This document shows, piece after piece, positions 1-38,317 of a stretch of DNA of 38,317 nucleotides (position 1 is its first letter; every line of letters starts with the position of its first letter). The DNA comes from a virus. Made by a program: the position numbers and the translations under genes. Location: the IMG/VR virus record IMGVR_UViG_3300045918_000165, positions 1-38,317 of that record; one strand, given 5' to 3'. Under the pieces are notes generated by a model, which saw only the letters and a list, made by a program, of their open reading frames with translations, did not search any database and had not been told where the DNA came from.

Positions 1-102
1 CATGAAATTGCGGTGCATCTCATCCGGGTAACGATGTCCGGTGACATCGACGCGTATATCGCCCTGCGATATCTCCAACGTGTCCGCGTAGATCATAGCC
101 AT
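1..102 (-). CDS. N-terminal part of a small protein that crosses the window join
   Basis: The ATG at 102-100 follows a good Shine-Dalgarno (GGGAG, about 8 bases upstream), and 34 codons run without a stop to base 1. The last codon ends exactly at base 1, and the minus strand continues in the same frame from 38317 to a TGA at 38227-38225. If the molecule is circular the product is 64 aa, mixed charged and hydrophobic, with no signal peptide and no fold I recognise. It would be the first gene of a minus-strand operon followed by the ORFs at 37857-38231 and 37654-37860, and is divergent from the HTH gene at 206. Function unknown. Confidence 0.7.
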   Translation of the reverse strand, partial: MAMIYADTLEISQGDIRVDVTGHRYPDEMHRNFM

Positions 103-127
103 GTGGTGTCTCCCGTTTGTCTGGTGC

Positions 128-157
128 GACCATACTCGCACAAAAAGCATAGCGCAA
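128..157 (-). promoter_or_regulatory. Candidate promoter for the leftward operon across the join
   Basis: On the minus strand TTGCGC (157-152), an 18-base spacer and TATGGT (133-128) give a moderate sigma70-like match. The transcript would start near 121 and have a leader of about 19 bases carrying the GGGAG ribosome site of the gene at 102. The -35 region lies between two copies of a direct repeat (139-152 and 159-172), so a protein bound there could regulate it. Motif reading only. Confidence 0.3.
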
Positions 158-172
158 TCACAAAAAGCATAG
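139..172 (+). repeat. Two 14-base direct repeats ending in GCATAG (candidate operator)
   Basis: CACAAAAAGCATAG occurs at 139-152 and again at 159-172. The 20-base period places both copies on roughly the same face of the helix. They lie between the divergent starts at 102 and 206, overlapping the likely promoters. The GCATA core recurs in the divergent region at 9416-9481 and at the start of the minus gene at 10362, so a shared repressor is plausible. Confidence 0.55.
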
Positions 173-198
173 ACACGCGAGAATCCCGGCGCTATGGT
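170..198 (+). promoter_or_regulatory. Candidate promoter giving a leaderless HTH transcript
   Basis: TAGACA (170-175), a 17-base spacer and TATGGT (193-198) resemble a sigma70 promoter. Transcription would start at about 205-206, which is the ATG of the HTH gene, and no Shine-Dalgarno lies before that ATG. The -35 overlaps the second GCATAG repeat. Leaderless regulator mRNAs are known from phage repressor genes such as lambda cI. This is inference from sequence only. Confidence 0.4.
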
Positions 199-205
199 CC
201 TGGGT

Positions 206-430
206 ATGGACCTAATCACCTTACCCACCTGCGATGAAATCAAAGCCGCCTGCAGAGCGCGCAACATCTCCGTCAACGCCCTGTGCAAACGTGCTGGCGT
301 CGGCCCCGCGCTGTTCTATCGCGCGGTTGCTGGCCAGAACATGAGCATGAGGACGATGGGGAGGTTGGTGAAGGAGCTTAACGCCATACCGATCCCGCCG
401 CCCCCCCCGGAACCGGAGAAAGAGCCATGA
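206..430 (+). CDS. Small helix-turn-helix regulator
   Basis: This 74-aa protein is mostly one helix-turn-helix (about residues 10-58): ISVNALCKRAGVGPALFYRA reads as the turn and recognition helix of an XRE/Cro-like or phage repressor-like fold. The C-terminus is proline-rich and acidic (PPPPPEPEKEP). The start is set at ATG 206 because an in-frame ATG at 194 would lie within the likely -10 element and neither has a ribosome site. It overlaps the next regulator by ATGA. Its place beside repeats in a divergent control region suggests a repressor or Cro-like switch protein, probably autoregulating. It is too short to carry a dimerisation domain of the CI type. Confidence 0.75.
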   Translation: MDLITLPTCDEIKAACRARNISVNALCKRAGVGPALFYRAVAGQNMSMRTMGRLVKELNAIPIPPPPPEPEKEP

Positions 431-639
431 GCGACGATAAGACATTCAGTCATTCCGACGTCCATATCACATTGATGAATGTGGTCAGCAATGCCGGTGG
501 TCCTGTCAAATGGGCCAAGGCTGTCGGCATGAGCCACACACCCGTCTCGCTGATGGTTGCTGGCAAGCGCCCGATCTCGGAACCCGTCGCCAATGCCCTC
601 GGTTTCCTTTGTGAAACGCGTTACCGCCGTCTCAGATAG
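427..639 (+). CDS. Cro/YdaS-like helix-turn-helix protein
   Basis: A 70-aa protein whose middle (residues about 16-58) matches the YdaS/Cro-type antitoxin and regulator pattern: a helix ending in GGPVKWAKAVGMS, a turn, then HTPVSLMVAGKRPISEPVAN. Such proteins pair with or oppose a neighbouring repressor. The start overlaps the preceding HTH gene by ATGA, so the two are probably translated together. The C-terminus is short and basic. It could be a transcriptional activator or the Cro of this phage. Family assignment is by motif shape, not by a search. Confidence 0.7.
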   Translation: MSDDKTFSHSDVHITLMNVVSNAGGPVKWAKAVGMSHTPVSLMVAGKRPISEPVANALGFLCETRYRRLR

Positions 640-643
640 ACTT

Positions 644-708
644 CCTGCCGGGGATGTCCTCCCCGCCGTCGCTCGCAGCCGCGTCTGTTCCCGAACGCGC
701 CCGGCAGG
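644..708 (+). repeat. Widely spaced 9-base inverted repeat in the leader of the SANT-like gene
   Basis: CCTGCCGGG (644-652) is exactly complementary to CCCGGCAGG (700-708), with 47 G+C-rich bases between. In RNA this would close a large stem-loop just before the TATACT sequence (719-724) and the AGGAG ribosome site of the gene at 738. It has no U tract, so it is not a simple terminator; attenuation, RNA protection or chance are all possible. Confidence 0.35.
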
Positions 709-737
709 CTCTCGGGATCTATACTTAGGAGATATCG

Positions 738-956
738 ATGCGAAAGATAAAGCCCTGGACCAATCGCGAATTTGCGCGGTTGGCGGAGATGCTGCGCGAG
801 CGGAAGTCAGTGAAAGACATCGCGGCGGCGCTCGAACGATCCGCGAAGTCCGTTTACAACGCGATGGCGCGCGATCCGAAAATCCGGTCTGTCACCGATC
901 AGAAGCGCGCTGTGATCTGGGATCGCTCGCGCCAGGAATGGACGGCTGAGCCATGA
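738..956 (+). CDS. SANT/Myb-like (homeodomain-like) DNA-binding protein
   Basis: The 72-aa product carries one homeodomain-like three-helix unit: a KPWTNREFARL start, a middle helix around LRERKSVKDIAAALERS and a recognition helix SAKSVYNAM. The W at the start of helix 1 and the 'IA..L.RS..SVYN' pattern are typical of SANT/Myb-like and GcrA-like N-termini. The ATG follows AGGAG at ideal distance. The stop overlaps the methyltransferase start by ATGA, so it heads the methyltransferase/replication operon. Likely a DNA-binding regulator or an accessory to replication or packaging; which one cannot be read from sequence. Confidence 0.65.
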   Translation: MRKIKPWTNREFARLAEMLRERKSVKDIAAALERSAKSVYNAMARDPKIRSVTDQKRAVIWDRSRQEWTAEP

Positions 957-1834
957 CGGACCCGCTTGCCATCGATATTTTCTGTGGCCTCGGCGGCTGG
1001 ACGGACGGACTTTTAGCGGAGGGTTATTTCGTGGTCGGGTTTGATATCGAGCGGCATGTTTACGGCAATCACCGCTATCCCGCGCAACTGGTCGTGCAGG
1101 ACGTTCTGACGCTGCATGGGTCGCAGTTCCGGCATGCCGCGCTGATCGTCGCCAGCCCGCCATGCCAGGGCTACAGCTACCGCGCCATGCCATGGAGCCG
1201 CGCCAAGGCACTGCCGCCACCTGACAACTCTCTGTTCGAGGCGTGCTTTCGCATCCAGCGTGAGGCGTGCGAAGCAGCGGGGCATCACATTCCGATGGTC
1301 GTGGAGAACGTGCGCGGCGCTCAGAAGTGGGTCGGGCGCGCGCGTTGGAATTTTGGCAGCTTCTACTTGTGGGGGGATGTCCCGGCGCTGATGCCGATCA
1401 CGTTCTCTCAAGGGCGCAAAAACAATGGCGGGTCGTGGTTCAACATTGGTGGCCCTGGCCAGAAAGTCACCAATCAGAACCCCGTGGCGGACGGCTACAA
1501 AACGCACGGCATGAACTGGTCGGATCAGACCAAGTGCGGCCAGGACTTCACGCGGATCGCGGGGAAGCAGGCGATGGATGGAATCAAAACGCCAGGGCGA
1601 AGTCTGAGCCGTGATGCCGGGAGAAAGTTCGGGACGCACAACATGGGGTCCGGTGAAAAGATCGCCGAAGAACTCGGGCTGAAAAACGGAGGCGACTGGT
1701 TCGGGAAAGGCATTGATTGCTCGCTGCAACGCAAGGCCGCGCCAGGATCAAACGCGAGAAAAGCAGCATCGGCGATGATCGCGAAGATACCTCTGCCGTT
1801 AAGCCGCTACATCGCATCGGTGTTCCGGCCATGA
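953..1834 (+). CDS. C5-cytosine DNA methyltransferase
   Basis: The 293-aa protein has the ordered motifs of Dcm-type enzymes: motif I DIFCGLGGWTDGL (residues 8-20, SAM binding), motif IV SPPCQGYS (about 69-76, with the catalytic cysteine) and motif VI VVENVRG (about 115-121). A variable central part would be the target-recognition region, and the C-terminal KIPLPLSRYIASVF resembles motif X. It transfers a methyl group from S-adenosylmethionine to cytosine C5 in DNA. No restriction enzyme is encoded next to it, so it is an orphan phage methyltransferase that probably shields phage DNA from host restriction. It overlaps its neighbours by 4 bases at both ends. Confidence 0.92.
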   Translation: MTDPLAIDIFCGLGGWTDGLLAEGYFVVGFDIERHVYGNHRYPAQLVVQDVLTLHGSQFRHAALIVASPPCQGYSYRAMPWSRAKALPPPDNSLFEACFRIQREACEAAGHHIPMVVENVRGAQKWVGRARWNFGSFYLWGDVPALMPITFSQGRKNNGGSWFNIGGPGQKVTNQNPVADGYKTHGMNWSDQTKCGQDFTRIAGKQAMDGIKTPGRSLSRDAGRKFGTHNMGSGEKIAEELGLKNGGDWFGKGIDCSLQRKAAPGSNARKAASAMIAKIPLPLSRYIASVFRP

Positions 1835-2001
1835 CCGACCTGGTGTGCGGCTGCGGCAATCCCGACTGGATCGCGGTGCGGCCTGGGGATGAGCCTGAGG
1901 AACTGATCCTGCTCGGCACGACGATCAAAGAGGGTGGCACGCCCCGGCTGGTCTGGTGTTCCGAGTGCTGGCCTGCGTTGAAGCGGGAGGCGGCGGAATG
2001 A
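1831..2001 (+). CDS. Small four-cysteine zinc-ribbon-like protein
   Basis: A 56-aa protein with two cysteine pairs, CGCG near residues 6-9 and CSEC near residues 43-46, separated by about 35 residues with a strand-like ELILLGTTI. This spacing fits a small zinc ribbon. It starts by ATGA overlap with the methyltransferase stop and ends overlapping the adenine methyltransferase start, so it is co-translated with both. It may modulate one of these enzymes or bind nucleic acid; no function is assignable. Confidence 0.6.
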   Translation: MTDLVCGCGNPDWIAVRPGDEPEELILLGTTIKEGGTPRLVWCSECWPALKREAAE

Positions 2002-2429
2002 CACCATTAGATACTAGAGTATTGTTTTCGAGTGCAGCGGAAGCGTGGGCAACGCCACGCGCTGTATATGATGCGCTGCACGCGGAATTTAACTTCACTT
2101 TCGATCCATGCCCTTTGATGGACCCCACGCAGGCTGGAATGTCCTTATTTGGAACGGATGGCCTCTATAAGCCATGGGAAGGGCATCGGGTCTTCTGCAA
2201 CCCACCATATGGTCCGGGCATTGCGAACTGGCTGGCGAAGGCTCGGGAGGCTGATCTGGCCGTCTATCTTTTGCCATCTAGGACAGATACGCGCTGGTGG
2301 CATGACCACGCGATGCAGGCGGATGAGATCCGTTTCCTGCGTGGCAGGTTGAAATTCGGAGGGGCTACCACCGGGGCGCCATTCCCATCGGTTGTTTTGG
2401 TCTATCGCGGGAGACAGGCGGGTGATTGA
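1998..2429 (+). CDS. Phage DNA N6-adenine methyltransferase (Dam-like)
   Basis: The 143-aa product matches the short phage Dam family (PF05869 type). It opens with WATPRAVYDALHAEFNFTFDPC, where the DPC is the family's signature, and has the catalytic NPPYG motif near residues 70-74, followed by the VYLLPSRTDTRWWHD segment and a FLRGRLKF strand. It would methylate adenine N6 using S-adenosylmethionine. The start is ATG 1998, overlapping the previous stop. It is the second of three methyltransferases in this operon and has no restriction partner, pointing to anti-restriction or regulatory methylation. Confidence 0.9.
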   Translation: MTPLDTRVLFSSAAEAWATPRAVYDALHAEFNFTFDPCPLMDPTQAGMSLFGTDGLYKPWEGHRVFCNPPYGPGIANWLAKAREADLAVYLLPSRTDTRWWHDHAMQADEIRFLRGRLKFGGATTGAPFPSVVLVYRGRQAGD

Positions 2430-2808
2430 GTTTACCATCCCCGCCGCGCTGCCGTCCCTCAACGTCAGGGACCGGATGCACTGGTCCGTCAGGCAGCGCC
2501 AGAAGCGTGACCTGGCCTGGGCTGTCTGGGCGGCTGTGGCGCAGCTTCCCGGCATCGTTCGGGATGGGCCATGGAAGCGCACGCGGGTGACGATCACGCG
2601 CTGTTCGGCTGGCGAGTTGGACCCTGACAACCTCGCGGCAAGCGCAAAACCGATGCTCGATGTCCTGTGCCCTGTCAGCAAGACGCATCCCTATGGCCTT
2701 GGCCTGATCGTGGATGACGCGCCAGCCCATTGCGAACTGGTGGTGCGGCAAGAGAAGGCGAAACGGAAAAACACACGCACTGTGGTGCGATTGGAGCGGA
2801 TCGAATGA
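2422..2808 (+). CDS. RusA-like Holliday junction resolvase
   Basis: The 128-aa protein starts at GTG 2422, inside the end of the adenine methyltransferase gene, and begins with a short strand and 'P.A.PSLN.R..MHW', the usual RusA opening. The active-site block is ELDPDNLAASAKPMLDVL (residues about 63-80), with the conserved DPDN, a lysine and a further aspartate, and a late acidic VDDAP. RusA dimers cut four-way DNA junctions using Mg2+. In phages they resolve branched replication or recombination intermediates before packaging. Context among replication genes agrees. Confidence 0.88.
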   Translation: MIEFTIPAALPSLNVRDRMHWSVRQRQKRDLAWAVWAAVAQLPGIVRDGPWKRTRVTITRCSAGELDPDNLAASAKPMLDVLCPVSKTHPYGLGLIVDDAPAHCELVVRQEKAKRKNTRTVVRLERIE

Positions 2809-3263
2809 CGAAGCGGAAGACTGACCAGCGGCGGACCACTAACCCAGCGGAGACAGCGGCGCGTGTGGCGCGTCTGCGGGAGTTGTGGGGAACGCTCATG
2901 ACGACGGAGGAGATCATCGTTGAAATCAACGCACTGCCAGGCGGCACGTGGCGGGCGGGTTATCTGCGGCACGTCGCTTCTAAGGGCAAGATGAAGCGGT
3001 CGGCGGCATTCCTGGCCAAGATGGGCGCGAACACGTTCATGGAGGGGGAGGCCGAACCGCAGGCGGCGGATATCTCCGATCTGCACCCAGAGCCGATACC
3101 CTACGCGGACGCACTCGGCTGGGCCGACTGCAACCGGGTCGAGATACCCGATGAAGACGACGTGGACGGGACGATGGCGATCATCAACGCGGCTCGTGCG
3201 CGGCACTATCTCGGGCCTTGGTATGTCGAGCGGCGCGCAATCGAATGGAGGAAAGCAGCATGA
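2805..3263 (+). CDS. Hypothetical early protein with possible helical DNA-binding N-terminus
   Basis: 152 aa. The first 25 residues are basic (KRKTDQRRTTNP) and are followed by a helix-turn-helix-like stretch, LRELWGTLMTTEEIIVEINALPGGTWRAGYLRHVAS, resembling sigma-like or GcrA-like arrangements. The middle and C-terminus are acidic (EIPDEDDVDG) and end in a tryptophan-containing helix. The start overlaps the RusA stop by ATGA. The product may bind DNA, but no family is recognised with certainty. Confidence 0.6.
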   Translation: MTKRKTDQRRTTNPAETAARVARLRELWGTLMTTEEIIVEINALPGGTWRAGYLRHVASKGKMKRSAAFLAKMGANTFMEGEAEPQAADISDLHPEPIPYADALGWADCNRVEIPDEDDVDGTMAIINAARARHYLGPWYVERRAIEWRKAA

Positions 3264-3379
3264 GTGAGCAAGACGCCATGGCGTTGGCACTGATCCGGGC
3301 GCGGGACGATCTGCGGCGGGAGATCGAGGCGGCGAAGCGCGAGGCTGCCACCGCCCCGCCATACCGGGGGGATTGGTAA
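3260..3379 (+). CDS. 39-aa charged helical microprotein
   Basis: ATG 3260 lies in the end of the previous gene and is preceded by GGAGGAAAG. The product is a single amphipathic charged helix (ALIRARDDLRREIEAAKREA) with a short proline tail ending in GDW. The TAA shares its last base with the next gene's ATG at 3379. Such short coiled-coil-like proteins are common in phage early operons. Function unknown. Confidence 0.55.
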   Translation: MSEQDAMALALIRARDDLRREIEAAKREAATAPPYRGDW

Positions 3380-3747
3380 TGCCGGAACCGATCTGCAAGG
3401 CCACGCGGGATGAACTGGAGAAGATGCGCGAGACTGACGCGCGGATCGTGCAGATACTCCACGACCTGACGGCGCGCATCGCGGCATTGGAGCGCGCGGC
3501 GGCGGTCAACGGATGCGGGGAACGGATGCGGGGAACGGGGATGAGGAATACGGTGGCATTGCGGCCTCTGATGCTTTCCGAATTTACCACTCGGAAGGAT
3601 GTCGAATTAACCCCATGGATACAGGGGCATATCGCCGTGTGGCAGCGGGAAGGGTTGGTATCAGTGACGGCCATCACCAAAACCACCGCCTGGGTTGAAC
3701 TGACCCCCAAGGGCCGGGCCGAGATCGAGCGGAAGGGGGGAGTGTGA
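3379..3747 (+). CDS. Hypothetical protein: coiled-coil N-terminus, winged-helix-like C-terminus
   Basis: 122 aa. Residues 8-45 form a charged heptad-like helix (ELEKMRETDARIVQILHDLT). The second half, LRPLMLSEFTTRKDVELTPW through KTTAWVELTPKGRAEIERK, looks like a small winged helix: helices followed by a two-strand wing ending in 'TPKGRAEIE', a pattern frequent in MarR- and PadR-like wings. The start at ATG 3379 is chosen over an in-frame GTG at 3373 because it couples to the preceding stop. Probably DNA-binding, role unknown. Confidence 0.6.
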   Translation: MPEPICKATRDELEKMRETDARIVQILHDLTARIAALERAAAVNGCGERMRGTGMRNTVALRPLMLSEFTTRKDVELTPWIQGHIAVWQREGLVSVTAITKTTAWVELTPKGRAEIERKGGV

Positions 3748-4313
3748 CAACGCGCGCTTTCTCCATCGGCAAAGGCAACACGCGAAAAAACGGCAAGCGG
3801 GAGAAGGATGATTTCTATCCCACCCCGCCAGAGTCAACCCACGCGCTGTTGGCAGTCGAGACGTTCCCCAGCCGTATCTGGGAACCGGCATGTGGCGATG
3901 GCGCGATCTCCAAGATACTGAAACTGGCCGGTCACACCGTCGTCAGCACCGATCTAGTGGACCGTGGGTTCGGAACACCGCGCCGGGACTTCCTGATGGA
4001 ACTGACGCTCGCGGCGCCGTGCATCATCACGAACCCTCCGTTCAAACTGGCTGATGAATTTGTTCTCCATGCTCTGCACCTGGGGGCGTCCAAGGTGGCA
4101 ATCCTGGCCCGTCTGGCGTGGCTGGAAGGCGTGGCACGGCGGGACACACTTTGGCACCGGGAAAATCTGGCGCGGGTGTGGGTGTTCTCCAAGCGGCAGA
4201 CGCTGTGGCGCGGGGATGATGCCAATGCCCAGACGAAGGGAGGGGCGATTGCGTTCGCGTGGTTCGTGTTCGAGCGTGATCACTCTGGACCGGCGGCCCT
4301 GTCGTGGCTCTGA
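3744..4313 (+). CDS. Second adenine-specific DNA methyltransferase
   Basis: 189 aa starting at GTG 3744 (GTGA overlap). It has a SAM-binding motif I (IWEPACGDGAISKILKLAGH, about residues 44-63) after a 'FYPTPPESTHALL' lead, a VVSTDLVDRG motif II and the catalytic motif IV TNPPF (about residues 94-98). The C-terminus with REN..RVWVFSKRQTLW is like other stand-alone phage adenine or cytosine-N4 methyltransferases. No target-recognition domain is obvious, which is normal for this small class. It modifies DNA, presumably against restriction. Confidence 0.87.
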   Translation: MTTRAFSIGKGNTRKNGKREKDDFYPTPPESTHALLAVETFPSRIWEPACGDGAISKILKLAGHTVVSTDLVDRGFGTPRRDFLMELTLAAPCIITNPPFKLADEFVLHALHLGASKVAILARLAWLEGVARRDTLWHRENLARVWVFSKRQTLWRGDDANAQTKGGAIAFAWFVFERDHSGPAALSWL

Positions 4314-4443
4314 CGGTTGACCCCGCGCGTCATCCAGTTGTAGTGTGCGGGAAGGTTCGGCGGGGGCCTGATCTCCCCCGCCTCATAACCTAGCCCAGCG
4401 GATATGCCGTCCCTGGGAATGACGACGACAAGAGGTTTTTGCC

Positions 4444-4635
4444 ATGCGTGATCCCAATATAGCCGCTCCTGCCGAAAACACAACAGCATATGCCAGGGTA
4501 TATGCCGCACGTGTCGCGTTCATGCGTGTCTGGGTTGCCGAGGTGCAACACCTGACCGAGGACGAGATCAGCCTGTCCATAGGCGATCTTGGGTCCAACA
4601 TGGCGTTGATCGCGGCGGTGTATCATGAGCCATAA
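4444..4635 (+). CDS. Hypothetical 63-aa protein before the initiator gene
   Basis: ATG 4444 is preceded by AGAGG about 8 bases upstream. The protein is largely helical (TAYARVYAARVAFMRVWVAEV), with an acidic second half (HLTEDEISLSIGDLG). It overlaps the replication initiator gene by 11 bases, so it is probably translated with it. It follows a 130-base non-coding stretch that holds TTGACC (4317-4322) and, 18 bases on, TAGTGT (4341-4346), a weak possible promoter. No family recognised. Confidence 0.6.
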   Translation: MRDPNIAAPAENTTAYARVYAARVAFMRVWVAEVQHLTEDEISLSIGDLGSNMALIAAVYHEP

Positions 4636-5377
4636 CTTGCCCTGGACGAAATTCTGGTGGAAGGATTGGGCCTCTGATGCCGCATTGAACGCGTGCAGCC
4701 TCGCTGCCCGTGGACTGTGGATCGAGTTGCTTTGCCGCATGGCCGAGAGCGAGGAACATGGCTTCCTGATGATCGCCGGGCGGTCTCCCACAGCCATCGA
4801 AATCGGGAAGATGGTCGGCGCCGATAGGCGGACGGTCGAGCGTCTTCTGACCGAATTGGAGACCATGAACGTCTTCTCGCGGGATGCCAGGGGGATGATA
4901 TTCAGCCGCAGAATGCAGCGGGACGGCTGCGTATCTCAGAGAAATGCAGCCAATGGGAAGCGTGGCGGAAACCCAATCCTCACTGCAAACAAGGACTTAG
5001 AGGAAAAGCCGGTTAAGCCCCCCCTTAAAGCAGAAGCAGAGGCAGAGGCAGAAGCAGAAGAAGAAGAAGAAAAAGAACCCTTACAGGGTTCCAAAAAAAC
5101 GGCTTCGCCTGACCCGAAGGGAACGCGGCTCGCGGATGACTGGACGCCTGGGGAAGCGGGTTGGGACTTCGCCGAAGGTCTCGGCCTCGACCCGGAGAAG
5201 ACCCTGGCGCAGTTCCGGGATTACTGGATCGCGCTACCGGCGGCGAAAAGCCGGAAAACGAACTGGCTCGCCACGTGGCGCAATTGGTGCCGGAACGAGG
5301 GGAAGCGGCGGCCCAATGGCCACGCCAAGCCACCGCCTCCGGTGGACCCTAATTTCCCAGGATGGAACGTGTATTAG
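4625..5377 (+). CDS. Replication initiator-like protein (DUF1376/DnaT-like type)
   Basis: 250 aa in three parts. Residues 1-115 are an N-terminal winged-helix region beginning 'LPWTKFWWKDWASDAALNACS', with a turn at MVGADRRTVERLLTELETM, as in phage initiators and DUF1376 proteins. Residues about 120-170 are a flexible, highly acidic linker rich in Ala-Glu repeats. The C-terminal part, AQFRDYWIALPAAKSRKTNW followed by LATWRNWCRNE, is the DnaT-like ssDNA/helicase-loader domain. It precedes the primase-helicase gene, the normal place for a lambda O/P-like initiator. It probably binds the phage origin and recruits the helicase. The linker DNA itself is a candidate origin. Confidence 0.8.
   Translation: MSHNLPWTKFWWKDWASDAALNACSLAARGLWIELLCRMAESEEHGFLMIAGRSPTAIEIGKMVGADRRTVERLLTELETMNVFSRDARGMIFSRRMQRDGCVSQRNAANGKRGGNPILTANKDLEEKPVKPPLKAEAEAEAEAEEEEEKEPLQGSKKTASPDPKGTRLADDWTPGEAGWDFAEGLGLDPEKTLAQFRDYWIALPAAKSRKTNWLATWRNWCRNEGKRRPNGHAKPPPPVDPNFPGWNVY
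5027..5091 (+). other. Purine tract plus inverted repeat inside the initiator gene (candidate replication origin)
   Basis: From 5027 to 5077 nearly every base of the plus strand is a purine, in imperfect 6-base repeats (GCAGAA/GCAGAG), running into GAA repeats. Immediately after come GAACCC (5075-5080), TTACA and GGGTTC (5086-5091), a perfect 6-base-arm hairpin, then seven A's. Lambdoid origins lie in the initiator gene's linker in the same way. The tract could equally exist only to encode the Ala/Glu linker. Confidence 0.4.
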
Positions 5378-5388
5378 GAAACGCCAAG

Positions 5389-7179
5389 ATGCAGCCTCAG
5401 ACAATTCAAGACATTATCGCGGATCGAAGACTACAACTGAAATCAACGCGGCCAGGACACACGGAACGTGTCACTTGCCCGAAGTGTGAAGGCGGACGGA
5501 CGAAAGAGAAGTGCCTGTCTGTCACAATCGACGCGGATGGTCATGGGATGGTCCTCGTGTGCCACCGGGCAACCTGCGGATGGCAGGATGGGGCGCGGGT
5601 CCACGATGCCCCCACGGCGCCGCGCCAAGAGCCTCCCCGGCCCATCGCCAAGCCCGCGCCAGAGGCCAAGCCGCATAAGCCAGATTGGCTCTACGCGTGG
5701 TTCTCGGATCGCTGCATCGGCGCCCGCACCGTGGATCAGTTCGGCTGCTACGCCGCCGTGAAACGCTGGTTCCCCAGGGGCGAATCGGACGCGGTGGTGT
5801 TCCCGTATTTCCACGGCGGGGAACTGGTCAACCGGAAATACCGGGCCGTCCCGGTCAAGGACCACGGGCAGGACAAGGACGCGCTGCCCACGCTGTTCAA
5901 TATCGACCGGCTTGGCGAGGACCCCGCGGAGATCGTGTTCGCGGAGGGCGAGGCGGATGTCATGGCCCTGTTCGAGTGCGGCATCCCCCATGGGGTCAGC
6001 CTCAAGGACGGTGCGCCGGCCAAGGTCAGCGCGCAGCCGTCGCCGGAGGACAAGCGTTTCGCGGCCCTGGGCACCCACGCGGACCTGCTCACCAAGGCCC
6101 GCAGGATCGTCCTGGCGGGCGATGCGGACGAACCCGGCATGGCGCTGCGGGAAGAACTGGCACGGCGCCTGGGGCGCCACCGCTGCCATACGGTGACATG
6201 GCCAGAGGGGTGCAAGGATGCGTGCGACGTGCTGAAAACGCACGGGCCTGACGTGCTGGCGAAGTGCGTCGCGGATGCCGAACCTATCCCCATAGCCGGT
6301 CTCCAACGTCCAACTGGTGAACTGCTGTTGGCACTGCGCCGCCGCCCCCCGCCGCCGGTCATGACAACGGGAACCATGGCCACGGATCGCATCATGAAGC
6401 TGCCCAGCGATGGGCGCCTGATTGTGGTCACGGGCTACCCGAACGGTGGCAAAACCACATGGACGAAGTTCGTGATGGTCCACACCGCGAAAGACTGCGA
6501 CCGGCGCTGGGCGGTGTTCTCGCCGGAAATGCAGCCGTGGGAACAGTTCGCCTCGTCCTGCGCCGAGGTCTACACCGGGAAGCCATTCTATCCCGTGCCA
6601 GGCGTGCCGAGCATGTCTGACCGGGAGATATCCGAGGCTGGCGATTGGCTCGCGCGGCGAGTCACGATGCTGGTTTGCGATGCCGAGGACGAGGTTCCTT
6701 CGCTGGATTGGGTCCTCGATCACGGGCGGATGGCGGTGCTGCGGGACGGCGTGACGGACCTTCTCATCGATCCCTGGAATGAACTGGACCACAGCCGGGC
6801 GCGTGACACTACGGAAACGGACCATATCGGGCGCGGTCTCCAACGGGTGAAGGCGTTCGCGGCCCGGCATGGCTGCAACGTGTGGATCATCGCGCATCCG
6901 GCCAAGCCGCCACCGCTCAAGCCGGGCGAAAATCACGGCGTGCCTACCGGCTACTCGATCAATGGCTCAGCCCATTGGTTCAACAAGCCTGACGTGGGGA
7001 TTACGATCCATTCCGGGAAACCGGGCACGGCTGAGGTTCATCTGTGGAAATCGCGCTTCCTGCGGTTCGGCTTGCGCGGGGCCTCGGCCATCCTCGATCT
7101 GGACACGCTGTGCGGTGTCTACAGCAGCCCGGTCCAGATGCCCGGCGATGAAATCGATCATAGCAGGTGGAAGCGGTAG
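5389..7179 (+). CDS. Bifunctional primase-helicase (T7 gp4-like)
   Basis: 596 aa with start ATG 5389, chosen over ATG 5362 because AGGAA lies 8 bases upstream. An N-terminal zinc-binding unit has CPKC and a CHRATC pair (residues about 30-65). A TOPRIM region follows, with FAEGEADVMALFECGIPHGV and the metal-binding RIVLAGDADEPGM. The C-terminal RecA-like helicase has Walker A GYPNGGKTTW (about residues 349-358) and the downstream LLIDPWNELDH Walker B-like block. It would unwind duplex DNA 5'-3' and make primers for the host polymerase, since no phage polymerase is encoded. A terminator follows at 7195. Confidence 0.92.
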   Translation: MQPQTIQDIIADRRLQLKSTRPGHTERVTCPKCEGGRTKEKCLSVTIDADGHGMVLVCHRATCGWQDGARVHDAPTAPRQEPPRPIAKPAPEAKPHKPDWLYAWFSDRCIGARTVDQFGCYAAVKRWFPRGESDAVVFPYFHGGELVNRKYRAVPVKDHGQDKDALPTLFNIDRLGEDPAEIVFAEGEADVMALFECGIPHGVSLKDGAPAKVSAQPSPEDKRFAALGTHADLLTKARRIVLAGDADEPGMALREELARRLGRHRCHTVTWPEGCKDACDVLKTHGPDVLAKCVADAEPIPIAGLQRPTGELLLALRRRPPPPVMTTGTMATDRIMKLPSDGRLIVVTGYPNGGKTTWTKFVMVHTAKDCDRRWAVFSPEMQPWEQFASSCAEVYTGKPFYPVPGVPSMSDREISEAGDWLARRVTMLVCDAEDEVPSLDWVLDHGRMAVLRDGVTDLLIDPWNELDHSRARDTTETDHIGRGLQRVKAFAARHGCNVWIIAHPAKPPPLKPGENHGVPTGYSINGSAHWFNKPDVGITIHSGKPGTAEVHLWKSRFLRFGLRGASAILDLDTLCGVYSSPVQMPGDEIDHSRWKR

Positions 7180-7194
7180 GCTGACACGGCAACA

Positions 7195-7225
7195 CCGCCC
7201 CGAGGATTGCCCAGGGCGGCGTTTT
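7195..7225 (+). terminator. Intrinsic terminator after the early operon
   Basis: CCGCCC (7195-7200) pairs with GGGCGG (7214-7219) across a 13-base loop, and TTTT follows at 7222-7225. It lies 15 bases after the primase-helicase stop, where early rightward transcription should end before the convergent minus-strand cluster. The U run is short, so efficiency is uncertain. Confidence 0.6.
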
Positions 7226-7410
7226 GCGGGTCGGCGGCTAGGGTGGTAGCCTGGAATCGTCCAGCGCGATCCTAGAGGCGGTTACGGGGTGCCGTGGCCT
7301 TAGAGGGCATGGAGCCAGATCTCTCACCGCTCCCGCTCCACGCGGCCCCGTGCCACGCTTCGCGCTCGGTCAATCCTACCACGGCTTTGGCAGTGTGGAG
7401 TTGTCAAGAA
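7226..7410. other. Non-coding stretch between convergent operons
   Basis: No gene with convincing composition or ribosome site is visible on either strand. A 36-codon minus-strand frame beginning with GTG exists in 7270-7382 but has no Shine-Dalgarno. I looked for a tRNA and found no cloverleaf or T-loop. TGTCAAG (7402-7408) and CTTGACA (7414-7420) form a perfect 7-base inverted repeat with a 5-base loop, overlapping the end of the minus-strand gene at 7411; it lacks a U tract. Confidence 0.4.
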
Positions 7411-7578
7411 TTACTTGACATCTCGATCCTGAGGCGCGGCCTTCATAGCACCGAGTGCCGCGCGCAATTGTTCGATTTCCGCGATGGCGTCATGAAGAAC
7501 CCGATGCGGCCATGGTATGCGCGCATGGGGGTGCCCAATACATGCGTCCCTAAGCCGGTCTAAAATGTCATTTTCCAT
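7411..7578 (-). CDS. Last small protein of the leftward cluster (55 aa)
   Basis: The ATG at 7578-7576 shares one base with the preceding gene's TGA (TGATG), a standard re-initiation junction. The 55 aa are helical: MENDILDRLRDACIG, then a basic middle with Pro-Trp, then HDAIAEIEQLRAALGAMKAA, which is coiled-coil-like. The codon pattern is normal for this genome. No known family. The position at the tail of the cluster next to an inverted repeat fits the end of an operon. Confidence 0.65.
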   Translation of the reverse strand: MENDILDRLRDACIGHPHARIPWPHRVLHDAIAEIEQLRAALGAMKAAPQDRDVK

Positions 7579-7724
7579 CAGAGCCGCCTACGCCGGGGGT
7601 GCTGGGGCTTGTCCTCCGGCTGCCGCCACGGGTCATAGGGCGGGTTCATCAGACGCCCAACGATCCACGATATCAGGATCACGAACAGGATCGCGACAAC
7701 GTAGAAAATGGCCTGGAAACTCAC
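7578..7724 (-). CDS. Single-pass membrane microprotein (48 aa)
   Basis: It starts at GTG 7724 in a GTGA overlap with the previous stop. Residues 4-24 are a strongly hydrophobic helix (AIFYVVAILFVILISWIVG), followed by a Pro/Arg/Lys-rich cytoplasmic-type tail ending in PRRRRL. By the positive-inside rule the N-terminus would face out. Such a protein could modulate membrane energy, exclusion or lysis timing; nothing more specific can be said. Confidence 0.65.
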   Translation of the reverse strand: MSFQAIFYVVAILFVILISWIVGRLMNPPYDPWRQPEDKPQHPRRRRL

Positions 7725-8029
7725 GGCTTCACCTGCTGGCCGAGGGCGAGGGCGATTAGGATATCGGTTTCCTTCCTGATGTCGGCCCAATACTCATCAC
7801 AAACCCCTTCAGAATCGGCATGTTTCAGTGCCAGTTCGATTGCCCACTTCCGCAGTTCCAGATCGGCGGGGGGAGGGGGAGCGTTCGGCACGGCCATGGT
7901 GTCCACCACCCTGGCCACGCGCCGCCAGCGGTCCTTGTGGGTTTCAGATGCGTCCTTCCAAAGCGCCGGTTCATACACATTCCGGTAGGCATCGTGCAGC
8001 ATCTTGGCCAGCGGGTCTAAATCGGTCAT
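7721..8029 (-). CDS. Hypothetical 102-aa protein of the leftward cluster
   Basis: The start at ATG 8029 is supported by GGAGG about 6 bases upstream; the frame continues upstream but without better signals. The protein is helical and charged (DLDPLAKMLHDAYRNVYEP, ELRKWAIELALKHADSEGV), with a short Pro-rich break (NAPPPPADL). It resembles many small phage proteins whose role is unknown. It is the only member of the cluster with a strong independent ribosome site, so it may be the most highly made. Confidence 0.7.
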   Translation of the reverse strand: MTDLDPLAKMLHDAYRNVYEPALWKDASETHKDRWRRVARVVDTMAVPNAPPPPADLELRKWAIELALKHADSEGVCDEYWADIRKETDILIALALGQQVKP

Positions 8030-8030
8030 G

Positions 8031-8231
8031 TCATTCCTCCGTGTCGATTGGGCGTCCGGTGAAGGCGCGGCGGATGCGCTGCCAGATCGTGGGTTTAGGT
8101 GGTGGCTGTGGCGTGGTGTCCTGACCGCCAATCACCGCCACGTTTTGTTTTGCCAGCATACGCCCCAGCGTGTCGCACGTGTCGGCCTCGTGGCTGAAGT
8201 CGAAGCGGACGCTGCCGGGTGGCTTGGTCAC
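8031..8231 (-). CDS. Hypothetical 66-aa protein
   Basis: Starts at GTG 8231, overlapping the previous stop by GTGA. The N-terminal half (GSVRFDFSHEADTCDTLGRM) is followed by a strand-like KQNVAVIGG, then a Pro-rich linker (PQPPPKPTIW) and a basic helix (QRIRRAFTGR). A longer ORF to 8405 exists in frame, but its extra sequence lies antisense to another gene and is arginine-rich, so the internal GTG is preferred. Function unknown. Confidence 0.6.
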   Translation of the reverse strand: MTKPPGSVRFDFSHEADTCDTLGRMLAKQNVAVIGGQDTTPQPPPKPTIWQRIRRAFTGRPIDTEE

Positions 8232-8428
8232 GGCTGTTTCTCCAGTGCGGTGCGTGCGGCCTTGGCCTCGGCCATTGCCGGTGCTGGTTTGCCGCGCCAG
8301 CGGATCGCGCAATCGGCATGCTGGGTGCGCCACTTTCCCGATGCCGTGGGGTGCCTCTCGAAGTGTCCTTCGCCAGCCTCCACGCGCTCCCCGCATCGAT
8401 AACAAGTGCCAGGGTATGCGTTTCTCAT
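8228..8428 (-). CDS. Small zinc-ribbon-like protein (66 aa)
   Basis: The ATG at 8428 overlaps the previous stop (ATGA). Near the N-terminus, TCYRCGERVEAGEGHFERH supplies CxxC, and KWRTQHADCAIRW supplies a His and Cys, a plausible zinc site of the type seen in small phage HNH-like or Zn-ribbon proteins. There is no HNH catalytic block. The C-terminus is a charged alanine-rich helix. It may bind nucleic acid or be structural. Confidence 0.62.
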   Translation of the reverse strand: MRNAYPGTCYRCGERVEAGEGHFERHPTASGKWRTQHADCAIRWRGKPAPAMAEAKAARTALEKQP

Positions 8429-8745
8429 GCCCCCCCCCCGTGGTTGATGTTGTTGGCGGTCAGGGCGCGGGAGAGGCTGACGGTGCCAGCGGTGATGCCG
8501 GTCATGTCCAAGTGCTTCAGCCACGACTCGGCCACGTTCACCACGCCGAGCAGATCGTAACTTCCAGCGAACGGTTCTCCGCCAGGAAATGGCTGGCGGC
8601 AGGCGAAGATCAGCATACAGATGTGGTGCATGAGATCGATCACGGCGGCGGCCTGGATCATCTCGTCATCGCGCTCCCGTGGCGTCGGCTCGCGGCCCCA
8701 CCATTTCTCGATCTGACGCTCTGTGCAGTTGTCGGGTAATGGCAT
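8425..8745 (-). CDS. Hypothetical 106-aa helical protein ending in a G10 run
   Basis: ATG 8745 follows the previous stop by one base, and GGAGG lies upstream within that gene's end. The sequence starts with LPDNCTERQIEKWWGREPTP, then a helical core (MIQAAAVIDLMHHICMLIFAC) typical of the phage 'dATP/dGTP-like' or unknown small helical proteins, then DLLGVVNVAESWLKHLDM. The last codons lie in a run of ten G (plus-strand C 8430-8439), so length variation at this homopolymer would change the end of this protein. No confident family. Confidence 0.65.
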   Translation of the reverse strand: MPLPDNCTERQIEKWWGREPTPRERDDEMIQAAAVIDLMHHICMLIFACRQPFPGGEPFAGSYDLLGVVNVAESWLKHLDMTGITAGTVSLSRALTANNINHGGGA

Positions 8746-8746
8746 C

Positions 8747-8974
8747 TCAGCCTCCTTCGGTGATTGTTGGTGGTGGCGGCGGCGGGTTGCGTGTTGCCCA
8801 CGCTGCGTAACGTGTGATCCAGTCCTCCATGGCGGGGGACATCAGCATCTTGCCCTGCCAGAGCCTGCGGTCGGTGGCGTAGGTGACGCCCAGCGTGCCG
8901 GAGAACAGCCCGGGACCGTGGCCACTGGCCAGCAGCCTGCCGATCAACGCGCGCTGGGCCTCGGTGGCTTTCAT
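8747..8974 (-). CDS. Hypothetical 75-aa protein with proline-rich tail
   Basis: ATG 8974 overlaps the stop of the upstream microgene (ATGA). The N-terminal segment KATEAQRALIGRLLASGHGP resembles a short helical pair, the middle GVTYATDRRLWQGKMLMSPA a strand-turn, and MEDWITRYAAWATRN a helix. The C-terminus is a run of six prolines, then TITEGG. Six prolines can slow ribosomes, which may matter for coupling to the next gene. No known family. Confidence 0.62.
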   Translation of the reverse strand: MKATEAQRALIGRLLASGHGPGLFSGTLGVTYATDRRLWQGKMLMSPAMEDWITRYAAWATRNPPPPPPTITEGG

Positions 8975-9111
8975 GCGGTGCGTGCTGCCCTGCGAGCGGC
9001 GCGTTCCGCGCGGTTCGGCTTGTGCTTCTTGGCCTTCGGCGGGGGCGGGTTGTAGGTGATTGCGGGGATCGAGCGGCGCATGATCTCGGCCAGCATCTTG
9101 TCGTCGTCCAT
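8971..9111 (-). CDS. 46-aa basic microprotein
   Basis: ATG 9111 has AAGGAA about 7 bases upstream, and the TGA overlaps the next start. The N-terminus is acidic (MDDDKMLAEIM); the C-terminus is very basic (KAKKHKPNRAERAARRAART) after four prolines. Such a tail could bind RNA or DNA, or be a ribosome-associated peptide. The good ribosome site and 4-base overlap support it despite its size. Confidence 0.6.
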   Translation of the reverse strand: MDDDKMLAEIMRRSIPAITYNPPPPKAKKHKPNRAERAARRAARTA

Positions 9112-9171
9112 CGTTTTGTTCCTTCCATGGATCGCGGGAGAAGCGGGCGAACCCGCTCCCTCGCGGTGGGG

Positions 9172-9351
9172 TTAGCGGGATGCCCAGCCGATGGCATTGG
9201 CCTGCGCGGTGGCGATGCGGCCCAGATCGCCATTCATTTCGGCGCGGGACACGCGGCGCAAGTAGGAAGATGCGAGGAACGCGGCAGTGTCATCGCGCGC
9301 CCATTCGGCGTGATGAGCGATGCATGAGGCGGTATATTCGGCATATGTCAT
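9172..9351 (-). CDS. First gene of the leftward cluster (59 aa)
   Basis: ATG 9351 is preceded by AAGGA at about 8 bases. The 59-aa product, MTYAEYTASCIAHHAEWARD through LRRVSRAEMNGDLGRIATAQ, is helical and mixed in charge. It lies just inside the control region whose TATGC motifs cluster at 9416-9481, so this is probably the promoter-proximal gene of the nine-gene minus-strand operon. No family recognised. Confidence 0.65.
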   Translation of the reverse strand: MTYAEYTASCIAHHAEWARDDTAAFLASSYLRRVSRAEMNGDLGRIATAQANAIGWASR

Positions 9352-9409
9352 AATCGGGTCCTTCTCAGGAGTTGCCGGGGCCAGCGCCTCCGGTGCAACC
9401 CTTGTCCCA

Positions 9410-9483
9410 TATAACGCATAACCACGCTATGCACATTCACGCATAGCAGCCATGCATTATACGTGGGTGGTCATGTTATGCGT
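9410..9483. promoter_or_regulatory. Divergent control region with four GCATA/TATGC half-sites
   Basis: Half-sites lie at 9416-9420 (GCATA), 9428-9432 (TATGC), 9441-9445 (GCATA) and 9477-9481 (TATGC). The first two make an inverted repeat of 17 bp overall, a lambda-operator-like size, and the next pair overlaps it. ACGCATAA (9414-9421) and TTATGCGT (9476-9483) are exact reverse complements. A perfect minus-strand -10, TATAAT (9461-9456), lies between them, though no good -35 is seen. The region separates the minus cluster (start 9351) from the plus gene at 9535. Confidence 0.55.
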
Positions 9484-9534
9484 TTTGTAGGATAAGGATG
9501 TCACCGGACGGGCCGGGCAGAAGGAAACGGGATC

Positions 9535-9903
9535 ATGATCGCCATCGCATCGCTCAACGCCAATCTGGCTCATCTGATCGCCCGCCGGGCTAACTGGATA
9601 CTTCCCCCCGATGGCCACAAAGACCGCCCAGTTGTTGACCGCTTCGTTGCGGCAATCGACGCCGACATCGCTGCGGTTCGCGAGCAGATCGAAGCCCGCC
9701 CCGCGTTGCTGGCCGCGCGTCAGATCGAGATCAACGCCAATCGCCATGCCATCATGACGGCAGCGGCCCGCGCTAATCCAGAGTCCGCTTGCTACAAATG
9801 CGATGGCGTCGGGAAAATCCGGGCTTTCTCGCATATCGAGAACGGCTACTGCTTCGCGTGCGGCGGGGCTGGGGTTCGCAAAATGCGGCGGGTTGCAGCC
9901 TGA
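9535..9903 (+). CDS. DnaJ-type zinc-finger protein (122 aa)
   Basis: ATG 9535 follows AAGGAA at about 8 bases. Residues 1-80 are helical (RFVAAIDADIAAVREQIEAR). The C-terminal part has CYKCDGVGKI and CFACGGAGV, two CxxCxGxG units as in the DnaJ cysteine-rich domain, enough for one zinc. No J-domain is present, so it is not a co-chaperone by itself; such fragments in phages are thought to bind RNA, DNA or protein. It is under the divergent control region. Confidence 0.7.
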   Translation: MIAIASLNANLAHLIARRANWILPPDGHKDRPVVDRFVAAIDADIAAVREQIEARPALLAARQIEINANRHAIMTAAARANPESACYKCDGVGKIRAFSHIENGYCFACGGAGVRKMRRVAA

Positions 9904-9908
9904 CAACC

Positions 9909-9922
9909 GGGGCTTCGGCCCC
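9909..9922 (+). other. UUCG-tetraloop hairpin between two small genes
   Basis: GGGGC (9909-9913), TTCG, GCCCC (9918-9922) makes a five-pair G+C stem capped by an exceptionally stable UUCG loop. It begins 6 bases after the stop of the zinc-finger gene and ends just before the GGAGA ribosome site of the next gene. There is no U tract, so RNA stabilisation or a translational role is more likely than termination. Confidence 0.6.
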
Positions 9923-9937
9923 AACGGAGACGGAATC

Positions 9938-10126
9938 ATGCACGCAATCGTTAAATCCACTCCGGTCACAGTAGACGGCGCCGCCTTCGTGGTGGTCGAG
10001 AATGACGAGGGATGGGTCTTCGCCTTCCGTGACGACGGGCGCGTCAATGGCGATGGTGACGGCGCGTTGAGCATTATCCAGCGCGATCTGCGCCGGAAGG
10101 TCATGGCCGCATACAACGCAGCCTAA
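9938..10126 (+). CDS. Hypothetical 62-aa protein
   Basis: ATG 9938 follows GGAGA at about 8 bases. The product has a beta-like opening (HAIVKSTPVTVDGAAFVVVE), an acidic turn (DDGRVNGDGDG) and a closing helix (IQRDLRRKVMAAYNAA). The stop overlaps by four bases the end of the convergent minus gene at 10123. It may be a small DNA-mimic-like or structural protein; no family recognised. Confidence 0.62.
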   Translation: MHAIVKSTPVTVDGAAFVVVENDEGWVFAFRDDGRVNGDGDGALSIIQRDLRRKVMAAYNAA

Positions 10127-10362
10127 CCGCCCATCAAAGCGGGATCGCACGCAACCATGTGATCCCGCGCCAGGCGCAACCAGATGTCCTCGCGCCGCTC
10201 CATCCCGCGCTGATACACGTGCCGCAGCGCGTCATCACACACCAGCAGCGGGCGCCCGGTCCAAACGCTTAACTCACGCGCCAGACCATCCGGCACAACC
10301 ATGCCATAATCCCCACAACCGGAACGGAAGTCTTCCCCCGCGCGCGTCACCCGCGCCCGCAT
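10123..10362 (-). CDS. Hypothetical 79-aa protein on the opposite strand before the packaging genes
   Basis: It opens at ATG 10362, inside the palindrome CGCATAATGCG (10358-10368), so a protein bound there would also block its translation start or promoter. The product contains DGLARELSVWTGRPLLVCDD and MERREDIWLRLARDH, basic and helical. It converges on 9938-10126. An overlapping minus ORF reading to 10489 is judged a shadow. No function known. Confidence 0.55.
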   Translation of the reverse strand: MRARVTRAGEDFRSGCGDYGMVVPDGLARELSVWTGRPLLVCDDALRHVYQRGMERREDIWLRLARDHMVACDPALMGG

Positions 10363-10368
10363 AATGCG
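10358..10368. promoter_or_regulatory. CGCATAATGCG palindrome over a start codon
   Basis: This perfect 11-base palindrome contains two overlapping GCAT/ATGC halves and matches the TTATGCG/CGCATAA motif at 9414-9421 and 9476-9483. It covers the ATG of the minus-strand gene at 10362, a position suited to repression. Confidence 0.4.
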
Positions 10369-10413
10369 CCCGCCCGCGCGGATACAGAGTCACTCTCTCT
10401 ACACCCGCTACAC

Positions 10414-10426
10414 CGCGATAATCGCG
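10414..10426. promoter_or_regulatory. CGCGATAATCGCG palindrome upstream of the late operon
   Basis: A perfect 6-1-6 palindrome in the divergent gap between the minus gene (start 10362) and the late gene at 10473. On the minus strand a consensus TTGACA (10443-10438) lies just upstream of it. On the plus strand TTGTCA (10437-10442) could act as a -35 but no convincing -10 follows. The palindrome is a candidate operator for the late switch. Confidence 0.4.
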
Positions 10427-10472
10427 CCATTCCCCCTTGTCAAGACACCCCGTAACATGGTAGCGCGCAATC

Positions 10473-11024
10473 ATGGCAAAGACAGACATCTCAGGCCTCA
10501 GGCCACCTAATCCATGGGCCGCCGAGGATATGGTCTACATCAAACGCGCACTGGAGGCCGCTGGTGCGGGGCAAGGATCTGCCGCCGACATCACCGACAT
10601 CTCCGGCCTCACGACCCCGCAGCCCTACGTCTCCGAGGACATGGCCTACGTCGAGCGACTGATCAACGAAACGTGGCAAATCGCTAATGTCTTCGCCCCC
10701 GAGCCAGTTCCAGAACTGAAACGCGGAGCCCCGATGCCTGTTGAGCAGATCATAACCGGAGCCCTCAAAATGATAGCCGGAAATGACGGCGCCGATGAGA
10801 AACCATACAACGGGATTCTCAATCGGGAGCGGATCGCGCGTTCACTGACAGATATCGCGCGCCGTGTTCTGCATACGGAAACCGTCGCAATCAATGACTT
10901 CGGCGGCACGGCCACGCGCATAACAGCGCCATATCTCGACGCGCCCACCGTCACCAAACCATTCCCAGCCCCGGCCCTCGGCACGCACGCCCAGGACACC
11001 GGCCTCAAAACCAAGGGGTGGTGA
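10473..11024 (+). CDS. First gene of the packaging/late region, with an internal 24-residue repeat
   Basis: 183 aa with no recognisable family. Residues 4-27 (TDISGLRPPNPWAAEDMVYI...) and 41-64 (TDISGLTTPQPYVSEDMAYV...) are two copies of one motif, sharing TDISGL, P.P, EDM.Y and R. Their ends would be short amphipathic helices. The rest (GALKMIAGNDGADEKPYNGI, RSLTDIARRVLHTETVA) is helical. No Shine-Dalgarno precedes ATG 10473. The next gene starts at the stop (TGATG). It may be a terminase accessory or head-associated protein with repeated binding peptides. Confidence 0.65.
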   Translation: MAKTDISGLRPPNPWAAEDMVYIKRALEAAGAGQGSAADITDISGLTTPQPYVSEDMAYVERLINETWQIANVFAPEPVPELKRGAPMPVEQIITGALKMIAGNDGADEKPYNGILNRERIARSLTDIARRVLHTETVAINDFGGTATRITAPYLDAPTVTKPFPAPALGTHAQDTGLKTKGW

Positions 11025-11281
11025 TGAGCTACGAGTCCAGGTTCGCGGAAATGATCGCGGCATCCGTCTTCATCCCAACCCCGTGCGCGTCATGCAAGCA
11101 TGGTCAGGAAGACGAAAAAGAACCTGGGCCAATGTATCTCACATGCACGTGGCAGGCGAACCCGGCACCATATTGGGCATGGCCGAACAAGGTGGTGTCA
11201 AAGGTCCAGCGTGTGATCTTCACCGACGGCATCCCCGATAGGCCCCTCAGGGAATGCCCAACCCATGAGCCCAAGGTATGA
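11024..11281 (+). CDS. Small cysteine-rich (zinc-binding) protein before the small terminase
   Basis: 85 aa. ATG 11024 follows AAGGGG and overlaps the preceding stop. CASC (residues about 21-24), a later CTW and a final ECPTH supply four cysteines in CxxC...C...C order, suggesting one zinc site. Tryptophan-rich middle (NPAPYWAWPNKV). The ATGA overlap with the small-terminase gene implies coupled expression. Function unknown; possibly DNA-associated. Confidence 0.6.
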   Translation: MSYESRFAEMIAASVFIPTPCASCKHGQEDEKEPGPMYLTCTWQANPAPYWAWPNKVVSKVQRVIFTDGIPDRPLRECPTHEPKV

Positions 11282-11688
11282 GCGGCGTCCCAGGACAGGG
11301 CACGAAATGGGGCATGGACGCACGCGAGAAAGTGCTCGATCTCATGGCCGACGGCATGTCACTCAGTGCCATCGGACGACTGCCAGGAATGCCCAAGCCA
11401 TCAACAGTCCTATTCTGGGTTCAATCAGACGTTGCATTCGCGGTTGACTACGCGCGCGTTAAAGATGTGCGGGCGCATGTCCTCGCTGATCAGGCTCTCG
11501 AAATCGCGGACGATCAGACGCGCGATCCGAATGACAGGCGTATCGCGGTGGACACGCGCAAATGGATCACCGGCATCATGTCGGACAAGTTCGTGACGAA
11601 GACCAAGTCTGACAACACGCACGCAGGCCCGAACGGTGAGCCGCTGGTGAACAAGATCGAGGTCGTCTTTGTCGACCCAAAGGGCTGA
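11278..11688 (+). CDS. Terminase small subunit
   Basis: 136 aa. An N-terminal helix-turn-helix (REKVLDLMADGMSLSAIGRL, then MPKPSTVLFWVQSD) recognises DNA. The central helix (VKDVRAHVLADQALEIADD) and the 'DPNDRRIAVDTRKWITGIMSDKF' block are the hallmark of a widespread phage small-terminase family and drive ring assembly. It marks phage DNA (the pac site, often within this gene) and recruits the large subunit. Coupled to its neighbour by ATGA, and overlaps the large subunit gene by 20 bases. Confidence 0.88.
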   Translation: MSGVPGQGTKWGMDAREKVLDLMADGMSLSAIGRLPGMPKPSTVLFWVQSDVAFAVDYARVKDVRAHVLADQALEIADDQTRDPNDRRIAVDTRKWITGIMSDKFVTKTKSDNTHAGPNGEPLVNKIEVVFVDPKG

Positions 11689-12955
11689 ATTTCCAGGCAA
11701 GCTCAAGCCTTTATTCAAGCCCGCGCGCTACAAAGTGATCTATGGCGGGCGTGGTGGCGCGAAGTCCTGGGGCATCGCCCGCGCATTGCTGATCATGGGC
11801 GTGAACAACCCAATCCGCGTTCTCTGCGCGCGTGAGTTTCAATCCTCGATCAGCGATAGCGTCCACAAGCTGCTGTCAGATCAGATTTATGCCATGGGGC
11901 TGGCCCATCATTATGAAATTGAGAAGTTGACGATCAAGGGCGCCAACGGCACCGAATTCAGGTTTGCTGGCATCAGGACGAACGTTAATCAAATCAGATC
12001 GTTTGAAGGTGTGGATATATGCTGGGTAGAAGAGGCCGCGAACGTCAGCAAGGCATCATGGGAAGTGATGAAGCCCACCATCCGTAAGGACGGGTCAGAG
12101 ATCTGGATTTCGTTCAACCCGGAACTGGACACAGACGAGACTTATAAACAGTTCGTATTGATGCCTCCAAGAGACTCTATTGTCATCAAAATGAACTGGC
12201 AGGACAATGCTTGGTTCCCTGATGTTCTGGAAAAAGAGCGGACTGAACTTCTAGAACGCGATCCCGTGTCCTATCTCACTGTGTGGGAAGGCCATTGCCG
12301 CCAGACGCTCGACGGCGCGATCTATGCCAACGAGATCATGCGTGCCACGCAGGAGAACCGCATCACGGCGGTCCCGTATGAGCCAGCGCAACCCGTGCAT
12401 ACGTTCTGGGACCTTGGCCGGGCGGACATGACGAGTATCTGGTTCGCCCAACGGGTCGGCTTCCAGACGCGGATAATCGACTCTTACGAGGCCAATGGCC
12501 ACGCCCTCGGCCATTTCCTGAAGCATCTCCAGAGCAAGCCTTACGTTTATGGCACGATGTGGCTGCCCCACGATGCCACTCACAAGGTGTTGGGGGCTGA
12601 GTTGACCATTGAGAAGCAGGCCAGGGCGGCGGGCTTCACGGTGCGGATAGTGCCGAACACGAGCATCGTTAATGGCATCAATGCGGCGCGGACGGCATTT
12701 GACAACTTCTGGTTTGACGAACAGAAGTGCGCGGATGGTATACAGGCGCTTAGGCGCTACCAATATGGCGTCAATGACCAGGGCCAGAGGACGAAAGAAC
12801 CGTTGCATAACGAATATTCCCATTTCGCTGACGCACTGAGGTATCTCGCCCTCGGGTTGCGGGAGCAGTCGGCGCCCAAGATCAAGGACTATCAGCCGCA
12901 GATGGTGCTACAGGGCTATCCGATGCAGGGTGGCGGAATGGGGTGGGCAACATGA
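11669..12955 (+). CDS. Terminase large subunit
   Basis: 428 aa. A TTG at 11669, preceded by GAGG, is the best start, since no ATG precedes the Walker A. Walker A is YGGRGGAKSW (about residues 25-34), Walker B ICWVEEAANVS (about 114-124), with SFNPELDTD as the coupling motif. The C-terminal nuclease is an RNase H fold: FWDLGRADMTSIWF with the first aspartate, a middle WLPHDATHK and a final HFADALRYL with an aspartate. It pumps DNA into the prohead and cuts the concatemer, probably headful. Overlaps the following small gene by ATGA. Confidence 0.95.
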   Translation: MSTQRAEFPGKLKPLFKPARYKVIYGGRGGAKSWGIARALLIMGVNNPIRVLCAREFQSSISDSVHKLLSDQIYAMGLAHHYEIEKLTIKGANGTEFRFAGIRTNVNQIRSFEGVDICWVEEAANVSKASWEVMKPTIRKDGSEIWISFNPELDTDETYKQFVLMPPRDSIVIKMNWQDNAWFPDVLEKERTELLERDPVSYLTVWEGHCRQTLDGAIYANEIMRATQENRITAVPYEPAQPVHTFWDLGRADMTSIWFAQRVGFQTRIIDSYEANGHALGHFLKHLQSKPYVYGTMWLPHDATHKVLGAELTIEKQARAAGFTVRIVPNTSIVNGINAARTAFDNFWFDEQKCADGIQALRRYQYGVNDQGQRTKEPLHNEYSHFADALRYLALGLREQSAPKIKDYQPQMVLQGYPMQGGGMGWAT

Positions 12956-13116
12956 TCCGTGCAATGATCTCTGAAAAGACCATCGAGGCTCTGCGGGCGG
13001 ATATCGCCCGTGAGCCAGACCCCCACGTGCGGGATGCGCGGCGTCTCCAGATGGAGCGTATTTTCCGCATCCTCAGGCCTGAGACCAAAGCAGAGGGGGA
13101 AGCATGCCCCGCATGA
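12952..13116 (+). CDS. 54-aa helical microprotein between terminase and portal
   Basis: ATG 12952 overlaps the terminase stop by ATGA. The product (MIRAMISEKTIEALRADIAR, then RRLQMERIFRILRPETKAEG) is two charged helices. The stop lies after the next gene's start, so the two overlap by 13 bases. Small helical proteins here can be packaging accessories. No family recognised. Confidence 0.6.
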   Translation: MIRAMISEKTIEALRADIAREPDPHVRDARRLQMERIFRILRPETKAEGEACPA

Positions 13117-13307
13117 TCGATGTAACGGCCAGGATGGCGCAGAAGATCCAGAACCATCCAGGATGGCAGGATGAGATGATGAAATTCAGCGGCCAGTCTC
13201 ACGGCCTCACGGCCAAGGATAGGCTCATCGTGCGGGCTGCTCAGGACAGGATGATGACGGATCTGGACGCCATCCGTCTGGCATCAGCGGCGCGGTGGGC
13301 GCCATGA
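13104..13307 (+). CDS. Hypothetical 67-aa protein
   Basis: ATG 13104 follows AGGGGGAAG at about 5 bases. The protein is helical, with a Trp-Gln-Asp turn (QKIQNHPGWQDEMMKFSGQS) and a charged helix (KDRLIVRAAQDRMMTDLDAI). Methionine-rich. Coupled on both sides by overlaps. Unknown function. Confidence 0.6.
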   Translation: MPRMIDVTARMAQKIQNHPGWQDEMMKFSGQSHGLTAKDRLIVRAAQDRMMTDLDAIRLASAARWAP

Positions 13308-13462
13308 CCAAGTTCATCCAGATCTACGATATCCGCGTTGATCGCACGTTCCAGGTCGAGATCGCGGACGATACGGTGGTCCCGCCGGATGTGCCTGTCT
13401 CCCCCACGCCATGGCCTGACATTCCTATGCGGCCACTGTCACCTGATGAGGACGCAGATTGA
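13304..13462 (+). CDS. Hypothetical 52-aa beta-strand protein before the portal gene
   Basis: ATG 13304 overlaps the previous stop by ATGA and the TGA overlaps the portal ATG (TGATG). The start is strand-like (TKFIQIYDIRVDRTFQVEIA), followed by a proline- and aspartate-rich tail (PPDVPVSPTPWPDIPMRPLS). It could be a small virion or packaging accessory. No family recognised. Confidence 0.58.
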   Translation: MTKFIQIYDIRVDRTFQVEIADDTVVPPDVPVSPTPWPDIPMRPLSPDEDAD

Positions 13463-15600
13463 TGGCTGATCTGGACGAAGACCTGACCGAGGATGAGGAA
13501 ATCGTCCAGGAAGCGCAGAAGCGTTTCGAGTGGTGCGAGTCATGGGAAGCCAACAGCATCGCCAACGGGGACAATGACGAGAAATTCGCCGCCGGGGATG
13601 ACATCAACAACTATCAGTGGCCCCAGGCTGTCTATCTCGCGCGCAATCAGCCCCAGGCCACGAAGCCGTGCCTGACGATCAACAAGACGCGTCAGCATTG
13701 CTTGCAGATCATCAACGATGCCAGACAGCACAAGCAGGGCATCAAGATCGTGGCGGTCGGGGATGGCGCGGACTATGACGCGGCGCAGGCTTACATGGGC
13801 ATGGTGCGGGCCATCGAGCGGGACAGCAACGCACAGGCGGCCTATGACACGGCAACGCGGTTCCAGGTCTATCGCGGAATCGGGTATTTCCGGGTTCTGA
13901 CTAAGTATGCCAGCGACGGCACGATGGATCAGGATATCGTTATTCAACGCGTGCCCAACCCCAAGATGATCTATCTGGACCCGGACATTCAGCAGATGGA
14001 CGGGTCCGATGCGCGGTTCGGGTTCGTGTTCCGCGACATGCCGCGCGATGAGTTCGAGGCGGCCTACCCCAAATACAAGGACAGCGGCAGCAGCGACACC
14101 TTCGGCACGTCGCCATGGGACAATGAGCATCACGTCAGGGTTTGCGAATACTACCGCAAGACCACGACCGATGACGAGTTGCTTGCGCTTCATACCGGCG
14201 AGATGGTCAAGCGGTCGGAGGCCAAGGGCGTCAAGGCGCACCAGATCAGGGCATCGAGGCCGCTCGAGGTCGCGAAAATCGAACATTACCTGATCTGCGG
14301 GAACCGGATCGTCGAGTGCAAGCCGTGGGCTGGCAAATACGTGCCGATCTGCCGGGTGCTGGGCGAGGAAACGATCATCGACAACCAGTTGGACCGCAAG
14401 GGGCATGTGCGCCAGATGCGGAGTGCCCAGCAGTCGTTGAACTATTACACGTCCAGCGCGATTGAGTTTGTTGCGTTGCAGACGAAAAGCCCGTTCGTGG
14501 GCGATGCGCGGGCGTTCGAGGGGTATCAGAACTATTGGACGGCGGCCAATACCCAGAACTTCGCGTTCCTGCCTTACAATGCGACCGATCCCGACACTCA
14601 CATGCCAATAGAGCGGCCCCAGCGTGCCGATCCACCCGAGATGCCCCAGGCTTACATCGAGGGGCTGAAGATCGCGCAGCAGGAGATGATGTTGGTGTCC
14701 GGCCAGTATCAGGCGATCATGGGCGAGGCATCGAACGAGACATCTGGCAAGGCCATCAACGCCCGGCAGCGGCAGGGTGATAATGCCACATACCACTACA
14801 TCGATCACCTGGCGGCGGCGATCCGGTTTGCCGGGGAAATCATCGTGGATCTGATACCGCATATTTACGATGTGCAGCGCGTGATGCGGATTATCCAGCA
14901 GGACGGCGAGGAAAGCGACCTGATCATCGATCCACAGGCACCGCAGGCGCACGCTCATGTTGATCCCCAGGGGCAGCAGATGACACCAGCGCAGGTTGCC
15001 GAGGCCAAGCGGACGAAGGGCGGGATGGATGGCGTCAGGAGCATCTTCAACCCGATGATGGGCCGCTACGGCGTCGCGAGCGACGTTGGCCCGGCGTATG
15101 CGACACAAAGGCAAGAGACCTTCAATGGGATGATGCAGATGGTTGGGCAGGATCACGCCCTGATGCCTATCGTGGGGGATCTGATGTGGCGTGCGTCTGA
15201 CCTGCCGATGGCGGAGGAGATCGCGGAACGCCTGCACAACATGGTCCCGCCGCAGGCTCTCGGCGGCCCGTCCATGGAAGAACAGAAAATGAACCAGCAC
15301 ATCTCGCAGCAGGACCAGTTGATCAAGGAACTGCAATCGAAGCTAGCGGACAAGGGCATTGATGCCGGGTCGGAGGCCAAGAAGTTGCAGATCCAGGAGT
15401 TCGACAGCGAGACGAAGCGCATGGCGGCGATTGGTGCGCTCGATCCAGAGGCAATGATACCGATAATCAGGCAGATGGTGCATGAGGCTATGGGCATGAG
15501 CCTGCCGGACATGCAGGAGTTGCACGGTATTCAGCCAATGCCCGGCCCGCAGGACCAGTTCAATGCGGAGAACGCGCCACAGCAGGAGACAGTCCAATAA
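13462..15600 (+). CDS. P22-like portal protein
   Basis: 712 aa, close to the 725 aa of P22 gp1. The start is ATG 13462 with GAGGA 8 bases upstream. The N-terminus (DDINNYQWPQ, then LTINKTRQHCLQIINDARQH) and the following VQRVPNPKMIYLDPDIQ and GFVFRDMP blocks are typical of the P22 portal family. The C-terminal half has the coiled barrel region with SEAKKLQIQEFDSETKR. The protein forms the dodecameric ring at one vertex through which DNA enters and leaves. Confidence 0.9.
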   Translation: MADLDEDLTEDEEIVQEAQKRFEWCESWEANSIANGDNDEKFAAGDDINNYQWPQAVYLARNQPQATKPCLTINKTRQHCLQIINDARQHKQGIKIVAVGDGADYDAAQAYMGMVRAIERDSNAQAAYDTATRFQVYRGIGYFRVLTKYASDGTMDQDIVIQRVPNPKMIYLDPDIQQMDGSDARFGFVFRDMPRDEFEAAYPKYKDSGSSDTFGTSPWDNEHHVRVCEYYRKTTTDDELLALHTGEMVKRSEAKGVKAHQIRASRPLEVAKIEHYLICGNRIVECKPWAGKYVPICRVLGEETIIDNQLDRKGHVRQMRSAQQSLNYYTSSAIEFVALQTKSPFVGDARAFEGYQNYWTAANTQNFAFLPYNATDPDTHMPIERPQRADPPEMPQAYIEGLKIAQQEMMLVSGQYQAIMGEASNETSGKAINARQRQGDNATYHYIDHLAAAIRFAGEIIVDLIPHIYDVQRVMRIIQQDGEESDLIIDPQAPQAHAHVDPQGQQMTPAQVAEAKRTKGGMDGVRSIFNPMMGRYGVASDVGPAYATQRQETFNGMMQMVGQDHALMPIVGDLMWRASDLPMAEEIAERLHNMVPPQALGGPSMEEQKMNQHISQQDQLIKELQSKLADKGIDAGSEAKKLQIQEFDSETKRMAAIGALDPEAMIPIIRQMVHEAMGMSLPDMQELHGIQPMPGPQDQFNAENAPQQETVQ

Positions 15601-15995
15601 TGAACAATCTCATGACCACGCAGAAAATGGCTGGCATCGCCTACGGGCAATTTTCCTCTGGCGGCGATGTGTCTCTGGTCCACATCTCCGAATACCCAGA
15701 CGGATGGACGCCATACCATACGATCATTGACGTGCCGACGTTTGATCTGGCGGAGCTTGACCCTTGGTGGTCTGATTATCTACGGCCTATCATGAAGGAA
15801 TTGCGGGCCAGCATCCCCGGTCAAAAGAGTGTTTTCGCGGCACCACCACCGAAAACAGGCATATCGGCTGATTTTATGGGGCAGTATGGGTGTATCACCG
15901 CGACCCGCCAATATGACCTTAAGCATGATCGATTGTTCATCCGTTTCGACGTGCTGGCCCGTCCAGATGCACCGATATCGCCCAGTGATATCTGA
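15600..15995 (+). CDS. Hypothetical 131-aa protein after the portal
   Basis: Starts at ATG 15600, overlapping the portal stop by one base, with GGAG upstream. Contains strand-rich segments (VSLVHISEYPDGWTPYHTII, CITATRQYDLKHDRLFIRFD) and no transmembrane segment. Position matches genes between portal and scaffold in other P22-like phages whose products are unknown. A virion or head-assembly role is inference. Confidence 0.55.
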   Translation: MNNLMTTQKMAGIAYGQFSSGGDVSLVHISEYPDGWTPYHTIIDVPTFDLAELDPWWSDYLRPIMKELRASIPGQKSVFAAPPPKTGISADFMGQYGCITATRQYDLKHDRLFIRFDVLARPDAPISPSDI

Positions 15996-16004
15996 TATAT
16001 CCCG

Positions 16005-16032
16005 TTGCATTGCCTAAAAAGTGTGCTATGAG
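16005..16032 (+). promoter_or_regulatory. Candidate internal promoter before the scaffold gene
   Basis: TTGCAT (16005-16010), 16 bases, then TGC-TATGAG (TATGAG 16027-16032), an extended -10. Transcription would begin near 16039 and give a leader of about 105 bases before the scaffold TTG. Its location before the most abundant structural genes is sensible. Motif reading only. Confidence 0.35.
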
Positions 16033-16060
16033 CGAATCGCTACTCTGCCGCGCAGGTGGA

Positions 16061-16143
16061 CACTATGGCCCCACCCGGCAGCGCTGACCGACAGGGCGGC
16101 TCCCTGATGCCCCCGCAGTGATGCGGCAGCTTATGAGGCTCCA
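16061..16143 (+). ncRNA. Structured leader A before the scaffold gene
   Basis: The leader holds a GGCCCC (16067-16072) that can pair with a later GGG/GGC stretch, then a small hairpin CCGC-AGTGAT-GCGG (16113-16126), then AGG as ribosome site and a TTG start. The same order of elements, with a GTGAT loop and a nearby ATGGAGCC/ATGAGGCTCC, appears before the coat gene (16918-16984). This supports a shared cis-acting RNA, perhaps autoregulation of scaffold and coat. Confidence 0.4.
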
Positions 16144-16893
16144 TTGAGCGGAACACGCGAAAGCATCGACAACACCACGCAGGGTGAAGAGGTTGCTGCG
16201 ATCCTACCCGGACAAACCGATCCTGACACGGGACAGGATCAAACCGCTGTTGACGACACCACCGAGCAGACAAAGCCGGAAGCCGATGACGCCGGGCAGG
16301 CGAAAGCGGAATCCGAGGCACAGAAGCGTATCGCTCGGGCGGAGTTCGAACGGCGGGAGGCACGGCGGCAGGTCCGCGAACTTCAGGCGCGTCTTGATGC
16401 ACAGGCACAGGCCAACCCCCCGGCGGCGGGCAGTCCCGAGGAATGGCAGGCGCGGGTGGCCAAGGCTGCGGCTGAACAGGTGCGGATCGATAAGTTCAAT
16501 GCGCGCGCTAATGAGATCAATGATGCGGGAGTTTCGGAGTTTCCTGATTTTGGGCAGGCGGTAGCATCGCTCAACAAGATTGGGTTGCCCACGGAACTCA
16601 TTGAAGCGGCTGATGAAGCCGGTGATCCGCACAAGATCTTGTATTATCTGGGAATGAACCCGGATGAGCAGGAGCGCATATTGACTTTGTCGCCGTCACG
16701 TATGGGTGCTGCGCTTGCGAAGCTGGCCGGGAAGGCCATTGCTCCGCCGCCGCCTGCACCAGTTTCTCGTGCCCCGGCACCGGTAACGACCGTGACAGGC
16801 ATCAGCAGGACGCAACCCGTCCTGGACAGGGACGATATGGACCCTGATGCTTATCTCAAGGCGTTCCGGGCGAGGGGCAGACGGTCCGGCTAG
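16144..16893 (+). CDS. Scaffolding protein
   Basis: 249 aa starting at TTG 16144. The composition fits scaffolds: an acidic, Gln/Thr-rich N-terminus, a long charged coiled coil (residues about 55-90: AEFERREARRQVRELQARLD), a middle helical part, a proline hinge (APPPPAPVSRAPAPV) and a short basic C-terminal helix (DAYLKAFRARGRRSG) of the kind that binds coat protein. It lies immediately before the coat gene as in P22. It guides procapsid assembly and leaves before or during packaging. Confidence 0.78.
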   Translation: MSGTRESIDNTTQGEEVAAILPGQTDPDTGQDQTAVDDTTEQTKPEADDAGQAKAESEAQKRIARAEFERREARRQVRELQARLDAQAQANPPAAGSPEEWQARVAKAAAEQVRIDKFNARANEINDAGVSEFPDFGQAVASLNKIGLPTELIEAADEAGDPHKILYYLGMNPDEQERILTLSPSRMGAALAKLAGKAIAPPPPAPVSRAPAPVTTVTGISRTQPVLDRDDMDPDAYLKAFRARGRRSG

Positions 16894-16917
16894 GCGCGCC
16901 CAGCGTTCCCTTTCATA

Positions 16918-16984
16918 GGCCCCTCTTAGGCAAGGGGGCCAGCATCGCCGTGATGGCGACGCGTCCCATCGATGGAGCCTTTCG
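16918..16984 (+). ncRNA. Structured leader B before the coat gene
   Basis: GGCCCCT (16918-16924) pairs with AGGGGGCC (16933-16940, one bulged G), followed by TCGCC-GTGAT-GGCGA (16945-16959), a five-pair hairpin, then GGAG and the TTG start. The arrangement parallels leader A (16061-16143), including the GTGAT loop. The intergenic gap is 91 bases, unusual in this compact genome, so the RNA is likely to have a role. Confidence 0.42.
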
Positions 16985-18172
16985 TTGGCTAATAGCATCT
17001 TAACAATCAACATGATCACCAACAGGGCGTTGGCGATCTTGCACCAGAAGCTGAACTTTGTCGGCTCGATCAACCGTGGATACGATGACAGCTTCGCCCA
17101 GTCCGGCGCGAAGATCGGGTCATCGATCCGCATCAGGCTCCCGAATCAGTATGTGATCCGGAACGGCCCGGTCCTCAACACGCAGGACACGACGGAAAAC
17201 AGCGTCACGCTGAACCTCACCACGCAGCTTGGCGTCGATATCAACTTTAGTTCGGCGGAACTGCTGCTGAGCATGGACGACTTCTCTGCCCGCGTTCTCG
17301 ATCCGGCGGTGGCGGTGCTGGCGGCGAATATCGAGGCGTTTGCGTTGAACATGGTGTTGGACGTTTACAACCAGGTCAATGGCATGGGTTCGGCCAACAC
17401 GTTCCGCAATGTGCTGCTGGCCCGCAAGCTGCTGGTGGACAACCTCACGCCAGCGGATGCCAGCCGGTATATCCGCATGGACACGCAGACGAACGTCGAC
17501 GTGGTGGATGCCCTCAAGGGCCTGTTCCAGCAGTCAACCGACATCGCAGGCCAGAACCATGACGGCGTGCTGGGCCGCACGGGTGGTTTCGAATTTGCGG
17601 AAAACACATTTTTAACCCCATTCACACGCGGGGCTGAGAACGGGGCTTACACGTTGAACGGCATTCCGGCGACGGGTGCGACAACGGCGGTGGTGGCTGC
17701 TGGTGCCGGTGCTGGCAACAAAGGCGACGTGTTCACTCTGGCCAACGTGTTCCGGGTCCATCCCGAGACCAAGGTGAACACGGCGGTTCTGCAGCAATTC
17801 GTTTTGACGGCCAACTACGCGGGCGGCGCGGGAACGATCTCCTTCTCCCCTCCGTTGAACTATGCGGCCAACGGGCAGCAGAACATCAACGCGGCTCCCG
17901 CAACCAACGCGGCGCTGACGTTTGCTGGCACGGCATCGACCGCCTATCAGCAGTCGATCGCTTACCACAAGAACGCGTTCACGTTCGCCACGGCGGATCT
18001 GGTCATGCCCGGCGGTGTGGATATGGCGGCGCGGCGCGTGATGGACGGCCTATCGATGCGGATCGTCCGGCAATACGACATCAACAACGATAGATATCCA
18101 TGCCGTATTGACGTGCTGTGTGGCGCTCAGACGATCCGCCCGCAACTCGCGGCCCGCATCGCCAGCAACTAA
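16985..18172 (+). CDS. P22-type major coat protein
   Basis: 395 aa (P22 gp5 is 430) starting at TTG 16985 with GGAG 7 bases before. The C-terminus HKNAFTFATADLVMPGGVDM, then DGLSMRIVRQYDINNDRYPC and RIDVLCG, is the classic ending of the P22 coat (PF11651 type). A central Gly/Ala-rich insertion (GATTAVVAAGAGAGNKG) corresponds to the I-domain position. The HK97 fold builds the icosahedral shell, 415 copies in P22. Between scaffold and the small 18185 gene, as expected. Confidence 0.94.
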   Translation: MANSILTINMITNRALAILHQKLNFVGSINRGYDDSFAQSGAKIGSSIRIRLPNQYVIRNGPVLNTQDTTENSVTLNLTTQLGVDINFSSAELLLSMDDFSARVLDPAVAVLAANIEAFALNMVLDVYNQVNGMGSANTFRNVLLARKLLVDNLTPADASRYIRMDTQTNVDVVDALKGLFQQSTDIAGQNHDGVLGRTGGFEFAENTFLTPFTRGAENGAYTLNGIPATGATTAVVAAGAGAGNKGDVFTLANVFRVHPETKVNTAVLQQFVLTANYAGGAGTISFSPPLNYAANGQQNINAAPATNAALTFAGTASTAYQQSIAYHKNAFTFATADLVMPGGVDMAARRVMDGLSMRIVRQYDINNDRYPCRIDVLCGAQTIRPQLAARIASN

Positions 18173-18184
18173 GGAGTATATGAC

Positions 18185-18550
18185 ATGGCAATATGGGTAG
18201 CACCGGCGGCGGCTCCGCAGTCGCCTTTCTTCAATCTCACGACCCAGTCTGACAACCTCACGGCGTCATCGGTGCAGACGCAGGCTGGTGGCCTGTTGCT
18301 GGGTTCCGCGATCAATCGCGTGACGACCGTCACGGTGGCGGCGGATGCGCTGCTGTTGCCGCCCTCGGTGGCAGGCGCGTTTATGATCGTGATCAACGCA
18401 GCCGCCGCTAACTCGATGGGTGTTTTCCCGTCGGTCGGTGATGCGGTCAACGCGCTTGCCGCCAATGCTGTCTTTGCGATTGCCGCCAACAAGACGGTCA
18501 TCTTCTACTGCGTGACGGCGGGCCGCTGGCACACGATCCTGACCGCGTAA
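18185..18550 (+). CDS. Small beta-rich virion-like protein (121 aa)
   Basis: ATG 18185 with AAGGAG upstream, directly after the coat gene. The sequence is Ala/Val/Thr-rich with alternating strands (GLLLGSAINRVTTVTVAADA, AANKTVIFYCVTAGRWHTIL) and no charge clusters. Position and composition fit a head decoration or accessory protein. Not assigned by a known family. Confidence 0.55.
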   Translation: MAIWVAPAAAPQSPFFNLTTQSDNLTASSVQTQAGGLLLGSAINRVTTVTVAADALLLPPSVAGAFMIVINAAAANSMGVFPSVGDAVNALAANAVFAIAANKTVIFYCVTAGRWHTILTA

Positions 18551-18555
18551 CGCAC

Positions 18556-18578
18556 GGGGCCGGGGGCAACCTCGGCCC
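18556..18578 (+). other. G+C hairpin between coat-region and tail genes
   Basis: GGGCCG (18557-18562) pairs with CGGCCC (18573-18578) over a 10-base loop, between the decoration-like gene and the tail accessory gene. No U tract follows; it may attenuate or protect the very abundant coat mRNA from its 3' side. Confidence 0.4.
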
Positions 18579-18598
18579 TACCGCTTTGGAGGGGCCGC

Positions 18599-19321
18599 AT
18601 GACGACGCCAGCCGACATCATTACGCGGTCACTTCGGACAGCCAACATCAACGGCGTGGGGCAGACGCCTTCGTTCGAGGATATGAACGACGGGTTCGTG
18701 ACCCTGAACAATATGCTCTCGTTATGGTCGCGGCGGCGGTGGCTGGTTTACCATGAGACCGAGGTCATCAAGACATCCACGGGCGCGCTGTCCTACTCGA
18801 TAGGCCCGGCTGGGGATTTCGTGGTGCCGCGCGTGGACCGCATCCTCGGGGCCTTCGCCCGGCTCACGAACAGCAGCGGCCAAAAGGTGGATTACGGCCT
18901 GTCCATCGTGCAAAGCCGCGAGGACTATAATCAGATTACCATGAAGGAACTGGCATCGTTTCCTATGGTGGTGTTCCTCGATAGCAACTACCCGGCGGGA
19001 ACGCTCTATTTCTGGCCGGTGCCATCGGCATCCTTTGAACTTCATGTAACGGTGTTAGCACCGCTCACGTCCTTTGCCACGCTGACGGATGTTGTCAGCA
19101 TTCCGCCGGAATACATGGAGCCGATTGATTACAATCTGGCGCTTAGGCTGGTGGCTAACTATGGCGGAGAACCGACGAAGGCCATGGTTGACATGGCGCG
19201 GTCAGGATTGGCGACGTTGCGGAGTGCCAACCTTCAGATACCAACCATGAGCATGCCAGCGGCGCTGGCACAACAGCGCCAGGGATCGTCTCAGGCGGCA
19301 TTTATCGCGGGGTGGCCATGA
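18599..19321 (+). CDS. P22 gp4-like tail accessory factor
   Basis: 240 aa with ATG 18599 after GGAGGGG. The N-terminal TPADIITRSLRTANINGVGQ, then LNNMLSLWSRRRWLVYHETE are typical of the tail accessory/head-completion family. A SGQKVDYGLSIVQSREDYNQ middle and the IPPEYMEPIDYNLALRLVAN C-terminal helix follow. In P22 gp4 is the first factor to seal the portal after packaging. Longer than P22 gp4 (166 aa), as in several related phages. Confidence 0.8.
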   Translation: MTTPADIITRSLRTANINGVGQTPSFEDMNDGFVTLNNMLSLWSRRRWLVYHETEVIKTSTGALSYSIGPAGDFVVPRVDRILGAFARLTNSSGQKVDYGLSIVQSREDYNQITMKELASFPMVVFLDSNYPAGTLYFWPVPSASFELHVTVLAPLTSFATLTDVVSIPPEYMEPIDYNLALRLVANYGGEPTKAMVDMARSGLATLRSANLQIPTMSMPAALAQQRQGSSQAAFIAGWP

Positions 19322-19662
19322 TCAGATCAGTTTGCACGCTATTTCTCGCGGCGCTCCTGCTATCGGGCGGGGCGCACGCTTTTACCCAGACCACGCCGCC
19401 TGATATGACCAATATCGCGTGGTCAACGGTGACGTGCGGGTCCACGTCCACGGCGCTTCCGGCGGCCTCGACCTATCAGACAATCCGCATCCCGGCGACG
19501 GCTGGGCAACTCGTGTGGTTTACCTGGGGCCAGGGCGTGACGGCGACAACGGCCACGCCAAGCCAGGACTACGGAGCGGGGACCAACATCGTAACGGGCG
19601 GCGGCGCTGGTGCCTGTATCGTGGCGGCGGGGTCTCAGGCGATCTCCGTCGGCGTTAAATGA
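19318..19662 (+). CDS. Secreted or periplasmic small protein with signal peptide
   Basis: 114 aa starting ATG 19318, overlapping the previous stop. A Sec signal peptide is clear: MIRSVCTLFLAALLLSGGAHA, cleavage likely after AHA. The mature part has two cysteines (CGSTST, GACIVAAGS) and short Thr/Ala-rich strands. It lies between two tail genes, an odd place for an exported protein. It could act on the host periplasm during infection or be an adhesin-like fibre accessory. Also noteworthy as one of three exported proteins in this genome. Confidence 0.6.
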   Translation: MIRSVCTLFLAALLLSGGAHAFTQTTPPDMTNIAWSTVTCGSTSTALPAASTYQTIRIPATAGQLVWFTWGQGVTATTATPSQDYGAGTNIVTGGGAGACIVAAGSQAISVGVK

Positions 19663-21089
19663 CGGTCGTCAACCTCAACGGCGGGGCTTATGTCGCGCGC
19701 TCACTGCTGGCGTCAGCGCAACGATGCGTGAACCTGTATCCAGAGGCGCTGCCACCGGAGCAGGGCGAGGCCGAAGAGACCAAGGTCACGCACTACCCAA
19801 CGCCGGGCCTCACGTTGCTTGCCACGGCCTCGGATGCTGGATGGCGGTGTCTGTATCGGTCCAGCCTCGGAACCGGCTACGGCGTGTCTGGTGCGACGGT
19901 GTATGCGATCTCATCGTCATGGGTGCTGACAGCTATTGGCACGATCAACGCGGGCACCACGATCTGTTCCATGGCCGATAATGGCCTCGATATCATCCTG
20001 GTGGACGGGTCCGCGAACGGCTGGACGATTAACCTGGCGACGAATGCCTTTGCCCAGATCTTCCAGGCGGGGTTCTACGGCGGGACGTTCGTCACCTACA
20101 TCGACACGTTCTTTCTGCTGAATAAGCCCGGAACGAACGAGTTCTATCAGTCCAACAGCCTGTCTACGTTCTTCGATCCGTTGAACTTCGCGGCCAAGGC
20201 GGCCACACCAGATCTGCTGGTCGCGGTGGTCATGGTCGATCATCAGTTGTGGCTGTTGGGCACGTCCATGGGCACCGAGTTATGGAATAACGTGGGCGCG
20301 GCGGCGTTCCCGTTCCAAATCGTGCCCGGCGTGTTCATCGCGCATGGTGTCGCGGCGCCCTATTCGCTCGCCACCATGGACAATGCCATTTTCTGGCTTT
20401 CCCGGTCGCTGGCTGGCGAAACGATGATCCTGCTGGGCAGTGGCTACAAGGCCGAGAGGATCAGCACGCACGCCATGGAAGAGGCGTTGCGCGGGTATTC
20501 CGTCATTACCGATGCCGAGGGATATTGCTATCAGCAGGACGGGCACGAGTTCTACATGCTGACGTTCCCGACTGCGGGGCACACATGGTGCTTTGACCGT
20601 GCAACGAAGCAATGGCACGAGCGGCCTTATATCGACAACGACGGGAACGAACAGCGGCACCGGTCGCGCGTGGCGGCGAACCTCTATCAGACCATCGTGT
20701 GCGGTGATTTCGCCACGGGCGCGCTGTATGAGATGGATCTGGACGCCTACACGGACGCGGGCCAGCCGATCAAGCGCGTGCTGTCATTCCCGCACATCAC
20801 GGCGGGGCAAAATCGCATCTCGTATCAGGAATTTATTGCGATCATGGAGTGCGGCTCGACGGGTCTGAACACGGACTCGCCGCTGTCTCTGCGATGGAGT
20901 GATGACGGCGGGCGCACCTGGGGCAATCCCGTGGTGGACTCGTTCGGGATGAAGGGTGCCTATCTCCAATCGATCCAGTTTCAGCGTTTGGGCATGGCCA
21001 GATCGAGGGTTTTTGAGTTGTCATGGTCCGCGAACGCGAAAACGGCTGTTATCGGCGCGTCGATTGACATGAAGAAGATGGCATCATGA
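19659..21089 (+). CDS. P22 gp10-like packaged DNA stabilisation protein
   Basis: 476 aa (P22 gp10 is 472). ATG 19659 overlaps the previous stop by ATGA. Beta-propeller-like repeats appear as strands ending in Trp/Leu: GTTICSMADNGLDIILVDGS, DHQLWLLGTSMGTELWNNVG, YKAERISTHAMEEALRG. This family (Phage_stabilise, PF11134 type) forms the tail hub below gp4 and keeps DNA in the head. Context after gp4-like gene fits exactly. Confidence 0.85.
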   Translation: MTVVNLNGGAYVARSLLASAQRCVNLYPEALPPEQGEAEETKVTHYPTPGLTLLATASDAGWRCLYRSSLGTGYGVSGATVYAISSSWVLTAIGTINAGTTICSMADNGLDIILVDGSANGWTINLATNAFAQIFQAGFYGGTFVTYIDTFFLLNKPGTNEFYQSNSLSTFFDPLNFAAKAATPDLLVAVVMVDHQLWLLGTSMGTELWNNVGAAAFPFQIVPGVFIAHGVAAPYSLATMDNAIFWLSRSLAGETMILLGSGYKAERISTHAMEEALRGYSVITDAEGYCYQQDGHEFYMLTFPTAGHTWCFDRATKQWHERPYIDNDGNEQRHRSRVAANLYQTIVCGDFATGALYEMDLDAYTDAGQPIKRVLSFPHITAGQNRISYQEFIAIMECGSTGLNTDSPLSLRWSDDGGRTWGNPVVDSFGMKGAYLQSIQFQRLGMARSRVFELSWSANAKTAVIGASIDMKKMAS

Positions 21090-21787
21090 GCGGCAATCTC
21101 TCCATGGAATTGCCCGTGCCTGATGCCGTTCTGGTTACTCCAGATGGGCGCGCCACGCGGATTCTAAGGACCTATCTGCAAATTCTCTCGGCCAGGACGG
21201 GCGGAAGTGCTGGCACGCCGCCCCTGACGGTGGGTGAGGTCAATCTTCTCATCGCGGCTGGCCTGTCACCGGAGACGGCGGCGCGGATCAGCGGCGATAG
21301 CACGAACGCGACGGCTGCGGCGGCGGCTCAGACCACGGCCAGTGCGGCGTTGCCCAAGCTCGGGACCACGACGAACGATAACGCTGCCGCAGGCAACATC
21401 GGAGAGTATATTTCATCCACGGTGCTGGCAGGCGCGGCGGTGGCACTCACGTCCACGGTGACGGCGGACATCACATCGATCTCCCTGACGGCGGGCGACT
21501 GGGATGTTGAGGCAGTGCTGGCATTTGCCCCGGCGGCGACAACCACGGTCACGGTGATCGAGGGCGCGATCTCCCAGACATCGGCCACGCTGCCCACGAT
21601 CCCGGCCTCTGGCGGCTATGCGAGGCTGGCGCTGGCATTCACGGCGGGTGCAACACAGGTGATAGCGACAAGCCGAGCCAGGATGTCCCTGGCGGGCGCT
21701 ACGACAATCTATCTCCCGGCCCGCGCGACGTTCGCAGTGTCCACCATGGGCGCCTACGGCTTCATCGGTGCGAGGCGCCCGCGATGA
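21086..21787 (+). CDS. Small structural protein with fibre/neck-type domain
   Basis: 233 aa. The N-terminal 60 residues are unusual, then an Ala-rich stalk (NATAAAAAQTTASAALPKLG) and a C-terminal beta domain of the type found in phage fibres and neck appendages: TSTVTADITSISLTAGDWDV, then GAISQTSATLPTIP and MSLAGATTIYLPARATF. Likely a virion surface or tail protein. Overlaps both neighbours by 4 bases. Confidence 0.6.
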   Translation: MSGNLSMELPVPDAVLVTPDGRATRILRTYLQILSARTGGSAGTPPLTVGEVNLLIAAGLSPETAARISGDSTNATAAAAAQTTASAALPKLGTTTNDNAAAGNIGEYISSTVLAGAAVALTSTVTADITSISLTAGDWDVEAVLAFAPAATTTVTVIEGAISQTSATLPTIPASGGYARLALAFTAGATQVIATSRARMSLAGATTIYLPARATFAVSTMGAYGFIGARRPR

Positions 21788-22848
21788 TCCGCCCGTATGT
21801 GATCTTTGGCCTCCCCCGCAGCCGGACCTTCTGGCTATCCAGGTTTTTGACCTATGGCGGGTGGAACTGCGGGCACGATGAGCTGCTCCACATGCGCGGC
21901 CTGGACGATCTGAAGTCGTGGCTGTCGCTGCCCAAGCAAGGCACGGTTGAGACTGGCGCCGCACCGTTCTGGCGCACGCTGAAGCGGATGGCGCCTGAAA
22001 CGCGGGTCGTCGTGGTGCAGCGCGATCCTGACCGCGTGTTTAAGAGCATGATGAAGCTGGGCATCCCGTTCGATGAAGACGTGTTGATGCACGAGATCGT
22101 CAAACTCAATCACAAGCTTGATCAGATCAAGGCGCGGTGGCCGGGCGCGCTGTCGGTGACCTATAGCGGTCTCGTTAGCCAGGATAACTGCGCGGAAATC
22201 TTTGAATATTGCATTCCCTACAAGCACGACTTCGAATGGTGGAACGCCATGAAGGCGATCAATCTCCAGGTCGATCTGGCGGCGGAAATCCGATATTTGC
22301 ACGCGCACCAGCCGCAACTGACGAAGCTGGCCGGGATGCTCAAGCAACAGACATTGCGGGATATGGCGCTCCGCTCGGTGGTGGCACCGGAAGGGATGAC
22401 GATTGAGGAAGAACCGTTCCGGCAGGCATGGGATGGCGCGCAGTCTATTATCAAGGACCATCAGGTGTTTGTGGGTGAAGTGCCGGACGGAGGCATCGGG
22501 AAGAACCAGGATATGTTCCAGATGCTTTATGATAACGGCGCGCTCCAGGTGATGACGGCGCGGTCGAATGGCCGGATTTTCGGTTATCTGATGACCACGG
22601 TAACAGGGTCGCTGGAGTCGCCTGATATCAAGTTGGCAGTTCATAACAGCTTCTATGCGTCTCCTGATGTTCCTGGTCTCGGGTTGAAGTTGCAGCGCGC
22701 GGCGTTGAACCGGCTGCGGGACAAGGGTGTGAATGAAGTCGTTTGGCATGCTGGCGTGCGTGGGTCTGGCCCTCGCATGGGGGTGCTGTATAAGCGGCTC
22801 GGCGCGGCGCCTTTCGGGGAACTTTATCATATGAATATGGGGGCTTAG
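21784..22848 (+). CDS. Sulfotransferase-like / GNAT acetyltransferase fusion
   Basis: 354 aa. The N-terminal half has the PAPS-binding loop FGLPRSRTFWLSRFL (residues 8-22, 5'-phosphosulfate loop) and QRDPDRVFKSMMKLG (79-93), which matches the 3'-phosphate motif with R80 and S88. The C-terminal half (about 205-354) is a GNAT domain: GRIFGYLMTTVTGS, VPGLGLKLQRAALNRL (acetyl-CoA loop, degenerate) and VRGSGPRMGVLYKRLGAAPF. It would modify a small molecule, glycan or protein. It sits in the tail module by 4-base overlaps. Inactive or repurposed use is possible. Confidence 0.72.
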   Translation: MIRPYVIFGLPRSRTFWLSRFLTYGGWNCGHDELLHMRGLDDLKSWLSLPKQGTVETGAAPFWRTLKRMAPETRVVVVQRDPDRVFKSMMKLGIPFDEDVLMHEIVKLNHKLDQIKARWPGALSVTYSGLVSQDNCAEIFEYCIPYKHDFEWWNAMKAINLQVDLAAEIRYLHAHQPQLTKLAGMLKQQTLRDMALRSVVAPEGMTIEEEPFRQAWDGAQSIIKDHQVFVGEVPDGGIGKNQDMFQMLYDNGALQVMTARSNGRIFGYLMTTVTGSLESPDIKLAVHNSFYASPDVPGLGLKLQRAALNRLRDKGVNEVVWHAGVRGSGPRMGVLYKRLGAAPFGELYHMNMGA

Positions 22849-24072
22849 ATGGGAATAGCCGCTGGGGCCGCTGCTGCCGCTGGGACTGCCGCCGCTGGCA
22901 TTTCAGCCGGAACGGTCGCGGCTGGCGTGGCTGCTGCTGGAGCGGCTGCCCAGATCGGATCATCGTTGCTTTCATCGAGTGCGGCGAAGAGCGCGGCCGG
23001 TCAATCAGCGGCGGCGTCTGGACAAGCATCGGCGCTACAGCAGGCGCAGCAGGCCCAGACCCGGGCCGATCTATTCCCCTACAACGCGGGCGGTCAGGAC
23101 GCGCTGGCGGCGTTGCGGCATGGCCTCGGCATCGGTGGATGGGCTGGCCAGACTGGCACCAAGGGCACGCCTGGGTATGCCGCCGGGACGCTGCCGCCGG
23201 GTTACTCGATCCAGGACATCGCGGGCACAAATCCTGGCAGCAATTCGCAGGACGCGGCGGATTTTCTCAACTCGCATTACTTGCGGGATGCGACACGGCT
23301 CGCGAACGGCAACTATTCTCTCGATGGGCGCGAGTTCGATCAGAACTGGCAGGAAGTCGGTGGCGGCGCCCAAGGCGGCGGGTTCAAGGTCCTGGATGCC
23401 AACGGCAACGTCGTGGGCACCTACGGCGCTGGGACGGATAAAGCCTCGATCCGGGCGCAGTTTCCCGGCGCGGCGGCCACTCAAGACACGCCAGGCACGG
23501 CTCCCCCTGACGGCTACGGCGCCTATCTCAAGCCGTTCGATGTCAAAACATTCGATATGTCGCCGGAAGCCCTGGCGAACACGCCGGGGTATAGGTTCAA
23601 CCTTCTGCAAGGCCAGCAGGCGGTAACGAACTCGAACGCGGCGAAGGGTCTGGGCATCTCGGGCGCGGCGCTTCGTGGTGCCGCTGACTATGCGACGGGC
23701 CTCGCCAATAGCACGTGGCAGGATCAGGCCAACAACTTCTATCGGGGCCAGGACGCGCAGAGCAGCAACTACTACACGGCGCAGAACAATGCCTATAACC
23801 GGTTGATGGGCACGGCGCAGCTTGGCGAGAACGCGGCGGCGCAGACGGGCGCGCAAGGCACGATAGCTGCTGGTAATGCGGGCAACAATATCGTCGGGGC
23901 GGGTGCGGCGCAGGCGGCTGGCACGGTCGGTCAGGCAAACGCGTTCGGGAATATCGGGACCAGCATCGGGAATGCTTACAACTCGTATCAACAAAACCAG
24001 CTTTACAATTCGCTAACGGCGAAGCTGACGCAGAACGGCGTGTATGGGGCAAACGCAGGCGTAGGCGGTTAA
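22849..24072 (+). CDS. Ejection/DNA transfer protein (gp7- or gp14-like)
   Basis: 407 aa directly abutting the preceding stop. The N-terminal 50 residues are almost all Gly/Ala/Val/Ser (AAAAAGTAAAGISAGTVAAG), able to form a membrane-inserting helix as in T7 gp14. The remainder is Gly-, Asn- and Gln-rich. First of three consecutive ejection-type genes in P22 order (gp7, gp20, gp16). Probably injected with the DNA to form part of the channel across the envelope. Confidence 0.72.
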   Translation: MGIAAGAAAAAGTAAAGISAGTVAAGVAAAGAAAQIGSSLLSSSAAKSAAGQSAAASGQASALQQAQQAQTRADLFPYNAGGQDALAALRHGLGIGGWAGQTGTKGTPGYAAGTLPPGYSIQDIAGTNPGSNSQDAADFLNSHYLRDATRLANGNYSLDGREFDQNWQEVGGGAQGGGFKVLDANGNVVGTYGAGTDKASIRAQFPGAAATQDTPGTAPPDGYGAYLKPFDVKTFDMSPEALANTPGYRFNLLQGQQAVTNSNAAKGLGISGAALRGAADYATGLANSTWQDQANNFYRGQDAQSSNYYTAQNNAYNRLMGTAQLGENAAAQTGAQGTIAAGNAGNNIVGAGAAQAAGTVGQANAFGNIGTSIGNAYNSYQQNQLYNSLTAKLTQNGVYGANAGVGG

Positions 24073-24081
24073 GGAAAAATC

Positions 24082-25506
24082 ATGCCAGTTGATCCAGCCA
24101 CGCTTAACATGATCTCCAGCGGAGGGGTGCAGCCTCAGCCGTTGCCAAATCCGTTGAACAGCCTTCAGCAGTTCACGGGCATATCCAATGCGCTGGTGCA
24201 AAACCAGGTCATGCAGCAGCACATGCAGAACACCGGCATGGACATGGCCACCAAGGGCGCGAACAAGGCGGCGCAGATCCTGGCACCGTATCTCGTCATG
24301 TCCGATGACAAGCTATCCAGCGCGGACATGATCCAGTCATTAGATCAGCGCAACCAGAATGGGGAGTTGCCGCCCGCTGTCTATCAGCAAATCAAGTCCA
24401 CATTGAGCCAGATTGGAGACGACAAACAGAAGCTGCGGCGCTGGGTTGGGGGGGCTTTCACGGCGTCGATGTCATCGCCCGAGCAGGCGCAACAGCTATT
24501 CGGCAGCATGCAGAACGTGCAGGACGGTGAGGTATCGGCGGTCCAGAACGTGCCATCTACGTTTGGCGCGTCTCAACTGGGCCAGGGCGCATCCTTTGTG
24601 CCAGGCAGTAAGATCGGGGCGGGCACAAGCCCAGCAACGAAGGCTGAGTTGGTCGATACGTATGTTCTGGACCCGAAGACGGGCCAGTATAATCGGGTGA
24701 AGGTGGATCGCGGCTCGCTGCCAAACGCATCCGGCAGGAACCCGAACGGGCCTCCCGGCATCGGCGGGGCGCCAGGGATCGGTGGTGCGGGCGCACGCAG
24801 CATGGGGACGGGGGACTACCCCAAGACGGCGCAGGTGGCATCCGGCGCACCCCCCGGCCCGATCCTCGCGGCACCACCGCAGGGGCAGCCGGAGATATTG
24901 GCTGGTGACATCGCGCAATACAGGAAGGACATGGAGGCGATCCCGCAGAGGGAGCAGTCGATACAGACTCTTCTGAAGGCAAAGCATGCGCTGGAGATGG
25001 CCAGCACGGGCAGGGGTAGTGACTCTATCCAGAAGATGAAATCTTACGCTAATACGATTCTTGGAACGAACTTCGACAGCACAACGCCATATGACATCGT
25101 GCATAAATCCCTTCTGGATTATGCCAGGACACAAATGCGGGCGTCTAACACTGATGCGGCTCAATCGGCGTCTATTGGCTCCAATGCCAATGAATTGATT
25201 GATCCGCGCGCGGCGATGGAGGTTGTCAACCTCAACATCGGGCGTGAGCGTCAGTCCATCGTCATGCCGCTGGAGCATCAGACTAATTTGCCGCTCAAGG
25301 ACAGGACCGGCGCTGGGTATAATCAGCATACGCCTAAGTATGCCGGATCGACTGACCCGCGCGCTTTCCAGGCTGATCAGATTTCCCCCGAGGAATTGGA
25401 TAAACTGGTGGAAACCATACGCACGAAAGAAGGACCCGCCGCACTCAAAAGGTTTAAAGACAGCCTCGCGCTAGCAGCCAAGCACGGGAAACTGGATATG
25501 CCCTGA
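24082..25506 (+). CDS. Second ejection protein-like gene
   Basis: 474 aa with AAGGAAA before ATG 24082. Gln-, Asn- and Pro/Gly-rich start (GGVQPQPLPNPLNSLQQFTG), a helical middle (ALEMASTGRGSDSIQKMKSY), and an acidic-basic C-terminus ending in KRFKDSLALAAKHGKLDMP. No sequence family is certain. Position between gp7-like and transglycosylase-bearing genes suggests the gp20-type virion protein of the ejection apparatus. Confidence 0.6.
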   Translation: MPVDPATLNMISSGGVQPQPLPNPLNSLQQFTGISNALVQNQVMQQHMQNTGMDMATKGANKAAQILAPYLVMSDDKLSSADMIQSLDQRNQNGELPPAVYQQIKSTLSQIGDDKQKLRRWVGGAFTASMSSPEQAQQLFGSMQNVQDGEVSAVQNVPSTFGASQLGQGASFVPGSKIGAGTSPATKAELVDTYVLDPKTGQYNRVKVDRGSLPNASGRNPNGPPGIGGAPGIGGAGARSMGTGDYPKTAQVASGAPPGPILAAPPQGQPEILAGDIAQYRKDMEAIPQREQSIQTLLKAKHALEMASTGRGSDSIQKMKSYANTILGTNFDSTTPYDIVHKSLLDYARTQMRASNTDAAQSASIGSNANELIDPRAAMEVVNLNIGRERQSIVMPLEHQTNLPLKDRTGAGYNQHTPKYAGSTDPRAFQADQISPEELDKLVETIRTKEGPAALKRFKDSLALAAKHGKLDMP

Positions 25507-27830
25507 TGGCGGTCAATAGCACTTACGATGATCTGTTCGATCAGGCGGGCCGCGCTTACAACGTGGACCCCGCCATCCCTAAACTTGTGGCTCACATGGA
25601 AAGCGGGGCGAACCCCAATACTCGGGATAGTTCTGCGGGAGCGCAGGGGTTGATGGGCCTCATGCCTGCCACGGGGCGGGCAATGGGCGCCGTCGATATG
25701 CGGGATGTGAAACAAGCTATCTTTGCCGGGACGCGGTATATCCGCGAAGGGCTGGACTCTACCGGGACCGTGCCGGGGGCGCTGGCCTATTACCACGGCG
25801 GGCCTGATAGGGCGCAGTGGGGGCCAAAGACGACGGCCTATGTCGCCAAGGGGATCGGGCTTTTCCCGCAAATGGCGATGAATGTGAAAGGCGATGCGGT
25901 GGCTGGGTCTGATACATCCGAAGGCGATGCCATTCTCCAGAAACTCCTTAAACGGGGTTCGGCGGATCAGGGTGGCGCGTCCGCACCCGCATCGGATGCC
26001 ATGGATGGCGATGCCATCCTCAAGCGGCTCTTGGCCAGGCCCGGCAAGCCGAAAGAAGCGCCCGGCCCTGGCCCGATGGAAACGCCAGAGCCATTGGCAA
26101 ACGCGTCTGATCCTGAAGCACTGCCAAACATCGATGCCCCCGCGACCGCTCGCGCCGTCGGTGGTGTTGGGTCAAACATCCTACAGGCTGGCGCCCAGGG
26201 CGCGGCACAGGCGTTCGGGACAGAGCCGTTCGGGATGGGCGCGCCATTGGTAGCAGGCTTGCAGCGGGCCGGGATTTACCCCCCGGCGGCTGGCCAGGGC
26301 ACGATGATGCAGAACGTCAATCAGGCTGTCATGGGGCCGGTGGCTGCGGGCGTTGATCTCGCTGCCAGGGCTGGCGGGGCGCTGTTCCGCGGCGGTCAGG
26401 CGATGGTTGCCCAGGCTGGGACTGAGGCTGGCGTGCCTGGTTTCGGGCGCGATCTTGCTGCCATGCCAGAGGCGTTCATGGGATCGCCTGGAATGATGGC
26501 AAGCGGCGTCCCATCCGCTGCCATCCGGAACAACCTCATCCGTGAGCAGACGGTCGGCCAGCCGATCCCAAAACCACCAGTGACGGCAGCGCAGTTGATA
26601 GATGCGGTGCGGCAGGCGGACAATGGGAACCCGCTGACTGGCAAGCCGATGAATGGCGCGGCGTCTCCATCCCCGGGCGCGCCTATCCCTGGCGCTCCTG
26701 GCAGCGTTGGCGCGGCGGCGACACCCTCGGCACTGACCAACATGGCTCCACGTGAAGCGGCGGCATCCCGCGCCACGGCGGAAAATTACCATATGATGAA
26801 CCCCACGCCAGAAGCGGGCGATGCCACACGGTTTGTGCCGGGCAGCGAACCAACGGCGGCGGAGGTCGCGCGCGATCCGGTGATCTCCCAGCAATACAAG
26901 GTGGCGGAGCAGGCTCCCGGCAATCAGGGTCCATTCGTGGAACGCCAGGACCTGAACAATAAGGCGCGGATTGCCCATTATGAGAAGTTCGAGGGCACGC
27001 CATCGATCCTGAACCGGATGCGGGACGCGCGCGATGACCAAGCCAAAACTGACTATCCAGCGGCGTTCTCGGGAAAGAAGCCTACCGATCCAACGCCGGT
27101 TGTGGATGCCATCAAGTCCGTCCTAAAGGACCCGCGCGAGGCTGAAAACAGCTACGTCGGGCAATATATCAAGCCGCTGTTGGACCGCTTCACGGACGGC
27201 AAAGGGAACCTGAAGACGGACCCGGAATCGCTCTATGGCATCCGCGAGGACATCGCGCGCATGACATCGCGCTCAACCATCGCGGAAAAACCCACTCTGG
27301 ATCATGTCAGGTCGCAGTTGAGCGGTATCCAGGAAGTGCTTGATGGCGTGATTGAGAAAGGTGCGCCAGGATACAAGCAGTATATGGAGAATTATTCCGC
27401 AGCATCGAAGCCCATTGATGTTATGGAACTTCTTCAGGGCGAGAAGTTGGGCCTCGTGAACGGCTCGGAACGGACGATGACGTTCGCCAAATACGACAAG
27501 TTCATGCGTGATCTGATCGCTGACAGGCAGGCACGGGGGAACAATCAAGCGAAATCTATCCCGCCCGAGACGATGGACGAATTGATGAACATCCATAAGG
27601 ATCTTGCGCGGAAGCAGAACCTGACGCTGGGTGATCCTAAGAGTTCACCGACATCGATGCTCACGCGGGCGGTGAAGGTCGGGGACATCGCCATGCACGG
27701 CGCTATGCTCGGGTATGCCCCGCTCATTGGGAACTACGGCTATCAGATCGGGAGAAACATGATCAATAACAAGCTTCAGCAGCGGACCAACAACAAGCTG
27801 CTGACGGCTCCACCGCCCCCGGTGGACTAA
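25506..27830 (+). CDS. Ejection protein with N-terminal lytic transglycosylase
   Basis: 774 aa. Residues 10-110 are an SLT fold: NVDPAIPKLVAHMESGANPN with the catalytic Glu32, GAQGLMGLMPATGRAMG, then GTRYIREGL and LAYYHGGPD. It would cut peptidoglycan glycan strands to let DNA through. The rest is Pro/Ala-rich, then a long charged helical part (YVGQYIKPLLDRFTDGKGNL) and a C-terminal hydrophobic stretch (MHGAMLGYAPLIGNYGYQIG). Comparable to P22 gp16/T7 gp16. It is the only peptidoglycan-degrading domain I can find in the genome. Confidence 0.85.
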   Translation: MAVNSTYDDLFDQAGRAYNVDPAIPKLVAHMESGANPNTRDSSAGAQGLMGLMPATGRAMGAVDMRDVKQAIFAGTRYIREGLDSTGTVPGALAYYHGGPDRAQWGPKTTAYVAKGIGLFPQMAMNVKGDAVAGSDTSEGDAILQKLLKRGSADQGGASAPASDAMDGDAILKRLLARPGKPKEAPGPGPMETPEPLANASDPEALPNIDAPATARAVGGVGSNILQAGAQGAAQAFGTEPFGMGAPLVAGLQRAGIYPPAAGQGTMMQNVNQAVMGPVAAGVDLAARAGGALFRGGQAMVAQAGTEAGVPGFGRDLAAMPEAFMGSPGMMASGVPSAAIRNNLIREQTVGQPIPKPPVTAAQLIDAVRQADNGNPLTGKPMNGAASPSPGAPIPGAPGSVGAAATPSALTNMAPREAAASRATAENYHMMNPTPEAGDATRFVPGSEPTAAEVARDPVISQQYKVAEQAPGNQGPFVERQDLNNKARIAHYEKFEGTPSILNRMRDARDDQAKTDYPAAFSGKKPTDPTPVVDAIKSVLKDPREAENSYVGQYIKPLLDRFTDGKGNLKTDPESLYGIREDIARMTSRSTIAEKPTLDHVRSQLSGIQEVLDGVIEKGAPGYKQYMENYSAASKPIDVMELLQGEKLGLVNGSERTMTFAKYDKFMRDLIADRQARGNNQAKSIPPETMDELMNIHKDLARKQNLTLGDPKSSPTSMLTRAVKVGDIAMHGAMLGYAPLIGNYGYQIGRNMINNKLQQRTNNKLLTAPPPPVD

Positions 27831-28048
27831 TGGTAGACGATCATCGCCCGAACCCGGTTCATCTCGCGGCGCCTGCCGATCCGGTAAGCCGTCAACGCGC
27901 CACCGAAAATCAACATGATGGTGATGGGGATGGCCAAACCGGCCTTGCCCCCGGCATCCTCGATGATCTTCATGATGAACATCATCAGAGCGAACACGGC
28001 GAACAGCGCGACCGGTATCCCGGTAATCCACATAACAACCCGAGCCAT
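27827..28048 (-). CDS. Two-TM membrane protein on the strand opposite the tail operon
   Basis: 73 aa at ATG 28048 with AAGGA about 8 bases upstream; a start 9 bases earlier is possible. TM1 is VMWITGIPVALFAVFALMMF and TM2 is LAIPITIMLIFGGALTAYRI, with a basic C-terminus (GRRREMNRVRAM). Its stop overlaps the stop of the ejection gene, in a 250-base gap. Against the direction of all neighbours from 10473 to 35123, so it has its own promoter. Could be a superinfection-exclusion or holin-like protein. Shape only, no family. Confidence 0.65.
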   Translation of the reverse strand: MARVVMWITGIPVALFAVFALMMFIMKIIEDAGGKAGLAIPITIMLIFGGALTAYRIGRRREMNRVRAMIVYH

Positions 28049-28080
28049 GACAGGCATCCTTTCCTACAGGTGATCTCAGT

Positions 28081-29337
28081 ATGGTAGCCCAAGTGCCGAA
28101 TGGCAAGCAGCAATTCTTCGACACCAACGGGAACCCGCTCGCTGGCGGCTCGGTGACGTTCTACATCCCGTCCACGACCACGCCAAAGGACACCTACACC
28201 GACAGCACGGGGGCGACGCCGAACGCCAATCCGTTGACGCTGGATGGCGCGGGCGAGGCGGTGATCTGGGGCACTGGCTCCTACCGGCAGGTGCTGAAAG
28301 ACAGCCTCGGCAACACGATATGGGATCAGGTGGTGGCCGTGCCGATCACGACGCCGATCACGGGCGGCCTGACAATCACGTCCGGCGGGTTCGTGGTGAC
28401 GGCGGGCGGGGCATCGATCACGGGCGGCCTGACCACGGACTCGCTGGTCACGAGCAGCATCAACGCCGGGCCTCTGGCTGGGCTGCGGAACCGGTTCGTC
28501 AACCCGCTTATGTCCAAGGATCAGCGCAACGGCGGCGTGGCTCAGACCATCACTGCGGGCGCGGCTTTGGCCTATACCGTGGATCAGTGGTATGCGTTCT
28601 GCACGGGCGCCAACGTCACCGGCCAGCAAATCCTATCCTCCACGGCGAATAGCCGCTACCGCTACCGGTTCACGGGCGCGGCTAGCGTGACATTGATCGC
28701 GTTCGTCCAACGCATCGAGGCGAATAACTGTTTTGATATGGCGGGCAAGTCCGCCACACTCTCGGTTGAGATATCAAATTCGCTGCTGCCATCTGTGAAT
28801 TACGCGGTCTACTACGCCAACACGGCTAACACGTTCGGCACGGTCGCGGCCCCCACACGGACACTGATCACAAACGGGACGTTTAGCGTCAACAGCACGA
28901 TGACGCGATACAATGTCACGTTCTCCGTTCCCAGTGCTGCCACGACAGGCATCGAGGTCGTGTTCGCGGTCGGCGCCCAGATCAGCGGGACGTGGGAAAC
29001 CGGCGCGTGCCAGTTGGAAATAGGAACGATTGCGACGCAGCTTGAAGCGCGCTCAACCCAGGGCGAGCAAGTGCTATGCGACACATATTATGAAATCGGA
29101 ACGGTTGCCATGGGCGGTTATAACGCTGCTGGCGGGGGTTCATATAACGATACCCAGTTTAGGTCTCGAAAGTTCACCACTCCCACGATGTCTGCCAATA
29201 TCACTGTAAACACCAATTGCACGTTTACAGCAGTAACCCCGGATGGGCCTGACTCGTATCGCGTTGTTGCAACAATAACGGCATTGGGTCTTTTCGCGTT
29301 GGGCGGGACGTGGACGGCGACAGCCGTGATACCATAG
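28081..29337 (+). CDS. Tail fibre / tailspike with head-binding N-terminus
   Basis: 418 aa. Residues 7-85 have the N-terminal domain shared by many podovirus tailspikes: GNPLAGGSVTFYIPSTTTPK, then YTDSTGATPNANPLTLDG and GTGSYRQVLKDSLGNTIWD. A Gly-rich beta link (PITGGLTITSGGFVVTAGGA) joins a receptor-binding C-terminal part with Thr-, Asn-rich strands, without a recognisable enzymatic fold. It anchors to the tail and probably recognises the host surface. Confidence 0.78.
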   Translation: MVAQVPNGKQQFFDTNGNPLAGGSVTFYIPSTTTPKDTYTDSTGATPNANPLTLDGAGEAVIWGTGSYRQVLKDSLGNTIWDQVVAVPITTPITGGLTITSGGFVVTAGGASITGGLTTDSLVTSSINAGPLAGLRNRFVNPLMSKDQRNGGVAQTITAGAALAYTVDQWYAFCTGANVTGQQILSSTANSRYRYRFTGAASVTLIAFVQRIEANNCFDMAGKSATLSVEISNSLLPSVNYAVYYANTANTFGTVAAPTRTLITNGTFSVNSTMTRYNVTFSVPSAATTGIEVVFAVGAQISGTWETGACQLEIGTIATQLEARSTQGEQVLCDTYYEIGTVAMGGYNAAGGGSYNDTQFRSRKFTTPTMSANITVNTNCTFTAVTPDGPDSYRVVATITALGLFALGGTWTATAVIP

Positions 29338-29346
29338 GGGAGCGTC

Positions 29347-29730
29347 ATGCCGGTTTATCAATTAACGTCTGGCAAGCAGATACTCCGGCTGGCGGATGGC
29401 GCTTTCATTCCGCCCACGCAGGAGAACGCTGACTATCGCGATTACATCGCATGGGTGGCGAAGGGCAATGCGCCCGATGCCGTGCCCGTGCCTGCCGTCA
29501 CCAAGCCTCAATCCATCCCCGCCACGGCATTTCTCAACCGCTTCTCCCTCACGGCCAAGACCATGCTTTTCGCCGCCGCTGGCCGGGACCCGAACATGTT
29601 ACAACTGGTTGTGACTGCCGCCGCCGCTGGCATCATCAATCTAGCCGATCCCGACGTTCAGGCGGGCGTTAATAGCCTTGTGCCTGCTATTCTCACCGCA
29701 CCCGAAGCCGCCATCATATTGGATCACTGA
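29347..29730 (+). CDS. Fibre-associated small protein (127 aa)
   Basis: ATG 29347 with GGGGAG about 6 bases upstream. The N-terminus QLTSGKQILRLADGAFIPPT and the ENADYRDYIAWVAKGNAP segment are common in small proteins found next to phage fibres, sometimes described as assembly chaperones. C-terminal half is Ala-rich helices. Just before the giant SGNH fibre. Probable fibre chaperone or connector; function not proven. Confidence 0.6.
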   Translation: MPVYQLTSGKQILRLADGAFIPPTQENADYRDYIAWVAKGNAPDAVPVPAVTKPQSIPATAFLNRFSLTAKTMLFAAAGRDPNMLQLVVTAAAAGIINLADPDVQAGVNSLVPAILTAPEAAIILDH

Positions 29731-29731
29731 C

Positions 29732-32700
29732 ATGCGCCGTATCCTGCCGTTTTTGATGATGCTCGCGGCGCTCCCCGCCTGGGGGCAAGATGTGTCCGGC
29801 CCGTTTGTCGGACCTGGCGTGACAGGCCGGAACCAGATCAACACCATGCCGGGGTTCCGCACACCGGGCGAGTTCGGCGCTGCGGGCGATGCCATAAGGG
29901 CATGGGGCCTGACGTTCTCCACGGCGGCCTCGGCCAGCCCTACCGTCAGCATGATGGGGACGTATCAAATCCAATCCGCGACGGTGGTGTGCAACACGGC
30001 AACCTCTGCGGTGACGGTCACGCTGCCAGGCGGTGCCACGCTGCCATCGTTCCTGGCCAATTCCGGGACGTGGCGGGTCTATATTTCCAACTGCGGCGCG
30101 GCATCTGGCACCACCAACAACCAGTTGACCAGCGTCACCGGGACCGGCCCCTATACCTTCAACCTGGATGCCGTGGCCGGGACCACGTTTTCAGGAACGT
30201 CGCGCATCGTGATCGGGCCAACCGGCTCCACGGCGGGCGTCACCACCACGACGAACGCGAATAGCGGCACCTATCACCAGTGGCGGATCGACGCTTGCAC
30301 GATCTCCGGCACGACGCTGACATGCCCCAATGGGCCATTCATGACCGTGCGGGATTTCACACAGAGCGGGCCGGAAGGGCTGCTATCGACCTACATCAAC
30401 ATTCAGGACCCGGTGGGCGTCTGCCCTGACTTCCGCACGCGCATCCTGACCACGGCGAGTGCTACGGCGGCCACGCTGGAATCGGCGCCATCCTGCCAAA
30501 ACTACGGGGCGAACTTGGCGCTTTGGTGGGGGCCGCTGCTGTTCCCCACGACGATTGCCACCGGCCCGACGATCAGCGGCACGCCATGGACGTGCGAGTT
30601 CGCGGACACCGGCACGGCCTCGGCACCCCAGGCGCTTGCCGCATCCGCCTACGTCGATCCGTTCCATGCCACTTTTTCGGGCACCACCGTTACATCGCGG
30701 GTCGCGGTCAGGACCACGCTCACATGCGGCACGCCAGACGATACCGCGCTCGATAACACTGCCACGGCGGCGCTCAACGCGGGGTATGATTCGCTCTATC
30801 TGCCACCGGGTAAAAACTACCTGAAAACATCAACGACTTCCGCCGCGTCCTCTCTAGGTGGCGTGATCCTATGCAGCGACGGGATGCCCTCAGGCCGCAT
30901 TTTCTACCCGCTGAGCACGCCATCGCTGAAAAACGCGGTGCGCTGCACCCCCGCTCAGCCGATCTCCGTTCCTCAGACATCGATCAATTGGGACGCGCAC
31001 ATGCGGTCGGCGCAGTTCGCCAGCGGCACGGTTAAGGTCGTGGTGTTCGGGGATAGCATGATCTCGAACGGCTCCAACGGCATGGGCGAGGCCGGGTCAG
31101 GGTCCTACAACTTCGGCCAGTGGCTTTCCCGTGCATTGAACAAGCCCGTCCAGGTCTATCCCTATGCGATTGGCGGCACGCTCCTGGCCAACCTCGCGCC
31201 CAATTTCCCCGTCAACGTCTCGGCCAACGGCATCGGCATCCCAACGGCTGCCCAGGTCTCCACGGCGCTCTGGTATACCAACGGCACGCAGAAATGGATC
31301 GACTACGGCAAGGCGGTGTGCCCGCATATCGTGATGCTGGGGTTTCAGAATGACGGCTACAACCTGCCATGGTCCGCCTATTGGGACGTGTTGACCTACA
31401 TGAACGGCGCCGCGTGGCAGTCTTCATGCGGGTTCACACCGTCGATCATCTGGATCACGACGGGGATGTTCTCCCTGACGCAATCCAACGCGGGCACGCA
31501 CGAAAGCGGCTTTTACAGCCAGGACTTCTATCGTTCCTCGATCATGGCTGGTGACTATCCCACGATGGCCAACGGCGGACAGGTCGGGCTTCTCGATCTC
31601 CATAATGAGTATGTGAAGGCGACGGTTGGCGTCGATCACGTCTATGCGCCTCCGATGGTCCGGGCGATGTATTCCACACCGCCAACCCTGGCGAATGGTG
31701 GGCCGCAGAATAGCTTTCCTTATACGTGGCCTCGTCCGGTGCGGAACTATTCGTTCCTATCTCAACTACGGGTATCGGCGCCGACAAACCAGACATCATC
31801 GACGTGGTGGAATACGACGATGGGCGGCAGCATCAACATGCCGCTCGGGAACGGGGCCGCTGGGACACCAAACCTCATCAACGGCCAGTCCAGCCCGGCG
31901 GCGATTGGCTATCCTGGCGGCCAGATATCTCTGACGCGGGACGCTGGCGGCAACATCGCTTACACCGGCTACACGTTCCGGTTCTCTCAGACCGCCACAT
32001 GCACGGTCGTGACGGTCACACTGACATGCACAACGGCGGTCGCGAACGCTGGGCACTATTACGCGGATATCATCGTGCAGGGCGCGGGCGCGGCGACATG
32101 CCCGGTGGAAGTCGGCGGGGCGAACTGCCTCATCACCACCATCGCGCCAGCGGGTGTATCGGCGGACGGCAAGACGATCACGATGGTTGGCAGCGGCACC
32201 CTCGGATCATCGTCCACCACGGTCATCATTCAGCACAAGTTCGTCAACACCACGATCAGCACGATCTCGGGCCTGATCAACAATGGCGGCGATGGCGCCC
32301 CGGCATGCACCACGTGCGGGCTGCAGAACGGCATCAGCATGACGCTCAAGGGGCCGTTCGCCTCGATCGGCGACAGTCAGGTGTCGAACGTGCCGATCTT
32401 CCAGGGGCCGGTTGTGCGGTTCGGCGGGCGGTTCAAACCCATCATCACCATTGGCCTGGCAGGCACCACGACGCCAGCCAGCCAGTTTTCGTTTCCGCAG
32501 ATGCAGAACTCTCAGCCGAACTCGGCGGATGACGGTGACGACTTTACCCCGTTCACGCCAACCTACACGGATTACAAGTGCTGGGGCCAGCCGCCCGGGT
32601 ATGTCGGGCCAGAGGGCGGCGGATCGAACGCGCATATCGCCATCGGGTGCATGTCCACGCTGATCCAGACGCTTGTGAGCGGCCAGAACGGTTCGGCGTT

Positions 32701-33022
32701 CAAAACGGTTCCGGGTAGCACCGTCATGAACATCACGGCCAATGCCCAGATCACGACGATCCCGGCGGGGGCAACGCTGGTGGGGATCGACATCATCAAC
32801 ACCACGGCGAACGCGGTGACGGGCGGGATCAACATCGGGACGGCTGCGGCGGGATCTGACGTGGTCCTGGCCTTCGCGGTCGGGGCCTCGGCCAACGTGG
32901 CGCCAACGGACGCCCAGATCCTAAAGCGGACCTTCGCGAACACCGCGCAAGGCATCTTCATCTCAGCGGTGACGGCTTGGAACAGCGCCAACTTGACCGT
33001 CCGCGTGCGGTGGGCGCAGTGA
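29732..33022 (+). CDS. Large tail fibre/spike with SGNH hydrolase domain and a signal peptide
   Basis: 1096 aa. Residues 1-19 (MRRILPFLMMLAALPAWG) form a Sec signal peptide ending before QDVSG. A central SGNH/GDSL hydrolase is visible: VVVFGDSMISNG with Ser442, YAIGGTLL as the second block, MLGFQNDGYN as the third with Asn, and VGVDHVY about residue 635 with Asp and His. It would remove acetyl or other esters from surface polysaccharide. The flanks are Thr/Gly-rich beta repeats. A signal peptide on a fibre is unusual. Confidence 0.8.
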   Translation: MRRILPFLMMLAALPAWGQDVSGPFVGPGVTGRNQINTMPGFRTPGEFGAAGDAIRAWGLTFSTAASASPTVSMMGTYQIQSATVVCNTATSAVTVTLPGGATLPSFLANSGTWRVYISNCGAASGTTNNQLTSVTGTGPYTFNLDAVAGTTFSGTSRIVIGPTGSTAGVTTTTNANSGTYHQWRIDACTISGTTLTCPNGPFMTVRDFTQSGPEGLLSTYINIQDPVGVCPDFRTRILTTASATAATLESAPSCQNYGANLALWWGPLLFPTTIATGPTISGTPWTCEFADTGTASAPQALAASAYVDPFHATFSGTTVTSRVAVRTTLTCGTPDDTALDNTATAALNAGYDSLYLPPGKNYLKTSTTSAASSLGGVILCSDGMPSGRIFYPLSTPSLKNAVRCTPAQPISVPQTSINWDAHMRSAQFASGTVKVVVFGDSMISNGSNGMGEAGSGSYNFGQWLSRALNKPVQVYPYAIGGTLLANLAPNFPVNVSANGIGIPTAAQVSTALWYTNGTQKWIDYGKAVCPHIVMLGFQNDGYNLPWSAYWDVLTYMNGAAWQSSCGFTPSIIWITTGMFSLTQSNAGTHESGFYSQDFYRSSIMAGDYPTMANGGQVGLLDLHNEYVKATVGVDHVYAPPMVRAMYSTPPTLANGGPQNSFPYTWPRPVRNYSFLSQLRVSAPTNQTSSTWWNTTMGGSINMPLGNGAAGTPNLINGQSSPAAIGYPGGQISLTRDAGGNIAYTGYTFRFSQTATCTVVTVTLTCTTAVANAGHYYADIIVQGAGAATCPVEVGGANCLITTIAPAGVSADGKTITMVGSGTLGSSSTTVIIQHKFVNTTISTISGLINNGGDGAPACTTCGLQNGISMTLKGPFASIGDSQVSNVPIFQGPVVRFGGRFKPIITIGLAGTTTPASQFSFPQMQNSQPNSADDGDDFTPFTPTYTDYKCWGQPPGYVGPEGGGSNAHIAIGCMSTLIQTLVSGQNGSAFKTVPGSTVMNITANAQITTIPAGATLVGIDIINTTANAVTGGINIGTAAAGSDVVLAFAVGASANVAPTDAQILKRTFANTAQGIFISAVTAWNSANLTVRVRWAQ

Positions 33023-33276
33023 TCCGCACCGTTGCCCCTATCATCGTCTCCGTGATCGTGTTGATCATGTTCGGGTCGGTCTCGATGCTGGTGCTGACGC
33101 GGGGCCTCTATCCCGGCTCGGAACCCGTGGCCCTGATGCTCGTGGGCGGGCTGATTAGCATGGTGGGACAGGTCGGCAACTATTGGTTGGGTAGCAGTGC
33201 CGGAAGCAAAGAAAAGGACCAGACAATCAAAGAACAGGCCGCGAAATCACTGGAAACTCAAGGGAAGTTGATATAA
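33019..33276 (+). CDS. Holin-like protein (GTA-type motif)
   Basis: 85 aa from GTG 33019 (GTGA overlap). TM1 is VAPIIVSVIVLIMFGSVSML; TM2 is ALMLVGGLISMVGQVGNYWL, followed by the GSSAGSKEKDQ motif, which ends many holins of gene-transfer agents and alphaproteobacterial phages. A charged tail follows. It probably makes the membrane pores that begin lysis. First of a series of small membrane proteins. Confidence 0.75.
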   Translation: MIRTVAPIIVSVIVLIMFGSVSMLVLTRGLYPGSEPVALMLVGGLISMVGQVGNYWLGSSAGSKEKDQTIKEQAAKSLETQGKLI

Positions 33277-33277
33277 T
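33269..33277 (+). promoter_or_regulatory. Extended -10 promoter at the end of the holin gene
   Basis: TG-A-TATAAT (33269-33277) is a perfect extended -10, which can work without a good -35. It overlaps the holin stop codon. Transcription would begin near 33284, just before the hairpin at 33292-33320, and drive the downstream small membrane proteins separately from the long late transcript. Confidence 0.5.
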
Positions 33278-33291
33278 CCCATAGGTGTAGA

Positions 33292-33320
33292 AGCCGCCTG
33301 TGCTGGCACACAGAACGGCT
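33292..33320 (+). other. Bulged hairpin after the holin gene
   Basis: AGCCG (33292-33296) pairs with CGGCT (33316-33320), and inside it CTGTG (33298-33302) pairs with CACAG (33309-33313). It sits between the extended -10 promoter and the next open frames. No U tract follows, so leader structure, not termination, is the better reading. The 130 bases to the next likely gene carry no other clear feature. Confidence 0.45.
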
Positions 33321-33349
33321 CCCAGGCCCGCCAACCGGAGTAACCCGGC

Positions 33350-33421
33350 GTGACGACACAACAGCGTTACCCGCTCCATGCGTGGCTGGGTATGCCCCAG
33401 GTCACACATGCCCGGGCGTAA
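33350..33421 (+). CDS. Possible 23-aa leader peptide
   Basis: GTG 33350 has GGAG about 9 bases upstream and opens a 23-codon frame (MTTQQRYPLHAWLGMPQVTH then ARA) ending at 33421, overlapping the next gene's proposed start at 33408. It might be a leader peptide that couples translation. Too short for composition tests; the ribosome site is its main support. Confidence 0.25.
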   Translation: MTTQQRYPLHAWLGMPQVTHARA

Positions 33422-33653
33422 TTTTGGAGTGCAGAAACGAGATGCTCAGGCGCGCGTGTCAACCGTTCGTGAACCCATCGTTAATCCACAATCACGAAGA
33501 CGTATCGCGATCAAGGCGTTCCTCGGTCTGGTGCTGGGAAAATATGCCGCCATGTATGCGATCCATTATGCGGATGCGAGCGTCGTATGGATAACGGACA
33601 GGCTGCCGGGCTGGGTGGAGCCGTGGATTGGAAAAGCCTGGGGGATCATGTGA
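33408..33653 (+). CDS. Small membrane-associated protein of the lysis region (81 aa)
   Basis: The start is taken as ATG 33408 with AGG 6 bases before; GTG 33429 and 33456 are alternatives. The N-terminus is basic (SRRRIAIKAF), then a hydrophobic, aromatic segment (AFLGLVLGKYAAMYAIHYAD), then a Trp-rich end (VEPWIGKAWGIM). It probably inserts in or lies on the inner membrane. The TGA overlaps the start of a 33-aa ORF. Unknown family, lysis role inferred only from place. Confidence 0.55.
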   Translation: MPGRNFGVQKRDAQARVSTVREPIVNPQSRRRIAIKAFLGLVLGKYAAMYAIHYADASVVWITDRLPGWVEPWIGKAWGIM

Positions 33654-33751
33654 GAGAGTGGCAGCGCAACCCATTCAACTGGCGCCGGGATTGTGTGTTC
33701 TGCGGCGCGTTCATCGTCGGTGGGTTGCTGCACTTTACGGGCTTCTGGTGA
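33650..33751 (+). CDS. 33-aa membrane microprotein
   Basis: GTG 33650 overlaps the previous stop and has GGGGG 5 bases upstream. Residues 1-14 are basic-aromatic (REWQRNPFNWRRD), then CVFCGAFIVGGLLHFTGFW forms one transmembrane helix. The TGA overlaps the next ATG (TGATG), so both junctions are coupled. The coupling on both sides makes it a likely real gene in spite of its length. Could be an antiholin-like peptide. Confidence 0.5.
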   Translation: MREWQRNPFNWRRDCVFCGAFIVGGLLHFTGFW

Positions 33752-34098
33752 TGGATGTCGTGGTGGCGATCCACCTGTTCATCGACGCCGCGAATGCTCT
33801 CGCGCCGTTGGCGACGGGTGTTGCCGCCACGATAGCCGCTGTTGTCGCGTGGCGCACCCATCGTCAGGCGGTTAAAAACTTCGAGAAACTCCATGAAGTC
33901 TACGTGATGGTAGACGGCAAGATGGAGCGTTTCGAAGCAGCCCTGATCCGCGAGAAGGTGGCAAGTTCGGCGGTCGCCAGGCTGGAAGGCGTGGCCGAGG
34001 GCGTCGCGGCGGAACGTGACCGGCCAGCGGTGCCGCCCGTCGTGCCGTTAGACCCTGTCCCGGTTGTTTTGGTGAAGCCTATCGCTCCTGTTAGGTAA
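33751..34098 (+). CDS. Spanin-like protein (TM plus coiled coil)
   Basis: 115 aa. An N-terminal transmembrane helix (LAPLATGVAATIAAVVAWRT) is followed by a charged helical/coiled segment (RQAVKNFEKLHEVYVMVDGK, then REKVASSAVARLEGVAEGV) and a Pro/Val-rich tail (PAVPPVVPLDPVPVVLVKP). An N-terminal anchor with a coiled periplasmic part is the plan of i-spanins (Rz). No embedded Rz1 lipoprotein with a lipobox is seen in other frames. It could instead be a holin partner. Confidence 0.5.
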   Translation: MDVVVAIHLFIDAANALAPLATGVAATIAAVVAWRTHRQAVKNFEKLHEVYVMVDGKMERFEAALIREKVASSAVARLEGVAEGVAAERDRPAVPPVVPLDPVPVVLVKPIAPVR

Positions 34099-34261
34099 AT
34101 CCCGTATCTTGACGCCACCCATGGACGGAGGATATTGCGCCATGCACCCTCACCATCCGTGCCTGATCCTCGAAATCATAATCCGAGAATACGCCTGTCC
34201 GCCCGCCGGGCCGCGCCATATCGTGCTGGGCATTCCTGAAATAACCAAAAAGGGCCTCCCC

Positions 34262-34621
34262 GTGGCGAATTTCCCCGTATCCCCGACCGATCTGCTGCGC
34301 TTTCCGTTGATCTATATGTCCGCCGGGGCCGTTGTGCCCGCGCCTGCTGGTGCCACCTTCACCGTCACCACCAGCGCGCCTAACGTGCTGAAGGCCGAGA
34401 TCGGCACGATGTCCGCCAGCGGCCTCCCGGCACTGGTGATCAACCGCATTGCCATGACGATGCCCGATGACGTGACGGTGACGGTCACGGATAGCATCGG
34501 ATCCGTCCCGGCGACCCAGATCTTTTCCGCAGATGGCGCGGTCCCTGTTCCAGATGGCGTGTCTATCAGCATTGACACGGTCAACGTTGAGCGCGGCACG
34601 CAGCCTGCACCAACGATCTGA
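34262..34621 (+). CDS. Ig-like/beta-rich protein of uncertain start
   Basis: The conserved-looking part begins at GTG 34262 (AAGGG upstream), giving 119 aa with beta pattern: GATFTVTTSAPNVLKAEIGT, DDVTVTVTDSIGSVPATQIF, DGVSISIDTVNVERG, compatible with one Ig-like domain. An in-frame ATG at 34142 with GGAGG 10 bases before would add 40 residues with a different, Pro/Ile-rich character. Overlaps the next ATG by one base. Possibly a decoration or adhesion protein. Confidence 0.55.
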   Translation: MANFPVSPTDLLRFPLIYMSAGAVVPAPAGATFTVTTSAPNVLKAEIGTMSASGLPALVINRIAMTMPDDVTVTVTDSIGSVPATQIFSADGAVPVPDGVSISIDTVNVERGTQPAPTI

Positions 34622-34968
34622 TGGTGCTTCACCCGATAGCCATGACGGCGGCGGCGCTGGTGGCGCTGTCCGTCGTGGCACCCACTACCTGGGCGGCTAG
34701 TACGACACCGCACCAGGGGCCAAGCCCTCCGGTCTATGTCGTCTGTAAGCCGTCCGCTGCAAAGGACTTGGACCGGCTGGCGAGGGCGCTGGCAAACGCT
34801 CAGATTGGCGTCTCGGCCATGAAGGCCAACGCCAGGACGGACGGACAATACCGGGATCAGGACGTGATCGAGACCCGGGCCGCGATGCACAAACTTCGCG
34901 CGCTCCGGTTCGGCCAGGGCGGGGATGATGTCTGTGTTGGTCCTGCCGCACGAGGCAAGGCCTCGTGA
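34621..34968 (+). CDS. Exported 115-aa protein with signal peptide
   Basis: The N-terminus (VLHPIAMTAAALVALSVVAP, then TTWA) is a signal peptide; cleavage is likely after TWA. The mature part is mixed: VYVVCKPSAAKDLDRLARAL then a helical GQYRDQDVIETRAAMHKLRA and a late cysteine (DDVCVG), so a disulfide between the two Cys in the periplasm is possible. In the lysis area it might be a spanin partner or endolysin regulator, but no catalytic motif is visible. Confidence 0.6.
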   Translation: MVLHPIAMTAAALVALSVVAPTTWAASTTPHQGPSPPVYVVCKPSAAKDLDRLARALANAQIGVSAMKANARTDGQYRDQDVIETRAAMHKLRALRFGQGGDDVCVGPAARGKAS

Positions 34969-35123
34969 GCCTATGGATCATAGTGCTGCTGGCGTTCCTC
35001 GTGCTGGGCATGGGCGGTATCGGCTGGAACGGCTACAACACCGGCTGGGGTCCCGCGCATTATGGCGGAAGCGGGATCGGATTTATCCTGCTGATCGTGG
35101 TGGTCGTTCTGCTTTTCAGGTGA
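34965..35123 (+). CDS. DUF3309-like two-TM microprotein (52 aa)
   Basis: GTG 34965 overlaps the previous stop by GTGA. The plan, SLWIIVLLAFLVLGMGGIG (TM1), a Trp/Gly/Tyr turn (GYNTGWGPAHYGGSG) and GFILLIVVVVLLFR (TM2), matches the DUF3309 family of small hydrophobic proteins in Proteobacteria. Their role is unknown. It closes the rightward late operon, with a terminator starting 3 bases later. Confidence 0.75.
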   Translation: MSLWIIVLLAFLVLGMGGIGWNGYNTGWGPAHYGGSGIGFILLIVVVVLLFR

Positions 35124-35477
35124 TTAAAGGCCGAAAGCCTTTTTCGCCAGATAAAGGTCTGGGTTGGTTATGGATATCCATGTCCAAGGGTCTATCCATG
35201 ACCATACCCCGGCTGCCCCAAAGACAACCGCTAATATAAATGCAACGTATCCGAAGGCGTTTGGAACATCTCTATCAAATTGATCATCTTGATCAGCGGG
35301 TTTTCTATTCCACAGCTTACGGCCTCCAATAATCAGCAGTCCTGAAAATACAAACCATATGATGGACGCTATTAGGACGGAATATCCGTGGATACGCGCC
35401 GCGCTCATCGCCGCATCCGCGACTGATGGCCCGTATTTCTCCGCGAGATCAGCGAACTGTTGCGCTAGTTTGTCCAT
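35124..35477 (-). CDS. Two-TM membrane protein in an A+T-richer segment
   Basis: 117 aa from ATG 35477. The N-terminal helix (DKLAQQFADLAEKYGPSVAD) is followed by TM1 (VLIASIIWFVFSGLLIIGG), a charged loop (KLWNRKPADQDDQFDRDVPN) and TM2 (FGYVAFILAVVFGAAGVWSW). The DNA is clearly richer in A+T than the neighbouring genes, pointing to recent acquisition. The reading end overlaps the terminator at 35126. Opposite orientation to the late genes. Lysis, exclusion or host-membrane function possible. Confidence 0.65.
   Translation of the reverse strand: MDKLAQQFADLAEKYGPSVADAAMSAARIHGYSVLIASIIWFVFSGLLIIGGRKLWNRKPADQDDQFDRDVPNAFGYVAFILAVVFGAAGVWSWIDPWTWISITNPDLYLAKKAFGL
35126..35144 (+). terminator. 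Intrinsic terminator ending the late operon
   Basis: AAAGGC (35126-35131), loop CGAAA, GCCTTT (35137-35142) then TT: a clean hairpin with a U run on the plus strand, three bases after the last late gene. On the minus strand it also ends in a U run through the AAA side, so it can stop the convergent operon too. Confidence 0.75.
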
Positions 35478-35505
35478 TTCATGTCCTTTGTTAGTGATAT
35501 CTACA

Positions 35506-35561
35506 GGCGGCTGGACCCGGCGAACAGGTGGGAGCGCCCTTCGCCTGCCGGACCAGCCGCC
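35506..35561. repeat. Nine-base inverted repeat between two minus-strand genes
   Basis: GGCGGCTGG (35506-35514) is exactly complementary to CCAGCCGCC (35553-35561) with 38 bases between, which themselves contain further complementary CCGG/CGCC stretches. It lies in the 117-base gap between genes at 35594 and 35477, so in RNA it would be a long stem before the A+T-richer gene, a possible attenuator or boundary of inserted DNA. Confidence 0.45.
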
Positions 35562-35593
35562 ACATCCGGCGCGTTGTCGCCGGACGGTCTCGA

Positions 35594-35890
35594 TTACTCC
35601 GCCCCCGCCGCGTCGATAGCCGATATCCATGCGATATATGATGGAGACTGTTCTTTAGGCGCGAAACAAGCGAGTGCAGGCACGGCTTCTTCCGCAGCCA
35701 CGAGCATCGCCTCCGTAGGCGTACGCAGTTCGGCCAGCACGGCGTCTGACATTTCAAAAAGGTCGATTTCTCCGTCAAACGCGATATCCTTTAGATCATC
35801 TTCGTCACGAAGATAGGCGCCGTCGCCGTCTCGTAGACGTGCCAGCACCTTCAGCATCGCCCGCGCGATCCGCTCCCGCATGGTGGTCAT
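35594..35890 (-). CDS. Hypothetical 98-aa acidic protein
   Basis: ATG 35890 is preceded by AGACGAG and overlaps the previous stop (ATGA). An N-terminal helix (TTMRERIARAMLKVLARLRD) leads to an acidic part (EDDLKDIAFDGEIDLFEMSD) and a helical end (TEAMLVAAEEAVPALACFAP). Such proteins occur frequently as small phage accessory genes. Function unknown. Confidence 0.6.
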   Translation of the reverse strand: MTTMRERIARAMLKVLARLRDGDGAYLRDEDDLKDIAFDGEIDLFEMSDAVLAELRTPTEAMLVAAEEAVPALACFAPKEQSPSYIAWISAIDAAGAE

Positions 35891-36132
35891 CTCGTCTTTA
35901 ATCCCCTGATCGCGGCGGCGCAGTCGTCGTAATACGTATCGCCGCGTCCGCCTGTTTGCAGCGCCTCGCACGCCTTAGCGGATTCTTCCAGCGCGGCGTT
36001 GCGGTGTTCCCGAACGCATTGGCCTGCCGCGTAACTGTCGGGATACCCAGCGTCCATCATGCGCTTGTAGGCGTCCTTATATTCAACCCAGTTTTCCGCC
36101 GCATGGTAATCGGCTAGTGGGTCATTACTCAT
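35887..36132 (-). CDS. Hypothetical 81-aa protein
   Basis: ATG 36132 overlaps the upstream stop by ATGA; a longer ORF to 36468 is antisense-like and rejected. Contains ADYHAAENWVEYKDAYKRMM, GQCVREHRNAALEESAKACE and a helical end (YYDDCAAAIRGL). Helical, with three cysteines. No known family. Confidence 0.6.
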   Translation of the reverse strand: MSNDPLADYHAAENWVEYKDAYKRMMDAGYPDSYAAGQCVREHRNAALEESAKACEALQTGGRGDTYYDDCAAAIRGLKTR

Positions 36133-36329
36133 CTCAGCAATTCCTCGATCTTGTCGGTGATGTCGTCCGCCTCGGGCCACTTCATCGCGGCGTAATGGTA
36201 AACGTCCTGCAATCCAGCCCGCAGCCGGTCTATCTCGGCTTGCGCGTCCTCCCGCCCCTGCCGGTATCCGATTTTGAACTGCCCGCTCATGTGCGCCAGT
36301 TCGGGCGGGTCGGTGTAAGTGCGTGGCAT
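36129..36329 (-). CDS. Hypothetical 66-aa coiled-coil protein
   Basis: ATG 36329 preceded by GGAG about 6 bases. The sequence ELAHMSGQFKIGYRQGREDA, then EIDRLRAGLQDVYHYAAMKW and ITDKIEELLR shows leucine-spaced helices. Ends overlapping the next gene (ATGA). Perhaps a dimeric helper of a neighbour. No family recognised. Confidence 0.6.
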   Translation of the reverse strand: MPRTYTDPPELAHMSGQFKIGYRQGREDAQAEIDRLRAGLQDVYHYAAMKWPEADDITDKIEELLR

Positions 36330-36343
36330 CTCGTCTCCTGTAA

Positions 36344-36589
36344 TTAAGCCATATGAACGTCTTCCATTTCGACGCGCGGAATGGGACTTGGAACAAGTTC
36401 AATGCAGGTCGATAACGTCTCGGAAAGCCAAGCATCCGCGCCTTCTGGTCCGGCCTTCCTGGATGCAATCAAGCGCGCCTCTTCGGCGCCGGGTGCGGAT
36501 ATCACAAACCCAAAACGCCGGTCATACCAAGGATTCCACGGGTTCTCATTGGGGAGATCGTTCGATGGCCGTAGCTTCCAGAGTTTCAT
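36344..36589 (-). CDS. First gene of the right-hand minus operon (81 aa)
   Basis: ATG 36589 with AGGAG about 10 bases before, preferred over an in-frame ATG at 36670 whose extension is Arg-rich. Product is WKLRPSNDLPNENPWNPWYD, then FGFVISAPGAEEARLIASRK and SETLSTCIELVPSPIPRVEM, strand-helix mixed and Trp/Pro-rich at the start. Similar small phage proteins of unknown role exist. Starts the five-gene operon to 35124. Confidence 0.62.
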   Translation of the reverse strand: MKLWKLRPSNDLPNENPWNPWYDRRFGFVISAPGAEEARLIASRKAGPEGADAWLSETLSTCIELVPSPIPRVEMEDVHMA

Positions 36590-36599
36590 ATTCTGATCA

Positions 36600-36823
36600 T
36601 CTCCTGTAGTTTCCGGTCTCTCCCGGCTTGTCACCGCTGCCCGTCTACCTGGATTGCGGTTGTTCCTCATGGACTGACGGATAGCCCGGCCTGTTCGCTA
36701 TTGCCGCATTGCGGGCCGTCTCGGTGTGGTTAGAGCCTTTCCTTGGCTGGTGTAGCGGCACTGAGGGTCAGACATGACCGGAACACTGCCACCACGCTCC
36801 CGCCGTGTCAAGCACATTCGTCG
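36600..36823. promoter_or_regulatory. Divergent control region of the right-hand operons
   Basis: A minus-strand TTGACA (36811-36806) is a consensus -35, though no strong -10 follows at 16-18 bases. A 25-codon minus ORF (36775-36698) has no ribosome site and is not called. No RNA gene or terminator was recognised here. The plus promoter at 36824 is listed separately. Confidence 0.35.
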
Positions 36824-36852
36824 TTGACGAAAGAGCGGAAACGCAGCATAGT
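36824..36852 (+). promoter_or_regulatory. Promoter for a leaderless ribbon-helix-helix transcript
   Basis: TTGACG (36824-36829), exactly 17 bases, then CATAGT (36847-36852). Transcription would start about 36859, at the ATG of the regulator itself, with no usable Shine-Dalgarno beyond a CGGGG next to the start. GCATAG (36846-36851) of the shared motif overlaps the -10, so this promoter may be repressed by the same protein. Confidence 0.5.
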
Positions 36853-36858
36853 CCGGGG

Positions 36859-37068
36859 ATGGAAAACACACGCACCCAAAATCCGTCGCTGGATATCCGC
36901 CCCAGCCCTGAGCTTTCCTCTGCGATTGAGGAATGGCGGCGCAAGCTACCCAACATCCCCGGACGGGCTAAAGCGGCCCGGCTGCTGATTTGGAAGGGTC
37001 TGGAATGCTATGCCGAACCGTATGCACAACCCCTGCCACAACCGGAGGACAAGCCCGATGCCGGATGA
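36859..37068 (+). CDS. Ribbon-helix-helix DNA-binding regulator (69 aa)
   Basis: ATG 36859 is chosen over ATG 36805, which would lie upstream of the promoter. After a short N-arm, SLDIRPSPELSSAIEEWRRK forms the ribbon strand and first helix, then a turn (NIPGRAKAARLLIWKGLECY) the second helix with the GxA/R positions of MetJ/Arc/CopG-type repressors. The C-terminus is Pro/Gln-rich. Arc-like dimers bind operators with the ribbon. It may be this phage's second switch repressor. Confidence 0.7.
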   Translation: MENTRTQNPSLDIRPSPELSSAIEEWRRKLPNIPGRAKAARLLIWKGLECYAEPYAQPLPQPEDKPDAG

Positions 37069-37210
37069 ACTGGACCGTCTCCGCGCCGACAATGCCCGCC
37101 TCCGCGCTGGCATCGGCGTATTGCCACTGAGGATGTGCAGGCGCCTGATCCGACGCATCGCCCGAAGCTTGATGGATTGCCGCGCTTCTGCCGTCATGGC
37201 GAGTGGCTGA
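37058..37210 (+). CDS. Small protein, probably continued in another frame
   Basis: ATG 37058 overlaps the end of the RHH gene. The first 19 residues (PDELDRLRADNARLRAGIG) are coiled-coil-like and convincing. After about 37115 this frame becomes Arg-rich and shadow-like, while the -1 frame reads HRPKLDGLPRFCRHGEWLTD, then GCMACVDDALLALLDGTVAP, to a TAG at 37291-37293 with a CxH...CxxC zinc-like pattern. A frameshift, either programmed, a natural mutation or an assembly error, would make one 78-aa protein. Confidence 0.45.
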   Translation: MPDELDRLRADNARLRAGIGVLPLRMCRRLIRRIARSLMDCRASAVMASG

Positions 37211-37299
37211 CTGACGGATGCATGGCCTGCGTTGATGACGCGCTCCTGGCCCTTCTCGACGGCACCGTTGCCCCGCCGGGCGGGACCGGGTAGGATCAG

Positions 37300-37313
37300 G
37301 TGTCACGTGACAC
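37300..37313. promoter_or_regulatory. 14-base perfect palindrome GTGTCACGTGACAC
   Basis: The sequence equals its own reverse complement over 14 bases. It stands 7 bases after the TAG at 37291-37293 and forms the GTG start of the ORF 37300-37506 if that is translated. Perfect palindromes of this length are typical repressor sites, but could also be a coding coincidence. Confidence 0.45.
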
Positions 37314-37506
37314 GGTGAATCTCCAGGCCGTGCCCGATCAAGGTATCGAGGTAGGTTCAGTCGCGCCTTCTTCTCCGCTGCCGGATCGTGGATTTGCAGG
37401 GACTTGGAGTCCTGCCGTGACAACCTTTTCCAAAATGGAAACAGTTCAATTGGTGCCTCTGGACCGTCACGGGATTTCCCGTAACGGAACAAATACAGTA
37501 GGATAG
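37300..37506 (+). CDS. Uncertain 68-aa ORF in the right-hand regulatory gap
   Basis: GTG 37300 opens a frame of 68 residues (SRDTVNLQAVPDQGIEVGSV, later FSKMETVQLVPLDRHGISRN) with near-normal codon use, but the start lies in the palindrome and no clear ribosome site precedes. After its TAG the +1 frame continues open (SLAWRLFRLPSWVWKAHDTG...) to about 37655, so a frameshifted longer gene is possible. No family recognised; may be non-coding. The stretch 37507-37653 has no other gene call. Confidence 0.3.
   Translation: MSRDTVNLQAVPDQGIEVGSVAPSSPLPDRGFAGTWSPAVTTFSKMETVQLVPLDRHGISRNGTNTVG
37400..37412. repeat. Short inverted repeat GGACT-TGG-AGTCC
   Basis: A five-base-arm perfect hairpin with a three-base loop (37400-37404 and 37408-37412), in the same gap as the 14-base palindrome. 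No U tract. Another IR, ACGGG-ATTT-CCCGT, lies near 37469-37482. They may be operator half-sites or structured leader RNA. Confidence 0.3.
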
Positions 37507-37653
37507 TCTGGCTTGGAGGCTGTTCCGCCTGCCGTCGTGGGTTTGGAAGGCTCACGATACGGGGCCGCTGGGCAACTGGCGGCCTCAGTCGCGACTGGGG
37601 CTAATGCTCAGAAATCATGCATCAAATGGTGCAGCAAAATGGGACATCACCGT

Positions 37654-37860
37654 CTACGGGCCGCGATCAGCGCCACGGCGGTCTATGATTTCCACTATGA
37701 ACCACGACGCCAATGCCGCGACCACCACCACACCCAGCCCCACCGCCAATCCCCAGACGTGCAGATAGCGCCATAGCTCCCACGTGAACGCCACGATCGT
37801 CAGCAGACAGAGTGCCGCCGCAACGGCCAAAATACCCGCGTTCAGCCGAATCACGTTCAT
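37654..37860 (-). CDS. Two-TM small membrane protein (68 aa)
   Basis: ATG 37860 overlaps the previous stop (ATGA). TM1 is ILAVAAALCLLTIVAFTWEL, TM2 is LAVGLGVVVVAALASWFIVE, with a basic end (IIDRRGADRGP). Last gene of the leftward join operon. Similar two-TM microproteins are often phage exclusion or holin proteins; no family recognised. Confidence 0.62.
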   Translation of the reverse strand: MNVIRLNAGILAVAAALCLLTIVAFTWELWRYLHVWGLAVGLGVVVVAALASWFIVEIIDRRGADRGP

Positions 37861-38231
37861 ATCCTAATCCTCCACATTGCCACGGCGGCGGCCCCCAGCA
37901 CGGCCAGCGTGCCCGGCTCGGGGGTGTCTACCGGGGCTACTATCCCAAGTTCCGGCCCTACTTGGGGTAGTCGGTCGTCAAATTGGGGCAGGAGCCGCGG
38001 CACCGAACCCGGCCACGGCGGCACCCACGGCACGGTTGCCCCAGGCCAGGGCCGGACCAGATCGGGCGGCGGCGCCTCTGTCGGCAACGGCGGCAGGGTG
38101 GTGATGACGATGCCAACGCTCCAGCACACGATGCGCGCGGCCCTTCTGGCGGCTACCTGGGCGGCGCCGTAGCCAATCCACCGGCCACCTGGCACCCAGC
38201 GCGCGGCGCGGGTCAGGCAGCGGATCACCAT
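37857..38231 (-). CDS. Proline-rich protein with PEP-CTERM-like sorting tail
   Basis: 124 aa from ATG 38231, overlapping the stop of the join gene by 7 bases. The N-terminus is basic then hydrophobic (RRAARIVCWSVGIVITTLPP), possibly a membrane anchor or signal. The middle is very Pro/Trp-rich. The last 24 residues (DTPEPGTLAVLGAAAVAMWR, then IRI) follow the PEP-CTERM plan: PEP at 104-106, a hydrophobic helix and a basic end, which exosortase recognises. The final basic cluster is short. In a phage this is unusual; hijack of host sorting or chance are both possible. Confidence 0.55.
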   Translation of the reverse strand: MVIRCLTRAARWVPGGRWIGYGAAQVAARRAARIVCWSVGIVITTLPPLPTEAPPPDLVRPWPGATVPWVPPWPGSVPRLLPQFDDRLPQVGPELGIVAPVDTPEPGTLAVLGAAAVAMWRIRI

Positions 38232-38317
38232 GCCGTCGTTGCTTCCATGAAGTCGGTCCAGATCCGGTCGAGCGCGTCACGGCGGACGTAGGCAACGGGA
38301 GCGTCGAGACCGTCCCG
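38225..38317 (-). CDS. C-terminal part of the protein across the window join
   Basis: From 38317 the minus strand is open for 30 codons (RDGLDAPVAYVRRDALDRIW, then TDFMEATTAW) to TGA 38227-38225. It is exactly in frame with the 34 codons at 102-1, forming a 64-aa protein if the ends are joined. The stop overlaps the start of the PEP-CTERM-like gene (ATGGTGA), as in a normal operon. No family recognised. Confidence 0.7.
   Translation of the reverse strand, partial: RDGLDAPVAYVRRDALDRIWTDFMEATTAW

What the first reader, a model, noticed from the sequence alone, without database searches (positions are those of the whole stretch)
21784..22848. Sulfotransferase-like domain fused to a GNAT acetyltransferase in the tail module
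The N-terminus has both phosphate-binding motifs of PAPS sulfotransferases (5' loop at 8-22, R80 and S88 of the 3' motif) and the C-terminus looks like GNAT. I know of GNATs in this position in podoviruses but not of this fusion. It may decorate the virion, the host surface or a small molecule with sulfate and acetyl groups, perhaps changing receptors or self-exclusion.
Basis: partly seen in the sequence, partly recalled or inferred. Interest (0 to 1): 0.75.

Follow-up and report, generated by a model that had tools for sequence, protein, structure and literature searches.

The report
Phage sulfotransferase–acetyltransferase fusion enzyme
This virus of bacteria carries, right next to the genes for the proteins it injects into its host, one protein made of two chemical-modification enzymes joined together (a sulfate-adding and an acetyl-adding one); the fusion is conserved in many related viruses, which suggests that short-tailed phages may chemically modify parts of their own injection machine.

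Summary
The ORF at 21784-22848 encodes a 354-aa fusion of a PAPS-sulfotransferase-fold domain (residues 1-197; nearest solved folds are sulfotransferases) and a GNAT domain (203-354; VIA Z about 16). It is not a one-off: 18 non-redundant ST-GNAT proteins occur in viral contigs and prophages (Azospirillum, Magnetospirillum, Sphingomonas, Nevskia, Beijerinckiaceae), but none in 50,697 annotated phage records. PAPS-site residues are kept (R80, S88 18/18) and both domains are under purifying selection. In 16/16 dereplicated cases the gene lies directly upstream of the T7 gp14/P22 gp7-type ejection-protein gene, in P22-type and T7-type podoviruses: the 'T7 gene 13 slot', which holds a plain GNAT in VpV262 and SIO1. 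One relative fuses a gp13-like internal-virion-protein domain to ST-GNAT; some ST-only relatives stand next to Asp/Asn-hydroxylase-like genes in the same slot. The most likely role (inferred) is late covalent modification of ejection or tail proteins during assembly; envelope decoration, an injected effector or a dead structural role remain possible. Folds and slot are known; the architecture, and a sulfotransferase in this slot, appear undescribed: a new variant of a known kind.

The parts
21784..22848 (+). ST-GNAT fusion gene, 354 aa (P0001)
   Evidence: 18-member conserved family
21784..22374 (+). N-terminal PAPS-sulfotransferase-fold domain, residues 1-197
   Evidence: AF2 pLDDT 95.6, pTM 0.91; Foldseek/VIA best hits are sulfotransferases
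21805..21849 (+). 5'-phosphosulfate-binding loop, residues 8-22 (FGLPRSRTFWLSRFL)
   Evidence: P11 47/47, R12 46/47 (K in the other), S13 46/47, T/S15 47/47, W17 47/47 in fused plus unfused relatives
21868..21879 (+). C29-G30-H31-D32, candidate catalytic-base segment
   Evidence: H31 47/47, residue 32 always D or E, C29 46/47; catalytic role inferred
22021..22047 (+). 3'-phosphate-binding motif R80 ... S88
   Evidence: R80 46/47, S88 47/47; both 18/18 in the fused family
22390..22845 (+). C-terminal GNAT acetyltransferase domain, residues 203-354
   Evidence: VIA Z up to 16.1, rmsd 2.5, 144 aligned; phrog_1249
22666..22683 (+). GNAT motif A, residues 295-300 (DVPGLG); G298 and G300 invariant, the usual leading Q/R is absent
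19659..21089 (+). P22 gp10-like head closure/nozzle protein upstream
   Evidence: phrog_578 E 2e-102
21086..21787 (+). tail fibre-type gene directly upstream, 4-base ATGA overlap
   Evidence: phrog_11393 E 1.9e-16
22849..24072 (+). first ejection protein (T7 gp14/P22 gp7 type, Gly/Ala-rich hydrophobic N-terminus), start codon directly after the ST-GNAT stop
   Evidence: phrog_598 'DNA ejection' E 1.2e-11; sequence
24082..25506 (+). second gene of the ejection set by position (no family match)
25506..27830 (+). large ejection protein with SLT transglycosylase domain
   Evidence: PF01464 E 3e-12

Best explanation
The gene encodes a bifunctional group-transfer enzyme: an N-terminal PAPS-dependent sulfotransferase joined to a C-terminal acetyl-CoA-dependent GNAT. 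It is made late, translationally coupled between tail and ejection-protein genes, in the slot that T7 uses for gene 13. SHOWN by computation: the fold of both domains, conservation of the cofactor-binding residues, purifying selection, the fusion as a conserved family, and its fixed position before the gp14/gp7-type ejection protein. INFERRED: that it binds PAPS and acetyl-CoA and is active; that its substrate is a phage protein of the ejection or tail complex (perhaps the neighbouring outer-membrane-pore ejection protein), modified during assembly so that it stays soluble, packs, or works on ejection; whether the enzyme stays in the virion is open.
For: Fold of the ST domain: top 17 VIA rows are all PAPS sulfotransferases, Z 12.0-10.0; five of Foldseek's first six are tyrosylprotein sulfotransferases, the other is Cpz8. 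GNAT Z up to 16. Invariant P11, R14, W17, C29, H31, G53, E56, T57, R80, S88 and GNAT G298/G300 in 18 non-redundant fusions. dN/dS 0.02-0.22 in both domains for the informative pairs. The immediate downstream gene has an ejection-type hydrophobic Gly/Ala N-terminus in 16/16 fused and 19/45 unfused ST genes against 4.5% of 781 background pairs. Position between nozzle and ejection genes in P22-type and T7-type phages. L020/L160: phrog_308 internal virion protein (E 2.3e-10) + ST + GNAT in one protein; Magnetospirillum prophage: separate phrog_308 gene just before ST-GNAT. Plain GNAT in the same slot in VpV262 and SIO1, and the VpV262 GNAT is among the best viral structural matches. Asp/Asn beta-hydroxylase-like genes (PF05118) between ST and the ejection gene in a few contigs, another type of protein-modifying enzyme in the slot.
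Against: No activity, substrate or virion-proteome evidence. The same ST domain without GNAT sits among non-structural genes in Pseudomonas siphophages, so ejection is not its only context. In podovirus YA3 the slot's acetyltransferase (ORF13) is not among the virion proteins named in the text of the MS study (PMC7326022). The GNAT domain shows no profile match to the gp13-like family, so slot sharing is positional, not shown homology. Members that lack the GNAT exist inside the fused clade (L019, L157, L158). Synteny counts are not phylogenetically independent.
Confidence: 0.45

Rival explanations
1. Host-envelope decoration: the enzyme sulfates and acetylates LPS, capsule or another surface glycan late in infection, masking receptors (superinfection exclusion, release from debris). 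This is.
For: Many sulfotransferases act on sugars; the solved relatives include glycan and antibiotic sulfotransferases (NDST, 3-OST, Stf0, StaL). Prophage members exist, where lysogenic conversion would pay.
Against: Located inside the ejection operon rather than beside integrase or glycan genes; synteny with the first ejection gene is fixed across two podovirus types. No membrane or export feature is evident in the two-domain model.
Confidence: 0.2
2. Injected effector: the protein is packaged with the gp13-like/ejection set, enters the new host and modifies a host target (defence factor, RNA polymerase, small molecule).
For: Fusion to a gp13-like internal virion protein domain in L020; a phage GNAT that acts on host RNA polymerase is reported (Rac, cited in PMC10269572).
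Against: No evidence that gp13-slot GNATs are in virions; not named among YA3 virion proteins.
Confidence: 0.15
3. Catalytically dead assembly factor or chaperone for the neighbouring ejection protein that has kept enzyme folds, as the gp13-like family of this slot may be (its members lack a GxG loop).
For: The slot's phrog_308 family lacks the GNAT CoA loop and is annotated as internal virion or scaffold protein. The GNAT of P0001 lacks the usual Q/R of motif A.
Against: Strict conservation of PAPS-site residues (S88 47/47, R80 46/47) and of G298/G300 in 18/18, unexpected for a dead scaffold.
Confidence: 0.15
4. The N-terminal domain is not a sulfotransferase but a nucleotide kinase/hydrolase of the P-loop class (relatives are annotated 'hydrolase' or 'nucleotide triphosphate hydrolase').
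For: Annotation of phrog_10855 and PaMx25-type proteins; gluconate, adenylate and guanylate kinases follow in the fold lists.
Against: No GxxxxGK[ST] P-loop; PRS[RG]T loop plus R-x7-S motif; sulfotransferases rank above kinases in both fold comparisons; Pfam sulfotransferase families.
Confidence: 0.05

Closest known systems
GNAT of the podovirus 'gene 13 slot' (VpV262 ORFS, SIO1 pc40, cobavirus GNAT)
   Same: Same place: nozzle/tail appendage - GNAT - small gp14-like gene - large internal virion protein (with one or two small genes between in VpV262; PMC6775973). VpV262's GNAT is a top viral structure match.
   Different: Those are single-domain GNATs without the sulfotransferase domain.
T7 gp13 / phrog_308 internal virion protein A
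   Same: Same slot before gp14; covalently fused to ST-GNAT in L020 and adjacent to it in Magnetospirillum prophages.
   Different: P0001 itself has no phrog_308 match, and the profiles do not match. The phrog_308 rows lack the CoA GxG loop.
Phage sulfotransferase-family proteins (phrog_10855; Sulfotransfer_3 proteins of OM43 phages and cyanophages)
   Same: phrog_10855: same domain and PAPS motifs. The function of phage sulfotransferases is described as unclear (PMC10580990).
   Different: Stand-alone, often listed as auxiliary metabolic genes (PMC8290583); the siphophage ones lie outside the virion module.
Tyrosylprotein sulfotransferases (TPST1/2) and bacterial PAPS sulfotransferases (Cpz8, SgdX2, olefin-synthase ST)
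   Same: Fold and PAPS site; VIA Z 11-12 for TPST and olefin-synthase ST.
   Different: 14-19% identity, smaller domain (197 aa); substrate specificity not inferable.

Membership tests
PAPS-dependent sulfotransferase superfamily | Sulfotransferase alpha/beta fold | tested here: met
   AF2 pLDDT 95.6; VIA ranks 1-17 are sulfotransferases, Z 12.0-10.0; Foldseek E 7e-5 to TPST
PAPS-dependent sulfotransferase superfamily | 5'-phosphosulfate-binding loop (P-[KR]-S-x-[TS]) | tested here: met
   PRSRT, conserved in 47 relatives apart from one K for R and one C for S
PAPS-dependent sulfotransferase superfamily | 3'-phosphate motif Arg-x7-Ser | tested here: met
   R80 and S88 18/18 in fusions; 46/47 and 47/47 overall
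PAPS-dependent sulfotransferase superfamily | Catalytic base (His or Glu/Asp) | tested here: inconclusive
   H31 invariant and D/E32 always acidic; role not testable from sequence
PAPS-dependent sulfotransferase superfamily | PAPS binding and sulfate transfer | not testable with these tools
   needs biochemistry
GNAT acetyltransferases | GNAT fold | tested here: met
   VIA Z up to 16.1
GNAT acetyltransferases | Motif A [QR]xxGx[GA] | tested here: inconclusive
   GxG invariant (G298, G300), leading Q/R not conserved
GNAT acetyltransferases | Acetyl-CoA-dependent activity | not testable with these tools
   needs biochemistry
T7 gp13 / phrog_308 internal virion protein | Sequence-profile match to phrog_308 | tested here: not met
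   No match in P0001 or in the window; only the extra N-terminal domain of L020/L160 matches
T7 gp13 / phrog_308 internal virion protein | Gene position between nozzle and gp14-like gene | tested here: met
   compare TL-2011b and Tyrion
Tyrosylprotein sulfotransferase | Acts on tyrosine in peptides | not testable with these tools
   Only fold similarity

The most novel reading that the evidence does not exclude
Short-tailed phages keep a 'modification slot' in the ejection operon, filled with protein-modifying enzymes (GNAT, sulfotransferase, ST-GNAT fusion, Asp/Asn hydroxylase), that covalently tailor the ejection proteins: a dedicated sulfation/acetylation of a phage DNA-injection machine, by a protein sulfotransferase encoded by a bacterial virus.
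Probability: 0.25. Interest if true: 0.85.

Novelty: new variant of a known kind. Interest (0 to 1): 0.6.

Why it matters
What T7 gp13 and the GNATs found beside podovirus ejection proteins do is unsettled, and the function of phage sulfotransferases is described as unclear (PMC6775973, PMC10580990). A conserved fusion of the two chemistries, locked to the first ejection-protein gene, links both puzzles and makes them testable with one mass-spectrometry experiment. If the ejection proteins are modified, models of DNA-ejectosome assembly built on unmodified proteins would need revision.

Tried and rejected
(1) tblastn of P0001 against 50,697 phage records and 72,556 plasmids: no match at 1e-5 / 1e-3, so no close relative of the fusion in those records. 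(2) Single-sequence scans of viral contigs with P0001 and with the portal found nothing; alignment-based scans were needed. (3) L018 at first looked like a 752-aa protein with a long N-terminal extension; the first ~397 residues are an out-of-frame overlap with the nozzle gene and were dropped. (4) Homology of the GNAT domain to gp13/phrog_308: no profile match, so not claimed. The A9-vs-A2 comparison is circular because A2 contains the query, and is not used. (5) Myristoylation-like use of the 'MG...' N-termini of the ejection proteins was considered; phages without ST-GNAT start with MS, MT or MG, so nothing points to it. (6) PDB sequence searches gave only weak hits (the de novo helix-bundle and repeat-protein hits are artefacts). 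(7) NCBIfam: no match for the ST domain. (8) Prevalence: among 385 alphaproteobacterial genomes only the centre genome has the fusion, so it is rare. (9) The whole-protein VIA list covers only the GNAT half, so the ST half was predicted and searched alone.

Full report
WHAT IS THERE. The window is a 38,317-base IMG/VR virus record with a P22-type podovirus virion module: TerL (PF04466), P22-like portal (PF16510, E 4e-150), scaffold, P22-type coat protein, gp4-like and gp10-like (phrog_578) proteins, a fibre gene, the finding, then ejection genes including phrog_598 and an SLT transglycosylase protein. The ORF 21784-22848 is intact, overlaps the fibre gene by ATGA, and is followed without a gap by the first ejection gene.

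THE SULFOTRANSFERASE DOMAIN. Pfam Sulfotransfer_4 passes its cut-off. Residues 1-197 predicted alone from 47 relatives give pLDDT 95.6 and pTM 0.91. Foldseek's six best PDB matches are PAPS sulfotransferases, five of them tyrosylprotein sulfotransferases. In the VIA second look ranks 1-17 are sulfotransferases (Z 12.0 for 4gox, rmsd 3.2, 163 aligned; TPST1 Z 11.6), with a tRNA ligase kinase module and nucleotide kinases mixed in below. The 5' loop (PRSRT) and the 3' motif (R80, S88) are nearly invariant over 47 fused and unfused relatives: P11 47/47, R12 46/47, W17 47/47, H31 47/47, residue 32 always D/E, R80 46/47, S88 47/47.

THE GNAT DOMAIN. The whole-protein model (pLDDT 87.7, pTM 0.58, so the two domains are well predicted but their mutual placement is not) matches GNATs with Z up to 16 over residues 203-354, and phrog_1249 'acetyltransferase' matches by sequence. 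G298 and G300 of the CoA loop are invariant in 18/18 fusions; the Q/R that usually leads the motif is not kept.

THE FUSION IS A FAMILY. Alignment-guided scans found 28 viral loci and 9 genome loci, most with both domains in one frame; at under 90% identity there are 18 fusions. They include Azospirillum rugosum, Magnetospirillum fulvum and M. molischianum and MAGs of Sphingomonas, Nevskia and Beijerinckiaceae. On a tree of 79 ST domains the fused label needs 4 changes against 15.5 for shuffled labels. One of these (L159) is only a contig end, and L019 and L157/L158 look like losses of the GNAT half, so one origin followed by losses is plausible but not proven. dN/dS is 0.02-0.22 for the informative pairs in both halves. 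No relative of the fusion was found in 50,697 phage records at E 1e-5, and it is rare among alphaproteobacterial genomes (1 of 385, the centre itself).

WHERE IT SITS. In P22-type relatives the order is gp10-like protein - fibre gene(s) - ST-GNAT - ejection protein 1; in T7-type relatives (Azospirillum, Magnetospirillum, L020) it is T7-type nozzle (phrog_376) - [gp13-like] - ST-GNAT - gp14-like. The gene directly downstream starts with a Gly/Ala-rich hydrophobic stretch typical of gp14/gp7-type ejection proteins in 16/16 fused and 19/45 unfused cases, against 4.5% of background neighbours; a few of the 19 (for example L013, L043) are plain small membrane proteins, and related sequences are not independent, so this is a strong pattern and not a p-value. 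Known phages hold a phrog_308 internal virion protein (TL-2011b, Tyrion) or a plain GNAT (VpV262, SIO1) in this slot; Bischoff et al. proposed that the SIO1 GNAT corresponds to T7 gp13 (PMC6775973). In L020 a phrog_308 domain is fused in front of ST-GNAT; in a Magnetospirillum prophage it is the separate preceding gene. In three ST-only contigs an Asp/Asn beta-hydroxylase-like gene stands between ST and the ejection gene (PF05118 above cut-off in two of them).

HOW IT MOST LIKELY WORKS. Shown: domain folds, conserved cofactor sites, selection, family, position. Inferred: catalysis; a substrate in the ejection or tail complex; timing in late morphogenesis. I favour covalent tailoring of ejection or tail proteins (0.45) over envelope decoration (0.2), an injected effector (0.15), a dead assembly factor (0.15) and a non-sulfotransferase P-loop enzyme (0.05). 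Against virion residence: the slot acetyltransferase of phage YA3 is not named among the virion proteins found by MS (PMC7326022), so an assembly-time enzyme that leaves the particle fits as well. The same ST domain in Pseudomonas siphophages lies among DNA-metabolism genes, so its chemistry is not tied to ejection everywhere.

COMPARISON AND NOVELTY. It is a member of the sulfotransferase fold superfamily and, by fold, of the GNATs. It is not a member of phrog_308/gp13 (no match), though it occupies that slot. The fusion, and a sulfotransferase in the ejection slot, were not found in the papers searched (open-access library only). I rate it a new variant of a known kind.

Noticed in passing
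L020 4464-5993 (= L160 5464-6993): Triple architecture: T7-gp13-like internal virion protein domain (phrog_308) + sulfotransferase + GNAT in one 509-aa protein.
   Followed up: partly
L084 5518-6153, L093 5570-6151, L072 5555-6214: Asp/Asn beta-hydroxylase-like gene (PF05118; above the cut-off in L084 and L093, weak in L072) between a stand-alone sulfotransferase and the first ejection gene.
   Followed up: partly
L012 4004-4525, L013 3992-4543 (PaMx25, Ab18): Phage proteins annotated 'hydrolase'/'nucleotide triphosphate hydrolase' (phrog_10855) carry sulfotransferase PAPS motifs; the annotation looks wrong.
   Followed up: partly
L165 about 9536-10004: The gp13-like gene upstream of ST-GNAT in the Magnetospirillum fulvum prophage appears split into two open frames, while the M. 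molischianum copy (L166 9537-10004) is whole.
   Followed up: no
L015 (PQ492659.1, Limnohabitans phage DC33): Record is classed as Inoviridae (filamentous) but is 39 kb and carries a gp14-like gene and a slot GNAT; the taxonomy line looks wrong.
   Followed up: no
window 953-1834 and 3744-4313: Two DNA methyltransferase genes of different families (PF00145/phrog_363 and phrog_799, E 5e-60) in the early region.
   Followed up: no
window 29678-33022: 1114-aa ORF without any Pfam or PHROG match, just after the fibre genes; a tailspike candidate.
   Followed up: no
L006 9396-9869, L009 10218-10667: In other P22-type phages the gene before ejection protein 1 is a small protein matching 'short tail fiber' families (tested for L006; the L009 protein looks alike but had no Pfam match) instead of a GNAT or ST.
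   Followed up: partly

Follow-up and report, generated by a model that had tools for sequence, protein, structure and literature searches.

A holin-led lysis region without a recognisable endolysin in virus record IMGVR_UViG_3300045918_000165

The lysis region of the phage studied here is led by a holin and contains no recognisable endolysin, and this claim is strengthened because its closest relative, G001 (62.5 kb), is also without one. The window, that is, the whole stretch of DNA analysed (38,317 nt), is the entire virus record IMGVR_UViG_3300045918_000165. The finding draws on the family and gene context of the holin, on co-conservation with G001 and on the absence of recognised lysins. 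The features discussed below are as follows.

25506-27830, plus strand: virion/ejection-type protein with an N-terminal SLT transglycosylase domain (PF01464, E 3e-12).
33019-33276, plus strand: holin of 85 aa with a GTG start, two hydrophobic segments and a GSSAGSKEKD tail (family alignment, locus context).
33277-33750, no strand given: ORFs 33378-33653 (doubtful) and 33587-33751 (weak), judged by codon log-odds; not common to G001.
33751-34098, plus strand: 115 aa, probably a membrane protein with an accessory part in lysis (codon log-odds +9.7).
34142-34621, plus strand: protein of 159 aa with an Ig-like beta-sandwich at about residues 50-128 in a predicted model.
34621-34968, plus strand: exported protein of 115 aa, a predicted two-helix hairpin with a hydrophobic N-terminus and conserved Cys42 and Cys105.
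34965-35123, plus strand: DUF3309 protein of 52 aa with two hydrophobic segments (PF11752, 23.3 bits; cut-off 22.3).

A sequence-only reading of this DNA had described a holin-like gene in the region, and the protein encoded at 33019-33276 indeed belongs to a two-segment family with a GSSAGSxxKD tail. Its GTG start overlaps the stop of the tail gene, and it is 75% identical to its G001 counterpart. In the alignment of this family (A8), which includes the window protein, G58, S59, S60, S63, K66 and D67 are invariant; the family profile recovers 33019-33276, with similarity spanning both hydrophobic segments and the tail. The only PHROGs matches of the protein were phrog_1544 and phrog_38564, both families of unknown function. 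Some GSSAGSxxKD-related proteins match PF11351 (GTA_holin_3TM) or phrog_3427, and the longer relative L003 matches both GTA_holin_3TM and the phrog_3427 holin, whereas the window protein is short and gave no PF11351 match in the Pfam scan. Judged by family membership and context we consider 33019-33276 a genuine holin, with lesion formation as its predicted activity.

The window shares with other GSSAGSxxKD holin-endolysin clusters the two hydrophobic segments, the conserved tail and the late position after a tail gene, but those clusters usually have an adjoining endolysin. An endolysin seed match on the same strand and within 5 kb of the holin was found in 68 of 79 related holin loci (37 of 45 after dereplication), a count that describes context and is no independent test, the seeds having been drawn from the same locus set plus L003 and L018; in contrast, no endolysin was recognised within 5 kb of the holin in either the window or G001. 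Limiting the count to families with Pfam-matching seeds gave 64 of the 79 loci, four being dropped: one that matched the L031 seed, one the L071 seed and two the PGB seed of L018. The L031 seed was called Amidase_3 by eye and PF01520 did not match it, while the L071 and L018 PGB seeds were assigned by context or a binding domain only. Seed families with Pfam confirmation were M15, GH24, Muramidase, GH108, GH19 and Amidase_2. Four of the 11 seed-negative cases (L026, L037, L082 and L096) sit no more than 450 bases from an end of their locus. Further, the Bradyrhizobium phage ppBjS10J-1 has a peptidoglycan-binding protein directly upstream of its holin, and Azospirillum plasmids carry an annotated lysozyme within 5.2 kb.

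Pfam scans of 56 distinct window ORFs recognised no endolysin; the small ORFs 194-430, 427-639, 3260-3379 and 13304-13462 lay outside these scans. Six-frame searches of the window returned zero matches with PF07486, PF00959, PF01510 and PF05257, and likewise with PF01551, PF05838, PF00182 and PF01520. Profiles from seven endolysin groups, single-sequence queries and the class represented by Acetobacter phage phiAX1 and L071 found nothing convincing in the window or G001. No known muralytic domain was seen by Pfam, PHROGs or NCBIfam in the proteins starting at 33751, 34142, 34621 or 34965, nor by a PDB sequence search with the 34142 and 34621 proteins. PIG-Y, VTT and similar Pfam matches in the window fell below the cut-off and were rejected, and Rfam had no match anywhere in the 38,317 nt. 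Within the record, the Pfam scans and six-frame profile searches agree with the earlier observation that no lysozyme, amidase or peptidase is seen in the lysis region, and the profile search of the ORFs that the sequence-only reading had proposed as a check identified no canonical endolysin in the window.

That reading had also placed the only muralytic domain in a virion-associated protein, and the PF01464 match at 25506-27830 is the sole one recognised in the window. Virion lysins that also serve release have precedents in other phages, so that this SLT domain might double as the endolysin, as the suggestion of lysis through the tail enzyme would have it. However, G001 has the same holin arm without an SLT match, and phiAX1 (LC644973.1), which resembles the studied phage in its P22-like portal (37.5%) and in a homologous SLT-bearing virion protein (39% identity over 109 aa), has a separate putative endolysin. 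These comparisons disfavour lysis by the tail enzyme, which we regard as quite improbable. No relatives of the SLT protein were found in the viral contigs scanned.

The genome of the studied phage may be incomplete: the record is classed as linear, without a completeness estimate. Its left end consists of two HTH-like small genes and its right end of a series of leftward genes, and because of this arrangement a repressor/recombination stretch is probably missing between the ends. A normal endolysin could then lie between base 38317 and base 1. Against this, late genes are seldom located in such a region, the matching stretch of G001 encodes YqaJ, RNase_T, ERF and other non-lysis proteins, and no muralytic family, SLT included, was recognised in the 123 of 126 listed G001 ORFs that were scanned, the other three being partial ORFs at piece ends; PHROGs results for G001 cover the best 25 of 48 and the best 25 of 62 families. 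G001 is classed as linear by IMG/VR, but since 241 bases recur at both of its ends, 93% identical, it is probably complete or near complete. We therefore consider an endolysin in the missing stretch unlikely. The right arm from 33017 onwards is common to these two phages, which have different virion genes, and the sharing is patchy across the whole arm.

Comparison with phiAX1 suggests how an enzyme might escape notice. Unlike the studied phage, phiAX1 has a compact cluster in which a membrane protein gene and Rz/Rz1-like genes accompany a putative lysozyme-like endolysin. NCBIfam does not recognise this endolysin, and Pfam at 1e-3 does not recognise its relative L071 (Pfam matches for phiAX1 being the best 25 of 31). 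Because the record is linear without a completeness estimate and the phiAX1 putative endolysin escapes NCBIfam, the absence of an endolysin is not provable. Sphingobium phage Lacusarx differs from the studied phage in that its putative enzyme, an AmpD amidase, was identified but its holin was not; in the window only the holin could be identified.

A further alternative dispenses with a phage lysin: the holin would collapse the membrane and host autolysins would open the wall. In PM2-type lysis, host enzymes are taken to open the wall. Like the studied phage, PM2 has small membrane lysis proteins (P17 and P18, which serve its lysis) and no putative endolysin recognised in its proteome, according to PMC1950889, a likeness that implies no homology. 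PM2 is, however, tailless, and the absence of an endolysin there rests on a complete proteome. That no lysin was seen in the window or G001 fits such a route, but most relatives keep an endolysin beside the holin. Holins of this type thus normally act together with such an enzyme, and we regard a lysin-free route as highly improbable.

Between the holin and the conserved genes downstream, coding evidence is uneven. Two TM microproteins had been proposed here, and codon usage does not bear them out: 33378-33653 was rejected as drawn (log-odds -8.6, against coding, with +5.3 in its 3' half), and 33587-33751, whose TGA overlaps the next ATG, scored a weak +1.4. Searches of this stretch gave no endolysin profile match at E < 0.4 in the frames of 33277-33750 and no blastn match of 33270-34140 to phages. 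The protein at 33751-34098 has an N-terminal hydrophobic segment and a proline-rich tail, and probably contains a coiled coil, read by eye. By hydropathy it fits the i-spanin layout of an N-terminal TM and a periplasmic coiled coil, the latter by eye only. Nevertheless, the earlier spanin-like assignment is not supported: scanning the window in six frames for lipoboxes (ATG starts only), a procedure that recovered the Rz1-like gene of phiAX1 as a control, turned up no lipoprotein and so no o- or u-spanin candidate, and spanin identity was set aside for want of a lipoprotein partner. The protein had no Pfam match above cut-off, no PHROGs match and no phage match. By eye, it resembles genes of 116-123 aa that lie downstream of the holin at the loci L026, L027, L029 and L030.

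Downstream, three translationally coupled genes make up 34142-35123, flanked by the late region on one side and by convergent minus-strand genes on the other. This unit was found only in the studied phage and G001, and in none of 79 other holin loci. The sequence-only reading had overlooked the first gene, 34142-34621, which is 68% identical in G001; its dN/dS is < 1, GGAGG lies upstream of its start, and no signal peptide was seen. Its N-terminus is conserved and keeps His and Cys residues. The predicted model is beta-rich (mean pLDDT 58.8; 62-86 in blocks of ten across residues 51-130), with Ig/BIG2-type Foldseek matches (best E 5e-3, the rest weaker; TM-scores 0.3-0.4), and does not look like an enzyme fold. 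The DNA of the first 46 codons is unusually conserved; no RNA structure was detected in it (z-scores +0.8 and +1.5) and it occurred in no other viral contig. Promoter-like sites upstream of 34142 were at chance level (2 found vs 1.1 expected), and the match TTGACGCC is conserved in G001.

The second gene, 34621-34968, starts with an ATG overlapping the TGA of its predecessor. Its hydrophobic N-terminus in the hydropathy scan upholds the earlier view of an exported protein, as the PF11752 score does for the DUF3309-like protein. The 34621-34968 protein is 81% identical in G001 with dN of about 0.12 and dS of about 0.56, values that indicate purifying selection, and a low-confidence model (mean pLDDT 54.7; helices 44-69 and 79-97) suggests that it is probably an exported helical hairpin. 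The third gene, 34965-35123, is matched in G001 by a gene at the corresponding position, with 38% identity over 52 codons. Beyond G001, no relatives of 34621 or 34142 were found in viral contigs, genome contigs or phages, nor of 34142 in plasmids, in searches with short conserved peptides or BLAST that distant relatives could escape.

These genes could be a lysis effector acting with the holin, with 34621 and/or 34142 as a muralytic enzyme, wall-synthesis inhibitor or autolysin activator. The trio is translationally coupled and kept alongside the holin in the studied phage and G001, neither of which has a recognised endolysin, 34621 is its most conserved shared protein and under purifying selection, and the His and Cys residues of the 34142 N-terminus are retained. 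On the other hand, neither a catalytic family nor a motif was seen, the predicted folds look non-enzymatic, the trio is missing from the 79 other holin loci, and the two phages share the whole right arm patchily, beyond the trio alone. We regard an effector role as unlikely. A wholly new mechanism, in which the three proteins act with the holin and a periplasmic helical protein triggers autolysins or blocks wall synthesis in place of an endolysin, seems improbable. The earlier suggestion of a novel muralytic enzyme among the small ORFs found no positive evidence, given an Ig-like model for 34142 and, at low confidence, a helical hairpin for 34621; a wall-synthesis inhibitor, its other suggestion, is conceivable.

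Our best explanation, to which as a whole we give a little less than even weight, combines a genuine holin, an unrecognised, diverged lysin and an accessory trio at 34142-35123. The holin would accumulate in the inner membrane and open it at the end of infection, with 33751-34098 probably serving as its accessory membrane protein. The dedicated wall-cutting enzyme would most likely be a diverged one missed by profiles, in the holin arm or elsewhere in the genome, a reading we adopt because profile libraries appear to miss the putative phiAX1 endolysin likewise. The trio, predicted to comprise an Ig-fold, a periplasmic helical and a small membrane protein, is likelier to be an accessory moron-like operon than the muralytic step, and perhaps alters the host surface or excludes superinfecting phages. 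Against this explanation, no diverged lysin was actually located in the window or G001, the promoter-like sites before 34142 do not exceed chance, and the trio, which in both phages accompanies a holin with no recognised lysin, might just as well stand in for that enzyme. Neither a diverged enzyme missed by profile libraries nor an endolysin in an unsequenced part of the genome was among the alternatives of the sequence-only reading.

Tailed phages are generally taken to require a phage-encoded muralytic enzyme. A holin family that is otherwise nearly always paired with an endolysin, and is lysin-less in two phages, thus provides a short gene list in which to look for a new lysin or a lysin-free route. 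If the diverged-enzyme explanation is true, it would show how much lysin catalogues miss in alphaproteobacterial phages.

Our searches bear out the claim of the sequence-only reading that the lysis region of the window carries no recognisable endolysin. The SLT domain of 25506-27830, which that reading had named as the only muralytic domain and as virion-associated, is the sole muralytic domain that Pfam finds among the 56 window ORFs. A six-frame search of the window with eight muralytic Pfam families returned nothing, and neither did profiles of seven endolysin groups and a set of further seeds (representative endolysin sequences), so that no canonical endolysin was recognised in the window by sensitive profile search.

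The window is the entire virus record (38317 bases, classed linear, with no completeness estimate) and encodes, by Pfam, a P22-type portal, coat, tail accessory protein, Terminase_3 and Sf6-like small terminase. The top portal matches in the phage collection are from Pseudomonas phage PAE2 (42%) and Acetobacter phage phiAX1 (37.5%), and the final 10 kb has no nucleotide match there. The virion gene cluster also contains a sulfotransferase-domain protein (21784-22848, plus strand; PF17784/PF13469), and a 76-aa ORF with two TM segments and favourable codon scores (27827-28057, minus strand) lies antisense between two late genes. The large tail-type protein 29732-33022 (plus strand) has no match in Pfam or NCBIfam, and by eye shows GDSM and DxxH-like blocks resembling an SGNH esterase. 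The lysis region reads as follows.

Tail gene, ending at 33022, plus strand; its stop overlaps the GTG start of the next gene
33019-33276, plus strand; holin gene, GTG start, favoured by codon statistics
33277-33750; weak ORFs only, between the holin gene and 33751
33378-33653; ORF with codon statistics against coding
33751-34098, plus strand; ATG overlaps a TGA, codon statistics favourable
34142-34621, plus strand; GGAGG upstream, codon statistics favourable
34621-34968, plus strand; TGATG overlap with the preceding gene, codon statistics favourable
34965-35123, plus strand; GTGA overlap with the preceding gene, codon statistics favourable

Of the two TM microproteins proposed earlier, 33378-33653 is doubtful. 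Convergent minus-strand genes follow the last gene, and 35124-35477 on that strand is a 117-aa two-TM ORF whose codon use is atypical (GC3 0.47) and which weakly resembles a PHROG of moron membrane proteins (E 0.0025).

Judged by its family context, the product of 33019-33276 appears to be a real holin, in line with the earlier holin-like call. Its own database matches are weak or to families of unknown function; its viral-contig relatives have both hydrophobic segments and a GSSAGSxxKD tail in common with it, and among the relatives one longer protein hits GTA_holin_3TM and a holin PHROG. A same-strand endolysin-seed match lies within 5 kb of the holin at 68 of 79 related loci, not counting the closest relative phage (37 of 45 dereplicated), a figure that describes context, as the seeds were drawn largely from these loci themselves. 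By seed, the loci with a match divide into M15 (24), GH19 (16), GH108 (12), GH24 (5), Amidase_2 (5), peptidoglycan-binding (2), Muramidase (2), Amidase_3, named by eye (1), and SLT-like (1); a cautious count with only Pfam-supported seeds of M15, GH19, GH108, GH24, Amidase_2 and Muramidase gives 64 of 79. The loci lacking a match include four that end close to the holin. Holin relatives also occur on Azospirillum plasmids (L019, L020), where lysozyme genes are annotated no more than 5.2 kb away.

The closest relative phage, G001 (62561 bases, containing locus L002), is classed linear, but we infer that its record is essentially complete because 241 bases at one end recur at the other with 93% identity. 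Sharing with the window begins almost exactly at the holin start (holin 75%, 34142 68%, 34621 81%, and a DUF3309-like counterpart of 34965-35123 at 38% over 52 codons), and continues in patches through the early region of the minus strand as far as 38231, whereas most virion genes differ. The sulfotransferase-domain protein nevertheless has a counterpart at L013:10622-11698 of G001. A 124-aa protein (37857-38231, minus strand) is kept at 88% nucleotide identity; it adjoins the two-TM ORF 37654-37860, and its C-terminal end resembles a PEP-CTERM motif (Pfam E 1.9e-4; NCBIfam 15.8 bits, just below the cut-off of 16). Pfam found no muralytic family in 123 of 126 listed ORFs of G001, and PHROGs gave none among the matches listed (best 25 families per list). 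An endolysin may lie in an unsequenced gap of the window, but the corresponding stretch of G001 carries YqaJ, RNase_T and ERF genes.

If the three-gene unit 34142-35123 were itself the lysin, it would be expected at some other holin loci, or with an enzyme-like fold. However, it was found at no other holin locus. The product of 34142 is predicted to form a beta sandwich at about residues 50-128 (mean pLDDT 58.8, with confidence differing among the five models) resembling Ig and BIG2 domains (best E 5e-3), and that of 34621 starts with a hydrophobic leader, has two cysteines that are conserved, and is modelled at low confidence as two helices. Neither protein is named in any database searched, and our literature search found no description of the trio. 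One paper describes DUF3309 as a secreted Asaia bogorensis protein whose function it gives as unknown (PMC12502724). Both 34142 and 34621 show dN/dS far below 1. Unlike the rest of the trio, the first 46 codons of 34142 (34142-34279) are nearly frozen against G001, synonymous sites included (11 of 138 bases changed; 91% amino acid identity against 59% in the remainder; dS about 0.2 against about 1.1). This start shows no RNA structure and is absent from the other viral contigs searched; its conservation may be due to a recent exchange or to a DNA site that overlaps it.

In phiAX1, 43214-43690 (annotated hypothetical) looks like an endolysin because of its neighbours, a coiled-coil membrane protein on one side and membrane and Rz/Rz1-like genes on the other, and its homology to 5225-5698 of the related locus L071, which lies beside a holin of the window's family. 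We read its sequence as that of a lysozyme-like enzyme. An Rz1-like lipoprotein is encoded at 44501. The phiAX1 protein has no NCBIfam match and hits only a hypothetical protein in the PDB (E 0.036), and Pfam at 1e-3 finds nothing in its L071 relative, so lysins in this phage group can escape profile libraries. A profile of this phiAX1/L071 class found nothing in the window. The virion SLT of 25506-27830 could itself serve as the lysin, being the window's one muralytic domain, but it is a poor candidate since no SLT domain was found in G001 and phiAX1 has one beside its separate putative lysin.

In phage PM2, too, no endolysin was recognised, and there P17/P18 act in lysis (PMC1950889). A missing spanin would not be unusual, since a survey of 677 phages found no spanin in 91, and 7 of the 677 unambiguously lacked lipoprotein genes (PMC6139136).

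Weighing the trio, the virion SLT and the gap in this way, we favour the combination of a true holin, a lysin that escaped recognition and a trio with an accessory role, and give it a little less than an even chance. A promoter-like match before the trio is at chance level. In lambda, the accessory gene bor occupies a comparable position, and an accessory trio would fit naturally where this one lies, with late genes on one side and convergent early genes on the other.
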